64,000 nucleotides of DNA from Gracilaria domingensis (taxonomy: Eukaryota > Rhodophyta > Florideophyceae > Gracilariales > Gracilariaceae), in assembly GCA_022539475.1 (NCBI GenBank), contig VCMS01000054.1:240848-304847 (forward strand). The letters run 5' to 3'. The notes beneath the pieces were generated by a model. The model saw only the letters and a list, made by a program, of their open reading frames with translations, had not been told where the DNA came from and ran no database searches. Below, piece by piece: positions 1-64,000 of the stretch; the stretch's first letter is position 1; each line of letters opens with the position of its first letter. Made by a program: the position numbers and the translations under genes.

Positions 1-1019
1 ATGTTCACACCGTCGGTAGAGCGGGGACCAGATGCTTTGCTGAAGAAAATGGTTGAAAGCGAGTTGAAGGAGTTGAGCTGGGAAGGTATTAGAAAAGCAT
101 CTCTTACCGACAGGTGTATACTGGAACTTTGTGCAGATATGTGCCTTAGGCAGAGAATGCGGCAGACCATGAGTGACGTCGTGGGCGTTCGGAAGGAAAT
201 ATGAGGGATAAACTATTTCTGCTCCTGGGGTACGATCTGATTTGGAGAAGAACAAAGCTGGTAGAAGAGAATGCTGACGAACTCACAATGCAGTTGAAGG
301 AAGCGCAGGGGAACATACTGCGTCTTGACGAAAATGGTGTACCGAACACTTCATGGTGGAGAAAAGCCCCATTTGTTCGTCTAAAGTACTCCAATGCGGA
401 CAATGTCGAGGATATGCCAACGGAAGATCAAGACTTGTTCTTCCGAAACCGTGTCGGGGTACAAGTACTGAAGGAGTTTATTGGGTATGATGTGGAAGAC
501 AAGGATACGGGCACCTTTTTAGATGGCACAATACTGTTGCTCGCACGTTTGGACGCTTGGGTGTTGACGGTTGTGAGCTTTCTAAGTACGGATATGTCAA
601 GGGGTGGCCAGAGATAGAAACTGTTTACAAAGAGGTTTGCCCAACTGCTACCTCTGTGTTTAAAGAATGTTCTGGGGGATGTTAGGCAACGTGGCTTGAG
701 GACCAATTCCAGCGAGTTTCATAATTTTGGAACGACAACGGAAGATTGGACTAAGGTTCTTGGTAATGACATGAGAGAGGCTACATTTGGATATCGAATG
801 CCGTCGAACGGAAGACTTTACCTCACTGTGAAAGAACAATTTTTTATTGACAGTGTGAGCCGAAGATTGGGTTCTATTAGCGATTGTTTCGTTGGTGAAT
901 GCGAGGAAGGGAATATGGAGTTCAAGGAAATGGACATGAACGATTTCGGAAGTAGCACAGGATCACAAGAAAAGGCACCACAAGGTGAACATGTAAAGGA
1001 TGGGGCCTTTAATGTTTAA
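1..1019 (+). pseudogene. decayed protein-coding gene, unknown function
   Basis: Three open pieces (1-204, 201-617, 696-1019) read on the + strand with protein-like composition. The second piece shifts frame near 555-570: frame 2 from about 572 carries a further plausible stretch (starting CELSKYGYVKGWPE) up to a TAG near 683, and reading then resumes in frame 3 from 696. I therefore see one gene broken by at least two frameshifts and one stop. The 5' end lies outside the window. I recognise no domain, signal peptide or membrane segment. It lies beside the 3' end of a DNA-transposon transposase and could be a second transposon gene or a host gene remnant; the sequence does not decide between them. 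Confidence 0.4.
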
Positions 1020-1288
1020 GGCTGTACAAGATCAACGTGCTCATTTCGTCCTTCATCTGAATCATGATAAAATCGATTGATGTAGAATCGGTGTTGAAAC
1101 CATTGAAGTGGAGGACAAAAAGATGGAGCAGGGTAGTTTGATCGAACAACATGGACAGTTCCCTGTAGTGCAGAAGCCGGAACCATCCCGTACCAAGGAG
1201 TTAACTCTACGATAGTCTCCGCTTTGGAATGACGAGGGAACGGAAGAGTGTGGTTCTTTTCATCGTTTGTAGCCCACCGTAAAGATAT

Positions 1289-4200
1289 TCATTTCAATAT
1301 GTGGTCGATGTTTGTTGCGGGGGGTAAAACCTCGAAATACCGGACGAATGCCACCTCTGGTGCGGTAAGTGCAGAATCAAGGAGAGATATTCGAATCAGA
1401 GCGACTACCTGGGCAACCCAAGTCTCTGAATCTTCTCCGCTTACCAATACAGTGGAAACCTTTGGCTTTCTACTGGTACCAAATGCTAGAGAAGCGAAGA
1501 CTCGTTGGATTATGGGGTATTTGGGTCGTCCCAGCTTAAGTGCCTTAGAAGACGAATCGAAGTGTTCAAGAGTCGGAACGAAACCGCCTTTCACGAGGGC
1601 CGAATTCACCAGAGTTATCCTTGTCTTTTCTGAGAAGTATGTAATGGAGTGCCCATCCAGTGTTTCTTTCACGAGATTGAGGAAAGGAGGAAGGGCCTGT
1701 TCACCAATTTGGTCAAGAATTGACCTTGTGTCCGTACTTGAGAACATCTCTCTAACAGCAGTCCATGTTTTTGAACTGGGCATACTTGAAACACAATGTT
1801 GAAGAGCTCGTAAAGTGAAAGAACGCCCTCTCATTGCAAATCGAGGAAGCTGTGTGGAAGTTCGTGGTAAACCTGGATTACGCTGGTAAGGAGTAGTGCC
1901 ATTCCATTGCTTTCTAACATGTCCGTGCTCAATGGAGCGAATAGTCTCCTCCACAGCCGTTGCTGTTCTTCTGGACGTCTTTTTGTAGTTTCTCTTAAAT
2001 AGCAGGTGTGCATGTTCGTATATGCCTGCGTCGTAGTACTTGATACTTCCCAGACGGCGAATATCGTCCACGAGATGATGGAGAAGATGGAACTTCCGAA
2101 TTCCCAGTCTGGAGGGATGAAAATCCGCCAGAGTCTTTGTTGCCGAACGCTTGAAGGCTTCAATCTCCGAACTAAGACACAGGAGAGAGCTTTCAGTCCA
2201 ATATGGTTCACGATTGTATCTGAATAAGGTCGAAAGCAAGTCCGAGTACTGAGAGAGAACGGTTGTGAATGGGGCAACGTCCTGTTTTCCACAGCATACG
2301 TAAAAGAATGCTTCTATGAAGGGGAAGACCATGTCAAGTGCTTTGTAGTTTTTGGCCTCTAGCATTCCACGGAGACCGTCTTTCGTGAAGATACCATTCA
2401 AAGATTTGCCTTTCTCCTGCGTGGAGAAATCGATATGTAAACCTTTGGCAGAAGAATCGCGTTCTATGGCAGCTAGAATTGCGTTTGCATGGTTGAGAAG
2501 TTGGGTGCGTGTCGTTCGAAATGAACGCGATGCGGATGTTCCTATTGTGGTGCACAGGGTGTCTGACTGCAGTCTTTCGATTGGGGCCGTTTCTATCAGC
2601 TTCGAGATGCCGAGATGCAAGTTGTGAAATGGTTCGAATGAGAACAGACTGTATGGAGACAATCCCGGGATCATTCCAAGGCTTACGGAAGTTTCGAGGA
2701 ACGAAGGAATGAGAGATATGGAATTTGAACGCATCAGAGTATCCGCTTGAGATCTCCTCTCCCTCGCACGACGTGGACGTCTTTCCGCCTCGTCTTTTTG
2801 TGCATGTTTCAAGATAGCTGTGTATGTCTTTCGGATGCTTTTCGTGTGCTTTTGAGAACGTTCGTTGAATGAGGTTGGAATAGGACTGCATAAAGATGAG
2901 CGAGGGGCTTTGCATCTATGACACGGGCTTTCCGTTTTGGTCCCATGAAGAATGGACAGAATGTCCTTAGCCTCAGGAATATCCGCACAATAACTTGCAA
3001 GCAGAGGATGGCACACTAGACTTAGTTTGTCTTCGCCGATGAACTGAAAACCTTTCTGCGTGAGATTTAGAATGGGCTCCAGGACTTGACGAAGAGATTC
3101 TTGAAGGATTTGCATCCTGGACTCGCGTAGAGACTTGCTAGAAACGAATGGCATTGCGTCTGCTTCAGATGCGGAAACCTCGATCAGTGTAGTAGGGAAG
3201 TATGCCACTACTGTGAGGTCATCACGGATACACTTACGGCGAAGCTGGTCGGAGAAGTTGAGAAATATGAGGTGAAGAGGATAGGCGGTAACCGATGTTT
3301 GCTTTAGAGTTGTTGAAGACTTATCGGTGTATACCTGCAGAAGACCTACGAAAGATTCACTGTAACTTGTTTCTTGGGAGTACCACACTATTCTACTATC
3401 CAAAGAGCCCATGACCATTTCCTTAAGTTTTGAGGTGGCCTCTCTTGCGAGAGAGCCGGACATGGGGTGAGATATTTTCGTGGAATGGGTCTGAGGTATA
3501 GAGTGGAAGAATGTGTTTTCGTTGTTAGCCAACTGGAGCTGTTTCACAAGTGTCTGAACGGGGTCTCTCGTGTAGAGGGTGGCGCTGAACTTACATCCTT
3601 CTGGCAAGACAGTTCTTCAATTGAAAACGTCCTTTGAGGCGTATCGTTCGAAAATGGCGTTCTTCAGTTCTGTACAGCGCTTGGAACTTGTTATGGTCTT
3701 GTTGAATCGCTTTTGCGAGAATCGCGGGTCCCGAAGTAGCCCAATTAGCTCGTCTGCCTCACGATGACTAAGGTTGGAAGCTACTGAAGCCAGAAAAACC
3801 GTGAGATAATCCATATGCAAATCACCGAGGGCCTCTTCAGAAGGCACTGGGCGGGAATTGCTTCCGTGTTCTCGCTCTAATGACGCGGGACCCGGGGAAG
3901 GAGAAACACAATGCGAAGTGTCCGGAATGGGAGGGGCGCACAGAGTGGGGTCAACGATGTCCTCGGACACCGGAGGCTCGGGAAGGCGACAAGGGGCAGT
4001 GACCGTTTCGGAAGATGCGGCCGCCGGCGCGGAAAGCTTGAGACGCTTGCTTCTCCGAATGGGCCGCCTATTGTCGTCTTCCAGCGCTGCTTTTAGACGA
4101 AACGGGCAATGGTTGACATGCTGTTGAAGAGATAAGACTCCTCGGCGAGTAACGAAACGGCACCTACGCTTCTTATGTGTACAGTAGTAGACCATGGGAA

Positions 4201-4291
4201 GAAGAAATGAACGAGAAACGACGACAAAGACTGCAAGGGAAGGTCGTCCGAAGGGAGAAGGAGGTCGAGTGACAGTCAAGATCGACGTCAT
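1289..4291 (-). pseudogene. Plavaka/CACTA-like transposase with one in-frame stop
   Basis: The product would be about 1000 aa and catalyse cut-and-paste transposition. The N-terminus has a Cys/His cluster (YYCTHKKRRC, then H and C in HVNHC) like the zinc finger that starts Plavaka-type transposases. The middle has HGTKTESPCHRCKAP, and then PFHNLHLGISKLIE resembles the conserved LH-G block. Later KFHLLHHLVDDIRRLGS, followed by E-H and a basic stretch, resembles the family's C-terminal catalytic-region signature. An in-frame TGA at 3617-3619 splits the frame; copy 2 has CGA there, so this is a single C-to-T nonsense change. The start is the ATG at 4291, with the same start in copy 2. Family assignment rests on remembered motif patterns; a different CACTA-superfamily branch is possible. 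Confidence 0.65.
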
Positions 4292-4892
4292 GCTGAGAAC
4301 GGAGAATACATTTTGAGTTTAAATCACGTGCTTTCGTTCAAAAAGGAACGTAAGTACACGTCGACCTCAACACAAGGGTCTACTTCTCATATTATCTACC
4401 ACTGGTTATAAACCTGTGGTTTTCCAACGTTGTACGCTGTACACCAGTCCAATCTCGCACAGAAAAATAAATCTCTTCCCTCCGCCGCCGCCGCCGCGCC
4501 TCCGACGTCCGACCTTCCGTTACCGTCGTGATCCGTGCCATCCACATCCTCGCGTTATACTCCGCTCCGTCCTTCTTTTCTCCTCCCTCTACTTCATGGA
4601 GGCTCCTCAAAGTAGAGGGCGGAAAAAAGTAGGACGGAGTCATCCGTATCTCACGGATGTATTCCGTGCAGTCTATTCGTACGTTCTTCCATATCCTTCC
4701 ACGTATCCCTGCTCTAAACTAACCAATCCTCACTGCGTTTCTTCGCGCTCTGCGACATATAAACGGCGGGAAATAAGCTAATCACCTTCAACTTCTTCTA
4801 TTTGTTCAAGATATAGAACGAGTTGAAGGGTGAAAACGGGAACCCGGTAACCCAAAGCGACGACTGTAAGTACGCGAACAATGGTTCATTTC

Positions 4893-4977
4893 GTTGCGCC
4901 ATAGGCTCTAGCTTCGCCTCTTGCGCTACTTTTCAAAAGTAGCGCAAGACGCGAGAAGCTAGAGCCTATTGCGCAAC
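4893..4977. repeat. 85-nt hairpin upstream of the transposase
   Basis: There are three nested inverted segments: GTTGCGC 4893-4899 with GCGCAAC 4971-4977, a 15-bp arm beginning ATAGGCTC at 4901 with its complement near 4955-4969, and a perfect 14-bp arm CTTGCGCTACTTTT 4920-4933 with 4935-4948 around one base. It lies in the presumed promoter or subterminal region of the transposon. Confidence 0.75.
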
Positions 4978-4998
4978 AAACCAAGTTGGTTTCTTGGC

Positions 4999-5718
4999 GA
5001 TCTTGGATCTCTGAGTGTTCAGGATAGACGATTCTTGTTTGGTTGGGACATAGGCTGCTCTCTCGTTTATCGCATGTTCGGGTATTTTTGCTGCATGGGC
5101 ATTCTCAGTGTCGTTGCTTGTGAGTTCTCGCTTCGAGAACTTTCGCAGTTTATGATGAATGGATTGCTGGTAATCTAACCGATCCCTTTCCTTCTTCTTC
5201 TTCCTTTTGCGAGTTACTAGGTCCCTCGAATTTTCTAGCGCAACATTTCTGTTTTGCTTTATCAATTGTACGTTCCATCGCATTTCAAATGTATCCAACG
5301 GAGCATTGACTAACTTCTGGATACTTTCTGTTTGCGTATACAGGTAAACGACCAATTTCATTTCGTCTCTCAAGATCGTTGTCTGACTGTTCGGGATAGG
5401 CGATTCTGGTACTTGGTTGGGACATAGGCTGCTCTTTCATTTATCGCATCTTGCCGTATGTTTGCTGCATGGGCATCCTTGGTGTCCTTGCTTGTGAGTT
5501 CTCGCTTCGACACTTTTCGCGCTTTACGATGATGGTGGGCTGGTTCTCTAACCGATCCCTTTCTTGCTTCTTCTTCCTTTTGCGAGTTACTAGGTCCCTC
5601 GAATTTTCTAGCGCAACGTTTCTGTTTTGTTTTATCAATGGTACGTTCCATCGCATTTCAAATGTATCCAACGGATCATTGACTAACTTATGGATACTTT
5701 CTGCTTGCGTATACAGGT
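4999..5718. repeat. 372-bp tandem repeat, two units, in transposon subterminal region
   Basis: GTTCAGGATAG at 5017 recurs as GTTCGGGATAG at 5389, a 372-bp period, and the sequence stays alike across the whole unit. Each unit ends in TATACAGGTAAA, which has the look of a 5' splice site. Copy 2 of the transposon has more than three units of the same repeat. The reverse strand is partly open (lysine/arginine-rich), but I see no convincing protein. Confidence 0.75.
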
Positions 5719-5762
5719 AAATGACTTTTGATGCGGACGTAGCTCACGAGTTGCAGGTGCAG

Positions 5763-5848
5763 GTTCCTCAAGTAGGGAACCATGCATCTGGGCATGGTTC
5801 CCTACATGAGGAACGGAGAGGATGAGGCCCATCGCGCCTCATCCTCTC
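5763..5848. repeat. paired hairpins near the transposon end
   Basis: Hairpin 1 (5763-5814) pairs GTTCCTCAAGTAGGGAACC with its near-complement across a short loop. Hairpin 2 (5816-5848) pairs GAGAGGATGAGGC with GCCTCATCCTCTC. Both recur in copy 2 at 34337-34422, where the stem of hairpin 2 is kept but its loop has changed. Confidence 0.75.
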
Positions 5849-6045
5849 GGAGTGCGTATTTGTTCTACCGATACCGCACTTTGGTGCAGGTGCCTTCTGC
5901 GGCATCTGGCGCAGATTGCGCCTACACCTGCTTCATCATGGGGAAATGGTACATGTAATATAGCGAAGTAGTGGTTAGCAAAAGCGGTCGATAGAAGAAT
6001 AGATACGAATAAAACGGTATGATTTCATAATGGAAATCATCTGTA

Positions 6046-6346
6046 CTAGCAACAGTATTCCATGCGTTGCAGGGTATCATTCCGCAGAAGGTATCGTGTA
6101 ATGTGCACCTTAATGGAAACTGAACCTAGACTTCGCGAAATACCGTTCAGGTAGCCCTCGACTAAAGAACTATCACGAGTGGAAAACCCACCAGAATTTA
6201 CTGCACAGCAATTCTGAACGACCCAAGCAATTATCTTCAAATTTTGAAATAATTGATCTCGATATTTTTTCAAAACATTTACTGGACGACCCTTGCCACT
6301 TTCTGGACGACCCTCGCCAAAAACTAGCATCTGCAAGAGACTGACG
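6046..6346 (-). other. ~100-codon reading frame at the transposon terminus
   Basis: The last 300 bp of the transposon read open on the - strand from the terminus inward to a TAA stop at 6046 (ending LQRMEYCC). The same frame is open in copy 2 (34620-34916), with only a few amino-acid differences. No start codon lies inside the element. It may be part of a transposon exon or chance. No domain is recognised. Confidence 0.35.
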
Positions 6347-6540
6347 TAGCAGTCTAGGCTAAGCTCGTTGTCGCCTTCCAACCCGGACAGGAATCTAGTC
6401 GCAATAGTAAAGCATACTGCAAGAGCAAGTAGACCTGTGTCGTTGCTCGCGTTTTCCTCCGCTCAGAGTACTCGTGGACAGACAAGATAGCCAGCGCTCC
6501 CTGTCCGAACAGAACAACAACTCAGTGTTGTTTGTCGACA
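6347..6540 (+). repeat. 5' LTR of GalEa-like element, 5'-truncated
   Basis: These 194 bp align base for base with 12324-12517 apart from scattered substitutions and end in the same TTTGTCGACA. The first ~120 bp are missing next to the DNA transposon. Confidence 0.8.
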
Positions 6541-6580
6541 TTCGCGAATTAAAGCAAACAACCAAACAACTTTTTTGATC

Positions 6581-8074
6581 ATGTCGAACGCGTCCGCAAA
6601 ACCGTTTGGCATGATTCGTCTTCTGAATGACTTACAACGTGGACTGGAAAACATATTCGAGGGCTACATGTCCACTACGCCTGTATTGACCGGAGAAGAT
6701 CTACTGGCCGCTATCCGTGAAGATCTTGGTGCTATGCAATTTGTAAACCCAAGTATTCTGAGCAACTACGACATTTACAAACGCGTTCGCACCTTTTTGG
6801 AAACGAGAGAAGTATTTATAGCACGAAACGCAGAAACAAGAACTCTAATTGGTAAGCGAGTTATTGCTGCCATTTGGAACGATGATGAACATGCAGATGT
6901 GAGCAAGCGTGCAATGGACCACTTGGATGTGATTCGTAATGGTGACGTTGTACTGTATTCGCCATCGAACCAAGGCTCTCCAGCACAACTCCCCTTCCGA
7001 CTTCAGGATCCATCCACCCCTGCTCCTGCAGGTGAATCATCTGCGCAGGTTGCAATTGATCTTTCGGAAGATCAGTACGAGAACAAACGTTGCTCTTCTT
7101 TCTCCACTCGCTACCGCGCTCATCGCGACAAATTCACTGGTGATCGAGAGGAAGATTGGGGTGATCACATCGCTTGCTTCATGGACTACTGTAACGATCA
7201 GAGGGTGAAAGGCGGTGATCGTTCCCAATTTCTACACTACTCGTTGGGTGGAGATGCTCTTCACTTCTATCGAGAGGAGATTCGTGACGAACAGATGTCT
7301 TGGGGATCTATTGTTGGTGCCTTCAGTGAGCGGTACTCTTCACCAACCTCACGAGAAACTATGTCTTCCAAGTTGGACTCTCTTCATCTTTCACAGTTCA
7401 TGAAAGATGATCGGCTACCGCGAGAAGCCTTGGATGCCTTGATCAAAGAGATTGACCGTTTCACTCCGATGGCGCACGTCAAAGACCAGACAGATCGCCA
7501 TAAACGCAAGGTACTCGCAAATGCAGTACAGGGAATACCTTGGGCTGGACACATTCTGTCTCAGACCAACTCGAAGCTCTTTCCGTACAGGGCTCTCATG
7601 TCAGAGCTTTTCAGCGCAGAGCTGAACAATCGTCAATTTGCAGAAGGTCAGAAACGTATGGAAACCCCTGACAACTCGTCTTCCGCCAACGACGTGCAGT
7701 ACAGACAAAAGATGTCTACTATGAACTACTCTCAGGACGATCCAGAAGCACATGCTGAGCACGCCGTCAACTTCTCTGGACAACGTCATTTCGGACGAAC
7801 TCCATCGAGTACATCCACATTCAAGCCCGCTGCCTCCTTCGCTCGACACTGTCATGGCCCCAGCCGAAGGAAGCCCAGAATAGAGCTACCTTCCAATCTC
7901 GCCGCATGCTGGAATTGTGAGAAGCAAGGGTGCCGACTTTTCATATGCACTGAACCCCGCAATGAGTACAAGATAAGGAGAAACAGAGACAAGGCCAGAA
8001 GCTGGTTAAAGCGAAACAGGACGGAAGATATCAACCTGATTGACGATCCTGAAGGTGCTTTTGTAATGAATTAA
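6581..8074 (+). CDS. gag: Gag-like protein of GalEa-like element
   Basis: This open frame encodes the nucleocapsid precursor (about 497 aa from the ATG at 6581, 40 bp after the LTR). The middle holds a retrotransposon-Gag-like segment (DKFTGDREEDWGDHIACFMDY, then FLHYSLGGDALHFYREEI). Near the C-terminus is a zinc-knuckle-like CWNCEKQGCRLFIC, spaced CX2CX4CX4C; the usual histidine is a cysteine here. It ends in TAA at 8072-8074, but the frame continues with copia-like sequence after the stop, so the stop is probably a mutation inside a longer gag-pol frame. Confidence 0.7.
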   Translation: MSNASAKPFGMIRLLNDLQRGLENIFEGYMSTTPVLTGEDLLAAIREDLGAMQFVNPSILSNYDIYKRVRTFLETREVFIARNAETRTLIGKRVIAAIWNDDEHADVSKRAMDHLDVIRNGDVVLYSPSNQGSPAQLPFRLQDPSTPAPAGESSAQVAIDLSEDQYENKRCSSFSTRYRAHRDKFTGDREEDWGDHIACFMDYCNDQRVKGGDRSQFLHYSLGGDALHFYREEIRDEQMSWGSIVGAFSERYSSPTSRETMSSKLDSLHLSQFMKDDRLPREALDALIKEIDRFTPMAHVKDQTDRHKRKVLANAVQGIPWAGHILSQTNSKLFPYRALMSELFSAELNNRQFAEGQKRMETPDNSSSANDVQYRQKMSTMNYSQDDPEAHAEHAVNFSGQRHFGRTPSSTSTFKPAASFARHCHGPSRRKPRIELPSNLAACWNCEKQGCRLFICTEPRNEYKIRRNRDKARSWLKRNRTEDINLIDDPEGAFVMN

Positions 8075-9024
8075 CTCGCCGAAACTATTCTGGTTGAGCC
8101 TGACACAGCGCCATCTACTGACTATCATAATGAAACCCCAGAGTCGGAAAGCCTCTTGGCCAAGATCCAGACGTCTCTCATCAGCAATGCGGACTTGGCA
8201 TGATCTGCCGCACCGGCTCCGTCTGGTAATGTCGATTATTCTACGGATGGGGGTTTTTAATTGGGGATCGCAATGGCCGCCCTTTCCCCACTCAAAGGCC
8301 CACAAAACCACCCGACGCTCATCGCGCACAGTTCTCATCGAACTACTCAACCTCTTACGCGCCAAAATGGGCGTTGCGCAAACGCAGAAGCTCGCACGCA
8401 ACCCCACAATCTCCCTTTGCGCGACGTATTGTGAAAGAGGCACTGAGCTTTAGTGCTAAAAGTCCCAAAGGAAAACAGTACTCCTCAAGCGTTTTTGAAG
8501 GAGCATACGTCGATCCAGGTGCGCAAAAATCAGTTTGCGGCTTGGCACAAGCACGAGCTTATTGCATGTCAGCGGGATTGAATCTGAAAATATCTCCTTC
8601 TCCTTATGCTTTCAAGTTTGGGGACGGATACAGAAACAGCCTTGGAAACATGCCTGCCCGCATACCCACCCCGGACGGCACCTTCATCTCAATCAACATT
8701 GACGTTGTGTCCGCGGACATTCCCTTTCTGATTGGACTAGAGGTTTTGGATCGTTTTGGACTTTATCCAAACAACGTTACAAACCAGCTCGTTCATCATC
8801 GTGCAGGATGGTCGCTACCACTGAAACGCAAGCACGGGCACCTCTTCTTGGAATGGAGCCTACCGTCAATCCTCTACACCCGCTCCGAACTCCAGAAGCT
8901 ACACCAACACATTTTCCATCCTAGCGACGAAAAGCTCTTCAACCTCTTAAAACGCTCAGAGCCCGATGATCTTTCGCCGGATACCAAACGTCTTTTGCAT
9001 GACATTTCAAACAAGTGTGCTTAA
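8075..9024 (+). pseudogene. aspartic protease region of GalEa-like element, broken
   Basis: In the gag frame, coding sequence continues from 8075 with a TGA near 8201 and a TAA near 8259. After a frameshift the frame at 8374-9024 encodes a retropepsin-like domain: YVDPGAQKSVCG, where the usual D-S/T-G-A triad is DPGA, and later IPFLIGLEVLDRFGLYPNN, matching the flap/ILG-like second half. The end, RSELQKLHQHIFHPSDEKL, resembles the pre-integrase H-x-H start. The Ser/Thr-to-Pro change in the triad would be expected to harm catalysis. Confidence 0.6.
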
Positions 9025-9900
9025 TGCCAGCGGTTCTCCTCCCGACCCTTTCGCTTCCGAGTTTCTATTCCCGAGGAAAACATTCAGTTCAATCAGGAGA
9101 TCGCCTTAGACCTGATGTTTCTGAAGTATGGTAAGAAGAAACGAATACCTGTCCTTCACATCGTCGATACGCAAACGCATTACCAGAATGCCGTGATTCT
9201 CAAAGGAGAATCCGCCTAAGACATTTGGGATGCATTCCTGGAAGCTTGGGTCACTACTTACACTGGATTTCTCTCAGTAATGCGTGTAGATCGGGGCTCC
9301 GCATTCATCTCCAAGTATTGGGGAAATTGCACAATGGAATACGGCATTGATCTTCGCATTTCAGGCGTCCAATCCCACAACAGCATTCGATCAGGTGAGC
9401 GTTACCATGCTCCTCTCAGGAGGATATTCAACACCGTCCGCCATGAATGCCCGTCTCTAGACGCGGACCTTGCCCTTCGTTACGCAGTGAAAGGTATCAA
9501 TGACACAATGGGACACGAAGGACTCGTCCTATCGTTACTTGTGTACGGATCATTGCCCCGTTTTCCCATCCCCACTTCCACAGTTCCAAATCAACAAGAG
9601 CGATGACGCGCCCTTGAAGCAGCTCGACGCGAAATGGCCTCTATCACTGCCAAACTACGCATTCAACAGGCCCTTCGCTCCAAAATCCCGCCCGCCACCA
9701 GATACCTCTTGGAACCAGGTCAACGTGTCTTGGTATACGACGAAAAGTTGAAACACTGGACTGGCCCCTACACAATCCTAAAGTTGATGGGTAAACAAGT
9801 TTCCGTGAAAATGCACGGAAGGACAGCTCATTACAGTATAGGACACGTGCTCCTAGATCCCACGGAGGCAGGTGATGATGAGTTGAGTCGCCTTCACCAA
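9025..9900 (+). pseudogene. integrase of GalEa-like element, with stops
   Basis: In one frame with TAA stops at about 9022 and 9218, the sequence reads as an integrase. It has ALDLMFLKYG (first Asp region), RVDRGSAFISKYW (second Asp) and SGERYHAPLRR (Glu). After a TGA near 9604 the frame 9634-10233 gives WTGPYTILKL, a GPY/F-like C-terminal module that is more typical of Ty3/gypsy integrases. The enzyme would insert element cDNA in the nucleus; this copy cannot be translated whole. Confidence 0.65.
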
Positions 9901-11668
9901 GGTTTGAACTGCTTCAGGTCGAATTCGATTCCTTCGGTCCACATGGCAGAGATATTAAGCCCCTCTGACTTCCGTGGCAACCTTCAGCCTTTTGACGACT
10001 CTAAGGCTCAAGAGCTAGCCGGCCTTGCCAAACAGGGCGTGTACGAAGTCATTTGCCGTGAAGAACTTGATCCCACTGTACCGCAAAACATACTCAATGG
10101 CCGGTTTGCTCTATCTATCAAGAACACAGACTCCGATAACGAGATTTACGAAGCTCGTTTCATTGTGCAAGGACATACCGACTCGACGACTGTAGAGACG
10201 CGAGCAAGAGACGGTGTTTATTGCGTAGAGTAGCGGCTCTAGCTCCCGCGGTAGGCGGGCGCTGCCGGCCCTGGCGGGGTCGTCAGTGTCTTAGAACAGC
10301 ACCCATGTCGAGAGGTGGCAGTTAGAACGGCGCACAGGCGCCGAACGGCCTCACGAGAGGCCTTCACAGCAGAATGAGAGCACGATGGTAATAACAACCT
10401 TCTGAAACTCTGACCATCAACAGCAGTCGCGACTCAACCCGTCGCACAATAAATACCACTCTGAGAAGGGACCAAACAGAACCCTCTACAATCTCCCGCC
10501 ATATCTCCCATTTCCCCCCCGATAGCTTATCGATCCACATTCGCACTTTTCTCTCTCGTCGAAAAGTGCACGCCAAAGCGTGTACGTCGACGAACATGAG
10601 AGAGAGTTACAATACCTCCGTCAACGTCTAAGCAAGCTGCAGCTCGATCGACGATGAATCAATTTCTGAACGCTTTCCTCATGGTCACGACCTGATACCA
10701 TGACAAAGTTAGCCCTCCACACCGGTAGAGGTATATTCACAGGAAAACCTTTGCCACGATATGAGCGGATGCAAACGCGGCGACGTCCAACGAAACCCGG
10801 GAACGATTAAGACCAACACCAAGATCAAACCATTCCACGATCACGTAGATAGCATGTAAACTCGACTCGAGGCCATTCTACTTAACTGACGACTCTAGAA
10901 GACCAAAGCACTACATTGAAACAGTCTTCAATTCGTCTACTTATCGCGATAGCAGCTATTTTTGGTTTTCCTGTATGGTCCCAAGACGTGTCCCAAGCAT
11001 ATCTGCAATCTGCTGACAAGCTCATGTGAGACATATACATACGCCCGACAGCCAAATTCTGCCTCTCAGAGGACAAACTACTGAAATTGCTAAAACCCCT
11101 TTACGGTTTAAGCGATTCGGGAGACTACTGGAATCGTACTTTTGCAAATCACCTTCGCAAAGATCTGATGATGATGCCGACACCCGGAGACCTGTCGCTA
11201 GTTTTCCAAGTCGTCCATGACAAACTAGAAGGACTAACAGGCGCGTATGTAGATGATACAATCAGTACCGGTACCGCTTCTTTCGACACCTTCTCTCGCA
11301 TTACGGAAACAAGATTTGAATCCAAGCCCCGCGTCTACGACAACTTCAGGTTTGCCGGAATAGATATCACAGGCTGCGATAATGCTTACAAACTTCAGCA
11401 GACCAAGTTTGCCTCTCGAATCAAACGCCTTGAAGCTACGGCCACGTTCCCTCAGTTCCGCTCGAAACGTCAAGAACTAGACTGGTTAGTTCATAAGAGG
11501 CCTGACATTGCTGCAACCATTAACCTCCTCGCCCAAGTAACTGAAGACGAATTCGGAAAGCCCTACATCGATCAGATTAACATTTTGATCCGCCGCATAC
11601 ACGTCTCTGCAGACCGCGGTATCTTACAAAGGCGTTTGGATTTGAAGAGGTTGCATATTAAGGTGTAA
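9901..11668 (+). pseudogene. reverse transcriptase of GalEa-like element, interrupted
   Basis: The RT start (PQNILNGRFALSIKN..., then YEARFIVQGHTD) ends near 10190 in an insert. RT resumes near 10900 with STTLKQSSIRLLIA, then FPVWSQDVSQAYLQ with the first catalytic Asp, an in-frame TGA at 11027-11029, PLYGLSDSGDYW, and GAYVDDTIS containing the catalytic YVDD. A TAA at 11666-11668 precedes the RNase H. RVT_2-type RT is clear from these motifs; the copy is dead. Confidence 0.75.
10190..10780. other. non-coding insert inside the RT gene
   Basis: The RT frame stops near 10190 and resumes near 10900. The intervening sequence is GC-rich at its start (about 10230-10300) and carries a hairpin around 10540-10600 (ACTTTTCTCTC with complementary stretches). 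A possible target duplication is ACGACT near 10180-10190 and near 10890. A solo LTR is possible; boundaries are uncertain. Confidence 0.4.
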
Positions 11669-12208
11669 AGTGATAGTTCTTTTGCGAATACACCCTCGCA
11701 ACACTCGAAACTTGGCTATTTAATTGGACTCTGTGATCACACTGGTCACCACAACATCGTCCACTACACCAGCTCCAAGAGTCGCCGCCGAGTTCGTTCA
11801 GTAGTGGGAGCTGAACTATATGCTTTTTCAGACGCATTTGATCTCGCCTATCTTTTCAAGCGAGAACTGCAGTCTATGCTCAAGCAACATATTCCTCTTG
11901 TAATGCTGACTGATAGCGATTCGGTCTTCAAAACAATCATCAAGAGCACAACTACATCTGAGAAACGTTTAATGCTGGACATACAAGCCGCGCGTGAGGC
12001 GTACAGGTGCTTTGAAATTGACGAAATTGGTTGGATTCGCGGCTCTGACAACCCAGCAGATGGTTTGACAAAGTGGACTCGCTGTCATCTGCTGGAACAA
12101 TTACTGGACACTGGAAAGGTCACCGTTCCTGTCCGGCAGTGGATAGTAACGTCAAGTGAGAACATCGACAGTCGTAATGTCGACGTCTTGAAAAATGCCG
12201 ACTGTTGA
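11669..12208 (+). pseudogene. RNase H of GalEa-like element
   Basis: This is the continuation of the RT frame after the TAA at 11666. SDSSFANTPS carries the first Asp, VVGAELYAFSDAFD the Glu, and LVMLTDSDSVFKTI the next Asp; then IRGSDNPADGLTKW is the typical C-terminal copia signature. The ORF proper starts in frame at 11804 and ends at the TGA 12206-12208, which overlaps the LTR start. It would degrade the RNA strand of the hybrid during reverse transcription. Confidence 0.75.
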
Positions 12209-12517
12209 TCCTAGAGGTCCATGACTACTTGCGTCGACATAACATCTTATTTGTCGACACTCTTCAAACACTATGGTATCGATATTAGTCCATCGCACTG
12301 TTCGGACGACTAGCGTGGCTACTTAGCAGTCTAGGATAGGCTCGTTGTCGCCTTCCAGCCCGGACAGTAATCTAGTCGCAACTGTAAAGCATACTGCAAG
12401 AGCAAGTAGACCTGTGTCGTTACTCGCCATTTCCTCCGCTCAGAGTCCTCGTGGACAGACAGGATAGCCAGCGCTCCCTGTCCGAGCACAACAACAACTC
12501 AGTGTTGTTTGTCGACA
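12203..12517 (+). repeat. 3' LTR of GalEa-like element
   Basis: It starts TGTTGATCC at the RNase H stop codon and ends TTTGTCGACA, 315 bp, TG...CA as expected. The last 194 bp match the truncated 5' LTR. Confidence 0.8.
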
Positions 12518-12518
12518 T

Positions 12519-12595
12519 CGCGCGCGCCAAACAGCCCGAAAACCAGCTTAGTTTCTAAAGCTAACAGACTTTATTTTAATTTGCAGAACACAGAC
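12519..12595 (+). repeat. left arm of a 77-bp inverted repeat
   Basis: It begins CGCGCGCGCCAAACAGCC and ends AGAACACAGAC. Its inverted partner is 22029-22105, with about three quarters of positions matching by eye. The pair bounds a 9.6-kb nest of copia sequence. Confidence 0.65.
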
Positions 12596-12867
12596 GAGCA
12601 AACTCCAGCCAATCAAAGCGCACCACTTGTGCCATTCCCCACTCCTGGCCCATATAGCCAGAACCACTTGTCCAAACTACGATGCATACACGCATTTGCA
12701 GTAGCCAATTATATTGCAGTATCACGTTGGGTTTGCGGAGAGGCGCATATGCGCTTTTCGCGCGAGGGTGCCCAAAACTGCCCATGCTCCCCTGCAACTT
12801 TGTATTCCAAGTACTTGGAGCACCTTTGAGGGACTGACAGGCACTCGACCATTACCCAGCTTTAACA
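12596..12867 (-). repeat. F2 LTR fragment
   Basis: On the - strand it starts TGTTAAAGC, overlapping the RNase H stop, and matches the first ~270 bp of the F2 LTRs at 37100 and 51678, including GCGCATATGCGC and ATTGGCTACTGCAAAT. The rest of the LTR is missing at the inverted repeat. Confidence 0.75.
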
Positions 12868-13911
12868 CTCCTCCTCGAGTTCCTGGCCAAGTCCAATCCT
12901 TTCCATGATTGCCTGGGCACCTAACGGACAAACGGGCTTGGTGAGAACGTCTGCGTCGTTCAACTCACTCGGCACGTACTTCACATCTATCACAGAATCC
13001 TTTACCAAGTCCCTAATGAAATGCAGTTTCACATCAATGTGCTTAGCCCTACCCGACGGGCACCGTTCACCTCCACTCCAGTCGATTGCAACCTGGTTGT
13101 CCCAGTGGAGAGGAAATGCACCATTGACGCCCATATCAAGTTCGGACAGCACGCGTTTCATCCACACAATCTCCTGCGCCGCCATGGTCAGAGCATAGTA
13201 TTCAGCCTCTGCAGTAGACAAAGCAACTGAAGCTTGCTTCTTCGCACCGAAGAACACCACGGCAGAACCGAACTTGATCATATACCCGGACATGGACTTG
13301 TGATCCGACTTGTAACCAGCAAAGTCTGAATCAACACAGGCCTCCATATCCAAGGAGCCGGCGCGGTAGTTCAATCCATGATGCAGAGTACCCTGTAGGT
13401 AGCGCAGCACTCGTTTCGCAGCTCTATGACAGTATGCCGTTGGATTGCTTTGGTAACGAGCAAGAATGAGTACCCGTGCAAGAATATCCACGCGAGTGCG
13501 AAGTGCCAAGTACAGCAGAGTCCCGATCATCTGCTGGTACAACTGCACATCCTGAGCCGATTTGCTCTCCTCCTCCGCAAGTCCGGAGAAGAATGACTCT
13601 ACCATTGGACTGCGAGCAGGCTTGGAGATGTCCAGACCAAAGCGTCGAAGCATGCCTTCAATGTATAAGGGTTGACCAAGCTGAACACCGGTTAGTCGAC
13701 CATCATCGTCTACACTCCAAGTAAGTTCAACACCAATGTAAAGCGTCACTTTATTCTCAACGCGAATCTCGTACAGACTCCTAAGCTCCTCCAAGATCCC
13801 AGATCGCTCTTCTGTGGACGGAATGAAGATTAGCAGATCATCAACGTACACCAGGATGTAGGCATAGCCGTTGTGTTCACTGGGGCGTCGGAACACGCAA
13901 GGTGCGCTTGG
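12862..13911 (-). pseudogene. F2 copia polyprotein fragment: end of RT plus RNase H
   Basis: The open frame of about 350 aa begins inside RT (APCVFRRPSEHNGYAYILVYVDDLLIF with the YVDD site). It runs through RT connection sequence into RNase H (DSDFAGYKSDHKSMSGYMI, ALSTAEAEYYALT, DNQVAIDWS) and ends QELEEEC at a TAA. The N-terminal two thirds of the polyprotein are missing: the frame is cut at 13911 by an F1 LTR start. Its ORF is otherwise stop-free, and the F2 LTR follows it directly. Confidence 0.8.
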
Positions 13912-14396
13912 TGTTGGATGTTGACCATGTTTTGTCACTGAAAACCAAAAGTGCTGGGGAGCATGGGCTGTTTTGGAGGGTGCCGTTGGAAAGGCGTAAA
14001 TGCGCCTCTGCGCAAAATGAACGTGAAACGGGCTTCTGATTGGCTACTGCAAATGCTCATATGCATTGTGGTTCGTACAAGTGTTGTGGCACTAATGGGT
14101 TGTTTCCGGGGTACACGTGTGTAGCTAGTACACTGGGCATGCTGTACATGATGCACAGAGTACACACGTATGTAGGTGGACATGTAGGACGGCTTGATGT
14201 ATCTTGGGCACTATGGTGAAGAGTTGATGCGGTGTCAAGAGGATTACAGTGTGGTGGTGTTGGTGACGTAAGACTTGGAGTGAGTTTGCGGTGAAATGTT
14301 GTTGGTGAGCTTGTACGTAACTGTTATGGTGTCGTGTAGGGATTACAGTGTGTTGGCACTACGTGAATCTGTGCATGGTCATGGTTATTTGTAGTA
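13912..14396 (+). repeat. F1 LTR fragment, + orientation
   Basis: It starts TGTTGGATGTTGACC like complete F1 LTRs and matches them for about 485 bp, then stops abruptly against an F2 LTR end. It is inverted relative to the F1 LTR at 14825-15602. Confidence 0.8.
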
Positions 14397-14824
14397 ACGC
14401 AAGGCGCGCAGGTTAGACGAAGGGAAGTGACAAGGACGCAAACAAGAAGAGTAGAATAAGTAAAGAGGTTAGCCCCCTTCGACAGAGTTTAGTGATCGGG
14501 GACAATCGTAACCTACTAGTACCAACCGCGCACTGCCGCCGTCGCTGCATGCGACATAACAGCACACGCTGTCAAAGTGTACACCTTGACAACGAAAGCG
14601 CGCGCAAATCATAATACGAATTCAAAACAACTAAATCAAACCGCGCCAAATCCAATGCCAAATCCATGATCCATAAATCGCTCTAAAAAATCAACAATTT
14701 CCATCTGGCGCAACAAACCCCCTCGCGCAGCTCAGAATCGCACATTCGCTCAAAAACCCTTCGTACTAGCCTAGAATCGCACATAAAGCAAAACCCGCCC
14801 AGAACAGCCTGTATTAGCACATTC
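14397..14824 (-). repeat. F2 LTR, 3' part, split by the F1 insertion
   Basis: It matches the distal 428 bp of the F2 LTR at 37100-37823 in reverse. Together with 21691-21988 it makes one 726-bp LTR, the length of the intact F2 LTR. The F1 element 14825-21685 sits in it. Confidence 0.8.
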
Positions 14825-15602
14825 TGATGGAGGTTATAGCTGGAAAGGGAAGGTTGAGAGAAAGGATGGGGGGAATGAAAGGAAGTTCGCCAGCTCTGGC
14901 TCGGAATTTACTTGGAGGTGCTCGAGTCACCGCTTATATAGAACTACTTTGCGCAACCATCGCAAACCTCCAACTCCAAGCAATACCTAAACCAATAGCT
15001 AGAGACACTCAATACTACCAATCATCTCCTAACATAACATGGTAACACTCCCACACTATCATGGCAGCTTACAACAACAAAGCACAACACTCCACAACAG
15101 TGCACAACAACTTACGTGCCTACACATAACCATGACCATGCACAGATTCACATAGTGCCAACACACTGTAGTCCATACACCACACCATAACAGTTACGTA
15201 CAAGCTCACCAACAACACTTCACCACAAACTCACTCCAAGTCCTACGTCACCAACAACACCACACTGTAACCCTCTTGACACCGCATCAACTCTTCACCA
15301 TAGTGCCCAAGGTACACCAAGCTGTCCTACATGTCCACGTACATACGTGTGTACTCTGTGCATCATGAACAGTATGCCCAGTGTACTAGCTACACACGTG
15401 TACCCCGGAAACAACCCATTAGCGCCACAACACTTGTACGAACCACAATGCATATGACCATTTGCAGTAGCCAATCAGAAGCCCGTTTCACGTTGAGTTT
15501 GCGAAGAGGCGCATATGCGCTTTTCCAACGGCACCCTCCAAAACAGCCCATGCTCCCCAGCACTTTTGGCTTTCAGTGACAGCACAGGGTCAACATCCAA
15601 CA
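14825..15602 (-). repeat. 3' LTR of complete F1 element
   Basis: 778 bp. On the - strand it runs from TGTTGGATGTTGACC at 15602 to CCTCCATCA at 14825. It contains GCGCATATGCGC, a CCAAT-type ATTGGCTACTGCAAAT block and a TATA box TATATAAG. Confidence 0.9.
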
Positions 15603-15613
15603 CCCCCCCTCTG

Positions 15614-18600
15614 TCACTGACTTGAAACTTCTATGTGGATCACACCACCGGCTTCGCGGAACCTCTCGTGCCTCACTCGCGCAAGTGGCTTATTCAGCAT
15701 GTCGGCAACCATGGAATCTGTCTGGCAGTAGAACAGTACAATCGACTTGGCCTGCAGAGCTTCTCGAGTGAAGTGGAACCGAATCTCAATGTGTTTGGTT
15801 CTCTTGTTTACCACTCCATTTCGAGCAAGGTCAATGCTGCCCTGGTTGTCAACATACATGGGAGTTGGTTCAACCAGCAGCTTCACAGATCCCTCTGCTT
15901 CCATGCCAATCACACTGCCAATGCCGTTCCAAAGTCGCCTAAGCCAGATCGCCTCCTTGGTGCCAGAGCACAAGCTCACGTACTCAGCCTCTGCACTCGA
16001 CAGAGCAACTACCTCCTGTTGACGAGACGACCACGACACAGCACCACCGCACATCATGAACAAGTATCCACTAGTGGACTTGCGGTTGGCAACATCGCCA
16101 GCCCAGTCAGAGTCCACATAGCCGTGCAATTGCAAATCGGTGCTGGAGCCATACGTCAACCCGAACGTGGTAGTGCCATTGAGGTAGCGAAGAACACGCT
16201 TGACCGCCTTCCAGTGAGTGTTTCCCGGCTTCTCAACATACTTGGCCAGCTTAGCCACAGCATATGAGATGTCCGGACGAGTTCCCACAGAGAGATACAT
16301 GAGGCAGCCAATCGCCTGACGATACGGTACATGCGTGAGCACTTCCTCGTCAACAGACAAGTCCACACCGCACTCCATAGGAGTGTCAACGGGTTTCGAC
16401 AGCTGCATGCCAAATCGCTCCAGGACCTTGTTCGTGTACGCTGACTGAGTCAAGTACAGCTCTCGCTTGGTTCTGTCTCGATGGATTTCAAATCCAAGAA
16501 CCATGCGAGCTTCTTTGAGGTCCTTCATGCGGAAACGACTTGACAGCTCTGCCTTCACACGTTCCACGGTTTTCATGCTCGGACTCGCAATCAGCAAGTC
16601 GTCAACATACAGAGCAATGATAACCAAGAAACCCAGTATGATCCCGGTGTAGACACACTCGTCTGCGTCATTCGGCTTGAGGTGCATTTCACCAACAAGG
16701 AAGGCGTATATCTTGGCGTGCCACTGTCTTGGTGCTTGTCTAAGCCCATAGATTGCTTTCTTCAATCGGCACACCAAGTCCTCCTTTCCCTGCTGTGTGA
16801 ACCCCATTGGCTGCTCCATGTACACTGTCTCGTCAAGGTCACCGTTCAGAAAGGCAGTCTTCACGTCCATCTGGTGCAAATGAAAGTCTCGTACGGCAGT
16901 CACAGACAAGATCATTCTGATGGATGTGAACTTCACCACAGGTGCATATGTCTCTGAGAAGTCCACACCTTCGATCTGCAGGAAGCCTCTTGCAACCACA
17001 CGAGCCTTGTAGCGCACTGTCGGTTCACCAGATGATGAAGCCTCATACTTCTGTACATACACCCACTTGGACGAAATCACGTTGCTGTCTGCTGGCCTTG
17101 GCACTAGATCTCACGTGTCGTGCTCCATCAACGATTGATACTCACTCTTCATCGCCTTCTTCCAAGCTTCGGAATCAGGACGTGACACTGTGTCACCGTA
17201 TGACAAAGGAGTATCATCACTGGCTGTAAGCAAAGCACTGGCACCACGCCACCATGAGGATGTCGTCTTTCTCTGACGTGTGGATCTACGAAGGGGCTGC
17301 GTCTCTGTCACTCCCGGCTCATCATGTGTGTCTGGTGTGGTGTTCTCATCCGTACTGGCATTCGTGGTTCTCTCGTGAGAAGCTGGTGCAGAAGGGTCAT
17401 CTTCAGAATCATCGGTGGATGTGTCAGAGGTTGAGGCTTCAGCAGCTCCCGACTTGTCGACCAAGTCGATATCCGCGTAGTCCTCGTCTTCAGAGTGCTC
17501 GTCACTTTCAGTTCCAGAGCACTCGTCAAACCTCACATCTCGTGACACAAACACCTTCTTCTTCTGGCTGTCCCACAACTTGTATCCGTGGGAGCCTGAA
17601 GTGTACCCAATGAAGATGGCTTCCACTGCACGCTCTTCCAGCTTCTTCAACTTGTGATCAACCACCTTGTACCAGCAACGGCTACCAAACACACGCAGAT
17701 TGCTCAGATCAGTCTTCTGTCCATGCCACAGCTCAAACGGAGTCACGTCACTCGGAAGCGCTTTGCAGGTCACTCTGTTGCGCACATACACAGAAACATT
17801 CAGAGCCTCAGCCCAAAAGCTTTTTGGCACATTCTTGTGATGCAACATTGACCTGACCAAGTCCATGAGTGTGCGATTGAACCTCTCGGCAAGCCCGTTT
17901 TGCTGTGGATTGTAAGGCACAGTTCGCTGATGCTCAATACCGTACTGCTGCAGTTTCTCGGAGAATCGATTGGACAGGTACTCACCACCGTTGTCTGTGC
18001 GCAAAGCACGCAGCACACTTTTACGAGCGGTGATGGTAAGCACCTTCCTGCCCATCTGGTTCTCCACAAACCTGAGCCACTTGATGAACATCCGGAACAC
18101 CTCATCCTTCGTCTTGAGCATGTACAGAAAGCAGTAACGGCTGTGGTCATCGATGAATGTGACAAAGTAGTGCGAGCCTCCCAAGGACTTCACGTTCACT
18201 GGACCCGAAATATCAGAGTGTACCAGGTCCAGTACGTGTTCAGCTCGTTCCCCCCCTTGCTTGGGAGTCGGAGCACGGGTTGCTTTGCCCACTACACATG
18301 AGCCACACACATCCACCTTCTGAGCCACATCCACATTCAGACCTGACACAACGCCATTTCGAGCCATCTGCTTGATGCCTTCCACATTCACATGAGCCAT
18401 TCGAGCATGCCAAAGAGACAAGTCTGACACAAGCGCACTGTCCGTGTCCGTGAACTGATCTGCAGCAGTGCAAAGGTAGTACAGGTCTTTGACGCGTCGC
18501 CCAACGGCAACCACTTTTGACCCCTTGTCCACACATACCTTTTCTTTGTCAAACATTACCGTGCAGCCCAGATCACAAATCTGTGACACAGACAACAAGT

Positions 18601-19657
18601 GGTACCGTAAGTTGGGCACGTGTACCACCTGCTTCAGCTTGCACTTACGCTTGGACCCTTCAACTGTCAGATCGAGCTCCACACTTCCGTGACCAACAGA
18701 CTGCAACTTGGAATCATTGCCGATACTCACACCCGACGACACCTTTGTCTCGTACGTTTGGAACATTGAGTCATCATAAGTCATGTGCGCAGTAGCTCCA
18801 GAATCAACAATCCAGTCACTGTTAGTGGCCTTGTCGGCACCATTTGCAATGAGGCATACAAAGTCAGAATCGCTGCCGCCCGTACCTTGCTCATCGTTGA
18901 GCGCGGTATGTACACTTGGGTGAGCAGCATCGATCTGATCCTTGTTAGCCCCATCACGTTGCTTCTTGAAACAGTTCTTCTGGATATGACCCTTTATGCC
19001 ACAATAGTAACACACAACCGACTTCAATGACTTCCTACGAAACTGGGGTCCCAAGAGTGCAGCATCAACACCGGACTCCTCTTTGGCACGATCACTCATA
19101 CGTTGCTCTTCTTGCAACAAACGGCTCTTCACAAACTCCATAGTGAGTTGGCGATCTCCGATCGTGGTGTCAATTGCAACAATGAGGTGCTCAAAACGTT
19201 CCGGAAGTCCACATAGAGCGGCCATGGCACTGTCCTCTTCTTCAACGTCGACGTCCATACTCTTGAGGTCGGAGGCCAAGTGCCGAACACGATTGATGAA
19301 TTGCAACATCTTCTCGTCCTCCCGCATCTTGACAGAGTAGGAGGCACGTATGGCGTTGATTCGGTTAAGAAGAGTCCTACGTTGAAACACATTGCAAATG
19401 GCCTTCCATGCGTCAGCAGCAGCCTCGATGTCTCGAATGTGATCCAAGTGCTCGTCGGCAAGCGTGAGTCCAATGATAGCTCTAGCCCTTTCGTCGCGGA
19501 TTTGCTACTTTACCAGTTCCTCTTCATCGGTGGGTGCAGAAGTGGTGAGATGGTTCTTGAGGTCTTTCAGTGCAAGTACGTACTGAATCTTCTGCTTCCA
19601 GGTGTGGAAGTTATCCTCACCCAACTTCTCGATCTTGAGCCCACTGAACGAATCCAT
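15614..19657 (-). pseudogene. F1 copia Gag-Pol polyprotein with two nonsense codons
   Basis: One frame of 1347 codons starts at the ATG at 19657 (MDSFSGLKIEKLGEDN). Residues 1-210 are UBN2-type Gag and the zinc knuckle CYYCGIKGHIQKNC starts at about 216. The protease WIVDSGATAHM is at about 282, and the pre-integrase HHCC spans about 417-454. The integrase has D482, D555 and E591, spaced D-D(35)E. RT has MDVKTAFL at about 930 and YVDD at 1017-1020. RNase H has VDSDWAGD at about 1182, SSAEAEY, and DNQGS at about 1269. Two Trp codons are stops: TAG near 19507 and TGA near 17110; sister copies have TGG at these sites. The protein would drive its own reverse transcription and integration; this copy needs two reversions. 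Confidence 0.9.
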
Positions 19658-20892
19658 GTCGTAAGAAGGGAACAGGGGAGCAAATCAAATACGGCGGTGG
19701 CGGGTACACAGCAACGGCAAACTACGACAGCAAGCAACGACAGTAAACAACAGCAGTAAACAACAGCAGCAAACAACAACAACAACTGCAAACAACAACA
19801 ACGGTAAACAACAGCAACAACAACAACAAAAACTTCAAAAGTCGGGACCACTGGCAGGAACTAAATTCCCAGTACCCTAGGGGATCGGACCCCTGACCCC
19901 CGGAGACCGTCCGGGTAGGAAACGACTTCTGCAGTCTACCTCCTCCTCCGTTCCAGGAGAAGGCGCGTTGCTCTCTACGAGGCGTCCAAAGGATGGTTAA
20001 TGACCAAAGATATGTCTTCACCACTTAACCCAATCTGGCCTCTTGCAAGAACTTGCGCGACCTCGAAGCTGCAGCTACTATGACAAACCAAGGTACGCTC
20101 CTAACGAGCAGACAATAATGCCCACACGCGGCCTGATCCTGAAAAGGAGGTCAGCCTTCGGTACGTCGCCTCCCCGCTCAACCGAGGTTGCACGGATCAA
20201 AAGCTCGTTTCGGTTTGCCTTCACCACAGATCAAGAACCCGACAAAAAGTCAGGTCAACAACAACAAAGGTGAGTCACCCCAGTCCAACAGTGCGCCACG
20301 GCACCCCGTCCACTTCAGCACTCGCGGTACTACCAGGTCTTTCGACCGACACCGTTATCCGCCCCGAAGGACCGGTGAGAGCCCGCTAGACAGCACGTCC
20401 GCTTTGGTTCAAGCCGCCAGACTAACGTCCCCGATTGCTCGGATCAACCGCTCGTCGCTGGACCTTAGGTAACAAACCCCAAACGCTGAGCACACACAGT
20501 GCACAGACTTCAACAACTGCTGAGCACACACGCAGTGCACAGACTTCAACAACACAAGGTCCTCAACCTCTCGGATCAGAACCCGCAACACGACGCGGGG
20601 ATCCCAACAATAACGACAGAGGGAGACCAAACGAAACGGATAGCGATCGACAACACGGGCAACAACGAGCGCCCAAACTCAATAACGATACAGAATCAAC
20701 GGCGAACCACTACCACCACAACGCCCTCAGGGAGGAACGCAAGACCGAAAGGAGAAGATCAACACCAACCAACAACACGGTCAACACACCCGACGCAACG
20801 ACGAAAGGAGAGAGAAGGAAAAACAGCGAAGCGGGTGAACGGCGGTGAGGGAGAGCGGCGATAGACGAACGATAACGGCAGAGGTCAGCGGG
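19658..20892 (-). promoter_or_regulatory. F1 untranslated leader with (CAA)n tract and structured block
   Basis: It is 1.2 kb between primer site and ATG, with no sense ORF. Near the ATG (19740-19840) is a CAA/CAACAG-rich tract on the + strand. The segment at about 19850-20040 is alike in F1, F2 and F3: GCATATCTTTGG and GACGTCTCGTAG-like blocks (here GACGCCTCGTAG), then the hairpin AGGGG-loop-CCCCT (19879-19894). Long structured leaders may serve packaging or internal initiation; this is inference. Confidence 0.7.
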
Positions 20893-20907
20893 GCTGGGCC
20901 CATAACC
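20893..20907 (-). promoter_or_regulatory. primer-binding site, initiator tRNA-Met half-tRNA type
   Basis: On the - strand GGTTATGGGCCCAGC follows the 5' LTR end directly. It is complementary to GCTGGGCCCATAACC, the anticodon-arm segment of eukaryotic initiator tRNA-Met, not to a tRNA 3' end. Drosophila copia is known to prime from such a cleaved tRNA half. Confidence 0.8.
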
Positions 20908-21685
20908 TGATGGAGGTTATAGCTGGAAAGGGAAGGTTGAGAGAAAGGATGGGGGGAATGAAAGGAAGTTCGCCAGCTCTGGCTCGGAATTTACTTGGAG
21001 GTGCTCGAGTCACCGCTTATATAGAACTACTTTGCGCAACCATCGCAAACCTCCAACTCCAAGCAATACCTAAACCACTAGCTAGAGACACTCAATACTG
21101 CCAATCATCTTCTAACATAACATGGTAACACTCCCACACTATCATGGCAGCTTACAACAACAAAGCACAACACTCCACAACAGTGCACAACAACTTACGT
21201 GCCTACACATAACCATGACCATGCACAGATTCACATAGTGCCAACACACTGTAATCCGTACACGTCACCATAACAGTTACGTACAAGCTCACCAACAACA
21301 CTTCACCACAAACTCACTCCAAGTCCTACGTCACCAACAACACCACACTATAATCCTCTTGACACCGCATCAACTCTTCACCATAGTGCCCAAGGTACAC
21401 CAAGCTGTCCTACATGTCCACGTACACACGTGTGTACCCTGTGCCTCATGTACAGTATGCCCAGTGCACTAGCTACACACGTGTACCCTGGAAACAACCC
21501 ATTAGCGCCACAACACTTGTACGAACCACAATGCATATGACCATTTGCAGTAGCCAATCAGAAGCCCGTTTCACGTTGAGTTTGCGCAGAGGCGCATATG
21601 CGCTTTTCCAACGACACCCTCCAAAACAGCCCATGCTCTCCAGCACTTTTGGTTTTCAGTGACAGCAGAGGGTCAACATCCAACA
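20908..21685 (-). repeat. 5' LTR of complete F1 element
   Basis: 778 bp, the same ends as the partner LTR. TATA box TATATAAG on the - strand near 21016-21024, about 110 bp from the LTR end, sets the likely U3/R boundary. Confidence 0.9.
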
Positions 21686-21690
21686 CATTC

Positions 21691-21988
21691 TCAGCTACTG
21701 CATAACTGGCCAGCACTAGCACACTTCAGCCAATCACAGCGCACCACTTGTAGCATCCGCCACTCCTGGCCCATACAGCCAGGCACACTTGTCTATACTA
21801 CGTTGCATACACGCATTTGCAGTAGCCAATCATATTGCAGTATCACGTTGGGTTTTCGGAGAGGCGCATATGCGCTTTTCGCGCGAGGGTGCCCAAAAGT
21901 GCCCATGCTCCCCTGCAACTTTGTGTTCCAGGTACTTGGAGACACATTGAAGGACTGCCAGGCACTCGACCCCATCCAAATATCAACA
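21691..21988 (-). repeat. F2 LTR, 5' part, with last codons of an F2 RNase H
   Basis: The - strand starts TGTTGATATTTGG at 21988 and continues to the F1 target site. Just upstream (21986-22028) are the last codons of F2 RNase H (MERI...GQELEEEC). It is the other half of the split F2 LTR. Confidence 0.8.
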
Positions 21989-22028
21989 CTCCTCCTCGAG
22001 TTCCTGACCAAGATTAATTCTTTCCATC

Positions 22029-22105
22029 GTCTGTGTTCTGCAAAGTGGAATATAGTCTGTTCGCTTTGGAAACTAAGCTAGTTTTGGGGCTATTTGGGGC
22101 GCGCG
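22029..22105 (+). repeat. right arm of the 77-bp inverted repeat
   Basis: It runs from GTCTGTGTTCTGCAAAG to GGGGCGCGCG and is the inverted partner of 12519-12595. On the inner side it meets F2 RNase H sequence rather than an LTR. Confidence 0.65.
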
Positions 22106-22494
22106 AGGGGGTAGCAGAGGCTGGCACTCAAAAAATTAAGAAATTTTGGAATATTAAATTCCATTTCGCGCAGTTTAGTTCTTGGGTCGCCTAGTTTTTG
22201 TAGAGGTTCTACTTCGCCGCACCACACCATTCACTCTTTTCCGCGACCCTCTCTCAAAACTGCACTCGTGCTAGTTTGCCTTTCCATTTTCTCCCATGTT
22301 GCAATGCCAATCGCAACTCATCCCACCTCAATCATCCCATCACTTCTTCCCAGTCCACACCACCCCCGCTCTTTACCCATTTCTCGCCCATCACGCGTTC
22401 GCATCCTCCCTCTCCGTCTCCGCCAACGTCATTTTGTAGAAGTCAGGTGGACAACCCTCCCCCTTCTCGTATACCCGCCTCGCCCAAAACGGCT
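22106..22494. other. intergenic, no feature seen
   Basis: 389 bp. It starts AT-rich and becomes C/T-rich toward the neighbouring gene. No reading frame or repeat that I can support. Confidence 0.5.
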
Positions 22495-23424
22495 TCACAT
22501 CCCTCCCATCCTTCTCTCCTCCTGTCCCCTCAGAATCCCCTTCGCAGTCCGCGCCACCTCCGCCGCACTCCTAAACCCAGTCACCACCGGATCTCCGACT
22601 CCCTCCCGCGGCACCTCCTCCACCACCTTCTTCATCTCCTTACGCCTCTTCTTCAGACGGCTCTTCACATCCCCAACCCCACCACCCTTTGTCTTCGGTG
22701 TCACAGGAGACCCCTTCTGCACCGCCACCCTTCCCACACTTCCCTTCTCCGTCTTTCCCTCCACACCTCCTTTCGCCGTCTCCTCTTCCACCAATCTTTG
22801 CCTCTTGCCCAGCTCCTTCACCTCCTTCTCCAGCACGTCCAACCTCTCGTTCAGAACCCTATTCTCCTCCCGCAACTCTCCAACCTCCCTTCCCGCACAC
22901 TCCACTATCCCATACACATGATTTCTCATCTCCACTCCCAATACCGACAACGAATTCCGCAGGCTCGAAATCGCCTCAACCGAAACACCACTACCACCCC
23001 CACTCAGCACCACACCGCCCATTTCCGTTACAATCTCCACAATTCCATCGTCCAGTTGCTCCTTCATCACCAACCCCAACATCCCCACCCTCGCCTTCAT
23101 CTCTCCCACAAACCGCATCTCCCTGTCACCCTCTCCGCCCCCACTCTCTATCTGGTCTCCAACCTCTAACTGACTCAGATGCACTGCACCCTTTCTCTCC
23201 ATTGCGACCCCTTCCACCTGCAATTCTACACCCTTCTCCACCTCATCACCATCCCCTCTCCTCGCCTCACACTTTTTTCCTTCATCGGCCACTTCCTTCT
23301 TCTGCGACATCCGAGCAGCCGCCGTAATCACGTCCTCTTCCCGCTTTGGTGACGGCGTCGGCGGTACATCCTTCCCCTCCAACAGCGCCAACAGCTCCTC
23401 ATCCTTCACGTATCCGTTCGACAT
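22495..23424 (-). CDS. hypothetical coiled-coil protein
   Basis: 309 aa from ATG 23424 (MSNGYVKDEELLALLEG); an upstream in-frame start at 23520 adds a leucine-rich stretch but looks less natural. The protein is charged and glycine-rich. Residues about 190-235 (VGELREENRVLNERLDVLEKEVKELGK) have heptad-like leucines typical of a coiled coil, and the C-terminal third is rich in Lys/Arg (KSRLKKRRKEMKK), fitting nucleic-acid or nuclear roles. No catalytic motif is recognised. A TTAAATA at about 23612, upstream on the - strand, could be a TATA-like element. It lies between a TE nest and gene fragments; an ORF1-like protein of an unrecognised retroelement is also possible. Confidence 0.5.
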   Translation of the reverse strand: MSNGYVKDEELLALLEGKDVPPTPSPKREEDVITAAARMSQKKEVADEGKKCEARRGDGDEVEKGVELQVEGVAMERKGAVHLSQLEVGDQIESGGGEGDREMRFVGEMKARVGMLGLVMKEQLDDGIVEIVTEMGGVVLSGGGSGVSVEAISSLRNSLSVLGVEMRNHVYGIVECAGREVGELREENRVLNERLDVLEKEVKELGKRQRLVEEETAKGGVEGKTEKGSVGRVAVQKGSPVTPKTKGGGVGDVKSRLKKRRKEMKKVVEEVPREGVGDPVVTGFRSAAEVARTAKGILRGQEERRMGGM

Positions 23425-24064
23425 CTTCAGAAGAAGAAGTAGTAGTTGGATCGAAGTTTCCACTGCGATACAGTGCATTCGAGCTAAACTGTGCTGTCCA
23501 CCCCCACTGTCCAACCACACGGGCTATATCCAGCACCATGATTGTCCCTGTTTCCCTCATCCCATTTCCCGCCAAAACATCTACTGTACACCTCCGCACC
23601 TTCCACTATTTAAGCGCCACCCCTCTGTCCCCTCTTTCGCTCTCACATAATCCTCACCCACCTCGCCTCGACCGGCGATATTTTTCTCTTCCGCTATAAC
23701 CTCACTCGATGATTATAGCAAAACAGGAAGATATTGCCAGTGGAGGCAAGCTAGGGACTAGTGATTGTACTTGGAGTAGCTCACCCTCTGTCTCGACTGG
23801 GGGCATCTTCTTCTTCCGTCACATCCTGTGCGGGTTGTGACAAAAAAAGAATATGTCACCACTCGACACCGGATGGGTAACAATGATAGCACGTAGAGTA
23901 GTTCATCCTCCCTCTCAGCGTCCACTGGGGATATATTGATGTTCTCTAACATCCTTTCCCGGTTGTGATACAAGAGAAATACATCTCCAATGGAGACGGA
24001 GAATATAGTCGTGATAACACGTAAAGGTAACAATGTAATAAACAATAATTTTATGCTACTATCT
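23425..24064. repeat. intergenic with degenerate ~122-bp tandem repeat
   Basis: In about 23758-24010 two diverged units can be aligned: GTAGCTCACCCTC at 23776 with GTAGTTCATCCTC at 23898, and CACATCCTGTGCGGGTTGTGA with a similar block 120 bp on. No coding frame was found. 23425-23757 holds only the upstream region of the coiled-coil gene. Confidence 0.5.
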
Positions 24065-24484
24065 CTAACCAACCTTTCGAAAACCAGCTATGACATGAGC
24101 TGGGTTATTCGAGCCAAAGATGGCAGATCCTGCAACTAAAATGTTTGCACCGGCCTTCACTACTCCTTTCACAGTACTCAGTCCAATACCCCCATCCACC
24201 TGTATCCCTATTCTTGGGTACAACTCCCATGCATGTCGCACCTCATCAAGAACACCCTCCATAAGCGCCTGTCTTCGAAACCCTGGCTCCACCGTCATCA
24301 ACAACAACATGTCTACAACTCCTTCCTTCATAAGTGCTTCTACGACCTTTATAGACGTATTCGGGCGCAACGCAACTCCAATCTGCATTCCCATCCTTTT
24401 AATTCGGTTACATAATTCCTTCAACACCACGTTCTCCTCCTCAGTTGGTACTACCAACTGAGGAGGAGAACGTGGTGTTGGCAC
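24065..24484 (-). pseudogene. rpe: ribulose-phosphate 3-epimerase, C-terminal half only
   Basis: The family interconverts ribulose-5-phosphate and xylulose-5-phosphate in the Calvin cycle and pentose-phosphate pathway. Seen here: RMGMQIGVALRPNTS, LLLMTVEPGF, IQVDGGIGLSTVK and GANILVAGSAIFGS, in the family's order, ending at a normal C-terminus. The N-terminal ~100 residues, with the first metal-binding residues, are absent. The glycine pair after VEPGF is RR instead of GG. The frame is cut upstream at a 59-bp palindrome. It is a truncated, probably dead gene copy. Confidence 0.75.
24422..24480. repeat. perfect 29-bp palindrome (59 nt) at a gene-fragment junction
   Basis: 24422-24450 and 24452-24480 are exact inverse complements around a single C. 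The left arm is coding sequence of the epimerase fragment (EEENVVLKEL); the right arm is its inverted copy, joined to the next gene fragment. Such a fold-back suggests template switching or hairpin repair. Confidence 0.9.
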
Positions 24485-24764
24485 CTTTTTTACCGAAATC
24501 TTTGGCGACCGTTCGCTCTAGCTTGCGTACAAGCTCAGAGCGCCCCGTAGACACATACACACTGCACGAAGCGACACCACACTGATCCAAGACATCGGTG
24601 ACGGACGAGTGAACACTTTCAAGAATCTCGGCATACCCCAGGTAATTGCACCTGCCTAAGTTATGAAACCTCGTAACCCTGGCAGTAGGGTCCGGAGGCA
24701 TGGAAGAATGCTCGGCCGCGGGAGTGACATCGGCCTGAATGGGCGTGTACGCTGGATGAACCAA
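24481..24764 (-). pseudogene. serine palmitoyltransferase (LCB2)-like fragment
   Basis: The frame of about 95 codons contains HNLGRCNYLGYAEI, then GVASCSVYVSTGRSELVRKLERTVAKDFGKKGA. This follows the alpha-oxoamine synthase pattern NLGSYNYLGFA ... YG...CS....G....H..LE..vA.F.GKE.A best known from serine palmitoyltransferase subunit 2, the first enzyme of sphingolipid synthesis (PLP-dependent, ER membrane). Several usual residues are changed, and the PLP lysine region is absent because the frame ends at the palindrome. It is a fragment only; another member of the synthase family is possible. Confidence 0.5.
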
Positions 24765-25155
24765 CCAACCAACGGGGCATCACGCGCGCTCCTGAGCTCT
24801 CTCCAAGACTACGCCACTATGAACATCAATTTCGGGCTATAAATGGCCGATTAGTGGCCGTAGTTATTTCCAAAATAAATTTAATTGGCCGCATAATGGG
24901 CGTGTACAGTACAGTGGCCATTTGGATGCATTGCCGTATTGTATTCTATGGATCGTTATTGGTACAAAATTTAGCGGCAGAGATAATGATGACGAAATAT
25001 GGTCTCCATCGGACCCAGATGATACGACGCAATTATGATTTGAACCAGTTTCACGTCATTTATTTCTATTTCGCTACTCTTCTCAGCTCACGTCCTGGCA
25101 CGCCTGCTACCGGCGCTGGTCACAACGCTCTCTACGCCGTCCGCTGCCGCGTGCG
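24765..25155. other. intergenic, AT-rich, no feature seen
   Basis: No coding frame with support. Base composition changes sharply to GC-rich near 25090, at the start of the next gene. Confidence 0.5.
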
Positions 25156-26274
25156 GTGGGTGCCTGCACCGAAGGCGCGCCGCTCTTCCGCGACGCGCTG
25201 CGCGCCATCGGCTGCACCGCGCTGTTCGACCTAGCGCTGCGCATTCCGTCGCTGCTGCTGGCCGACCCCGCAGCCGCCCCGCGCTTCTCCTTCAGCGCGC
25301 GCGCGCGCTGGCGCCCTCGCCGCCCATGCGCACTGCCGCCGAGTAGGCGCTCGTCGCGCTGTCGCTTTTCGTGTAGCTGAGCCATCGCGACGAGTCGCCG
25401 TTTCGCGCCGCCGCGCTGGGCGCGCTCATGCCCGCCATGCTCGACGCGCGGGGATTGGGAGGGTAACGGCGATGGAATGACGCGCGAGGAGGCGGAGGCG
25501 GAGGAATGCGAGCGCTTCCGGGAGACCTTGATAAAACTGGCCACGCGCTCGAAGAACCCGGGCGCGGCGGTGTTCGGCTGCGTGACGGACGTGAGCGACG
25601 AGCAGCAGGTGGCCCAGCTGGGGCGCTTTATGCGGCAGCACCTGCCGTCGGTGGACGCGTTCATCTGCAACGACGGCACAGTGGGCAAGCGCGCGGCGCT
25701 GCGCGACGCGCACTTGGACGACCTGCACCGCGTGATGAACACCAACCTGCTAGGGTAGCTGCTGTGCGCGCGGGAGGAGATGCGCATTGCGGACGCGCAG
25801 CAGCGGCGCGTTCGTCTGTTTGTGATGGACGGCAGCGGCACGAGTGGCAACGCGACGGCGACGTACGCGGCGTACGGCGCGACGAAACGTAGAGTGCCGC
25901 AGCTGGTCAAGTCGCTCAACAAGAAGTGCGCGCGCGGCTGGTGCCGCTTCCACTGTCTGTCGCCGGGCATGGTGCTGACGGAGCTGCTGCTGGGCGAGAA
26001 CCGCGAGCCGGCGGCGCGGCGCGTCTTCAAGTTGCTGGCGGAGGAGCCGCGCACGGTGGCCGCGGAGCTGGTGCTGCGCGTGCACGCCGTGCTGCGGCGC
26101 GACGCGCGCAGCACATACATCCGCTTCCTGATGGCACCGCCCGCGGCGTGGCTGCTGGCGACGGGCTTCGCGCTGGGCTGGCGGCGCCACCGCTTCTTCG
26201 ACGAGCGCACGGGCGCGCGCGTGGACGTGCGCGCCGGGCGCTACAGCGTGAGTGGCGTGCGCGGCAGCGAGTAG
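25156..26274 (+). pseudogene. chlorophyll b reductase-like SDR (NYC1/NOL family), disrupted
   Basis: NYC1/NOL are plastid short-chain dehydrogenases that reduce chlorophyll b to 7-hydroxymethyl chlorophyll a. The frame from 25477 reads VDAFICNDGTVGK, NTNLLG, a TAG at 25756-25758, then LLCAREEMRI. LFVMDGSGTSGNATATYAAYGATKRRVPQLVKSL follows, in two runs with the YxxxK catalytic pair (YGATK), and then CLSPGMVLTELLLGENREP. The C-terminal TM-like segment is AAWLLATGFALGWRRHRFFDE. The MDG-G-S-G and SPGMVLTELLL blocks are typical of this family. The N-terminal Rossmann motif TGxxxGxG is not seen, and the region 25156-25476 has stops in every plausible frame. It is very GC-rich, unlike the flanking TEs. 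Confidence 0.65.
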
Positions 26275-26998
26275 CGCGTGGCCGCTGGTAAGTCAATGGG
26301 CGCGGCTGTACTTTGCCAGTCATTCATGGAGCGCCCGCAGCCGCGACGCGCAGTTCATGCCCGTCGGCCTGAGTTCACCGTCACGCGCGCGCCGCCGCCG
26401 CCACCTCTCGAGTGAGCGCCTTCGCGCTCAATTCAACGCGCGGTGGAACCAACGACGTACTCGTGCATGCTCTGTATTCTGCGCGCCGCAACGCGCGCCG
26501 CGCGCCGCGCTTTCCACGCGCGCGCCGTTTGACACCATGTGCGCATGGATGTGCCAAAAACCGCGCCCCGCGCCGACCTGTTTGACGCATCATGCCATCA
26601 TCTCCAGATCCCGCCGCCAGCAACGTGGCGCCCGGCGCAACTGCAACTGCTTCTCGGATCATTTTACTTGTCGCCCCGCGCGCCAGCTTGCCAACAGCCT
26701 ACCACAGCGGCGCTTGCAAGCGTACCGTTGGTACCGCCTCGCGTGCGTTTCACTCGCAATTTCTTACGGTAACACTCTCACCCCGGCGCCCCCCTCCCGC
26801 CCCGTTAGCAAAGCAGGCGCACTGCGCAGCCAGTGCCCACAGCCCGCGCGTGTTCGAAGACAGCACGAGCTGACGCGTGCGCGCAGCGCCGTGAAATTAG
26901 ATCGCCGCCCCCCGCCAGTCCCTTCCCAAACAAAAGCTCCAAGTTAGTTTAAACGCAAAGAAAGGGGCTGAACAAGCCTCTCTACCAGTAAAAACCTC
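26275..26998. other. GC-rich spacer, no gene supported
   Basis: An open frame of about 230 codons exists on + (26252-26947), but its Arg/Pro/Ala composition is what GC-rich non-coding DNA gives. No motif was seen. Confidence 0.5.
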
Positions 26999-28643
26999 TC
27001 ACGCGTGCACCTGAAACAACGTCACATCCTTGTGCGCCGATCGGTTGTGCTTTTGTTGATGTCGCTTGAGGTGCGTCTTGTACCCGAATCTCGCCGAGCA
27101 AAACGTGCAAACGAATGGCTTCAGCTGAGAAGCACCGCCTGAATATGCCGGATCAGGTTGCCTCGCTTCTGGAAACGGTGTCCGCACTTGCGACAAGCGG
27201 GCACGTTGTGCGTGTCGCACGTGATGTACCATCTCACCTCCTTGTCCGTCGTCATTGTCCGTGACGCGTTCCCATCACCGCCCTCGCCCGCCACCCCCGC
27301 CGCCTTCACGCCCGCGCCCACAGCAGCACTAGTCGTTGTCGCCGTCGTGGCCGTTGTCTCATCGTTCCTTTGCAGCGCCTGCGCGCCCTCATTCTCTGTC
27401 GATGCCACAATATCGCTGGCAGTTATCGGAGGCGTCAATGCCTCCAGCAAGGCGCTGCTGACGTCTGTTTCGATGTTGTTCGCGCGAGCGCCCACATCAT
27501 GTATGGATGGCGTAAGCGAATTGCCTGTCACTGTCGTGCTCGGGCTTGGACTGCTGCCATCGTCCGATAGCCTTACCAGCAGCGCATCCGCTTCGAGCTG
27601 TATCAGAAACTGCTGTTCCAACTGGTGGCCCGCCATCGAAGGAACAACGCCGTGTGTGTCCGCGTGGCTGTACGGTGCGTTTGCTGCGTTGCCCGCCGGT
27701 ACAAGATGGTCTTCGTCAAGCGTCGCGTTTTGTGACGGCTTGTCTGCGTATTGTACCCAATGTTGTTGAGCATTGTGTAGTCTGGATTCTGCCGTCAACA
27801 GTTTCTGACAAAGTTGTACGCGTCGTACGTACAGGCTGAGCAGCTGCATCGTTTCCGAGCGGTTGCCACACTCAAACTGGTACGGGATTGGGTTTGGAGG
27901 GCTGTGGAACAGTTTGGTGCCGCGTTTGGTAAGTGGCGGTACATTTCGACGAAAAACGAGCCGCTCTGAGCAAAGGTGAACAGCCGCTTACACAGCGACA
28001 ACCACGCCTCAATGAGACGTTCAGAGCTCGGCGGGCGGTGCAGCCCCAAGTCGGATGACTTGTACAAGAAGGTGTGCTCGGCGTGCGCCGGCGCCCTGTT
28101 CTTGAAGGACGGCGGACAAGCGCACGGCTCAATGCCTCGCTCACCACAAAAGTGGCACAAGGTGGGGCGCTCGCGAAGCACGATGGTGAGCAGCGGCGAC
28201 GTGAGCGGCTGGTGCGGTGGCAGCAGTTCGTAGCAGATGATATCAGTGGAAAGCACCAGGCGATTGTGGTGCGCAGTGGACGGCTTGTGCAGGCGTCTGC
28301 ACGCGATGATGAGACTGTCGTCGTGCATCCATGCAAACTCGACGAGCTCGAGATGGTCGACGCGCAGGTCGGCGGCGAAGTTGCGCTTGCAGGGGCGGCT
28401 GGAAAGGCGGTGGGAATGCAGGACGGAGTCGCGCACGCGGGCGAGCGCGTGGTGCTCCTTCTTGTTGTAGAGGTTTCCGACGGCGATGCCGTCGTAGACG
28501 TGCTGCATGAGTGCCGTCGATGAATGCACGCCACATCGACGGTGCACAGCTCTGCGGCGCGAGACAGCCGCGCGCCGAGTGTGCCGCGCACGGGAACGCG
28601 CGCCGTCGCGCGCGTCAGCGAGGCGCTCCAGCTCGAACAGCAT
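26999..28643 (-). pseudogene. C2H2 zinc-finger protein with two frameshifts
   Basis: Three overlapping frames on - read as one protein of about 540 aa. N-terminal part (28643 to about 27930): MQHVYDGIAVGNLYNKKEHHAL, then PTLCHFCGERGIEPCACP, with paired cysteines. The middle (frame of 27849) has PNPIPYQFECGNRSETMQLL and a long Ser/Thr/Ala-rich stretch, then finger 1 CRKCGHRFQKRGNLIRH. The C-terminal frame (27232-26999) holds KPFVCTFCSARFGYKTHLKRHQQKH, a canonical C2H2 finger with linker-like KPF. Shifts lie near 27910 and 27130. The role would be DNA binding in the nucleus. Introns or base-call errors could explain the shifts, but no splice sites are evident. Confidence 0.55.
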
Positions 28644-28721
28644 GCGCTACGTTTTGGCTGGCGTTGCGTGCGGTGTGTGTTTAGGAGGTCTGTGGACGCT
28701 ACCAGAATGAGGCGAAAACGA

Positions 28722-29014
28722 GCCCGCGGGCGGGGGGGGTCGGTCTTGTTAGGGTAGGTACCCTAACACGACCGGACCCCCCCGCCCGCGGGCATGAAAT
28801 CGCACATTTTTGAAAAAATCGTCCAAAACGTGCCCGCGGGCGGGGGGGTCCGTTCGTGTTAGGGTAGCTACCCTAACACGAACGGACCCCCCCGCCCGCG
28901 GGCATAAAAAAGCACATTTTTTAAAAAACCGGCCAAAACGTGCCCGCGGACGGGGGGGTGCGGTTGTGTTAGGGTAGCCGCCCTAACACAACCGATCCCC
29001 CCCACGCCGGCGGG
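28722..29014. repeat. three tandem GC-rich palindromes with TTAGGG/CCCTAA cores
   Basis: Palindromes at 28722-28793, 28832-28903 and 28942-29014 (72-73 bp each) are spaced exactly 110 bp apart. Each runs GCCCGCGGGCGGGGGGG...TTAGGGTA / TACCCTAA...CCCCCCCGCCCGCGGGC. Spacers are A/T-rich (GCACATTTTT, AAAACGTGCC). The middle one is the most perfect; arms of the third carry some changes. Confidence 0.9.
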
Positions 29015-30149
29015 CACGTTCTGGTCACATTTTGGCACCATGCCGAGACCTCCCAAAAACCCTTCCTCAACACTTCTTGCACTCATTACCATGCACCCGC
29101 CCGCGAACACGTTGGCACCGCTGTCTACGTGGATTGGCGGGATGGCAAGAAGCTGTACATTAATTAGAGTATATCTTGAGTATTAGGAGCGCTTCAAAAC
29201 GCATGAATGGAGAGCGCTACCATTGTTCGCATAAATCTACGTCCACCAAAACTCTTTGCTAGAAGGAACTTTTTGAGGCCATTCTGTAGCGTTTTGATAC
29301 CTCCCAAAACACAATCGGTTGCATTCCTTGCAACGATTTTGTTGCGAGCTCAGTACAGATCTTTTTGAGATAAATCAACTAGTTTTTTCATCCAATTGAT
29401 GCTCAACCAGTAACATAATACGCGACCTTATTACAATTTGTGTAGTTTCTGACACACTACACTATTTAAACTGATCAAAGTGGCGAAGAGACGTACCACC
29501 AAAGCGTGCCAACACCCTCACGCACAAAAGTGGTAATGCGCAGGGATGAGATGCATAAAAAAACAGAGTGACGACAGTATGTAGCTACTTAAATACTCGG
29601 CACCACTTTTTCCCGTGAAGATACAAATTCTACCGATGATGAAGATAAGGTATTATCTAATAGCATGAGCGCTTCCGCTCTAGCGTTCAATGTATATATC
29701 TGAATCTAATTTGTTCGTTGTGACGGTCTGACAAACAGCGATGAAGGCCTCCAACGACCATATAATACCGGATTTATAGGGGTAATAGAGCGAGCTCTCT
29801 GCGAAACACCATAAATAACTAAATGGAGTCCTGATAGGCTAACTACTACATGATTTTCAGAGGTTTAGAGAACGGGGTTTGTAGCAGCTCTTATATGCTA
29901 AATTCATTCAGTATAAAACTCTATGAAACAGAATGGAGACGAGAGTCGTCGCGGAAAGCAAAACAGATTGTAGGCATGAAAACCGTTCAGCCCTGTGTGC
30001 TTGAGCTGGTAGCACATGATTATCGTTCCAATTTTGAAATCGTATCGCTTCACCTTCCGTTAACAAAGCCTGTCACCAACAATACAAGAGAAGACATTAA
30101 TCGACGTGTTGCGGAGATGCCGTAAAAGGCTGCCAATGGTGTTAGTTTT
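29015..30149. other. AT-rich intergenic region, no gene supported
   Basis: No reading frame with recognisable protein was found. A 91-codon open frame at 29850-30125 (+) has no motif. The left end of DNA-transposon copy 2 lies somewhere near 30100-30150 but could not be placed. Confidence 0.4.
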
Positions 30150-32379
30150 TCTTCTGTTGAGAGTCGAGATAGAACCTCAGACTCCCAGTTCTAGAGCTAT
30201 GAATTCCTGCCCACGACTTTGTCGAGGAGCGTTAAAGGCTTCAATCTGCCACCGAAGGGACGAAATAGAGTTTTCATTACATCATGCGCCACGATTGCAC
30301 CTATAACTAGTCCAAGCGACGCCCGAGTACTGAGAGAAAACTGTTTTGATTGAAGCCCTGTCCTGCGCTCCCTATCAGATTTCAAAGAATTCCTTTACGA
30401 AAGGAAAACCATGTCAAGGTTTTTGTATGCTTTGGCCTCCATCATTCAAAGGAGATCTGCCTTTTTGAAGGTTCCATTCAGTTACCTGTCTTTCTTCGAC
30501 GTGGACAAATCTATATGTAAACCTTTGGCAAAAAAGTTGCATTGCATTGGGGATAGATTTGCGTTTGTAAAGATGCTGATTTGAGTACGTATCGTTCGAA
30601 ATAAACGTGACGTGGATGATTCTATTGCAGTGAGTAGCGTCTCTGACTAGAGGTTTTCGATTTCTGGAGTATTAATCAGCTTCAATTTGTCTGGATGCAA
30701 GTTGCGTAACTGTTCGAAGAGAGCTCTCCTTGTTCCCAACAGACTGCATAGAAACAACCTCTGGATCAATCCTACCGTCAAGGGGGTTTCGATGAACGAC
30801 GGAATAAGAGATATGTAATCAGAACGCTTGAGAGTACCGTCTGAGATATACTCTCCCTCGCAAGACATATACTTCTTCCTGCCTCGTCTTTCTTTGCATA
30901 TTCTAGAATAACTGAGTATGTATCTCTAACGCTTTTGGTTTGGTCTTGAGAGGGTCCAGTGAATGAAGTAAGAATACTACTGCATAAAGATGAGAGAGGG
31001 GCCTCGAATCTATGACAGGAGCTCCCCGTTTTGGTCCCGTGAAGAGTTAACAGAATGTCTTTAGCCTCAAAAGTATCCGCACGAAAACTTGCAGAGAATG
31101 GCACACTCGACTTAGTTTGTCTTCGCCGATGAACTGAAAACTTTCTGCGTGAGATTTATAATGGGCTCCAGGACTTGACGAAGAGATTCTTGAAGGATTT
31201 GCATCCTGGACTCGCGTAGAGACCTGCTAGAAACGAATGGCATTGCGTCTGCTTCAGATGCGGAAACCTTGATCAGTGTGGTAGGAAGTATGCCACTACT
31301 GTGAGGTCATCACGGATGCACTTACGGCGTAGCTCGTCGGAGAAGTTGAGAAATATGAGGTGAAGAGGATAGGCGGTAACCGATGTTTGCTTTAGAGTTG
31401 TTGAAGACTTATCGGTGTATACCTGCAGAAGACCTACGAAAGATTCACTGTAACTTATTTCTTGGGAGTACCACACTATTCTACTATCCAACGAGCCCAT
31501 GACCATTTCCTTAAGTTTTGAGGTGGCGTCTCTTGCGAGAGAGCCGGACATGGGGTGAGATATTTTCGTGGAGTGGGTCTGAGGTATAGGGTGGAAGAAT
31601 GTGTTTTCGTTGTTAGCCAACTGGAGCTGTTTCAAAAGTGTCTGAACGAGGTCTCTCGTGTAGAGGGTGGCGCTGAACTTACATCTTTCTGGCGAGACAG
31701 TTCTTCGATTGAAACCGTTCTTTGAGGCGTATCGTTCGATAATGGCGTTCTTCAGTTCTGTACAGCGCTTGGAACTTGTTATGGTCTCGTTGAATCGCTT
31801 TTGCGAGAATCGCGGGTCCCGAATTAGCCCAATTAGCTCGTCAGCCTCACGATGACCAAGGTTGGAAGCTACTGAAGCCAGACAAACCGTGAGATAATCC
31901 ATATGCAAATCACCGAGGGCCTCCTCAGAAGGCACTGGGCGGGAACTGCTTCCGTGTTCTCGCTCTAATGACGCGGGACCCGGGGAAGGAGAAACACAAT
32001 GCGAAGTGTCCGGAATGAGAGGGGCGCATGGAGTGGGGTCGACGATGTCCTCGGACACCGGAGGCTCGGGAAGGCCACAAGGGGCAGTGACCGTTTCGGA
32101 AGATGCGGGCGCGGGCGCGGAAAGCTTGAGACGCTTGCTTCTCCGAATGGGCCGGCTATTGTCGTCTTCCAGCGCTGCTTTCAGACGAAACGGGCAATGG
32201 TTGACATGCTGTTGAAGAGATAAGACTCCTCGGCGAGTAACGAAACGGCACCTACGCTTCTTATGTGTACAGTAGTAGACCATGGGAAGAAGAAATGAAC
32301 GAGGAACGACGACAAAGACTGCAAAGGAAGGTCGTCCGAAGGGAGAAGGAGGTCGAGCGACAGTCAATATCGACGTCAT
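30150..32379 (-). pseudogene. Plavaka/CACTA-like transposase, 3' half decayed
   Basis: From ATG 32379 (MTSILTVARPPSPF) the frame is open for 368 codons to 31273, passing the site that is a stop in copy 1 with an Arg codon. After 31273, matching sequence continues to about 30170 with frameshifts and deletions; pieces such as 30778-31104 (KDILLTLHGTKTGSSCHRFEAP, CHRC changed to CHRF) align with copy 1. The protein is not functional. Confidence 0.65.
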
Positions 32380-32934
32380 GCTCAGAACGGAGAATATATT
32401 TTGAGTTTAAATCACGTGCTTTCGTTCAAAAAGAAACGTAGGTACACGTCGACCTCAACACAAGGGTGTACTTCTCGTATTATCTACCACTGGTTATACA
32501 CTTGTGGTTTCGCAACGTTGTACGCTGTACAACTGTCCAATCTCGCACAGAAAAATAAATCTCCTCCCTCCGCCGCCGCCGCGCCTCCGGCGTCCGGCCT
32601 ACCGTTACCGGCGTGACCCGTGCCATTTACCGTCGCGCGTTCTACTCCGCCGGAGTAGAGCGCGAGGATGTGGATGGCACGGTTCACACGCCGCGCTCCG
32701 TCGTACCTTTCTCCGCCCTTGCACTTGCTACGAAGTAGAGTACGGGGAGGAGAATGAAGTACGCTTCATGTCCGCCTCATGGATGCCTCTATAAAGCGGA
32801 CATCTTCCGTATCTCAAGGATATATTCCGTGCAGGCTTTTCGTACGTGCTTCCATATCCTTCTACGTATCTCTTTTCTAAACTAACCAATCCTAACCACG
32901 TCTCTTCGCGCTCTGGGACAGGTAAACGGCAGAA

Positions 32935-34290
32935 AAAAGGGTTTGGGTTACTTTTGCGAGTCACTAGGTCCCTCGACTTTTCTAGCGCAACGTTTCTGTT
33001 TTGCTCTATCAATGGTACGTTCCACCTCATTTCGAATGTATCCAACGGAGCATTGACTAACTTATGGATACTTTATGCTTGCGTATACAGGTAGACGACC
33101 AATTTCATTTCGTCTCTCAAGATCGATGTCTGACTGTTCGGGATAGGCGATTCTGGTACTTGGTTGGGACATAGTCTGCTCTCTCGTTTATCGCATCTTG
33201 CGGTATGTTCGCTGCATGGGCATTCTTGGTGTCTTTGCTTGTGAGTTCTCGCTTCGACACCTTTCGCGCTTTAGGATGAATGGATGATTGCTCATCTAAC
33301 CGATCATCGGTTAGATTATCAACAATCCATTCATCGTAAAGCGAGAAGGGATGATCTCTTTCCTTCTTCTTCTTCTTTTTGCGAGTTACTAGGTCCCTCG
33401 AATTTTCTAGCGCAACGTTTCTGTTTTGCTTTATCAATGGTACGTTCCATCGCATTTCAAATGTATCCAACCGAGCATTGACTAATTTATGGATACTTTC
33501 TCCTTGCGTATACAGGTAAACGACCATTTTCATTTCGTCTCTCAAGATCGATGTCTGACTGTTAGTCTCTCAAGATCGATGTCTGACTGTTCGGGATAGG
33601 CGATTCTGGTGCTTGGTTGGGACATATGCTGCTCTTTCGTTTATCGCATCTTGCGGTATGTTTGCTGCATGGGCATTCTTGGTGTCCTTGCTTGTGAGTT
33701 CTCGCTTCGGGACCTTTCGCGTTTTACGATGATGGTGGGCTGGTAATCTAAGCGATCCCTTTCCTTCTTCTTCTTCCTTTTGCGAGTTACTAGGTCCCTC
33801 GACTTTTCTAGCGCAACGTTTCTGTTTTGTTTTATCAATGGTACGTTCCATCGCATTTCAAATGTATCCAACGGAGCATTGACTAACTTATGGATACTTT
33901 GTGCTTGTGTATACAGGTAAACGACCAATTTCATTTCGTCTCTCAAGATCGATGTCTGACTGTTCGGGATAGGCGATTCTGGTGCTTGGTTGGGACATAT
34001 GCTGCTCTTTCGTTTATCGCATCTTGCGGTATGTTTGCTGCATGGGCATTCTTGGTGTCCTTGCTTGTGAGTTCTCGCTTCGGGACCTTTCGCGCTTTAC
34101 GATGATGGTGGGCTGGTAATCTAACCGATCCCTTTCCTTCTTCTTCTTCCGTTTGCGAGTTACTAGGTCCCTCGACTTTTCTAGCGCAACGTTTCTTGTT
34201 TTGTTTTATCAATTGTACGTTCCATCGCATTTCAAATGTATCCAACGGATCTTTGACTAACTTATGAATACTTTCTGCTTGCGTATAGAG
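32935..34290. repeat. 372-bp tandem repeat, three full units plus a part
   Basis: GTTCGGGATAGG anchors lie at 33136, 33589 and 33962. The middle spacing (453) is longer because of a hairpin-forming insertion around 33273-33352 and a short duplication at about 33534-33590; the last spacing is 373. The expansion differs from copy 1, which has two units. Confidence 0.75.
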
Positions 34291-34336
34291 GTAAACGAAT
34301 TTTGATGCGGACGTAGCTCACGAGTTGCAGGTGCAG

Positions 34337-34422
34337 GTTCCTCAAGTAGGGAACCATGCATCTGGGCATGGTTCCCTACATGAGGAACGGAGAAGATGAG
34401 GCGCGAAGCGCCTCATCCTCTC
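34337..34422. repeat. paired hairpins, copy 2
   Basis: 34337-34388 equals the first hairpin of copy 1. 34391-34422 pairs AGATGAGGCGC with GCGCCTCATC around GAA; the stem is kept while the loop differs from copy 1. Confidence 0.75.
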
Positions 34423-34916
34423 GAGGTGCGTATTTGTTCTACCGATACCGCACTATGGTGGAGGTGCCCTCTGCGGCATCTGCCGCAGATTGCGCCTACA
34501 CCCGCTTCATCATGGGGAAATGGTATATGTAATATAGCGAAGTAGTGGTTAGCAAAAACGGTCGATAGAAGAATAGATACGAATAAAACGGTATGATTTC
34601 ATAATGGACATCATCTGTACTAGCAACAGTATTCCATGCGTTGCAGGGTATCATTCCGCAGAAGGTATCGTGTAATGTGCACCTTAATGGAAACTGAACC
34701 TAGACTTCGCGAAATACCGTTCAGGTAGCCCTCGACTAAAGAACTATCACGAGTGGAAAACCCACCAGTATTTACTGCACAGCGATTCTGGACGACCCAA
34801 GCAATTATCTTCAAATTTTGAAATAATTGATCTCGATATTTTTTCAAAAAATTTACTGGATGACCCTTGCCACTTTCTGGACGACCCTCGCCAAAAACTA
34901 GCATCTGCAAGAGACA

Positions 34917-37099
34917 GACGATAATGGCCTGGGCGTCCAGGGGACCTAGAGGCTTTGTCAGGATGTCCGAGTCGTTCAATTTATTTGGGACATACAGCAC
35001 CACAGTAACAGACTCCTTGACCAGTTCCCTAATGAAGTGCAGCTTGACATCAATATGTTTGGCACGACCAGATGGACAACGCTCGCCTGCACTCCAGTCT
35101 ATGGCGATCTGATTGTCAGAGTGCATAGGAACAGCCCGGGGACTATCCAGACCAATCTCAGAGAGTACACGCCTCATCCACACAACTTCCTGAGCAGCCA
35201 TGGTTAGGGCGTAGTACTCGGCCTCAGCAGTAGACAGAGCAACCGAAGCCTGCTTCTTGGCACCAAAGAATACCACTGCAGATCCGAACTTGATCATGTA
35301 CCCAGACATGGACTTGCGGTCGCAGGTGTCACCCGCGTAGTCCGAGTCCACATAGGCTTGCATGTTCAGGGATCCAGCCTCGTAGTTCAAGCCATGTCTG
35401 CGAGTTCCTTGCAGGTAACGCAACACTCGCTTTGCCGCCCTGTGGCAGTATGCCGTGGGGTTGCTCTGGAAACGAGCGGGGATGAGCACCGGGGCCAGAA
35501 TGTCCACGCGCGTGCGCAGTGCCAAGTACAGCAGAGACCCGATCATCTGCTGATACAGCTGCACATCTTGCGGTGACTTGTCTTCCTCGGCAGCGAGACC
35601 CGAGAAGAAGGACTCCACCATTGGACTACGAGCTGGCTTAGAGTTGTCCAGACCGAAGCGTCGCAGAATTCCTTCGATGTAGAGCGTCTGACCAAGGTGC
35701 ACTCCACTGACACGACCATCGTCATCGATGCTCCATGTCAACTCTACACCGAGGTAGAGTGTCACTTTGTTCTCAACGCGAATCTCGTACAATCGCTTGA
35801 GCTCCTCCAAGATCCCAGATCGTTCCTTGGCAGAGGGCGTGAAGATGAGCAAGTCATCGACGTACACAAGGATATAGCAGTATCCATTATGCTCACTAGC
35901 TCTCCGAAAGACGCATGGGGCACTCGGTAGTTCCTGAAAACCAATGGAGTGTAGATCACGTGTGAACTTAGAATGCCATGCCAAATGGGCTTGCTTCAAT
36001 CCATACATGGCTTTCTGAAGTTTGTAGCACCGTGAACCAAGACCCGGAACGCGACGCGGTGACATGACCCACACGTCTTCCTCGACGTCGCCATTGAGGA
36101 AGGCAGTCTTCACATCTACTTGAGCCACAAACATCTGCAAGCACAGCGTCAAGTAGAGGAAGAACCGCACCAAACTAAATGAAACCACTGGAGCATATGT
36201 GTCCATGTAGTTCTCCCCGAAGGTTTGGTGATTACCACCAGCGACAACTCGGGCCTTGAAGCGATCCACAGACCCATCCGCATTACGTTTAACTTTGAGA
36301 ATGATATGTGTGGGAAGTGGTTGCTGAGCTGGGGACTGGTCAACCTTCCAGGTTTTCTTCGACTCGAGAGATGCCAGCTCTTCCTCAATAGCGGCGCGCC
36401 ACAAGCTCTGTTCCGTAGGCGTTGCAGACATTGCTTCCTTGAGCGTTGGTTCATCACTTGTAGTGACCTGGACTCCAGCTGAGGTTGCAGAACCAGCCAT
36501 GAACCACCTGCGTGGTGCACGACGAGTGCGCTGTGGGTAGCGTGACTCCTGATGTACAGGCTCATCTTGCTGCATAGTAGTGGCTTGATCGGTGTCATCG
36601 TCCACATCGGAGTCGCTGGAGCCATCATCTTCACTCTCGTCAGCACCAGAGTCACTGTTACTTGACTGGACACTTGGCGCAGCTTCAACGACTGCAGCAT
36701 CAGGTTCAGATTCTTCTTGCGTGGTATCGAGAGCATTGGTGATATCATCAACACAGAGCTCATCATGGAAATCAAAACCTGTGCTTGAGTCCTCGTCGGT
36801 GCTGTGAGACTCTGAATCCAAGGTGAAATCAGTATCAGATGCGCTTTCATCCTCCATGTACTCCTCTAAGTACTCTGCACCAGGGAATGAATCTTCGTCA
36901 AATGTGACATGACGGGAACGCATGATGCGCGGCAGTCCATCATCGCCAGCAACAAGAATGTCGTAGACACCATGCTCAAGAGTCTCCAAGTACACCCCCT
37001 CAAGTGCACGAGACTCGAACTTGGTTCCACCAGTCATCTTCAGGACGAATGCGGAACAACCGAACGCGCGAGTGTGCTTCAACGTTGGTTTGTTGTTGA
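34917..37099 (-). pseudogene. F2 copia polyprotein fragment: integrase C-terminus, RT, RNase H
   Basis: The frame is open for about 720 codons on -. It starts KPTLKHTRAFGCSAFVLKM (integrase C-terminal region) and runs through an acidic Ser/Asp/Glu-rich linker. RT follows with ARVVAGGNHQTFGENYMDTY, MFVAQVDVKTAFLNGD, YVLKQ-like MYGLKQAHLAWH and ILVYVDDLLIF, then RNase H with YVDSDYAGDTCDRKSMSGY, ALSTAEAEYYALT and DNQIAIDWS. The N-terminal end is cut at 37099 by a + strand F2 LTR; the C-terminus is cut by the DNA transposon, whose sequence extends the frame by about 100 codons to 34620. The absence of stops suggests a fairly recent insertion. Confidence 0.85.
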
Positions 37100-37823
37100 T
37101 GTTAGGTCATGGTCGAGTGCCTGTCAGTCCCTCAAGGGTGCTCCAAGTACTTGGAACACAAAGTTGCAGGGGAACATGGGCACTTTTGGGCACCCTCGCG
37201 CGAAAAGCGCATATGCGCCTCTCCACAAACCCAACGTGATCCTGCAATATTATTGGCTACTGCAAATGCGTATATGCAACGTAGTGTGGACAAGTGGACC
37301 TGGCTGTATGGGGCAGGAGTGAGGAATGGCACAAGTGGTCCGCTGTGATTGGCTGAAGTCTGCTACTGCTGGCCAGTTATGCAGTAGCTGAGAATGAGCG
37401 AATACAGGCTGTTTTGAGCGGGTTTTCCAATATGTGCGATTCTAGGCTACTGCGAAGGGTTTTGGAGCGAATGTGCGATTCTGAGCTGCGCGAGCGGGTT
37501 TGATGCGCCGGATTGAAAATGTTGATTTTTTGGGGCTACAATGGATCATGGAGTTGGTATTGGATTTAGCGCGGTTTGATTTAGTTGTTTTGAATTCGTA
37601 TTATGATTTTCGCGCGCTTTCGTCGTCAAGCTGTACACTTTGACAGCGTGTGCTGTTATGTCGCATGCAGCGACGGCGGCGGTGCGCGGTTAGTACTAGT
37701 AGGTTGCGATCGTCCCCGTTCACTAAACTCGGTCGAAGGTGGCCTACCCCCTTTTGTTTGTCTTACCTATCTTGTTCACATCTTTTTCCTTTTCACGTCT
37801 CTAACCTGCGTTCGTTGCATTAA
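37100..37823 (+). repeat. F2 5' LTR, + orientation
   Basis: It starts TGTTAGGTCATGG at 37100 and ends near 37820-37823 just before the primer site, about 724 bp. It shares AAAAGCGCATATGCGCC and ATTGGCTACTGCAAAT with F1 LTRs. It lies head-to-head with the - strand F2 fragment to its left. Confidence 0.8.
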
Positions 37824-38508
37824 GTTATGGGCCCAGAGCGTCGACTCTTCGCAGACGTCACGCTCTTCTACTAATTTCTCTTTTGGATTCTACGAAGTTT
37901 TCCTATCTGCGACAGGTACGCGTTGCGAGCGAGCGAGCGAGCGAGCAGAAGGACCGCTCTGACTTCCTGCAAGCGGCTAGCAGGGGCTAACTGGTGAACG
38001 CATATCTTTGGCTACTAACCTCCCTGGGACGTCTCGTAGGGATTGTAAAGCCCCTCACTCTGAAGTACGCAGAGCAGGGTAGGTCAAGAAGAATCCGTGC
38101 CTCACCTGGAGAGAGTAACCAGGGACCAGAGGTTCGGACCTCTAGGGTAACCGGATATTAGATCCTGCCAGTGGACCCGCTGCTTTTTCTTCTTCTTCTT
38201 GTTCCCGGGTTGAGTTCTGTCTCACCCGTGAGTATACTCCAGGCGTCGAGTACCCGAACTCCGCCTGTGATCGCGTACGGGACGCGTCCCGACGAGCGTT
38301 GTAGACCTGGTTACACGGTCTCCGCTGGCGCCCTCGCTGTTGAGTGTTGAGAATACTCCACTCCAGCCTTTACCATCTTTGTGTAACATAAACATTGAGT
38401 CCCTCACTCTGCTTGTATTGTTGTTTGTCGAAGCTACTTTTGTGATTCCCTCTTCCGTTTTCTACTTGGTTTCCTCGATCTGGTTGTATTCAGAACGAGT
38501 CTTTTACA
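37824..38508 (+). promoter_or_regulatory. F2 primer-binding site and structured leader
   Basis: GTTATGGGCCCAG at 37824-37836 matches the initiator tRNA-Met anticodon arm. The leader (about 670 nt to the gag ATG) has a GAGC run (37927-37946), ACAGGTACG, which resembles a 5' splice site, and TACTAAC at about 38012, the yeast-type branch-point consensus. The block shared with F1/F3 follows: GCATATCTTTGG, GACGTCTCGTAG, and hairpin AGAGGT-TCGG-ACCTCT (38128-38143). TCCTGCCAGTGG ends it. Splicing of the leader is only a possibility. Confidence 0.7.
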
Positions 38509-38681
38509 ATGTCGGACTCGGAAAAGGAAACTGAAACCAACTCTGGTGTGAAGATCCCCCGCTTTCATGGTAAGCGTGGTGAAGATTACGCACTCTGGCG
38601 ACATCGTCTTCGTGCTGCATGTCGTATCAAAGGTGTCTGGAATGTTGTTAACACGGATGCCGCGCAGTCCATGTCAACCGA
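38509..38681 (+). pseudogene. F2 Gag N-terminal fragment
   Basis: It starts MSDSEKETETNSGVKIPRF at ATG 38509, then HGKRGEDYALWRHRLRAAC, which is like the start of UBN2/DUF4219-type copia Gag. It is cut after about 58 codons by a truncated F1 LTR. The longer copy at 53069 shows the normal continuation. Confidence 0.75.
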
Positions 38682-39199
38682 CAACAGTGCACAACAGTGC
38701 ACAATAATTTACGTGCCTAGACATAACCATGACCATGCACAGATTCACATAGTGCCAACACACTGTAATCCATACACCACACCATAACAGTTACGTACAA
38801 GCTCACCAACAGAACTTCACCACAAACTCACTCCAAGTCCTACGTCACCAACAACACCACACTGTAATCCTCTTGACACCGCATCAACTCCTCACCATAG
38901 TGCCCAGGATACACCAAGCTGTCCTACATGTCCACGTACATACGTGTGTACTCTGTGCATCATGTACAGTATGCCCAGTGTACTAGCTACACACGTGTAC
39001 CCTGGAAACAACCCATTAGCGCCACAACACTTGTACGAACCACAATGCATATGACCATTTGCAGTAGCCAATCAGAAGCCCGTTTCACGTTGAGTTTGCG
39101 CAGAGGCGCATATGCGCTTTTCCAACGGCACCCTCCAAAACAGCCCATGCTCCCCAGCACTTTTGGTTTTCAGTGACAGCACAAGGTCAACATCCAACA
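38682..39199 (-). repeat. F1 LTR, truncated
   Basis: It matches the U3 side of F1 LTRs and ends (on +) CATCCAACA at 39199; about 260 bp of the R-U5 side are missing at the F2 gag junction. Confidence 0.8.
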
Positions 39200-39219
39200 C
39201 CCCCCCTCTCTCACTGACC

Positions 39220-40987
39220 TCAAACTTCTTTGTGGATCACACCACCGGCTTCGCGGAACCTCTCGTGCTTCACTCGCGCAAGTGGCTTATTCAGCATGTC
39301 GGCAACCATGGAATCCGTCGGGCAGTAGAACAGCACAATCGACTTGGCCTGCAGAGCTTCTCGAGTGAAGTGGAACCGAATCTCAATGTGTTTGGTTCTC
39401 CTGTTTACCACTCCATTTCGAGCAAGGTCAATGCTGCCCTGGTTGTCAACATACATGGGAGTTGGTTCAACCAGCAGCTTCACAGATCCCTCTGCTTCCA
39501 TGCCAATCACACTGCCAATGCCGTTCCAAAGTCGCCTAAGCCAGATCGCCTCCTTGGTGCCAGAGCACAAGCTCACGTACTCAGCCTCTGCACTCGACAG
39601 AGCAACTACCTCCTGTTGACGAGACGACCACGACACAGCACCACCGCACATCATGAACAAGTATCCACTAGTGGACTTGCGGTTGGCAACATCGCCAGCC
39701 CAGTCAGAGCCCACATAGCCGTGCAATTGCAAATCGGTGCTGGAGCCATACGTCAACCCGAACGTGGTAGTGCCATTGAGGTAGCGAAGAACACGCTTGA
39801 CCGCCTTCCAGTGAGTGTTTCCCGGCTTCTCAACATACTTGGCCAGCTTAGCCACAGCATATGAGATGTCTGGACGAGTTCCCACAGACAGATACATGAG
39901 GCAGCCAATCGCCTGACAATACGGTACATGCGTGAGCACTTCCTCCTCAACAGACAAGTCCACACCGCACTCCATAGGAGTGTCAACGGGTTTCGACAGC
40001 TGCATGCCAAATCGCTCCAGGACCTTGTTCGTGTACGCTGACTGAGTCAAGTACAGCTCTCGCTTGGTTCTGTCTCGATGGATTTCAAATCCAAGAACCA
40101 TGCGAGCTTCTTTGAGGTCCTTCATGCGGAAACGACTTGACAGCTCTGCCTTCACACGTTCCACGGTTTTCATGCTCGGACTCGCAATCAGCAAGTCGTC
40201 AACATACAGAGCAATGATAACCAAGAAACCCAGTATGATCCCGGTGTAGACACACTCGTCTGCGTCATTCGGCTTGAGGTGCATTTCACCAACAAGGAAG
40301 GCGTATATCTTGGCGTGCCACTGTCTTGGTGCTTGTCTAAGCCCATAGATTGCTTTCTTCAATCGGCACACCAAGTCCTCCTTTCCCTGCTGTGTGAACC
40401 ACATTGGCTGCTCCATGTACACTGTCTCGTCAAGGTCACCGTTCAGAAAGGCAGTCTTCACGTCCATCTGGTGCAAGTGAAAGTCTCGTACGGCAGTCAC
40501 AGACAAGATCATTCTGATGGATGTGAACTTCACCACAGGTGCATAAGTCTCTGAGAAGTCCACACCCTCGATCTGCAGGAAGCCTCTTGCAACCAGACGA
40601 GCCTTGTAACGCACTGTCGGTTCACCAGATGACGAAGCCTCATACTTCTGCACATACACCCACTTGGACGATATCACGTTGCTGTCTGCTGGCCTTGGCA
40701 CAAGATCCCACGTGTCGTGCTCCATCAACGATTGATACTCACTCTTCATCGCCTTCTTCCAAGCTTCGGAATCAGGACGTGACACTGCGTCACCGTACGA
40801 CGAAGGAGTATCATCACTGGCTGTAAGGAAAGCACTGGCACCACGCCACCATGAGGATGTCGTCTTTCTCTGACGTGTGGATCTACGAAGAAGATGCGTC
40901 TCTGTCACTCCCGGCTCATCATGTGTGTCTGGTGTGGTGTTCTCATCCGTACTGGCATTCGTGGTTCTCTCGTGAGAAGCTGGCGCA
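39220..40987 (-). pseudogene. F1 copia polyprotein fragment c: RT and RNase H
   Basis: The frame is open for about 589 codons, from the post-integrase linker (HERTTNASTDEN) through RT (YVDD intact) and RNase H to GGVIHKEV. RNase H has VGSDWAGD where the complete copy has VDSDWAGD, replacing the first acidic residue. It is cut at 40987 by the LTR of copy d. The polypurine tract and truncated LTR follow on the left. Confidence 0.8.
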
Positions 40988-41773
40988 TGATAGAGGTTGA
41001 AACTGAAAGGGAAGGTTGAAGAAAGGATAGGGGAATGAAGGGAAGTTCGCCAGCTCTGGCTCGGAGTTTACTTGGAGGCGCTCGAGTCACCGCTTATATA
41101 GAACTACTTTGCGCAATCATCGCACAACTCCAACTCCAAGCAATACCTAAACCACTAGCTAGAGACTCTCAATACCACCAATCATCTTCTAACATGACAT
41201 GGTAACACTCCCACACTATCATGGCAGCTTACAACAACAAAGCACAACCACGCACAACAGTGCACAACCGTGCACATCAAGTTACGTGCCTACACATAAC
41301 CATGACCATGCACAGATTCACATAATACCAACACACTGTAATCCGTACACGCCACCATAACAGTTACGTACAAGCTCACCAACTAACACGTCACCACAAA
41401 CTCACTCCAAGTCCTACGTCACCAACAATACCACAGTGTAAACCTCTTGACACCGCATCTACTCTTCACCATAGTGCCGAAGTCACATGAAGCTGTCCTA
41501 CATGTCCACGTACATACGTGTGTACCCTGTGCATCATGTACAGCATGCCCAGTGTATTAGCTACACACGTGTACCCTGGAAACAACCCATTAGCGCCACA
41601 ACACTTGTACGAACCACAATGCATATGACCATTTGCAGTAGCCAATCAGAAGCCCGTTTCACGTTGAGTTTGCTCAGAGGCGCATATGCGCTTTTCCAAC
41701 GGCACCCTCCAAAACAGCCCATGCTCCCCAGCACTTTTGGTTCTCAGCGACAGCACAGGGTCAACATCCAACA
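40988..41773 (-). repeat. F1 LTR of copy d (left)
   Basis: 786 bp, TGATAGAGGTTGAAACTG at its + strand left end and CATCCAACA at the right; a slightly different F1 LTR subtype from the 14825 copy. Confidence 0.85.
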
Positions 41774-41793
41774 CCCCCTCTCTCTCACTGACT

Positions 41794-44700
41794 TCAAACT
41801 TCTATGTGGATCACACCACAGGCTTCGCGGAACTTCTCGTGCTTCACTCGCGCAAGTGGCTTATTCAGCATATCGGCAACCATGGAATCCGTCGGGCAGT
41901 AGAACAGCACAATCGACTTGGCCTGCAGAGCTTCTCGAGTGAAGTGGAACCGAATGTCAATGTGCTTGGTTCGCCTGTTCACCACTCCATTACGAGCAAG
42001 GTCAATGCTGCCCTGGTTATCAACATACATGGGAGTTGGTTCAACCAGCAGCTTCACAGACCCATCTGCATCGATTCCAATTTCACCGCCAATGCCGTTC
42101 CAAAGTCGCCTAAGCCAGATTGCCTCCTTGGTGCCAGAGCACAAGCTCACGTACTCAGTCTCCGCACTGGACAGACCCACTACCTCCTGTTGACGAGAAG
42201 ACCACGACAAAGCAACACCGCAAATCATGAACAAGTATCCGCTGGTGGACTTGCGGTTGGCAACATCACCCCCCCAGTCGGAGTCCACATACCCGTGCAG
42301 TTGCAAATCAGTGTTGGAGCCATACGTCAACCCGAACGTGGTAGTGCCATTGAGGTAGCGAAGAACACGCTTGACCGCCTTCCAGTGAGTGTTGCCCGGG
42401 TTCTCAACATACTTGGCCAGCTTAGCCACAGCGTATGAGATGTCTGGACGAGTTCCCACAGACAGATACATGAGGCAGCCAATCGCCTGACAATACGGTA
42501 CATGCGTGAGCACTTCCTCGTCAGCAGACAAGTCCACACCGCACTACATAGGAGTGTCAACGGGTTTCGACAGCTGCATGCCAAATCGCTCCACGACCTT
42601 GTTGGTGTACGCTGACTGAGTCAAGTACAGCTCTCGCTTGGTTCTGTCTCGATGGATTTCAAATCCAAGAACCATGCGAGCTTCTTTGAGGTCCTTCATG
42701 CGGAAACGACTTGACAGCTCTGCCTTCACACGCTCCATGGTTTTCATGTTCTCACTTGCAATCAGCAGGTCATCTACGTACAGAGCAATGATAACCAAGA
42801 AACCCAGTATGATCCCGGTGTAGACACACTCGTCTGCGTCATTCGGCTTGAGGTGCATTTCACCAACAAGGAAGGCGTATATCTTGGCGTGCCACTGTCT
42901 TGGTGCTTGTCTAAGCCCATAGATCGCTTTCTTCAGTCGGCACACCAAGTCCTCCTTTCCCTGCTGTGTGGATCCCATTGGCTGCTCCATGTACACTGTC
43001 TCATCAAGATCACCGTTCAGAAAGGCAGTCTTCACATCCATCTGGTGCAAGTGAAAGTCTCGTACGGCAGTCACTGACAGGATCATTCTGATGGATGTGA
43101 ACTTCACCACAGGTGCATATGTCTCTGAGAAGTCCACACCCTCGATCTGCAGGCAGCCTCTTGCAACCACACGAGCCTTGTAACGCACTGTCGGTTCACC
43201 AGATGACGATGCCTCATACTTCTGTACATACACCCACTTGGACGAAATCACGTTGCTGTCTGCTGGCCTTGGCACTAGATCCCATGGGTCATGCTCCATC
43301 AATGACTCGTACTCACTCTTCATCGCCTTCTTCCAAGCATCGGAATCAGGACGTGACACTGCGTCACCGTACGACGAAGGAGTATCATCACTGGCTGTAA
43401 GGAAAGCACTGGCACCACGCCACCACGAGGATGGCGTCTTTCTCTGACGTGTGGATCTACGAAGGGGCTGCATCTCTGTCACTTCCGGCTCATCGTGTGA
43501 GACTGGTGTAGTGTGTTCATCCGTACTGGCATTCGTGGTACTCTCATGGGAAGCTGGTGCAGAAGGGTCATCTTCAGAATGATCGGCGGATGTGTCAGAG
43601 GTTGAGGCTTCAGCAGATCCCGACTTGTCGACCAAGTCGATTTCCGCGTAGTCCTCGTGTTCAGAGTGCTCGTCACTTTCAGTTCCAGAGCACTCGTCAA
43701 ATCTCACATCTCGTGACACAATCACCTTCTTCTTCTGGCTGTCCCACAACTTGTATCCGTGGGAGCCTGAAGTGTACCCAATGAAGATGGCTTCCACTGC
43801 ACGCTCTTCCAGCTTCTACAACTTGTGATCAACCACCTTGTACCAGCAACGGCTACCAAACACACGCAGATTGCTCAGATCAGGCTTCTGTCCATGCCAC
43901 AGCTCAAACGGAGTCACGTCACTCGGAAGCGCCTTGCAGGTCACTCTGTTGCGCACATACACAGAAACATTCAGAGCCTCAGCCCAAAAGCTTTTTGGCA
44001 CATTCTTGTGATGCAATATTGACCTGACCAAGTCCATGAGTGTGCGGTTGAACCTCTCGGCAAGCCCGTTCTGCTGTGGATTATAAGGTACAGTTCGCTG
44101 ATGCTCAATACCGTGCTGCTCAAGCTTTTCGGAGAACCGATTGGACATGTACTCACCACCATTGTCAGTGCGTAATGTACGCAACACACTCTTGCGTGCC
44201 CTGATGGTTAACACTTTCCTTCCCATCTGTTTCTCCACAAACCTGAGCCACTTGATGAACATCCGGAACACCTCATCCTTCGTCTTGAGCATGTACAAGA
44301 AGCAGTAGCGGCTGTGGTCATCGATGAATGTGACAAAGTAGTGCGAGCCTCCCAAGGACTTCACGTTCACTGGACCCGATATATCAGAGTGTACCAGTCC
44401 AGTCACTGTTAGTGGCCTTGTCGGCACCATTCGCAATGAGGCATACAAAGTCAGAATCGCTGCCGCCCGTACCTTGCTCATCGTTGAGCGCGGTATGTAC
44501 ACTTGGGTGAGCAGCATCGATCTGATCCTTGTTAGCCCCATCACGTTGCTTTTTGAAACAGTTCTTCTGGATATGACCCTTTATGCCACAATAGTAACAC
44601 ACAACCGACTTCAATGACTTCCTACGAAACTGGCGTCCCAAGAGTGCAGCATCAACACCGGACTCCTCCTTGGCACGATCACTCATACGTTGCTCTTCTT

Positions 44701-45244
44701 GCAACAAACGGCTCTTCACAAACTCCATAGTGAGTTGGCGATCTCCGATCGTGGTGTCAATTGCAACAATGAGGTGCTCAAAACGATCCGGAAGTCCACA
44801 TAGAGCAGCCATAGCAATGTCCTCTTCTTCAACGTTGACGTCCATACTCTTGAGGTCGGAGGCCAAGTGCCGAACACGATTGATGAATTGCAACATCTTC
44901 TCGTCCTCGCGCATTTTGACAGAGTAGAAAGCACGTCTGGCGTTGATTCGGTTAAGAAGAGTCTTACGTTGAAACACATTGCAAATGGCCTTCCATGCGT
45001 CAGCAGCAGTCTCGATGTCTCGAATGTGATCCAAGTGCTCGTCGGCAAGCGTGAGTCCAATGATAGCTCTAGCCCTTTCGTCGCGGATTTGCCACTTTAC
45101 CAGTTCCTCTTCATCCGTGGGTGCAGAAGTGGTGAGATGGTTCTTGAGGTCTTTCAGTGCAAGTACATACTGAATCTTCTGCTTCCAAGTATGGAAGTTA
45201 TCCTCACCCAACTTCTCGATCTTGAGCCCACTAAACGAGTCCAT
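41794..45244 (-). pseudogene. F1 polyprotein copy d, protease deleted
   Basis: Gag starts MDSFSGLKIEKLGEDN at ATG 45244. It keeps the zinc knuckle CYYCGIKGHIQKNC and then joins integrase (LVHSDISGPVNV) directly near 44396. Relative to the complete copy, 584 bp are missing, removing the protease DSGA motif and the pre-integrase HHCC; 584 is not a multiple of three, so gag and pol are in different frames. There is also a TAG at about 43816 (Lys in sisters) and a TAG near 42545 (Glu in sisters). RT YVDD and RNase H VDSDW are present. Confidence 0.85.
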
Positions 45245-46490
45245 GATGTAAGAGAGGAACTGCAGCGAACCAGATAATGCGGTGGCAGACAGGCGGCAAG
45301 AGCAAACGACAGCGGTAAACAACAACAGCAAACAACAACAACAAACAACAACAAACAACAATAACAACAAACAACAACAACAATAAAGATGAATAGTCGG
45401 GTGCAAAAGGAACTAAGATTCCTGGTACCCTAGGGAGTCGGACCCCTGACCCCCGGAGACTGTCCGGGTAAGAAACGACTTCTGCAGTCTACCTCCTCCT
45501 GCGTTCTAGGAGAAGGTGCGTCGCTCTCTACGAGACTTCCAGAGGAGGGTTAATGACCGAAGATATGCCTTCACCAAGTAAAACCCTCTCTGGTCTCTTG
45601 CAAGAACTTGCGCGACCCTGAAACTGCAGGTACTATGACAAACCGAGGTACGCTTCTAGCAAGCAAACAATGAAGTTCACAAGCAGCCTGATCCTAAAAA
45701 GGAGGCCAGCCTACCACACGTCGCCTCCCCGCACCACCGAAGCAGTACGGATCAAAAGCTCGTTTCAGTTTGCCTTCGCCACAGATCAAGAACCCAACAC
45801 AAAGTCAGGTCAGCAACAATAAAGGTGGACCACCTCCTGTCCAGTGCAGTACGTCACGGCACCCCGTCCACAAATGCCCCCGCGAAGAATACCAGGTCTT
45901 TCGACCGACACCGTTATCTGCCCCTAAGGACCGGTGGGAAACTCGCAAGACGGAACAAATGCTTTGGTTCAAGCCGCCAGACTAACGTCCCCGATTGCTC
46001 GGATCAACCGCTCGTCGCACCGAAACTCAAGTGATCACCACACCTGCCGAGCACACACGCAGTGCACGGACTTCAACAGAAACGAATGCTGAGCACAACA
46101 CACAAGTGCACAGACTTCAACAACACAAGGTCCTCAACCTCTCGGATCAGAACCCACAAAGACGACGTGGGGATCCCAACAATAATAACAGAGGGAAACC
46201 AAACGAAGCGGATAGCGATCGACAACACGGGCAACAACGAGCGCCCAAACACAATCACGATAGAAAGTCAACGTCGAACCACCACCAACAAAACGCCCTC
46301 AGGGAGGAACGAACGACCGAAAGAAGAAAGTCAACACCGACCAACGATACGGTCAACACACCCGACGCAACGGAGAAGGAAACGAAAGGGAAAACAGCGA
46401 AGCGGATGAACGGCGGTGAGGGAGAGCGGCGAGAATCAGCGGCGAGAGGGAACGATAACGGCAGAGGTCAGCGGGGCTGGGCCCATAACC
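45245..46490 (-). promoter_or_regulatory. F1 copy d leader and primer-binding site
   Basis: The primer site is at 46476-46490 (GGTTATGGGCCCAGC on -). The leader includes the shared block at about 45400-45600 with hairpin AGGGG-loop-TCCCT (one G.U pair) and a CAA-rich tract at 45310-45385. Confidence 0.75.
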
Positions 46491-47266
46491 TGATAGAGGT
46501 TAAAGGTGAAAGGGAAGGTTGAAGAAAGGATAGGGGAATGAAGGGAAGTTCGCCAGCTCTGGCTCGGAGTTTACTTGGAGGCACTCGAGTCACCGCTTAT
46601 ATAGAACTACTTTGCGCAATCATCGCACAACTCCAACTCCAAGCGATACCTAAACCACTAGCTAGAGACACTCAATACTACCAATCATCTTCTAACATGA
46701 CATGGTAACACTCCCACACTATCATGGCAGCTTACAACAACAAAACACAACAGTGCACAACAGTGCACAACAACTTACGTGCCTACACATAACCATGACC
46801 ATGCACAGATTCACATAGTGCCAACACACTGTAATCCGTACACGACACCATAACAGTTACGTACAAGCTCACCAACTAACACGTCACCACAAACTCACTC
46901 CAAGTTTTACGTCACCAACAATACCACAGTGTAAACCTCTTGACAGCGCATCTACTCTTCACCATAGTGCCCAAGATACACCAAGCTGTCCTACATGTCC
47001 ACGTACATACGTGTGTACCCTGTGCATCATGTACAGTATGCCCAGTGTATTAGCTACACACGTGTACCCTGGAAACAACCCATTAGCGCCACAACACTTG
47101 TACGAACCACAATGCATATGACCATTTGCAGTAGCCAATCAGAAGCCCGTTTCACGTTGAGTTTGCGCAGAGGCGCATATGCGCTTTTCCAACGGCACCC
47201 TCCAAAACAGCCCATGCTCCCCAGCACTTTTGGTTTTCAGTGACAGCACAAGGTCAACATCCAACA
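46491..47266 (-). repeat. F1 LTR shared by tandem copies d and e
   Basis: 776 bp. On its right is the polypurine tract of copy e and on its left the primer site of copy d. One LTR therefore serves two internal regions. Confidence 0.85.
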
Positions 47267-47286
47267 CCCCCCCTCTGTCACTGACC

Positions 47287-50200
47287 TCAAACTTCTATGT
47301 GGATCACACCACCGGCTTCGCGGAACCTCTCGTGCTTCACTCGCGCAAGTGGCTTATTCAGCATGTCGGCAACCATGGAATCCGTCGGGCAGTAGAACAG
47401 TACAATCGACTTGGCCTGCAGAGCTTCTCGAGTGAAGTGGAACCGAATCTCAATGTGTTTGGTTCTCCTGTTTACCACTCCATTTCGAGCAAGGTCAATG
47501 CTGCCCTGGTTGTCAACATACATGGGAGTTGGTTCAACCAGCAGCTTCACAGACCCGTCTGCTTCCATGCCAATCACACTGCCAATGCCGTTCCAAAGTC
47601 GCCTAAGCCAGATTGCCTCCTTGGTGCCAGAGCACAAGCTCACGTACTCAGCCTCTGCACTCGACAGAGCAACTACCTCCTGTTGACGAGACGACCACGA
47701 CACAGCACCACCGCACATCATGAACAAGTATCCACTAGTGGACTTGCGGTTGGCAACATCGCCAGCCCAGTCAGAGCCCACATAGCCGTGCAATTGCAAA
47801 TCGGTGCTGGAGCCATACGTCAACCCGAACGTGGTAGTGCCATTGAGGTAGCGAAGAACACGCTTGACCGCCTTCCAGTGAGTGTTTCCCGGCTTCTCAA
47901 CATACTTGGCCAGCTTAGCCACAGCATATGAGATGTCTGGACGAGTTCCCACAGACAGATACATGAGGCAGCCAATCGCCTGACAATACGGTACATGCGT
48001 GAGCACTTCCTCCTCAACAGACAAGTCCACACCGCACTCCATAGGAGTGTCAACGGGTTTCGACAGCTGCATGCCAAATCGCTCCAGGACCTTGTTCGTG
48101 TACGCTGACTGAGTCAAGTACAGCTCTCGCTTGGTTCTGTCTCGATGGATTTCAAATCCAAGAACCATGCGAGCTTCTTTGAGGTCCTTCATGCGGAAAC
48201 GACTTGACAGCTCTGCCTTCACACGTTCCACGGTTTTCATGCTCGGACTCGCAATCAGCAAGTCGTCAACATACAGAGCAATGATAACCAAGAAACCCAG
48301 TATGATCCCGGTGTAGACACACTCGTCTGCGTCATTCGGCTTGAGGTGCATTTCACCAACAAGGAAGGCGTATATCTTGGCGTGCCACTGTCTTGGTGCT
48401 TGTCTAAGCCCATAGATTGCTTTCTTCAATCGGCACACCAAGTCCTCCTTTCCCTGCTGTGTGAACCACATTGGCTGCTCCATGTACACTGTCTCGTCAA
48501 GGTCACCGTTCAGAAAGGCAGTCTTCACGTCCATCTGGTGCAAGTGAAAGTCTCGTACGGCAGTCACAGACAAGATCATTCTGATGGATGTGAACTTCAC
48601 CACAGGTACATATGTCTCTGAGAAGTCCACACATTCGATCTGCAGGAAGCCTCTTGCAACCAGACGAGCCTTGTAACGCACTGTCGGTTCACCAGATGAC
48701 GAAGCCTCATACTTCTGTACATACACCCACTTGGACGAAATCACGTTGCTATCTGCTGGCCTTGGCACTAGATCCCACGTGTCGTGCTCCATCAACGATT
48801 GATACTCACTCTTCATCGCCTTCTTCCAAGCTTCGGAATCAGGACGTGACACTGCGTCACCGTACGACGAAGGAGTATCATCACTGGCTGTAAGGAAAGC
48901 ACTGGCACCACGCCACCATGAGGATGTCGTCTTTCTCTGACGTGTGGATCTACGAAGAAGATGCGTCTCTGTCACTCCCGGCTCATAATGTGTGTCTGGT
49001 GTGGTGTTCTCATCCGTACTGGCATTCGTGGTTCTCTCGTGAGAAGCTGGCGCAGAAGGGTCATCTTCAGAATCATCGGTGGATGTGTCAGAGGTTGAGG
49101 CTTCAGCAGCTCCCGACTTGTCGACCAAGTCGATATCCGCGTAGTCCTCGTGTTCAGAGTGCTCGTCACTTTCAGTTCCAGAGCACTCGTCAAACCTCAC
49201 ATCTCGTGACACAAACACCTTCTTCTTCTGGCTGTCCCACAACTTGTATCCGTGGGAGCCTGAAGTGTACCCAATGAAGATGGCTTCCACTGCACGCTCT
49301 TCCAGCTTCTTCAACTTGTGATCAACCACCTTGTACCAGCAACGGCTACCAAACACACGCAGATTGCTCAGATCAGGCTTCTGTCCATGCCACAGCTCAA
49401 ACGGAGTCACGTCACTCGGAAGCGCTTTGCAGGTCACTCTGTTGCGCACATACACAGAAAAATTCAAAGCCTCAGCCCAAAAGCTTTTTGGCACATTCTT
49501 GTGATGCAACCTTGACCTGACCAAGTCCATGAGTGTGCGGTTGAACCTCTCGGCAAGCCCGTTCTGCTGTGGATTATAAGGCATAGTTCGCTGATGCTCA
49601 ATACCGTACTGCTCAAGCTTTTCGGAGAACCGATTGGACAAGTACTCACCACCATTGTCAGTGCGTAATGTACGCAACACACTCTTGCGAGCGGTGATGG
49701 TTAACACTTTCCTTCCCATCTGGTTCTCCACAAACCTGAGCCACTTGATGAACATCCGGAACACCTCATCCTTCGTCTTGAGCATGTACAAGAAGCAGTA
49801 GCGGCTGTGGTCATCGATGAATGTGACAAAGTAGTGCGAGCCTCCCAAGGACTTCACGTTCACTGGACCCGATATATCAGAGTGTACCAGTCCAGTCACT
49901 GTTAGTGGCCTTGTCGGCACCATTCGCAATGAGGCATACAAAGTCAGAATCGCTGCCGCCCGTACCTTGCTCATCGTTGAGCGCGGTATGTACACTTGGG
50001 TGAGCAGCATCGATCTGATCCTTGTTAGCCCCATCACGTTGCTTTTTGAAACAGTTCTTCTGGATATGACCCTTTATGCCACAATAGTAACACACAACCG
50101 ACTTCAATGACTTCCTACGAAACTGGCGTCCCAAGAGTGCAGCATCAACACCGGACTCCTCCTTGGCACGATCACTCATACGTTGCTCTTCTTGCAACAA

Positions 50201-50376
50201 ACGGCTCTTCACAAACTCCATAGTGAGTTGGCGATCTCCGATCGTGGTGTCAATTGCAACAATGAGGTGCTCAAAACGATCCGGAAGTCCACATAGAGCA
50301 GCCATAGCAATGTCCTCTTCTTCAACGTTGACCTCCAAACTCTTGAGGTCGGAGGCCAAGTGCCGAACACGATTGA
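47287..50376 (-). pseudogene. F1 polyprotein copy e, protease deleted, gag truncated
   Basis: The pol frame is open from the deletion junction (about 49895) to GGVIHIEV with integrase, RT (YVDD) and RNase H (VGSDW). Gag (from 50359 down) is open but loses its first ~130 residues where an F3 LTR begins at 50377. It carries the same 584-bp deletion as copies d and f. It shares with f the changes ECVDFSETYVPVV (EGVDFSETYAPVV elsewhere) and DTHYEPG. Confidence 0.85.
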
Positions 50377-50902
50377 TGTCAGAGTAACATCCTCAGACTT
50401 AGGCTCTCACTGTCTGTTGTTGATATCTTTTTGAACCGGAAGCTGTTGCCTTCGTTGCCATACGAAGGATGAGTAAGAAGTTCAGAGCATGTGACAAAAA
50501 AGGAGGGTGTTTCCAGAACATCCGAATCGTATAGAACAGAACTATGGTCTTGGTATACTGGTAGAACGGTACACCCGTGGACTTGGTCACACAATAACTG
50601 CACTTGATGTTTGGTTGTCACCGTTGGCCATCATAAGGTTTAAGTGCAGTGACGCTGGTTTCCTGACTGCCCGACTTGTTACTTAGCATGTACTTGGCCA
50701 GGAGCGCTGGTTGCTTGAAGTCAGTAACAGAGGGAGGGTGTTGGAAGTCATGCTGTCACTGACATCAAGCAGCTGAGATGTGTGGAGTCTAGAATGGTAT
50801 CTTGGTATGTGAAAGCGAGATTGATGTTGTTCTGTTTGGTATACTATGTTGCTGTGTGGTATACTCAGTATGGGTTGAACGTTTACGGCTACATTGGAAT
50901 GC
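50377..50902 (+). repeat. F3 LTR fragment
   Basis: It starts TGTCAGAGTAACATCC and matches F3 LTR 59398 onward for about 525 bp, then runs into an F1 LTR. It includes the internal AGAGGGAGGGTGTTGGAAG block. Confidence 0.8.
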
Positions 50903-51674
50903 TGGATGTTGACCCTGTGCTGTCACTGAAAACCAAAAGTGCTGGGGAGCATGGGCTGTTTTGGAGGGTGCCGTTGGAAAAGCGCATATGCGCCTCTGCG
51001 CAAACTCAACGTGAAACGGGCTTCTGATTGGCTACTGCAAATGGTCATATGCATTGTGGTTCGTACAAGTGTTGTGGCGCTAATGGGTTGTGTCCGGGGT
51101 ACACGTGTGTAGCTAATACACTGGGCATACTGTACATGATGCACAGAGTACACACGTATGTACGTGGACATGTAGGACAGCTTAGTGTAACTTGGGCACT
51201 ATGGTGAAGAGTTGATGCGGTGTCAAGAGGATTACAGTGTGGTGTTGTTAGTGACGTAGGACTTGAAGTGAGTTTGTGGTGAGTTGTTGTTGGTGAGCCT
51301 GTACGTGACTGTTATGGTGTCGTGTAGGGATTACAGTGTGTTGGCACTATGTGAATCTGTGCATGGTCATGGTTATGTGTAGGCACGTAAGTTGTTGTGC
51401 ACTGTTGTGCACTGTTGTGCTTTGTTGTTGTAAGCTGCCATGATAGTGTGGGAGTGTTACCATGTCATGTTAGAAGATGATTGGTAGTATTGAGTGTCTC
51501 TAGCTAGTGGTTTAGGTATTGCTTGGAGTTTGAGTTGTGCGATGGTTGCGCAAAGTAGTTCTATATAAGCGGTGACTCGAGCACCTCCAAGTAAATTCCA
51601 AGCCAGAGCTGGCGAACTTCCCTTCATTCCCCCTATCCTTTCTCTCATCCTTCCCTTTCCAGCTATAACCTCCA
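50903..51674 (+). repeat. F1 LTR, + orientation
   Basis: Nearly full length, missing the first bases (begins TGGATGTTGACC). It is inverted relative to the LTRs of copies d, e and f, and its end CCTCCA meets an F2 LTR. Confidence 0.8.
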
Positions 51675-51677
51675 ACA

Positions 51678-52383
51678 GCCTGTCAGTCCCTCAAGGGTGC
51701 TCCAAGTACTTGGAACACAAAGTTGCAGGGGAGCATGGGCACTTTTGGGCACCCTCGCGCGAAAAGCGCATATGCGCCTCTCCACAAACCCAACGTAATA
51801 CTGCAATATTATTGGCTACTGCAAATGCGTATATGCAACGTAGTGTGGACAAGTGGACCTGGCTGTATGGGGCAGGAGTGGGGAATGGCACAAGTGGTGC
51901 GCCGTGATTGGCTGAAGTCTGCTACTGCTGGCCAGTTATGCAGTAGCTGAGAATGAGCGAATACAGGCTGTTTTGAGCGAGTTTTGCAATATGTGCGATT
52001 CTAGGCTACTGCGAAGGGTTTTGGAGCGAATGTGCGATTCTGAGCTGCGCGAGCGGGTTTGATGCGCCGGATTGAAAATGTTGATTTTTTGGGGCTACTA
52101 ATGGATCATGGAGTTGGCATTGGATTTAGCGCGGTTTGATTTAGTTGTTTTGAATTCGTATTATGATTTTCGCGCGCTTTCGTCGTCAAGCTGTACACTT
52201 TGACAGCGTGTGCTGTTATGTCGCATGCAGCGACGGCGGCGGTGCGCGGTTAGTACTAGTAGGTTGCGATCGTCCCCGTTCACTAAACTCGGCCGAAGGT
52301 GGCCTACCCCCTTTTGTTTGTCTTACCCATCTTGTTCACATCTTTTTCCTTTTCACTTCTCTAACCTGCGTTCGTTGCATTAA
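51678..52383 (+). repeat. F2 LTR, + orientation, lacking first ~25 bp
   Basis: It begins GCCTGTCAGTCCC and matches 37125-37823 closely to the primer site. Confidence 0.85.
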
Positions 52384-53068
52384 GTTATGGGCCCAGAGCG
52401 TCGACTCTTCGCAGACGTCACGCTCTTCTACTAATTTCTCCTTTGGATTCTACGAAGTTTTCCTATCTGCGACAGGTACGCGTTGCGAGCGAGCGAGCGA
52501 GCGAGCAGAAGGACCGCGCTGATTTCCCGCAAGCGACTAGCAGGGGCTAACTGGTGAACGCATATCTTTGGCTACTAACCTCCCTGGGACGTCTCGTAGG
52601 GATTGTAAAGCCCCTCGCTCTGAAGTACGCAGAGCAGGGTAGGTCAAGAAGAATCCGTGCCTCACCTGGAGAGAGTAACCAGGGACCAGAGGTTCGGACC
52701 TCTAGGGTAACCGGATATTAGATCCTGCCAGTGGACCCGCTGCTTCTTCTTCTTCTTTTTGTTTCCGGGTTGAGTTCTGTCTCACCCGTGAGTATACTCC
52801 AGGCGTCGAGTACCCGAACTCCGCCTGTGATCGCGTACGGGACGCGTCCCGACGAGCGTTGTAGACCTGGTTACACGGTCTCCGCTGGCGCCCTCGCTGT
52901 TGAGTGTTGAGAATACTCCACTCCAGCTTTTACCATCTTTGTGTAACATAAGCATTGAGTCCCTCACTCTGCTTGTATTATTGTTTGTCGAAGCTACTTT
53001 TGTGATTCCGTCTTCCATTATCTACTTGGTTTCCTCGATCTGGTTGTATTCAGAACGAGTCTTTTACA
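52384..53068 (+). promoter_or_regulatory. F2 primer-binding site and leader (second copy)
   Basis: GTTATGGGCCCAG at 52384-52396. The leader is nearly identical to 37824-38508, with the GAGC run, TACTAAC, the shared block and its hairpin AGAGGT-TCGG-ACCTCT. Confidence 0.75.
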
Positions 53069-53607
53069 ATGTCGGACTCGGAAAACGAAACTGAAACCAA
53101 CCCTGGTGTGAAGATCCCCCGCTTTCATGGTAAGCGTGGTGAAGATTACGCACTCTGGCGACATCGTCTTCGTGCTGCATGTCGTATCAAAGGTGTCTGG
53201 AATGTTGTTAACACGGATGCCGCGCAGTCCATGTCAACCGATACCACTGGTAGTGATGGTCAAGGATCCTCTGTGGACCCCATTCGCACATTGGCTAAGC
53301 GTGAAAAGGCCTGTGGCATCATCATTTGTGCACTTGGCGATGCTCCCTTGCGTGTCGTTATGGATGTGGATGATGATCTGGCACGAATGCTCAAGGTGCT
53401 CGATGCACGTTATGCATCTAATCGAACGGTTTCCCGCATCGCGGTTCAGACTCAACTGTTCCGAATGTCGTACAAGGGGCAGAACATGTCTGAGTATGTC
53501 GATCAATTCACTGCACTGTTCTCACAGTTGGATCGCATGGGCAAGGATGCTGCCATTCCAGAAACTCATAAGGCTCCTATGCTTTTGGCTTCTATTGATC
53601 CGCAAGG
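53069..53607 (+). pseudogene. F2 Gag, truncated by F1 insertion
   Basis: About 180 codons from ATG 53069 (MSDSENETETNPGVKIPRF). The Gag fold signature is clear: ALWRHRLRAAC, later ARMLKVLDARYASNR, LFRMSYKGQNMSEYVDQFTALFSQL and APMLLASID. These match the UBN2 family of copia Gag, which packages element RNA. The frame is cut at 53607 where an F1 LTR (TGATGGAGG) begins; the zinc knuckle and pol are not adjacent. Confidence 0.8.
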
Positions 53608-54385
53608 TGATGGAGGTTATAGCTGGAAAGGGAAGGTTGGGAGAAAGGATGGGGGGAATGAAGGGAAGTTCGCCAGCTCTAGCTCGGAATTTACTTGGAG
53701 GTGCTCGAGTCACCGCTTATATAGGACTACTTCGCGCAACCATCGCACAAGTCCAACTCCAAGCAATACCTAAACCACTAGCTAGAGACACTCAATACTA
53801 CCAATCATCTCCTAACATAAAATCGTAACACTCCCACACTATCATGGCAGCTTACAACAACAAAGCACAACAGTGCACAACAGTGCACAACAACTTACGT
53901 GCCTACACATAACCATGACCATGCACAGATTCACATAGTGCCAACACACTGTAATCCCTACACGACACCATAACAGTTACGTACAAGCTCACCAACAGAA
54001 CTTCACCACAAACTCACTCCAAGTCCTACGTCACCAACAACACCACACTGTAATCCTCTTGACACCGCATCAACTCCTCACCATAGTGCCCAAGATACAC
54101 TAAGCTGTCCTACATGTCCACGTACATACGTGTGTACTCTGTGCATCATGTACAGTATGCCCAGTGTATTAGCTACACACGTGTACCCTGGAAACAACCC
54201 ATTAGCGCCACAACACTTGTACGAACCACAATGCATATGACCATTTGCAGTAGCCAATCAGAAGCCCGTTTCACGTTGAGTTTGCGCAGAGGCGCATATG
54301 CGCTTTTCCAACGGCACCCTCCAAAACAGCCCATGCTCCCCAGCACTTTTGGTTTTCAGTGACAGCACAGGGTCAACATCCAACA
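53608..54385 (-). repeat. F1 LTR of copy f
   Basis: 778 bp with complete ends, inserted in F2 gag; followed on the right by the polypurine tract and RNase H of copy f. Confidence 0.85.
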
Positions 54386-54405
54386 CCCCCCCTCTGTCAC
54401 TGACC

Positions 54406-57400
54406 TTAAACTTCTATGTGGATCACACCACCGGCTTCGCGGAACCTCTCGTGCTTCACTCGCGCAAGTGGCATATTCAGCATGTCGGCAACCATGGAAT
54501 CCGTCGGGCAGTAGAACAGCACAATCGACTTGGCCTGCAGAGCTTCTCGAGTGAAGTGGAACCGAATCTCAATGTGTTTGGTTCTCCTGTTTACCACTCC
54601 ATTTCGAGCAAGGTCAATGCTGCCCTGGTTGTCAACATACATGGGAGTTGGTTCAACCAGCAGCTTCACAGATCCCTCTGCTTCCATGCCAATCACACTG
54701 CCAATGCCGTTCCAAAGTCGCCTAAGCCAGATCGCCTCCTTGGTGCCAGAGCACAAGCTCACGTACTCAGCCTCTGCACTCGACAGAGCAACTACCTCCT
54801 GTTGACGAGACGACCACGACACAGCACCACCGCACATCATGAACAAGTATCCACTAGTGGACTTGCGGTTGGCAACATTGCCAGCCCAGTCAGAGCCCAC
54901 ATAGCCGTGCAATTGCAAATCGGTGCTGGAGCCATACGTCAACCCGAACGTGGTAGTGCCATTGAGGTAGCGAAGAACACGCTTGACCGCCTTCCAGTGA
55001 GTGTTTCCCGGCTTCTCAACATACTTGGCCAGCTTAGCCACAGCATATGAGATGTATGGACGAGTTCCCACAGACAGATACATGAGGCAGCCAATCGCCT
55101 GACGATACGGTACATGCGTGAGCACTTCCTCCTCAACAGACAAGTACACACCGCACTCCATAGGAGTGTCAACGGGTTTCGACAGCTGCATGCCAAATCG
55201 CTCCAGGACCTTGTTCGTGTACGCTGACTGAGTCAAGTACAGCTCTCGCTTGGTTCTGTCTCGATGGATTTCAAATCCAAGAACCATGCGAGCTTCTTTG
55301 AGGTCCTTCATGCGGAAACGACTTGACAGCTCTGCCTTCACACGTTCCACGGTTTTCATGCTCGGACTCGCAATCAGCAAGTCGTCAACATACAGAGCAA
55401 TGATAACCAAGAAACCCAGTATGATCCCGGTGTAGACACACTCGTCTGCGTCATTCGGCTTGAGGTGCATTTCACCAACAAGGAAGGCGTATATCTTGGC
55501 GTGCCACTGTCTTGGTGCTTGTCTAAGCCCATAGATTGCTTTCTTCAATCGGCACACCAAGTCCTCCCTTCCCTGCTGTGTGAACCCCATTGGCTGCTCC
55601 ATGTACACTGTCTCGTCAAGGTCACCGTTCAGAAATGCAGTCTTCACGTCCATCTGGTGCAAGTGAAAGTCTCGTACGGCAGTCACAGACAAGATCATTC
55701 TGATGGATGTGAACTTCACCACAGGTACATATGTCTCTGAGAAGTCCACACATTCGATCTGCAGGAAGCCTCTTGCAACCAGACGAGCCTTGTAACGCAC
55801 TGTCGGTTCACCAGATGACGAAGCCTCATACTTCTGTACATACACCCACTTGGACGAAATCACGTTGCTGTCTGCTGGCCTTGGCACTAGATCCCACGTG
55901 TCGTGCTCCATCAACGATTGATACTCACTCTTCATCGCCTTCTTCCAAGCTTCGGAATCAGGACGTGACACTGCGTCACCGTACGACGAAGGAGTATCAT
56001 CACTGGCTGTAAGCAAAGCACTGGCACCACGCCACCATGAGGATGTCGTCTTTCTCTGACGTGTGGATCTACGAAGAAGATGCGTCTCTGTCACTCCCGG
56101 CTCATAATGTGTGTCTGGTGTGGTGTTCTCATCCGTACTGGCATTCGTGGTTCTCTCGTGAGAAGCTGGCGCAGAAGGGTCATCTTCAGAATCATCGGTG
56201 GATGTGTCAGAGGTTGAGGCTTCAGCAGCTCCCGACTTGTCGACCAAGTCGATATCCGCGTAGTCCTCGTGTTCAGAGTGCTCGTCACTTTCAGTTGCAG
56301 AGCACTCGTCAAACCTCACATCTCGTGACACAAACACCTTCTTCTTCTGGCTGTCCCACAACTTGTATCCGTGGGAGCCTGAAGTGTACCCAATGAAGAT
56401 GGCTTCCACTGCACGCTCTTCCAGCTTCTTCAACTTGTGATCAACCACCTTGTACCAGCAACGGCTACCAAACACACGCAGATTGCTCAGATCAGGCTTC
56501 TGTCCATGCCACAGCTCAAACGGAGTCACGTCACTCGGAAGCGCTTTGCAGGTCACTCTGTTGCGCACATACACAGAAACATTCAGAGCCTCAGCCCAAA
56601 AGCTTTTTGGCACATTCTTGTGATGCAACCTTGACCTGACCAAGTCCATGAGTGTGCGGTTGAACCTCTCGGCAAGCCCGTTCTGCTGTGGATTATAAGG
56701 CACAGTTCGCTGATGCTCAATACCGTACTGCTCAAGCTTTTCGGAGAACCGATTGGACAAGTACTCACCACCATTGTCAGTGCGTAATGTACGCAACACA
56801 CTCTTGCGAGCGGTGATGGTTAACACTTTCCTTCCCATCTGGTTCTCCACAAACCTGAGCCACTTGATGAACATCCGGAACACCTCATCCTTCGTCTTGA
56901 GCATGTACAAGAAGCAGTAGCGGCTGTGGTCATCGATGAATGTGACAAAGTAGTGCGAGCCTCCCAAGGACTTCACGTTCACTGGACCCGATATATCAGA
57001 GTGTACCAGTCCAGTCACTGTTGTGCCTTGTCGGCACCATTCGCAATGAGGCATACAAAGTCAGAATCGCTGCCGCCCGTACCTTGCTCATCGTTGAGCG
57101 CGGTATGTACACTTGGGTGAGCAGCATCGATCTGATCCTTGTTAGCCCCATCACGTTGCTTTTTGAAACAGTTCTTCTGGATATGACCCTTTATGCCACA
57201 ATAGTAACACACAACCGACTTCAATGACTTCCTACGAAACTGGCGTCCCAAGAGTGCAGCATCAACACCGGACTCCTCCTTGGCACGATCACTCATACGT
57301 TGCTCTTCTTGCAACAAACGGCTCTTCACAAACTCCATAGTGAGTTGGCGATCTCCGATCGTGGTGTCAATTGCAACAATGAGGTGCTCAAAACGATCCG

Positions 57401-57493
57401 GAAGTCCACATAGAGCAGCCATAGCAATGTCCTCTTCTTCAACGTTGACCTCCAAACTCTTGAGGTCGGAGGCCAAGTGCCGAACACGATTGA
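54406..57493 (-). pseudogene. F1 polyprotein copy f, protease deleted, gag truncated
   Basis: It has the same structure as copy e: the 584-bp deletion near 57012, gag cut at the same codon by an F3 LTR, and shared ECVDFSETYVPVV. It also has VGTRPYISY (D to Y), VGSDWAGN and MLNMPLARV, substitutions at conserved RT/RNase H sites, so its enzyme is probably poor. There is a further 2-bp loss just after the deletion point. Confidence 0.85.
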
Positions 57494-57939
57494 TGGCAGA
57501 GTAACATCCTCAGACTTAGGCTCTCACTGTCTGTTGTTGATATCTGTTTGAACCGGAAGCTGTTGCCTTCGTTGCCATACGAAGGATGAGTAAGAAGTTC
57601 AGAGCATGTGACAAAAAAGGAGGGTGTTTCCAGAACATCCGAATCGTATAGAACAGAACTATGGTCTTGGTATACTGGTAGAACGGTACACCCGTGGACT
57701 TGGTCACACAATAACTGCACTTGATGTTTGGTTGTCACCGTTGGCCATCATAAGGTTTAAGTGCAGTGACGCTGGTTTCCTGACTGCCCGACTTGTTACT
57801 TAGCATGTACTTGGCCAGGAGCGCTGGTTGCTTGAAGTCAGTAACAGAGGGAGGGTGTTGGAAGTCATGCTGTCACTGACATCAAGCAGCTGAGATGTGT
57901 GGAGTCTAGAATGGTATCTTGGTATGTGAAAGCGAGATT
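57494..57939 (+). repeat. F3 LTR fragment
   Basis: It begins TGGCAGAGTAACATCC and matches the first ~445 bp of the F3 LTR; it ends where a complete F1 LTR start appears. Confidence 0.8.
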
Positions 57940-58715
57940 TGTTGGATGTTGACCCTGCGCTGTCACTGAAAACCAAAAGTGCTGGGGAGCATGGGCTGTT
58001 TTGGAGGGTGCCGTTGGAAAAGCGCATATGCGCCTCTGCGCAAACTCAACGTGAAACGGGCTTCTGATTGGCTACTGCAAATGGTCATATGCATTGTGGT
58101 TCGTACAAGTGTTGTGGCGCTAATGGGTTGTTTCCAGGGTACACGTGTGTAGCTAATACACTGGGCATACTGTACATGATGCACAGGGTACACACGTATG
58201 TACGTGGACATGTAGGACAGCTTGGTGTATCTTGGGCACTATGGTGAAGAGTAGATGCGCTGTCAAGAGGTTTACACTGTGGTATTGTTGGTGACGTAGG
58301 ACTTGGAGTGAGTTTGTGGTGACGTGTTAGTTGGTGAGCTTGTACGTAACTGTTATGGTGTCGTGTACGGATTACAGTGTGTTGGCACTATGTGAATCTG
58401 TGCATGGTCATGGTTATGTGTAGGCACGTAAGTTGTTCTGCACTGTTGTGCACTGTTGTGTTTTGTTGTTGTAAGCTGCCATGATAGTGTGGGAGTGTTA
58501 CCATGTCATGTTAGAAGATGATTGGTAGTATTGAGTGTCTCTAGCTAGTGGTTTAGGGATTGCTTGGAGTTGGAGTTGTGCGATGGTGTCGCAAAGTAGT
58601 TCTATATAAGCGGTGACTCGAGCGCCTCCAAGTAAATTCCGAGCCAGAGCTGGCGAACTTCCCTTCATTCCCCTATCCTTTCTTCAACCTTCCCTTTCAG
58701 CTTCAACCTCTATCA
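57940..58715 (+). repeat. F1 5' LTR, + orientation
   Basis: 776 bp, TGTTGGATGTTGACC to CTCTATCA, TATA box at about 58601-58608. Confidence 0.85.
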
Positions 58716-59397
58716 GGTTATGGGCCCAGCCCCGCTGACCTCTGCCGTTATCGTTCCCTCTCGCCGCTGATTCTCGCCGCTCTCCCTCACCGCCGTTCAT
58801 CCGCTTCGCTGTTTTCCCTTTCGTTCCCTTCTCCGTTGCGTCGGGTGTGTTGACCGTATCGTTGGTCGGTGTTGACTTTCTTCTTTCGGTCGTTCGTTCC
58901 TCCCTGAGGGCGTTTTGTTGGTGGTGGTTCGACGTTGACTTTCTATCGTGATTGTGTTTGGGCGCTCGTTGTTGCCCGTGTTGTCGATCGCTATCCGCTT
59001 CGTTTGGTCTCCCTCTGTTATTATTGTTGGGATCCCCACGTCGTCTTTGTGGGTTCTGATCCGAGAGGTTGAGGACCTTGTGTTGTTGAAGTCTGTGCAC
59101 TTGTGTGTTGTGCTCAGCATTCGTTTCTGTTGAAGTCCGTGCACTGCGTGTGTGCTCGGCAGGTGTGGTGATCACTTGAGTTTCGGTGCGACGAGCGGTT
59201 GATCCGAGCAATCGGGGACGTTAGTCTGGCGGCTTGAACCAAAGCATTTGTTCCGTCTTGCGAGTTTCCCACCGGTCCTTAGGGGCAGATAACGGTGTCG
59301 GTCGAAAGACCTGGTATTCTTCGCGGGGGCATTTGTGGACGGGGTGCCGTGACGTACTGCACTGGACAGGAGGTGGTCCACCTTTATTGTTGCTGAC
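58716..59397 (+). promoter_or_regulatory. F1 primer-binding site and partial leader, + orientation
   Basis: GGTTATGGGCCCAGC at 58716-58730. The leader matches copy d's leader in reverse and is interrupted at TTGCTGAC (59397) by the F3 element. Confidence 0.8.
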
Positions 59398-60751
59398 TGT
59401 CAGAGTAACATCCTCAGACTTAGGCTCTCACTGTCTGTTGTTGATATCTGTTTGAACCGGAAGCTGTTGTCTTCGTTGCCATACGAAGGATGAGTAAGAA
59501 GTTCAGAGTTTGTGACAAAAGGAGGGTGTTTCCAGAACATCCGAATCGTACAGAACAGAACTATGATCTTGGTATACTGGTAGAATGGTACAGCTGTGGA
59601 CTTGGACACACACTAACTGCACTTGATGTTTGATTGTCACCGTTGCACGTCGTAAGGTCTAAGTGCAGTAACGTTGGTTTCCTCATTACCCGACCTGTTA
59701 CTTAGCATGTACTTGGGCAGCAGCGATAGTTGCTTGAAGTCAGTAACAGAGGGAGGGTGTTGGAAGTCATGCTGTCACTGGCATCAAGCAGTTGAGATGT
59801 GTGGAGTCTAGAATGGTACCTTGATACGTGAAACCGAGATTGATGTTGTTCTGTTTGGTATACTACGTTGCTGTGTGGTATACTCAGTATGGGTTGAACG
59901 TTTACGGCTACACTGGAACGCTATCGTTCAGCTGGGATGACCACAAGGTACAACGATGACAGGTTGTACAGTGGTCATGAAGTACGGGGTTGAAGGCTAT
60001 GTATGTGCACATAAGGTACAGGTGGCAGCACTGTCAGTGTTGTGAAGTTTACACCATGTTTGAGTTGTGCTACATGCAAATGTGTGTGTATGGATGAATG
60101 GAACATGTTGCAGCTAAGTGACTGACGTCATGTGGTTTACAGGTACTTGTTGATGATGTGGGACTTGGGTATCTGGCACGTACACATTACGGTGTGGTGT
60201 ACAGATTACAGCGTGCCAGCAACACGTGAAGTGTGATGTGATGTTCCGTAAGCATGGCTGGTCATGATGGTGAGGTGTTGCATTGTGTGTATGCATGGTC
60301 GTGTTACTATGGTGGGCTGTCATATTGTTGACTGCGTTGATGTGTGGTGCTCGTGGTGTGCTGTAGAAATGTGTCGGTACACTGTCAGGGACGTGCATGG
60401 CTACTACATTGGTGTGCATTGTTGTGCATTGTTGTGCACTGCTGTGCAGTAGTGTACGGAATTGTTGTGCACTGTTGTACACTGTTGTGCGTTGTTGTGC
60501 ACTGCTGTTGTAAGCAGTTTGGCACTGTTACCATGTTATGTCTGTAGATGATTGGTAGTATTGAGTGTCTCTGGTTAGTGAGTTGCATGTTGGTCAGAGT
60601 TGGAGTCGCATGATGGAGTAGCGAAGAAGTGCTATATAGGTTGTGACTCAAGCACCTCCAAGTAAATATGAGCCAGAGCTGGCGAACTTCCCTTGCATCC
60701 CCCCATCCTTCCTCATGTCAACTTTCTGATCCCAGCTATAACCTCTAACAG
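59398..60751 (+). repeat. F3 5' LTR (1354 bp)
   Basis: It starts TGTCAGAGTAACATCC and ends ACCTCTAACA. An internal AGAGGGAGGGTGTTGG at about 59749 looks like an F1-type polypurine tract plus LTR start, so the LTR may be a fusion. It has TATA box TATATAGG at about 60633, TGTTGTGCAC-type decamers at 60415-60510, and a 3' part (R-U5) like that of F1. Confidence 0.8.
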
Positions 60752-61870
60752 GTTATGGGCCCAGCCCCGCTGACCTCTGCCGTTTGTCGTTCGTCATGAG
60801 GTTTCCCTTTCCGCCGCTCTCCCTCACCGCCGTCCGTGTTGTTGAACGCCGTTGTTGATGTTTTCGATGTTTTTTCTCCGTCGTGTTTCTTGTCATTGAC
60901 CGGTTTGGTGGTGTTGTATTTCCCTTTTGGTTTGCGTTCCTCCCTGAGGGCGTTCTGGTGGTAGTGGCTCGACGCTGTTCTACTTTCGTGATTCTGTTTG
61001 GTTTCTAGTTCATTTTCGTTTTCGTCGATCGCTATCCGCTTTGTTGGTTTCTCGCCTCTGTTTTCGTTGTTGTGATCCCCGTGTCGTGTTTGCCGGTTCT
61101 GATCCGAGGGGTTGAGTACCGTTGCCGTTGAAGTCTGTGCACTTGTGTGTTGTGCTCAGCATTCGTTTTTTCGTTGAAGTCCGGGCACTGCCTGTGTGCT
61201 CGGCATTTGTGATGATCACTTGGGTTTCGGTGCGACGAGCGGTTGATCCGAGCAATCGGGGACGTTAGTCTGGCGGCTTGAACCAATTCGGACGCGCTGT
61301 CGAGCGGGCTCCCACCGGTCCTTCGGGGCAGATAACGGTGTCGGTCGGAAGACCTGGTAGTACCGCGAGTGCTGAAGTTGACGGGGTGCCGTGACGTACT
61401 GCATCGAACAGGAGTGGTTCACCTTTGTTGTGTGTGACCTGACTGTGTGTTGGGTTCTTGATCTGTTGGGAAGACAAACTGAAACGAGCTTTTGATCCGT
61501 ACTGCTGCGGTGCTGCGGGGAGGCGACGTGTCGTAGGCTGACCTCCTTTTCAGGATCAGGCCGCTTGTGAACTTGATTGTTTGCTTGCTGGAAGCGTACC
61601 TCGGTTTGTCATAGTACCTGCAGTATCAGGGTCGCGCAAGTTCTTGCAAGAGACCAGAGAGGGTTTAACTTGGTGAAGGCATATCTTTGGTCACTAACCA
61701 TCCTCTGGACGTCTCGTAGAGAGCGACGCGCTTTCTCCTGGAACGCAGGAGGAGGTAGACAGAAGAAAGTCGTTTCCTACCCGGAGGGTCTCCGGGGGTC
61801 AGGGGTCCGACTCCCTAGGGTACCAGGAATCTTAGTTCCTTATGCACCCGATCGCTTGCAGTTTGTTGTT
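60752..61870 (+). promoter_or_regulatory. F3 primer-binding site and F1-like structured leader
   Basis: GGTTATGGGCCCAGC at 60752-60766. The leader aligns with the F1 leader over its length. The shared block lies at about 61625-61860 with GCATATCTTTGG, GACGTCTCGTAG and hairpin AGGGG-TCCGAC-TCCCT (61801-61816). Confidence 0.75.
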
Positions 61871-61887
61871 GTTATTCTCGCTACAGT

Positions 61888-62987
61888 TCAGGAGGTGGAG
61901 TGTTTCCTGCCTGAGACTGTGTGTGTGAGATTCGTTTATGACACTTCCTGGGTGTTTATTGTTGAACATGTCTGAGCTCTTCTTTGTATCAACTTTGGAA
62001 AGTTGAGATGTTACTTGTCCGTTGTTATCGTGACTTCCTTACGCAGGCTCAGAAGGTTGTCGTTATGTATGCCCGGGATGTGTGCTGTGCTCTTCGCTTT
62101 ACTTCTGTTGTACCGGAAGGTTGCTATTTGTCTGCATGTCCGGTGTGTATGGAAGAGCTGTTTGACTCAGGAGGTTGAGTGTTTCATGCCTGAGTGTATT
62201 ATTGATCACTTGTGATGTGTGTTTTGCTCTCCATGTTGTTCTCATGTTACCAGTAGGTTGTTACATGTATGCATGTCCTGGGTATGGAAGAGCTGTTTGA
62301 CTCAGGAGGTTGAGTGTTTCATGCCTGAGTGTATTATTGATCACTTGTGATGTGTGTTATGCTCTCCATGTTGTCCTCATGTTACCAGAAGGTTGTTACA
62401 TGTATGCATGTCCTGGTTATGGAAGAGCTGTTCGATTCAGGAGGTTGAGTGTTTCATGCCTGAGTGTTTGTTTCATTGCTTGTGATGTTTGTTTTGCTCT
62501 TTGTTTCAGTTTGTTGTCACTGGAAGTTTGCTATGTGTTTGCATGTCCGGTGTGAATGAAAGAGCTAATTGACTCAGGAAGTTGAGTGTTTCATGCCTGA
62601 GTGTGTAGGACATCATTTTGTATGGACGGGGCCTGGAAGGTTGTCATTTTGCATGTCCAGGATGCCTGTGTCGCAATTCTCTTTGTGTGTTATTCGCGGA
62701 AGGTTGCTGTGATTTTGAATGTCCGCTGTTTGAAGAGATTTGTTGAGCTGGAAGGTTGCTCTCTTTTGCATGTCCAGCTGTTACGAAGGTGATGTTGAAC
62801 TGGAAGGTTGCTACTTGTTGCATGTCCGGTGTTCAGAAAATCGGTCTTGAATCAGAAGGTTGCGTGTGTTTGCATGTCTGGTTGAAGTACTGTGATTAAT
62901 GGTGCTCCGAGAGGTTGTTATGTGTTACATGCTCGGAGCAACATTCGTTTTCGGTGTCTAGAATGTGGTCACTTGTGGACATCTAGA
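61888..62987 (+). ncRNA. array of ~16 covarying hairpins in the F3 body
   Basis: Each unit is: outer stem (4-9 bp), AGGT, inner stem (usually TGN with NCA), loop of 5-10 nt, TG, outer stem. Clear units: 61888-61914, 62112-62144, 62166-62194, 62250-62282, 62301-62329, 62384-62417, 62437-62463, 62518-62552, 62573-62601, 62632-62661, 62696-62726, 62746-62779, 62799-62830, 62851-62882, 62903-62940, and a variant at 62957-62987. Outer stems include ACCGGA/TCCGGT, CTCAGG/CCTGAG, CCTGGA/TCCAGG, GCGGA/TCCGC, AGCTGGA/TCCAGCT and TGCTCCGAG/CTCGGAGCA. Inner stems TGC/GCA, TGA/TCA, TGT/ACA and GGA/TCC also change together. T.G pairs occur on + and would be A.C on -, so the + RNA is the structured strand. 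Part of the array (62166-62601) has a 135-bp period with two alternating hairpin types. The function is unknown. Confidence 0.8.
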
Positions 62988-63058
62988 TCCCTTTTGTGAA
63001 GGACTCTGAGGTGCATTTTCGTTCCGAGAGAAGTTCAAAGCCAGTGAGAGAGGGAGGG

Positions 63059-64000
63059 TGTCAGAGTAACATCCTCAGACTTAGGCTCTCACTGTCTGTT
63101 GTTGATATCTGTTTGAACCGGAAGCTGTTGTCTTCGTTGCCATACGAAGGATGAGTAAGAAGTTCAGAGTTTGTGACAAAAGGAGGGTGTTTCCAGAACA
63201 TCCGAATCGTACAGAACAGAACTATGATCTTGGTATACTGGTAGAATGGTACAGCTGTGGACTTGGACACACACTAACTGCACTTGATGTTTGATTGTCA
63301 CCGTTGCACGTCGTAAGGTCTAAGTGCAGTAACGTTGGTTTCCTCATTACCCGACCTGTTACTTAGCATGTACTTGGGCAGCAGCGATAGTTGCTTGAAG
63401 TCAGTAACAGAGGGAGGGTGTTGGAAGTCATGCTGTCACTGGCATCAAGCAGTTGAGATGTGTGGAGTCTAGAATGGTACCTTGATACGTGAAACCGAGA
63501 TTGATGTTGTTCTGTTTGGTATACTACGTTGCTGTGTGGTATACTCAGTATGGGTTGAACGTTTACGGCTACACTGGAACGCTATCGTTCAGCTGGGATG
63601 ACCACAAGGTACAACGATGACAGGTTGTACAGTGGTCATGAAGTACGGGGTTGAAGGCTATGTATGTGCACATAAGGTACAGGTGGCAGCACTGTCAGTG
63701 TTGTGAAGTTTACACCATGTTTGAGTTGTGCTACATGCAAATGTGTGTGTATGGATGAATGGAACATGTTGCAGCTAAGTGACTGACGTCATGTGGTTTA
63801 CAGGTACTTGTTGATGATGTGGGACTTGGGTATCTGGCACGTACACATTACGGTGTGGTGTACAGATTACAGCGTGCCAGCAACACGTGAAGTGTGATGT
63901 GATGTTCCGTAAGCATGGCTGGTCATGATGGTGAGGTGTTGCATTGTGTGTATGCATGGTCGTGTTACTATGGTGGGCTGTCATATTGTTGACTGCGTTG
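63059..64000 (+). repeat. F3 3' LTR, truncated by window end
   Basis: A polypurine tract (AGAGAGGGAGGG, 63047-63058) precedes TGTCAGAG. The 942 bp present align with 59398-60339 at a constant offset of 3661 with no indel, and I found no substitution by eye, so the insertion is very recent. Confidence 0.85.

Follow-up and report, generated by a model that had tools for sequence, protein, structure and literature searches.

A tandem array of covarying hairpins in a non-coding Copia retrotransposon of the red alga Gracilaria domingensis

The window, a stretch of 64,000 nucleotides from a Gracilaria domingensis contig, contains copies of a coding Copia family, F1, and of a non-coding family, F3. 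One F1 copy encodes a Gag with a zinc knuckle (44384..45406, minus strand; PF14223 and PF00098), and another encodes the integrase and reverse transcriptase (47287..50037, minus strand; PF00665, then PF07727). In the latter frame the rve domain lies at 50-156 and RVT_2 at 419-667, which places the integrase ahead of the reverse transcriptase. By this gene order and the copia-type Gag, which are found in separate copies, F1 belongs to Ty1/copia and is a candidate helper family. The homology search with Gag found 56 relatives. Two F1 copies carry in their leader an antisense open frame of 175 aa with a TTG start, at 58684-59211 on the minus strand and at 45995-46522 on the plus strand. The window also holds an open frame that contains the Plavaka-type transposase domain of a DNA transposon (1289-3607, minus strand), a second, different copia-type Gag (53069-53773, plus strand; PF14223, E 5.4e-10) and, at 25000-29000, an island of 57-67% G+C amid 43-55% G+C, which is perhaps host sequence.

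The F3 copy studied here lies on the plus strand. Its 5' LTR of 993 bp (59758..60750) has TG...CA ends, and most full copies have the same LTR boundaries. It is followed by a primer binding site (60751..60764), whose identical letters follow the F1 LTR at 58716 and which we take to resemble the half-tRNA-iMet site of copia. The long untranslated leader of 1.1 kb (60751..61882) is about 82% like the leader of coding F1, and this likeness together with the identical primer site ties F3 to F1. By BLAST within the window, 60462-61876 matched 46773-45373, where the LTR of a coding Copia copy ends and its leader follows, at 82.1%. The folding of the leader is not unusual (z +0.6). The F1 homology ends a few bases upstream of the first hairpin, and there the array starts. 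Downstream of the array the sequence shows an upstream polypurine tract (63047..63058) followed by TGTCAGAG, a 3' tail (63059..63418) that is absent before the two F1 3' LTRs read, and the polypurine tract preceding the 3' LTR (63409..63418). The 3' LTR itself (63419..64000), recognised by its sequence match, is truncated by the end of the window and of the contig.

Counted from 59758 to 63418 plus one LTR of 993 bp, F3 is about 4.65 kb in size. Its 2.67-kb interior (60751-63418) has no ATG open reading frame of more than 58 codons on the plus strand. A hidden gene was therefore rejected, and the body of F3 lacks a protein frame, as the original prediction had stated. The 5-bp flanks, compared by eye, match in 6 of the 10 F3 copies with both ends readable (L011, L016, L018, L021, L024 and L027, but not L012, L014, L015 and L028). 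With TG...CA LTRs, 5-bp duplications and a primer site and leader as in F1, F3 is almost certainly a non-autonomous LTR retrotransposon of the Copia type with the size of a LARD.

At its left end the window copy carries an extra 360 bp (59398..59757), a second 3' tail identical to 63059-63418. Between 59398-60339 and 63059-64000 the match was 100%, with 942 of 942 comparable bases identical. These identical ends suggest that the copy is a recent insertion, as judged from the sequence. F3 has two polypurine tracts with a TG after each. The copy L011 (1951-6798), flanked on both sides by TTATC, begins at the base of the upstream tract, and its left end is 360 bp longer than its right LTR; the window copy and L011 start at the same base. 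The extended left end looks like the product of plus-strand priming from the upstream polypurine tract. In L010 and L014, F3 is present in LTR-body-LTR-body-LTR tandems, as from recombination between LTRs.

F1 LTRs were found inside F3 LTRs (57494-59397 and 50377-51678), and at 59397 an F1 leader contains F3. BLAST had hinted at half-and-half LTRs at 57854-58715 and 50737-51678, and recombinant F1/F3 LTRs would have shown co-packaging. This candidate was rejected, since the F1 LTR begins with its own TG end within the F3 LTR. Both places are therefore read as nested insertions, at 57854-58715 from the junction letters and at 50737-51678 from the match ends only, and F1 and F3 appear to have inserted into each other.

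The array on the plus strand comprises 15 units, a degenerate unit and a variant hairpin within 61886-62987, which agrees with the predicted number of about 16 like hairpins. Each unit has a core of AGGU opposite UG, a short inner stem and outer arms that are unlike between units. Twelve units were detected both by a strict scan and by a covariance model. These are unit 1 (61886..61916), the unit of type ACCGGA (62111..62145), the unit of type ACTCAGG (62165..62195), two 135-bp duplicates (62300..62330 and 62435..62465), the units with the core AGTT (62518..62552) and AAGT (62572..62602), a unit at 62631..62662, three units of a 52-bp series (62746..62779, 62798..62831 and 62850..62883) and a unit with a 9-bp outer stem (62903..62940). 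The covariance model detected three more, one with a bulged C and mismatches (62248..62283), one with a bulged C (62383..62418) and one with an inner stem that is broken in the window and intact elsewhere among the copies (62694..62728). The degenerate unit (62047..62078) was matched by the model with an E value of 0.032. The variant hairpin with TCTAGA arms and an altered core (62957..62987) was found by eye and missed by the model.

A 135-bp tandem repeat of 3.6 copies with two hairpins each (62111..62604) accounts for 8 of the 15 units. As these 8 belong to two types, there are about nine truly different stems. The length of the array differs between F3 copies. In two respects the original prediction did not hold: the unit starts are 52-83 nt apart with one gap of 161 nt, not about 30-70 nt, and the stems do not always pair, since the units at 62047, 62248, 62383 and 62694 are imperfect. 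The core is largely kept, as had been claimed, with AGGT in 13 of the 15 units and TG in all 15, whereas AGTT and AAGT occur once each.

The strict scan required AGGT with at most one mismatch, a 3-bp inner stem, TG and an outer stem of at least 4 bp. In 61401-63062 it detected 12 hairpins on the plus and none on the minus strand, compared with a mean of 0.5 and a maximum of 5 in 200 dinucleotide shuffles of this region. In the whole window there were 13 on the plus and 2 on the minus strand. The covariance model built from the 15 units gave 15 matches with E<=1e-7, which are its own training units, besides the one at 0.032; all were in the array. With the filters off, the next best match in the 64 kb window had an E value of 1.2, and none of the coding Copia copies in the window contained a hairpin that the model recognised.

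Since the units had been chosen partly by their pairing, the test was repeated from the AGGTTG motif alone. At least 5 contiguous outer pairs were present at 10 of the 13 motifs in the array but at none of the 24 elsewhere on the plus strand, 8 of which are without any TG at the right distance. When the full inner stem was required too, 9 of the 13 passed. The three exceptions are 62255 (bulged C, mismatches), 62390 (bulged C) and 62054 (degenerate). Among other start points in the array 4 of 1049 passed, and 3 of these 4 are units with a changed core.

The strict core pattern was found 260 times in the genome and once in the reversed control. For the loose pattern AGGTTGN{5,12}CATG there were 1751 matches against 1389 in the control, an excess of 362; 36 F3 arrays alone hold 311 such matches and 166 of the stricter kind. 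The excess is no more than F3 can supply and therefore does not point to a second, abundant family that shares the core, whereas a rare or distant family would be missed by this pattern. In viral contigs, the similar pattern gave single matches, one per stretch and no array, among the matches listed. A known RNA family was also rejected for the array, as no Rfam family reached its gathering score in the window. At E values up to 1, the region 59398-63500 gave only a sub-threshold match to a miRNA family at 60431-60493 in the LTR. This match lies where a CATTGTTGTG-like unit recurs in short tandem repeats within the F3 LTR (60407-60508).

The covariation was analysed between the units. Among nine distinct units 85 of 90 cells were paired; the outer arms were only 44-48% alike, and the 6-nt core was identical in 9 of 9. 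When the arms were swapped between units, outer pairing was 66%. In the alignment of 15 rows (14 distinct), 91.4% of the cells were paired compared to 71.5% in column shuffles (reached in 0 of 500), two-sided changes were observed at 9 of the 10 pairs, and the inner stems varied as predicted. Because related rows can mimic covariation, the inferred changes were placed randomly on a tree of the units. This tree-based null was calculated with our own script, not with R-scape, and on trees built from the same short rows. In the 14 distinct units of the window, 93.6% of the cells were paired against 73.8% under the null (reached in 0 of 2000), two-sided cells numbered 37 against 7.0 (0 of 2000) and extra pair types 18 against 10.1 (1 of 2000). 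Similarly, 100 distinct units of all copies were paired to 89.7% against 66.7% (0 of 500), with 1 of 500 for the pair types. For these sets, rows of units were removed if they had over 3 gaps (421 of 540 kept), and the units of all copies were reduced to 100 distinct ungapped rows and those of the window to 14 distinct rows. The hairpins at 62047 and 62957 are outside all covariation counts, and including 62047 would reduce the paired share.

A pair-by-pair test in the manner of R-scape gave E<0.05 for 1 of 10 pairs in the window set and for 0 of 10 with the 100 units. In the latter set the structural pairs took ranks 1-5 and 7 of 325, with the last at rank 163. As single pairs mostly fail and the whole passes, the evidence lies in the entire structure with its about nine different stems. 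The claim that the outer stems differ and yet pair is thus supported by covariation beyond the tree-based null, with the reservation that four units are imperfect and 8 of the 15 are tandem duplicates.

We then compared 36 arrays, the window array and those of 35 genomic copies, some of them partial. The other 35 shared 89.4-99.9% identity with the window copy over the aligned columns. Left out were L001-L008, which lie within longer loci, L009, which is the window copy and was kept as 'ref', and L017_2063, which is not F3. Over all branches the stems changed at 0.44 per site (133 at 300) and the spacers at 0.51 (343 at 678; p 0.11). On terminal branches the stem rate equalled the spacer rate (92 at 300 compared to 210 at 678, p 0.50), and the pair was kept in 27 of 80 changes, where 35% is expected by chance. 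On internal branches the stems were slower than the spacers (41 at 300 compared to 133 at 678, p 0.023), and the pair was kept in 17 of 36 changes (p 0.10). The core was not slower than the spacers, neither over all branches (46 at 90 sites compared to 343 at 678) nor on internal branches (14 at 90 compared to 133 at 678, p 0.25). In the 15 units of the 36 arrays no two-sided change kept its pair, and three two-sided changes broke it. The degenerate unit at 62047 shows by eye one compensated change, with C-G in most copies and U-A in L029, L032 and L034.

Stems that mutate without compensation had been named beforehand as an outcome that would speak against the prediction, and among the recent copies this is what the 15 units do. 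The predicted selection in each copy is accordingly not supported; selection on the structure is visible in the older history, between the units and weakly on internal branches. Copies that are dead on arrival should drift whatever the function of the array, so the recent drift neither refutes nor proves a function. The pattern matches dead, drifting copies and a slowly evolving source lineage; taken by themselves, the recent data would be no proof of selection.

The G.U pairs had been taken to fit the sense transcript. The 15 window units contain 10 G.U and no A.C cells, which fits a sense RNA, but the count is biased because G.U was allowed in unit recognition; the degenerate unit holds two A.C by eye. 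Recent changes did not favour G.U over A.C more than expected (31 to 23, with 49.5 to 35.3 expected). The folding energy of the whole array had a z of -2.9 on the plus and -6.5 on the minus strand (60 shuffles each). As it is stronger on the minus strand, the sense strand cannot be told from the energy alone.

Taken together, these results make past selection on the RNA structure very probable. We have fair confidence that this selection kept the units folded and the internal loop, AGGU opposite UG and flanked by the U-A and G-C pairs of the inner stem, nearly unchanged. RNA sites for proteins usually show such a near-fixed core within arms that keep only their pairing, and protein binding in general is the somewhat favoured role of the hairpins. 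For the mechanism we infer a multivalent protein-binding array, with Gag packaging ranked first and host export or stability second. The best explanation as a whole, to which we give a probability of about 0.4, is that F3 is a LARD-size Copia parasite that has a hairpin array in place of gag-pol for capture by the Gag nucleocapsid. F3 carries about 15-17 copies of the hairpin where gag-pol would be, and the array has probably grown by tandem duplication in steps of 52 and 135 bp. After duplication the arms would have drifted in compensated pairs. The nucleocapsid of Gag supplied by the helper F1 would recognise the hairpin core, and many sites per RNA may capture Gag such that F3 RNA gains a packaging edge over the helper RNA.

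Gag packaging is the first choice because the Gag of the coding relative F1 has a zinc knuckle, because clustered unpaired guanosines have been proposed as NC sites in HIV-1 (excerpt of PMC4576207), and because dispersed hairpins of the same motif serve the assembly of RNA viruses (excerpt of PMC6281560). That the array serves Gag packaging in particular is a tentative proposal by analogy, and the Gag link, built on the zinc knuckle and the HIV-1 parallel, is held with low confidence. The coding F1 copies of the window are without the hairpin, which is therefore hardly a packaging signal common to F1 and F3; the array is then a feature of the parasite, and if Gag recognises the hairpin, F1 RNA would be packaged through something else. 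In its most specific form, in which F3 swapped the helper genes for about 16 tandem Gag-binding hairpins and became an RNA decoy that outcompetes the helper RNA by multivalent binding kept by selection, the proposal is doubtful.

The hairpins might also bind an export adaptor or a stabilising host protein, by which the long non-coding RNA could reach the cytoplasm or be protected from decay, in the manner of the constitutive transport elements (CTEs) of simple retroviruses, which are more effective in several copies than singly. F3 RNA is without long open reading frames, whereas the hairpin-free F1 would presumably leave the nucleus as mRNA, and multiple CTEs enhanced targeting to the microtubule-organising centre while a single CTE gave low export (excerpt of PMC4829213). 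Against this, the array has no match in Rfam. We rank a host-factor array closely behind Gag packaging and consider it unlikely. The selection may also have ended. In that case the array would date from selection in an earlier, active lineage and would no longer be required for the spread of today's family. This would account for deep covariation next to neutral terminal branches and for the poor pairing of the window units at 62047, 62248, 62383 and 62694. The window copy with its identical ends looks very recent and still holds 12 strict hairpins, so that a lost ancestral function is improbable.

Pairing can be kept without any function by quasi-palindrome correction, in which one arm is copied from the other. 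A hairpin repeat that expanded as mere filler by slippage and template switching, with its pairing kept by such copying, would fit the tandem repeats of 52 and 135 bp, the variable array length, the missing compensation at the 15 units in recent copies and the lack of core conservation there. However, copying between arms would have paired the internal loop too, whereas AGGT/TG stays unpaired and is identical in the nine distinct units; G.U pairs persist, and stem changes on internal branches are fewer than spacer changes. The nearly fixed but unpaired core argues against this origin, which is quite unlikely. Selection on DNA, with the units serving in double- or single-stranded form as sites for protein binding or recombination, would agree with the folding of both strands and the stronger energy on the minus strand. 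A double-strand site needs no pairing arms of changing sequence, and the excess of G.U over A.C in the window units, biased as it is by unit finding, also speaks against it; we regard this as very improbable. The preferred reading remains the protein-binding array with Gag as the first candidate.

In our judgement, it is still an open question by what means gene-free RNAs secure their share of retrotransposon particles. F3 offers a compact, countable motif with about nine arm sequences and a near-fixed core that suits binding and packaging assays, and one copy of the family is sufficiently young for testing. Should Gag bind the motif, the array would parallel in nature both the hairpin tags with which RNA is labelled and the dispersed packaging signals of viruses.

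Among the known systems, the LARDs, which were first described in barley and its relatives, are likewise LTR elements of more than 4 kb without protein and with a conserved non-coding body. Grass LARDs are Gypsy-like, whereas F3 is Copia and repeats a single discrete hairpin with a near-fixed core in tandem. At about 4.65 kb and with a longest plus-strand ATG frame of 58 aa, F3 is above the lower size limit of 4 kb for LARDs (excerpt of PMC4558846). The conserved RNA structure of LARDs has its equivalent between the array units, but not between recent copies and not in the leader. TRIMs and retrozymes are likewise non-coding LTR elements mobilised by a helper. TRIMs are smaller than 4 kb and typically of 0.5-1 kb (same excerpt), a range that F3 exceeds. 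The defined RNA motif of retrozymes is a hammerhead ribozyme within the LTR (excerpts of PMC4918200 and PMC9695139), whereas the window contains no Rfam family at gathering score. Cassandra is also a non-coding LTR element with a conserved predicted RNA fold, and tandem arrays occur, but its LTR includes a part of 5S rRNA type, and the fold is of LTR with LTR (excerpt of PMC7215508).

Retroviral psi and CTE elements occur singly or few, compared to about sixteen hairpins in F3; the comparison is one of description. The HIV-1 psi shares with the array the clustered unpaired guanosines, there proposed as favoured NC sites (PMC4576207, in part), and CTEs recruit NXF1 (PMC4829213, in part). The packaging signals of RNA viruses such as MS2 are also many stem-loops with a common motif in variable surroundings (PMC6281560, in part). 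These are dispersed and have a known binder, whereas the F3 array is clustered and non-coding and its binding sites are putative. Among the open-access papers listed by the literature searches, no title or abstract opening dealt with a hairpin array in an LTR element. In conclusion, F3 varies on the known non-coding LTR elements by repeating one discrete, covarying hairpin in tandem.
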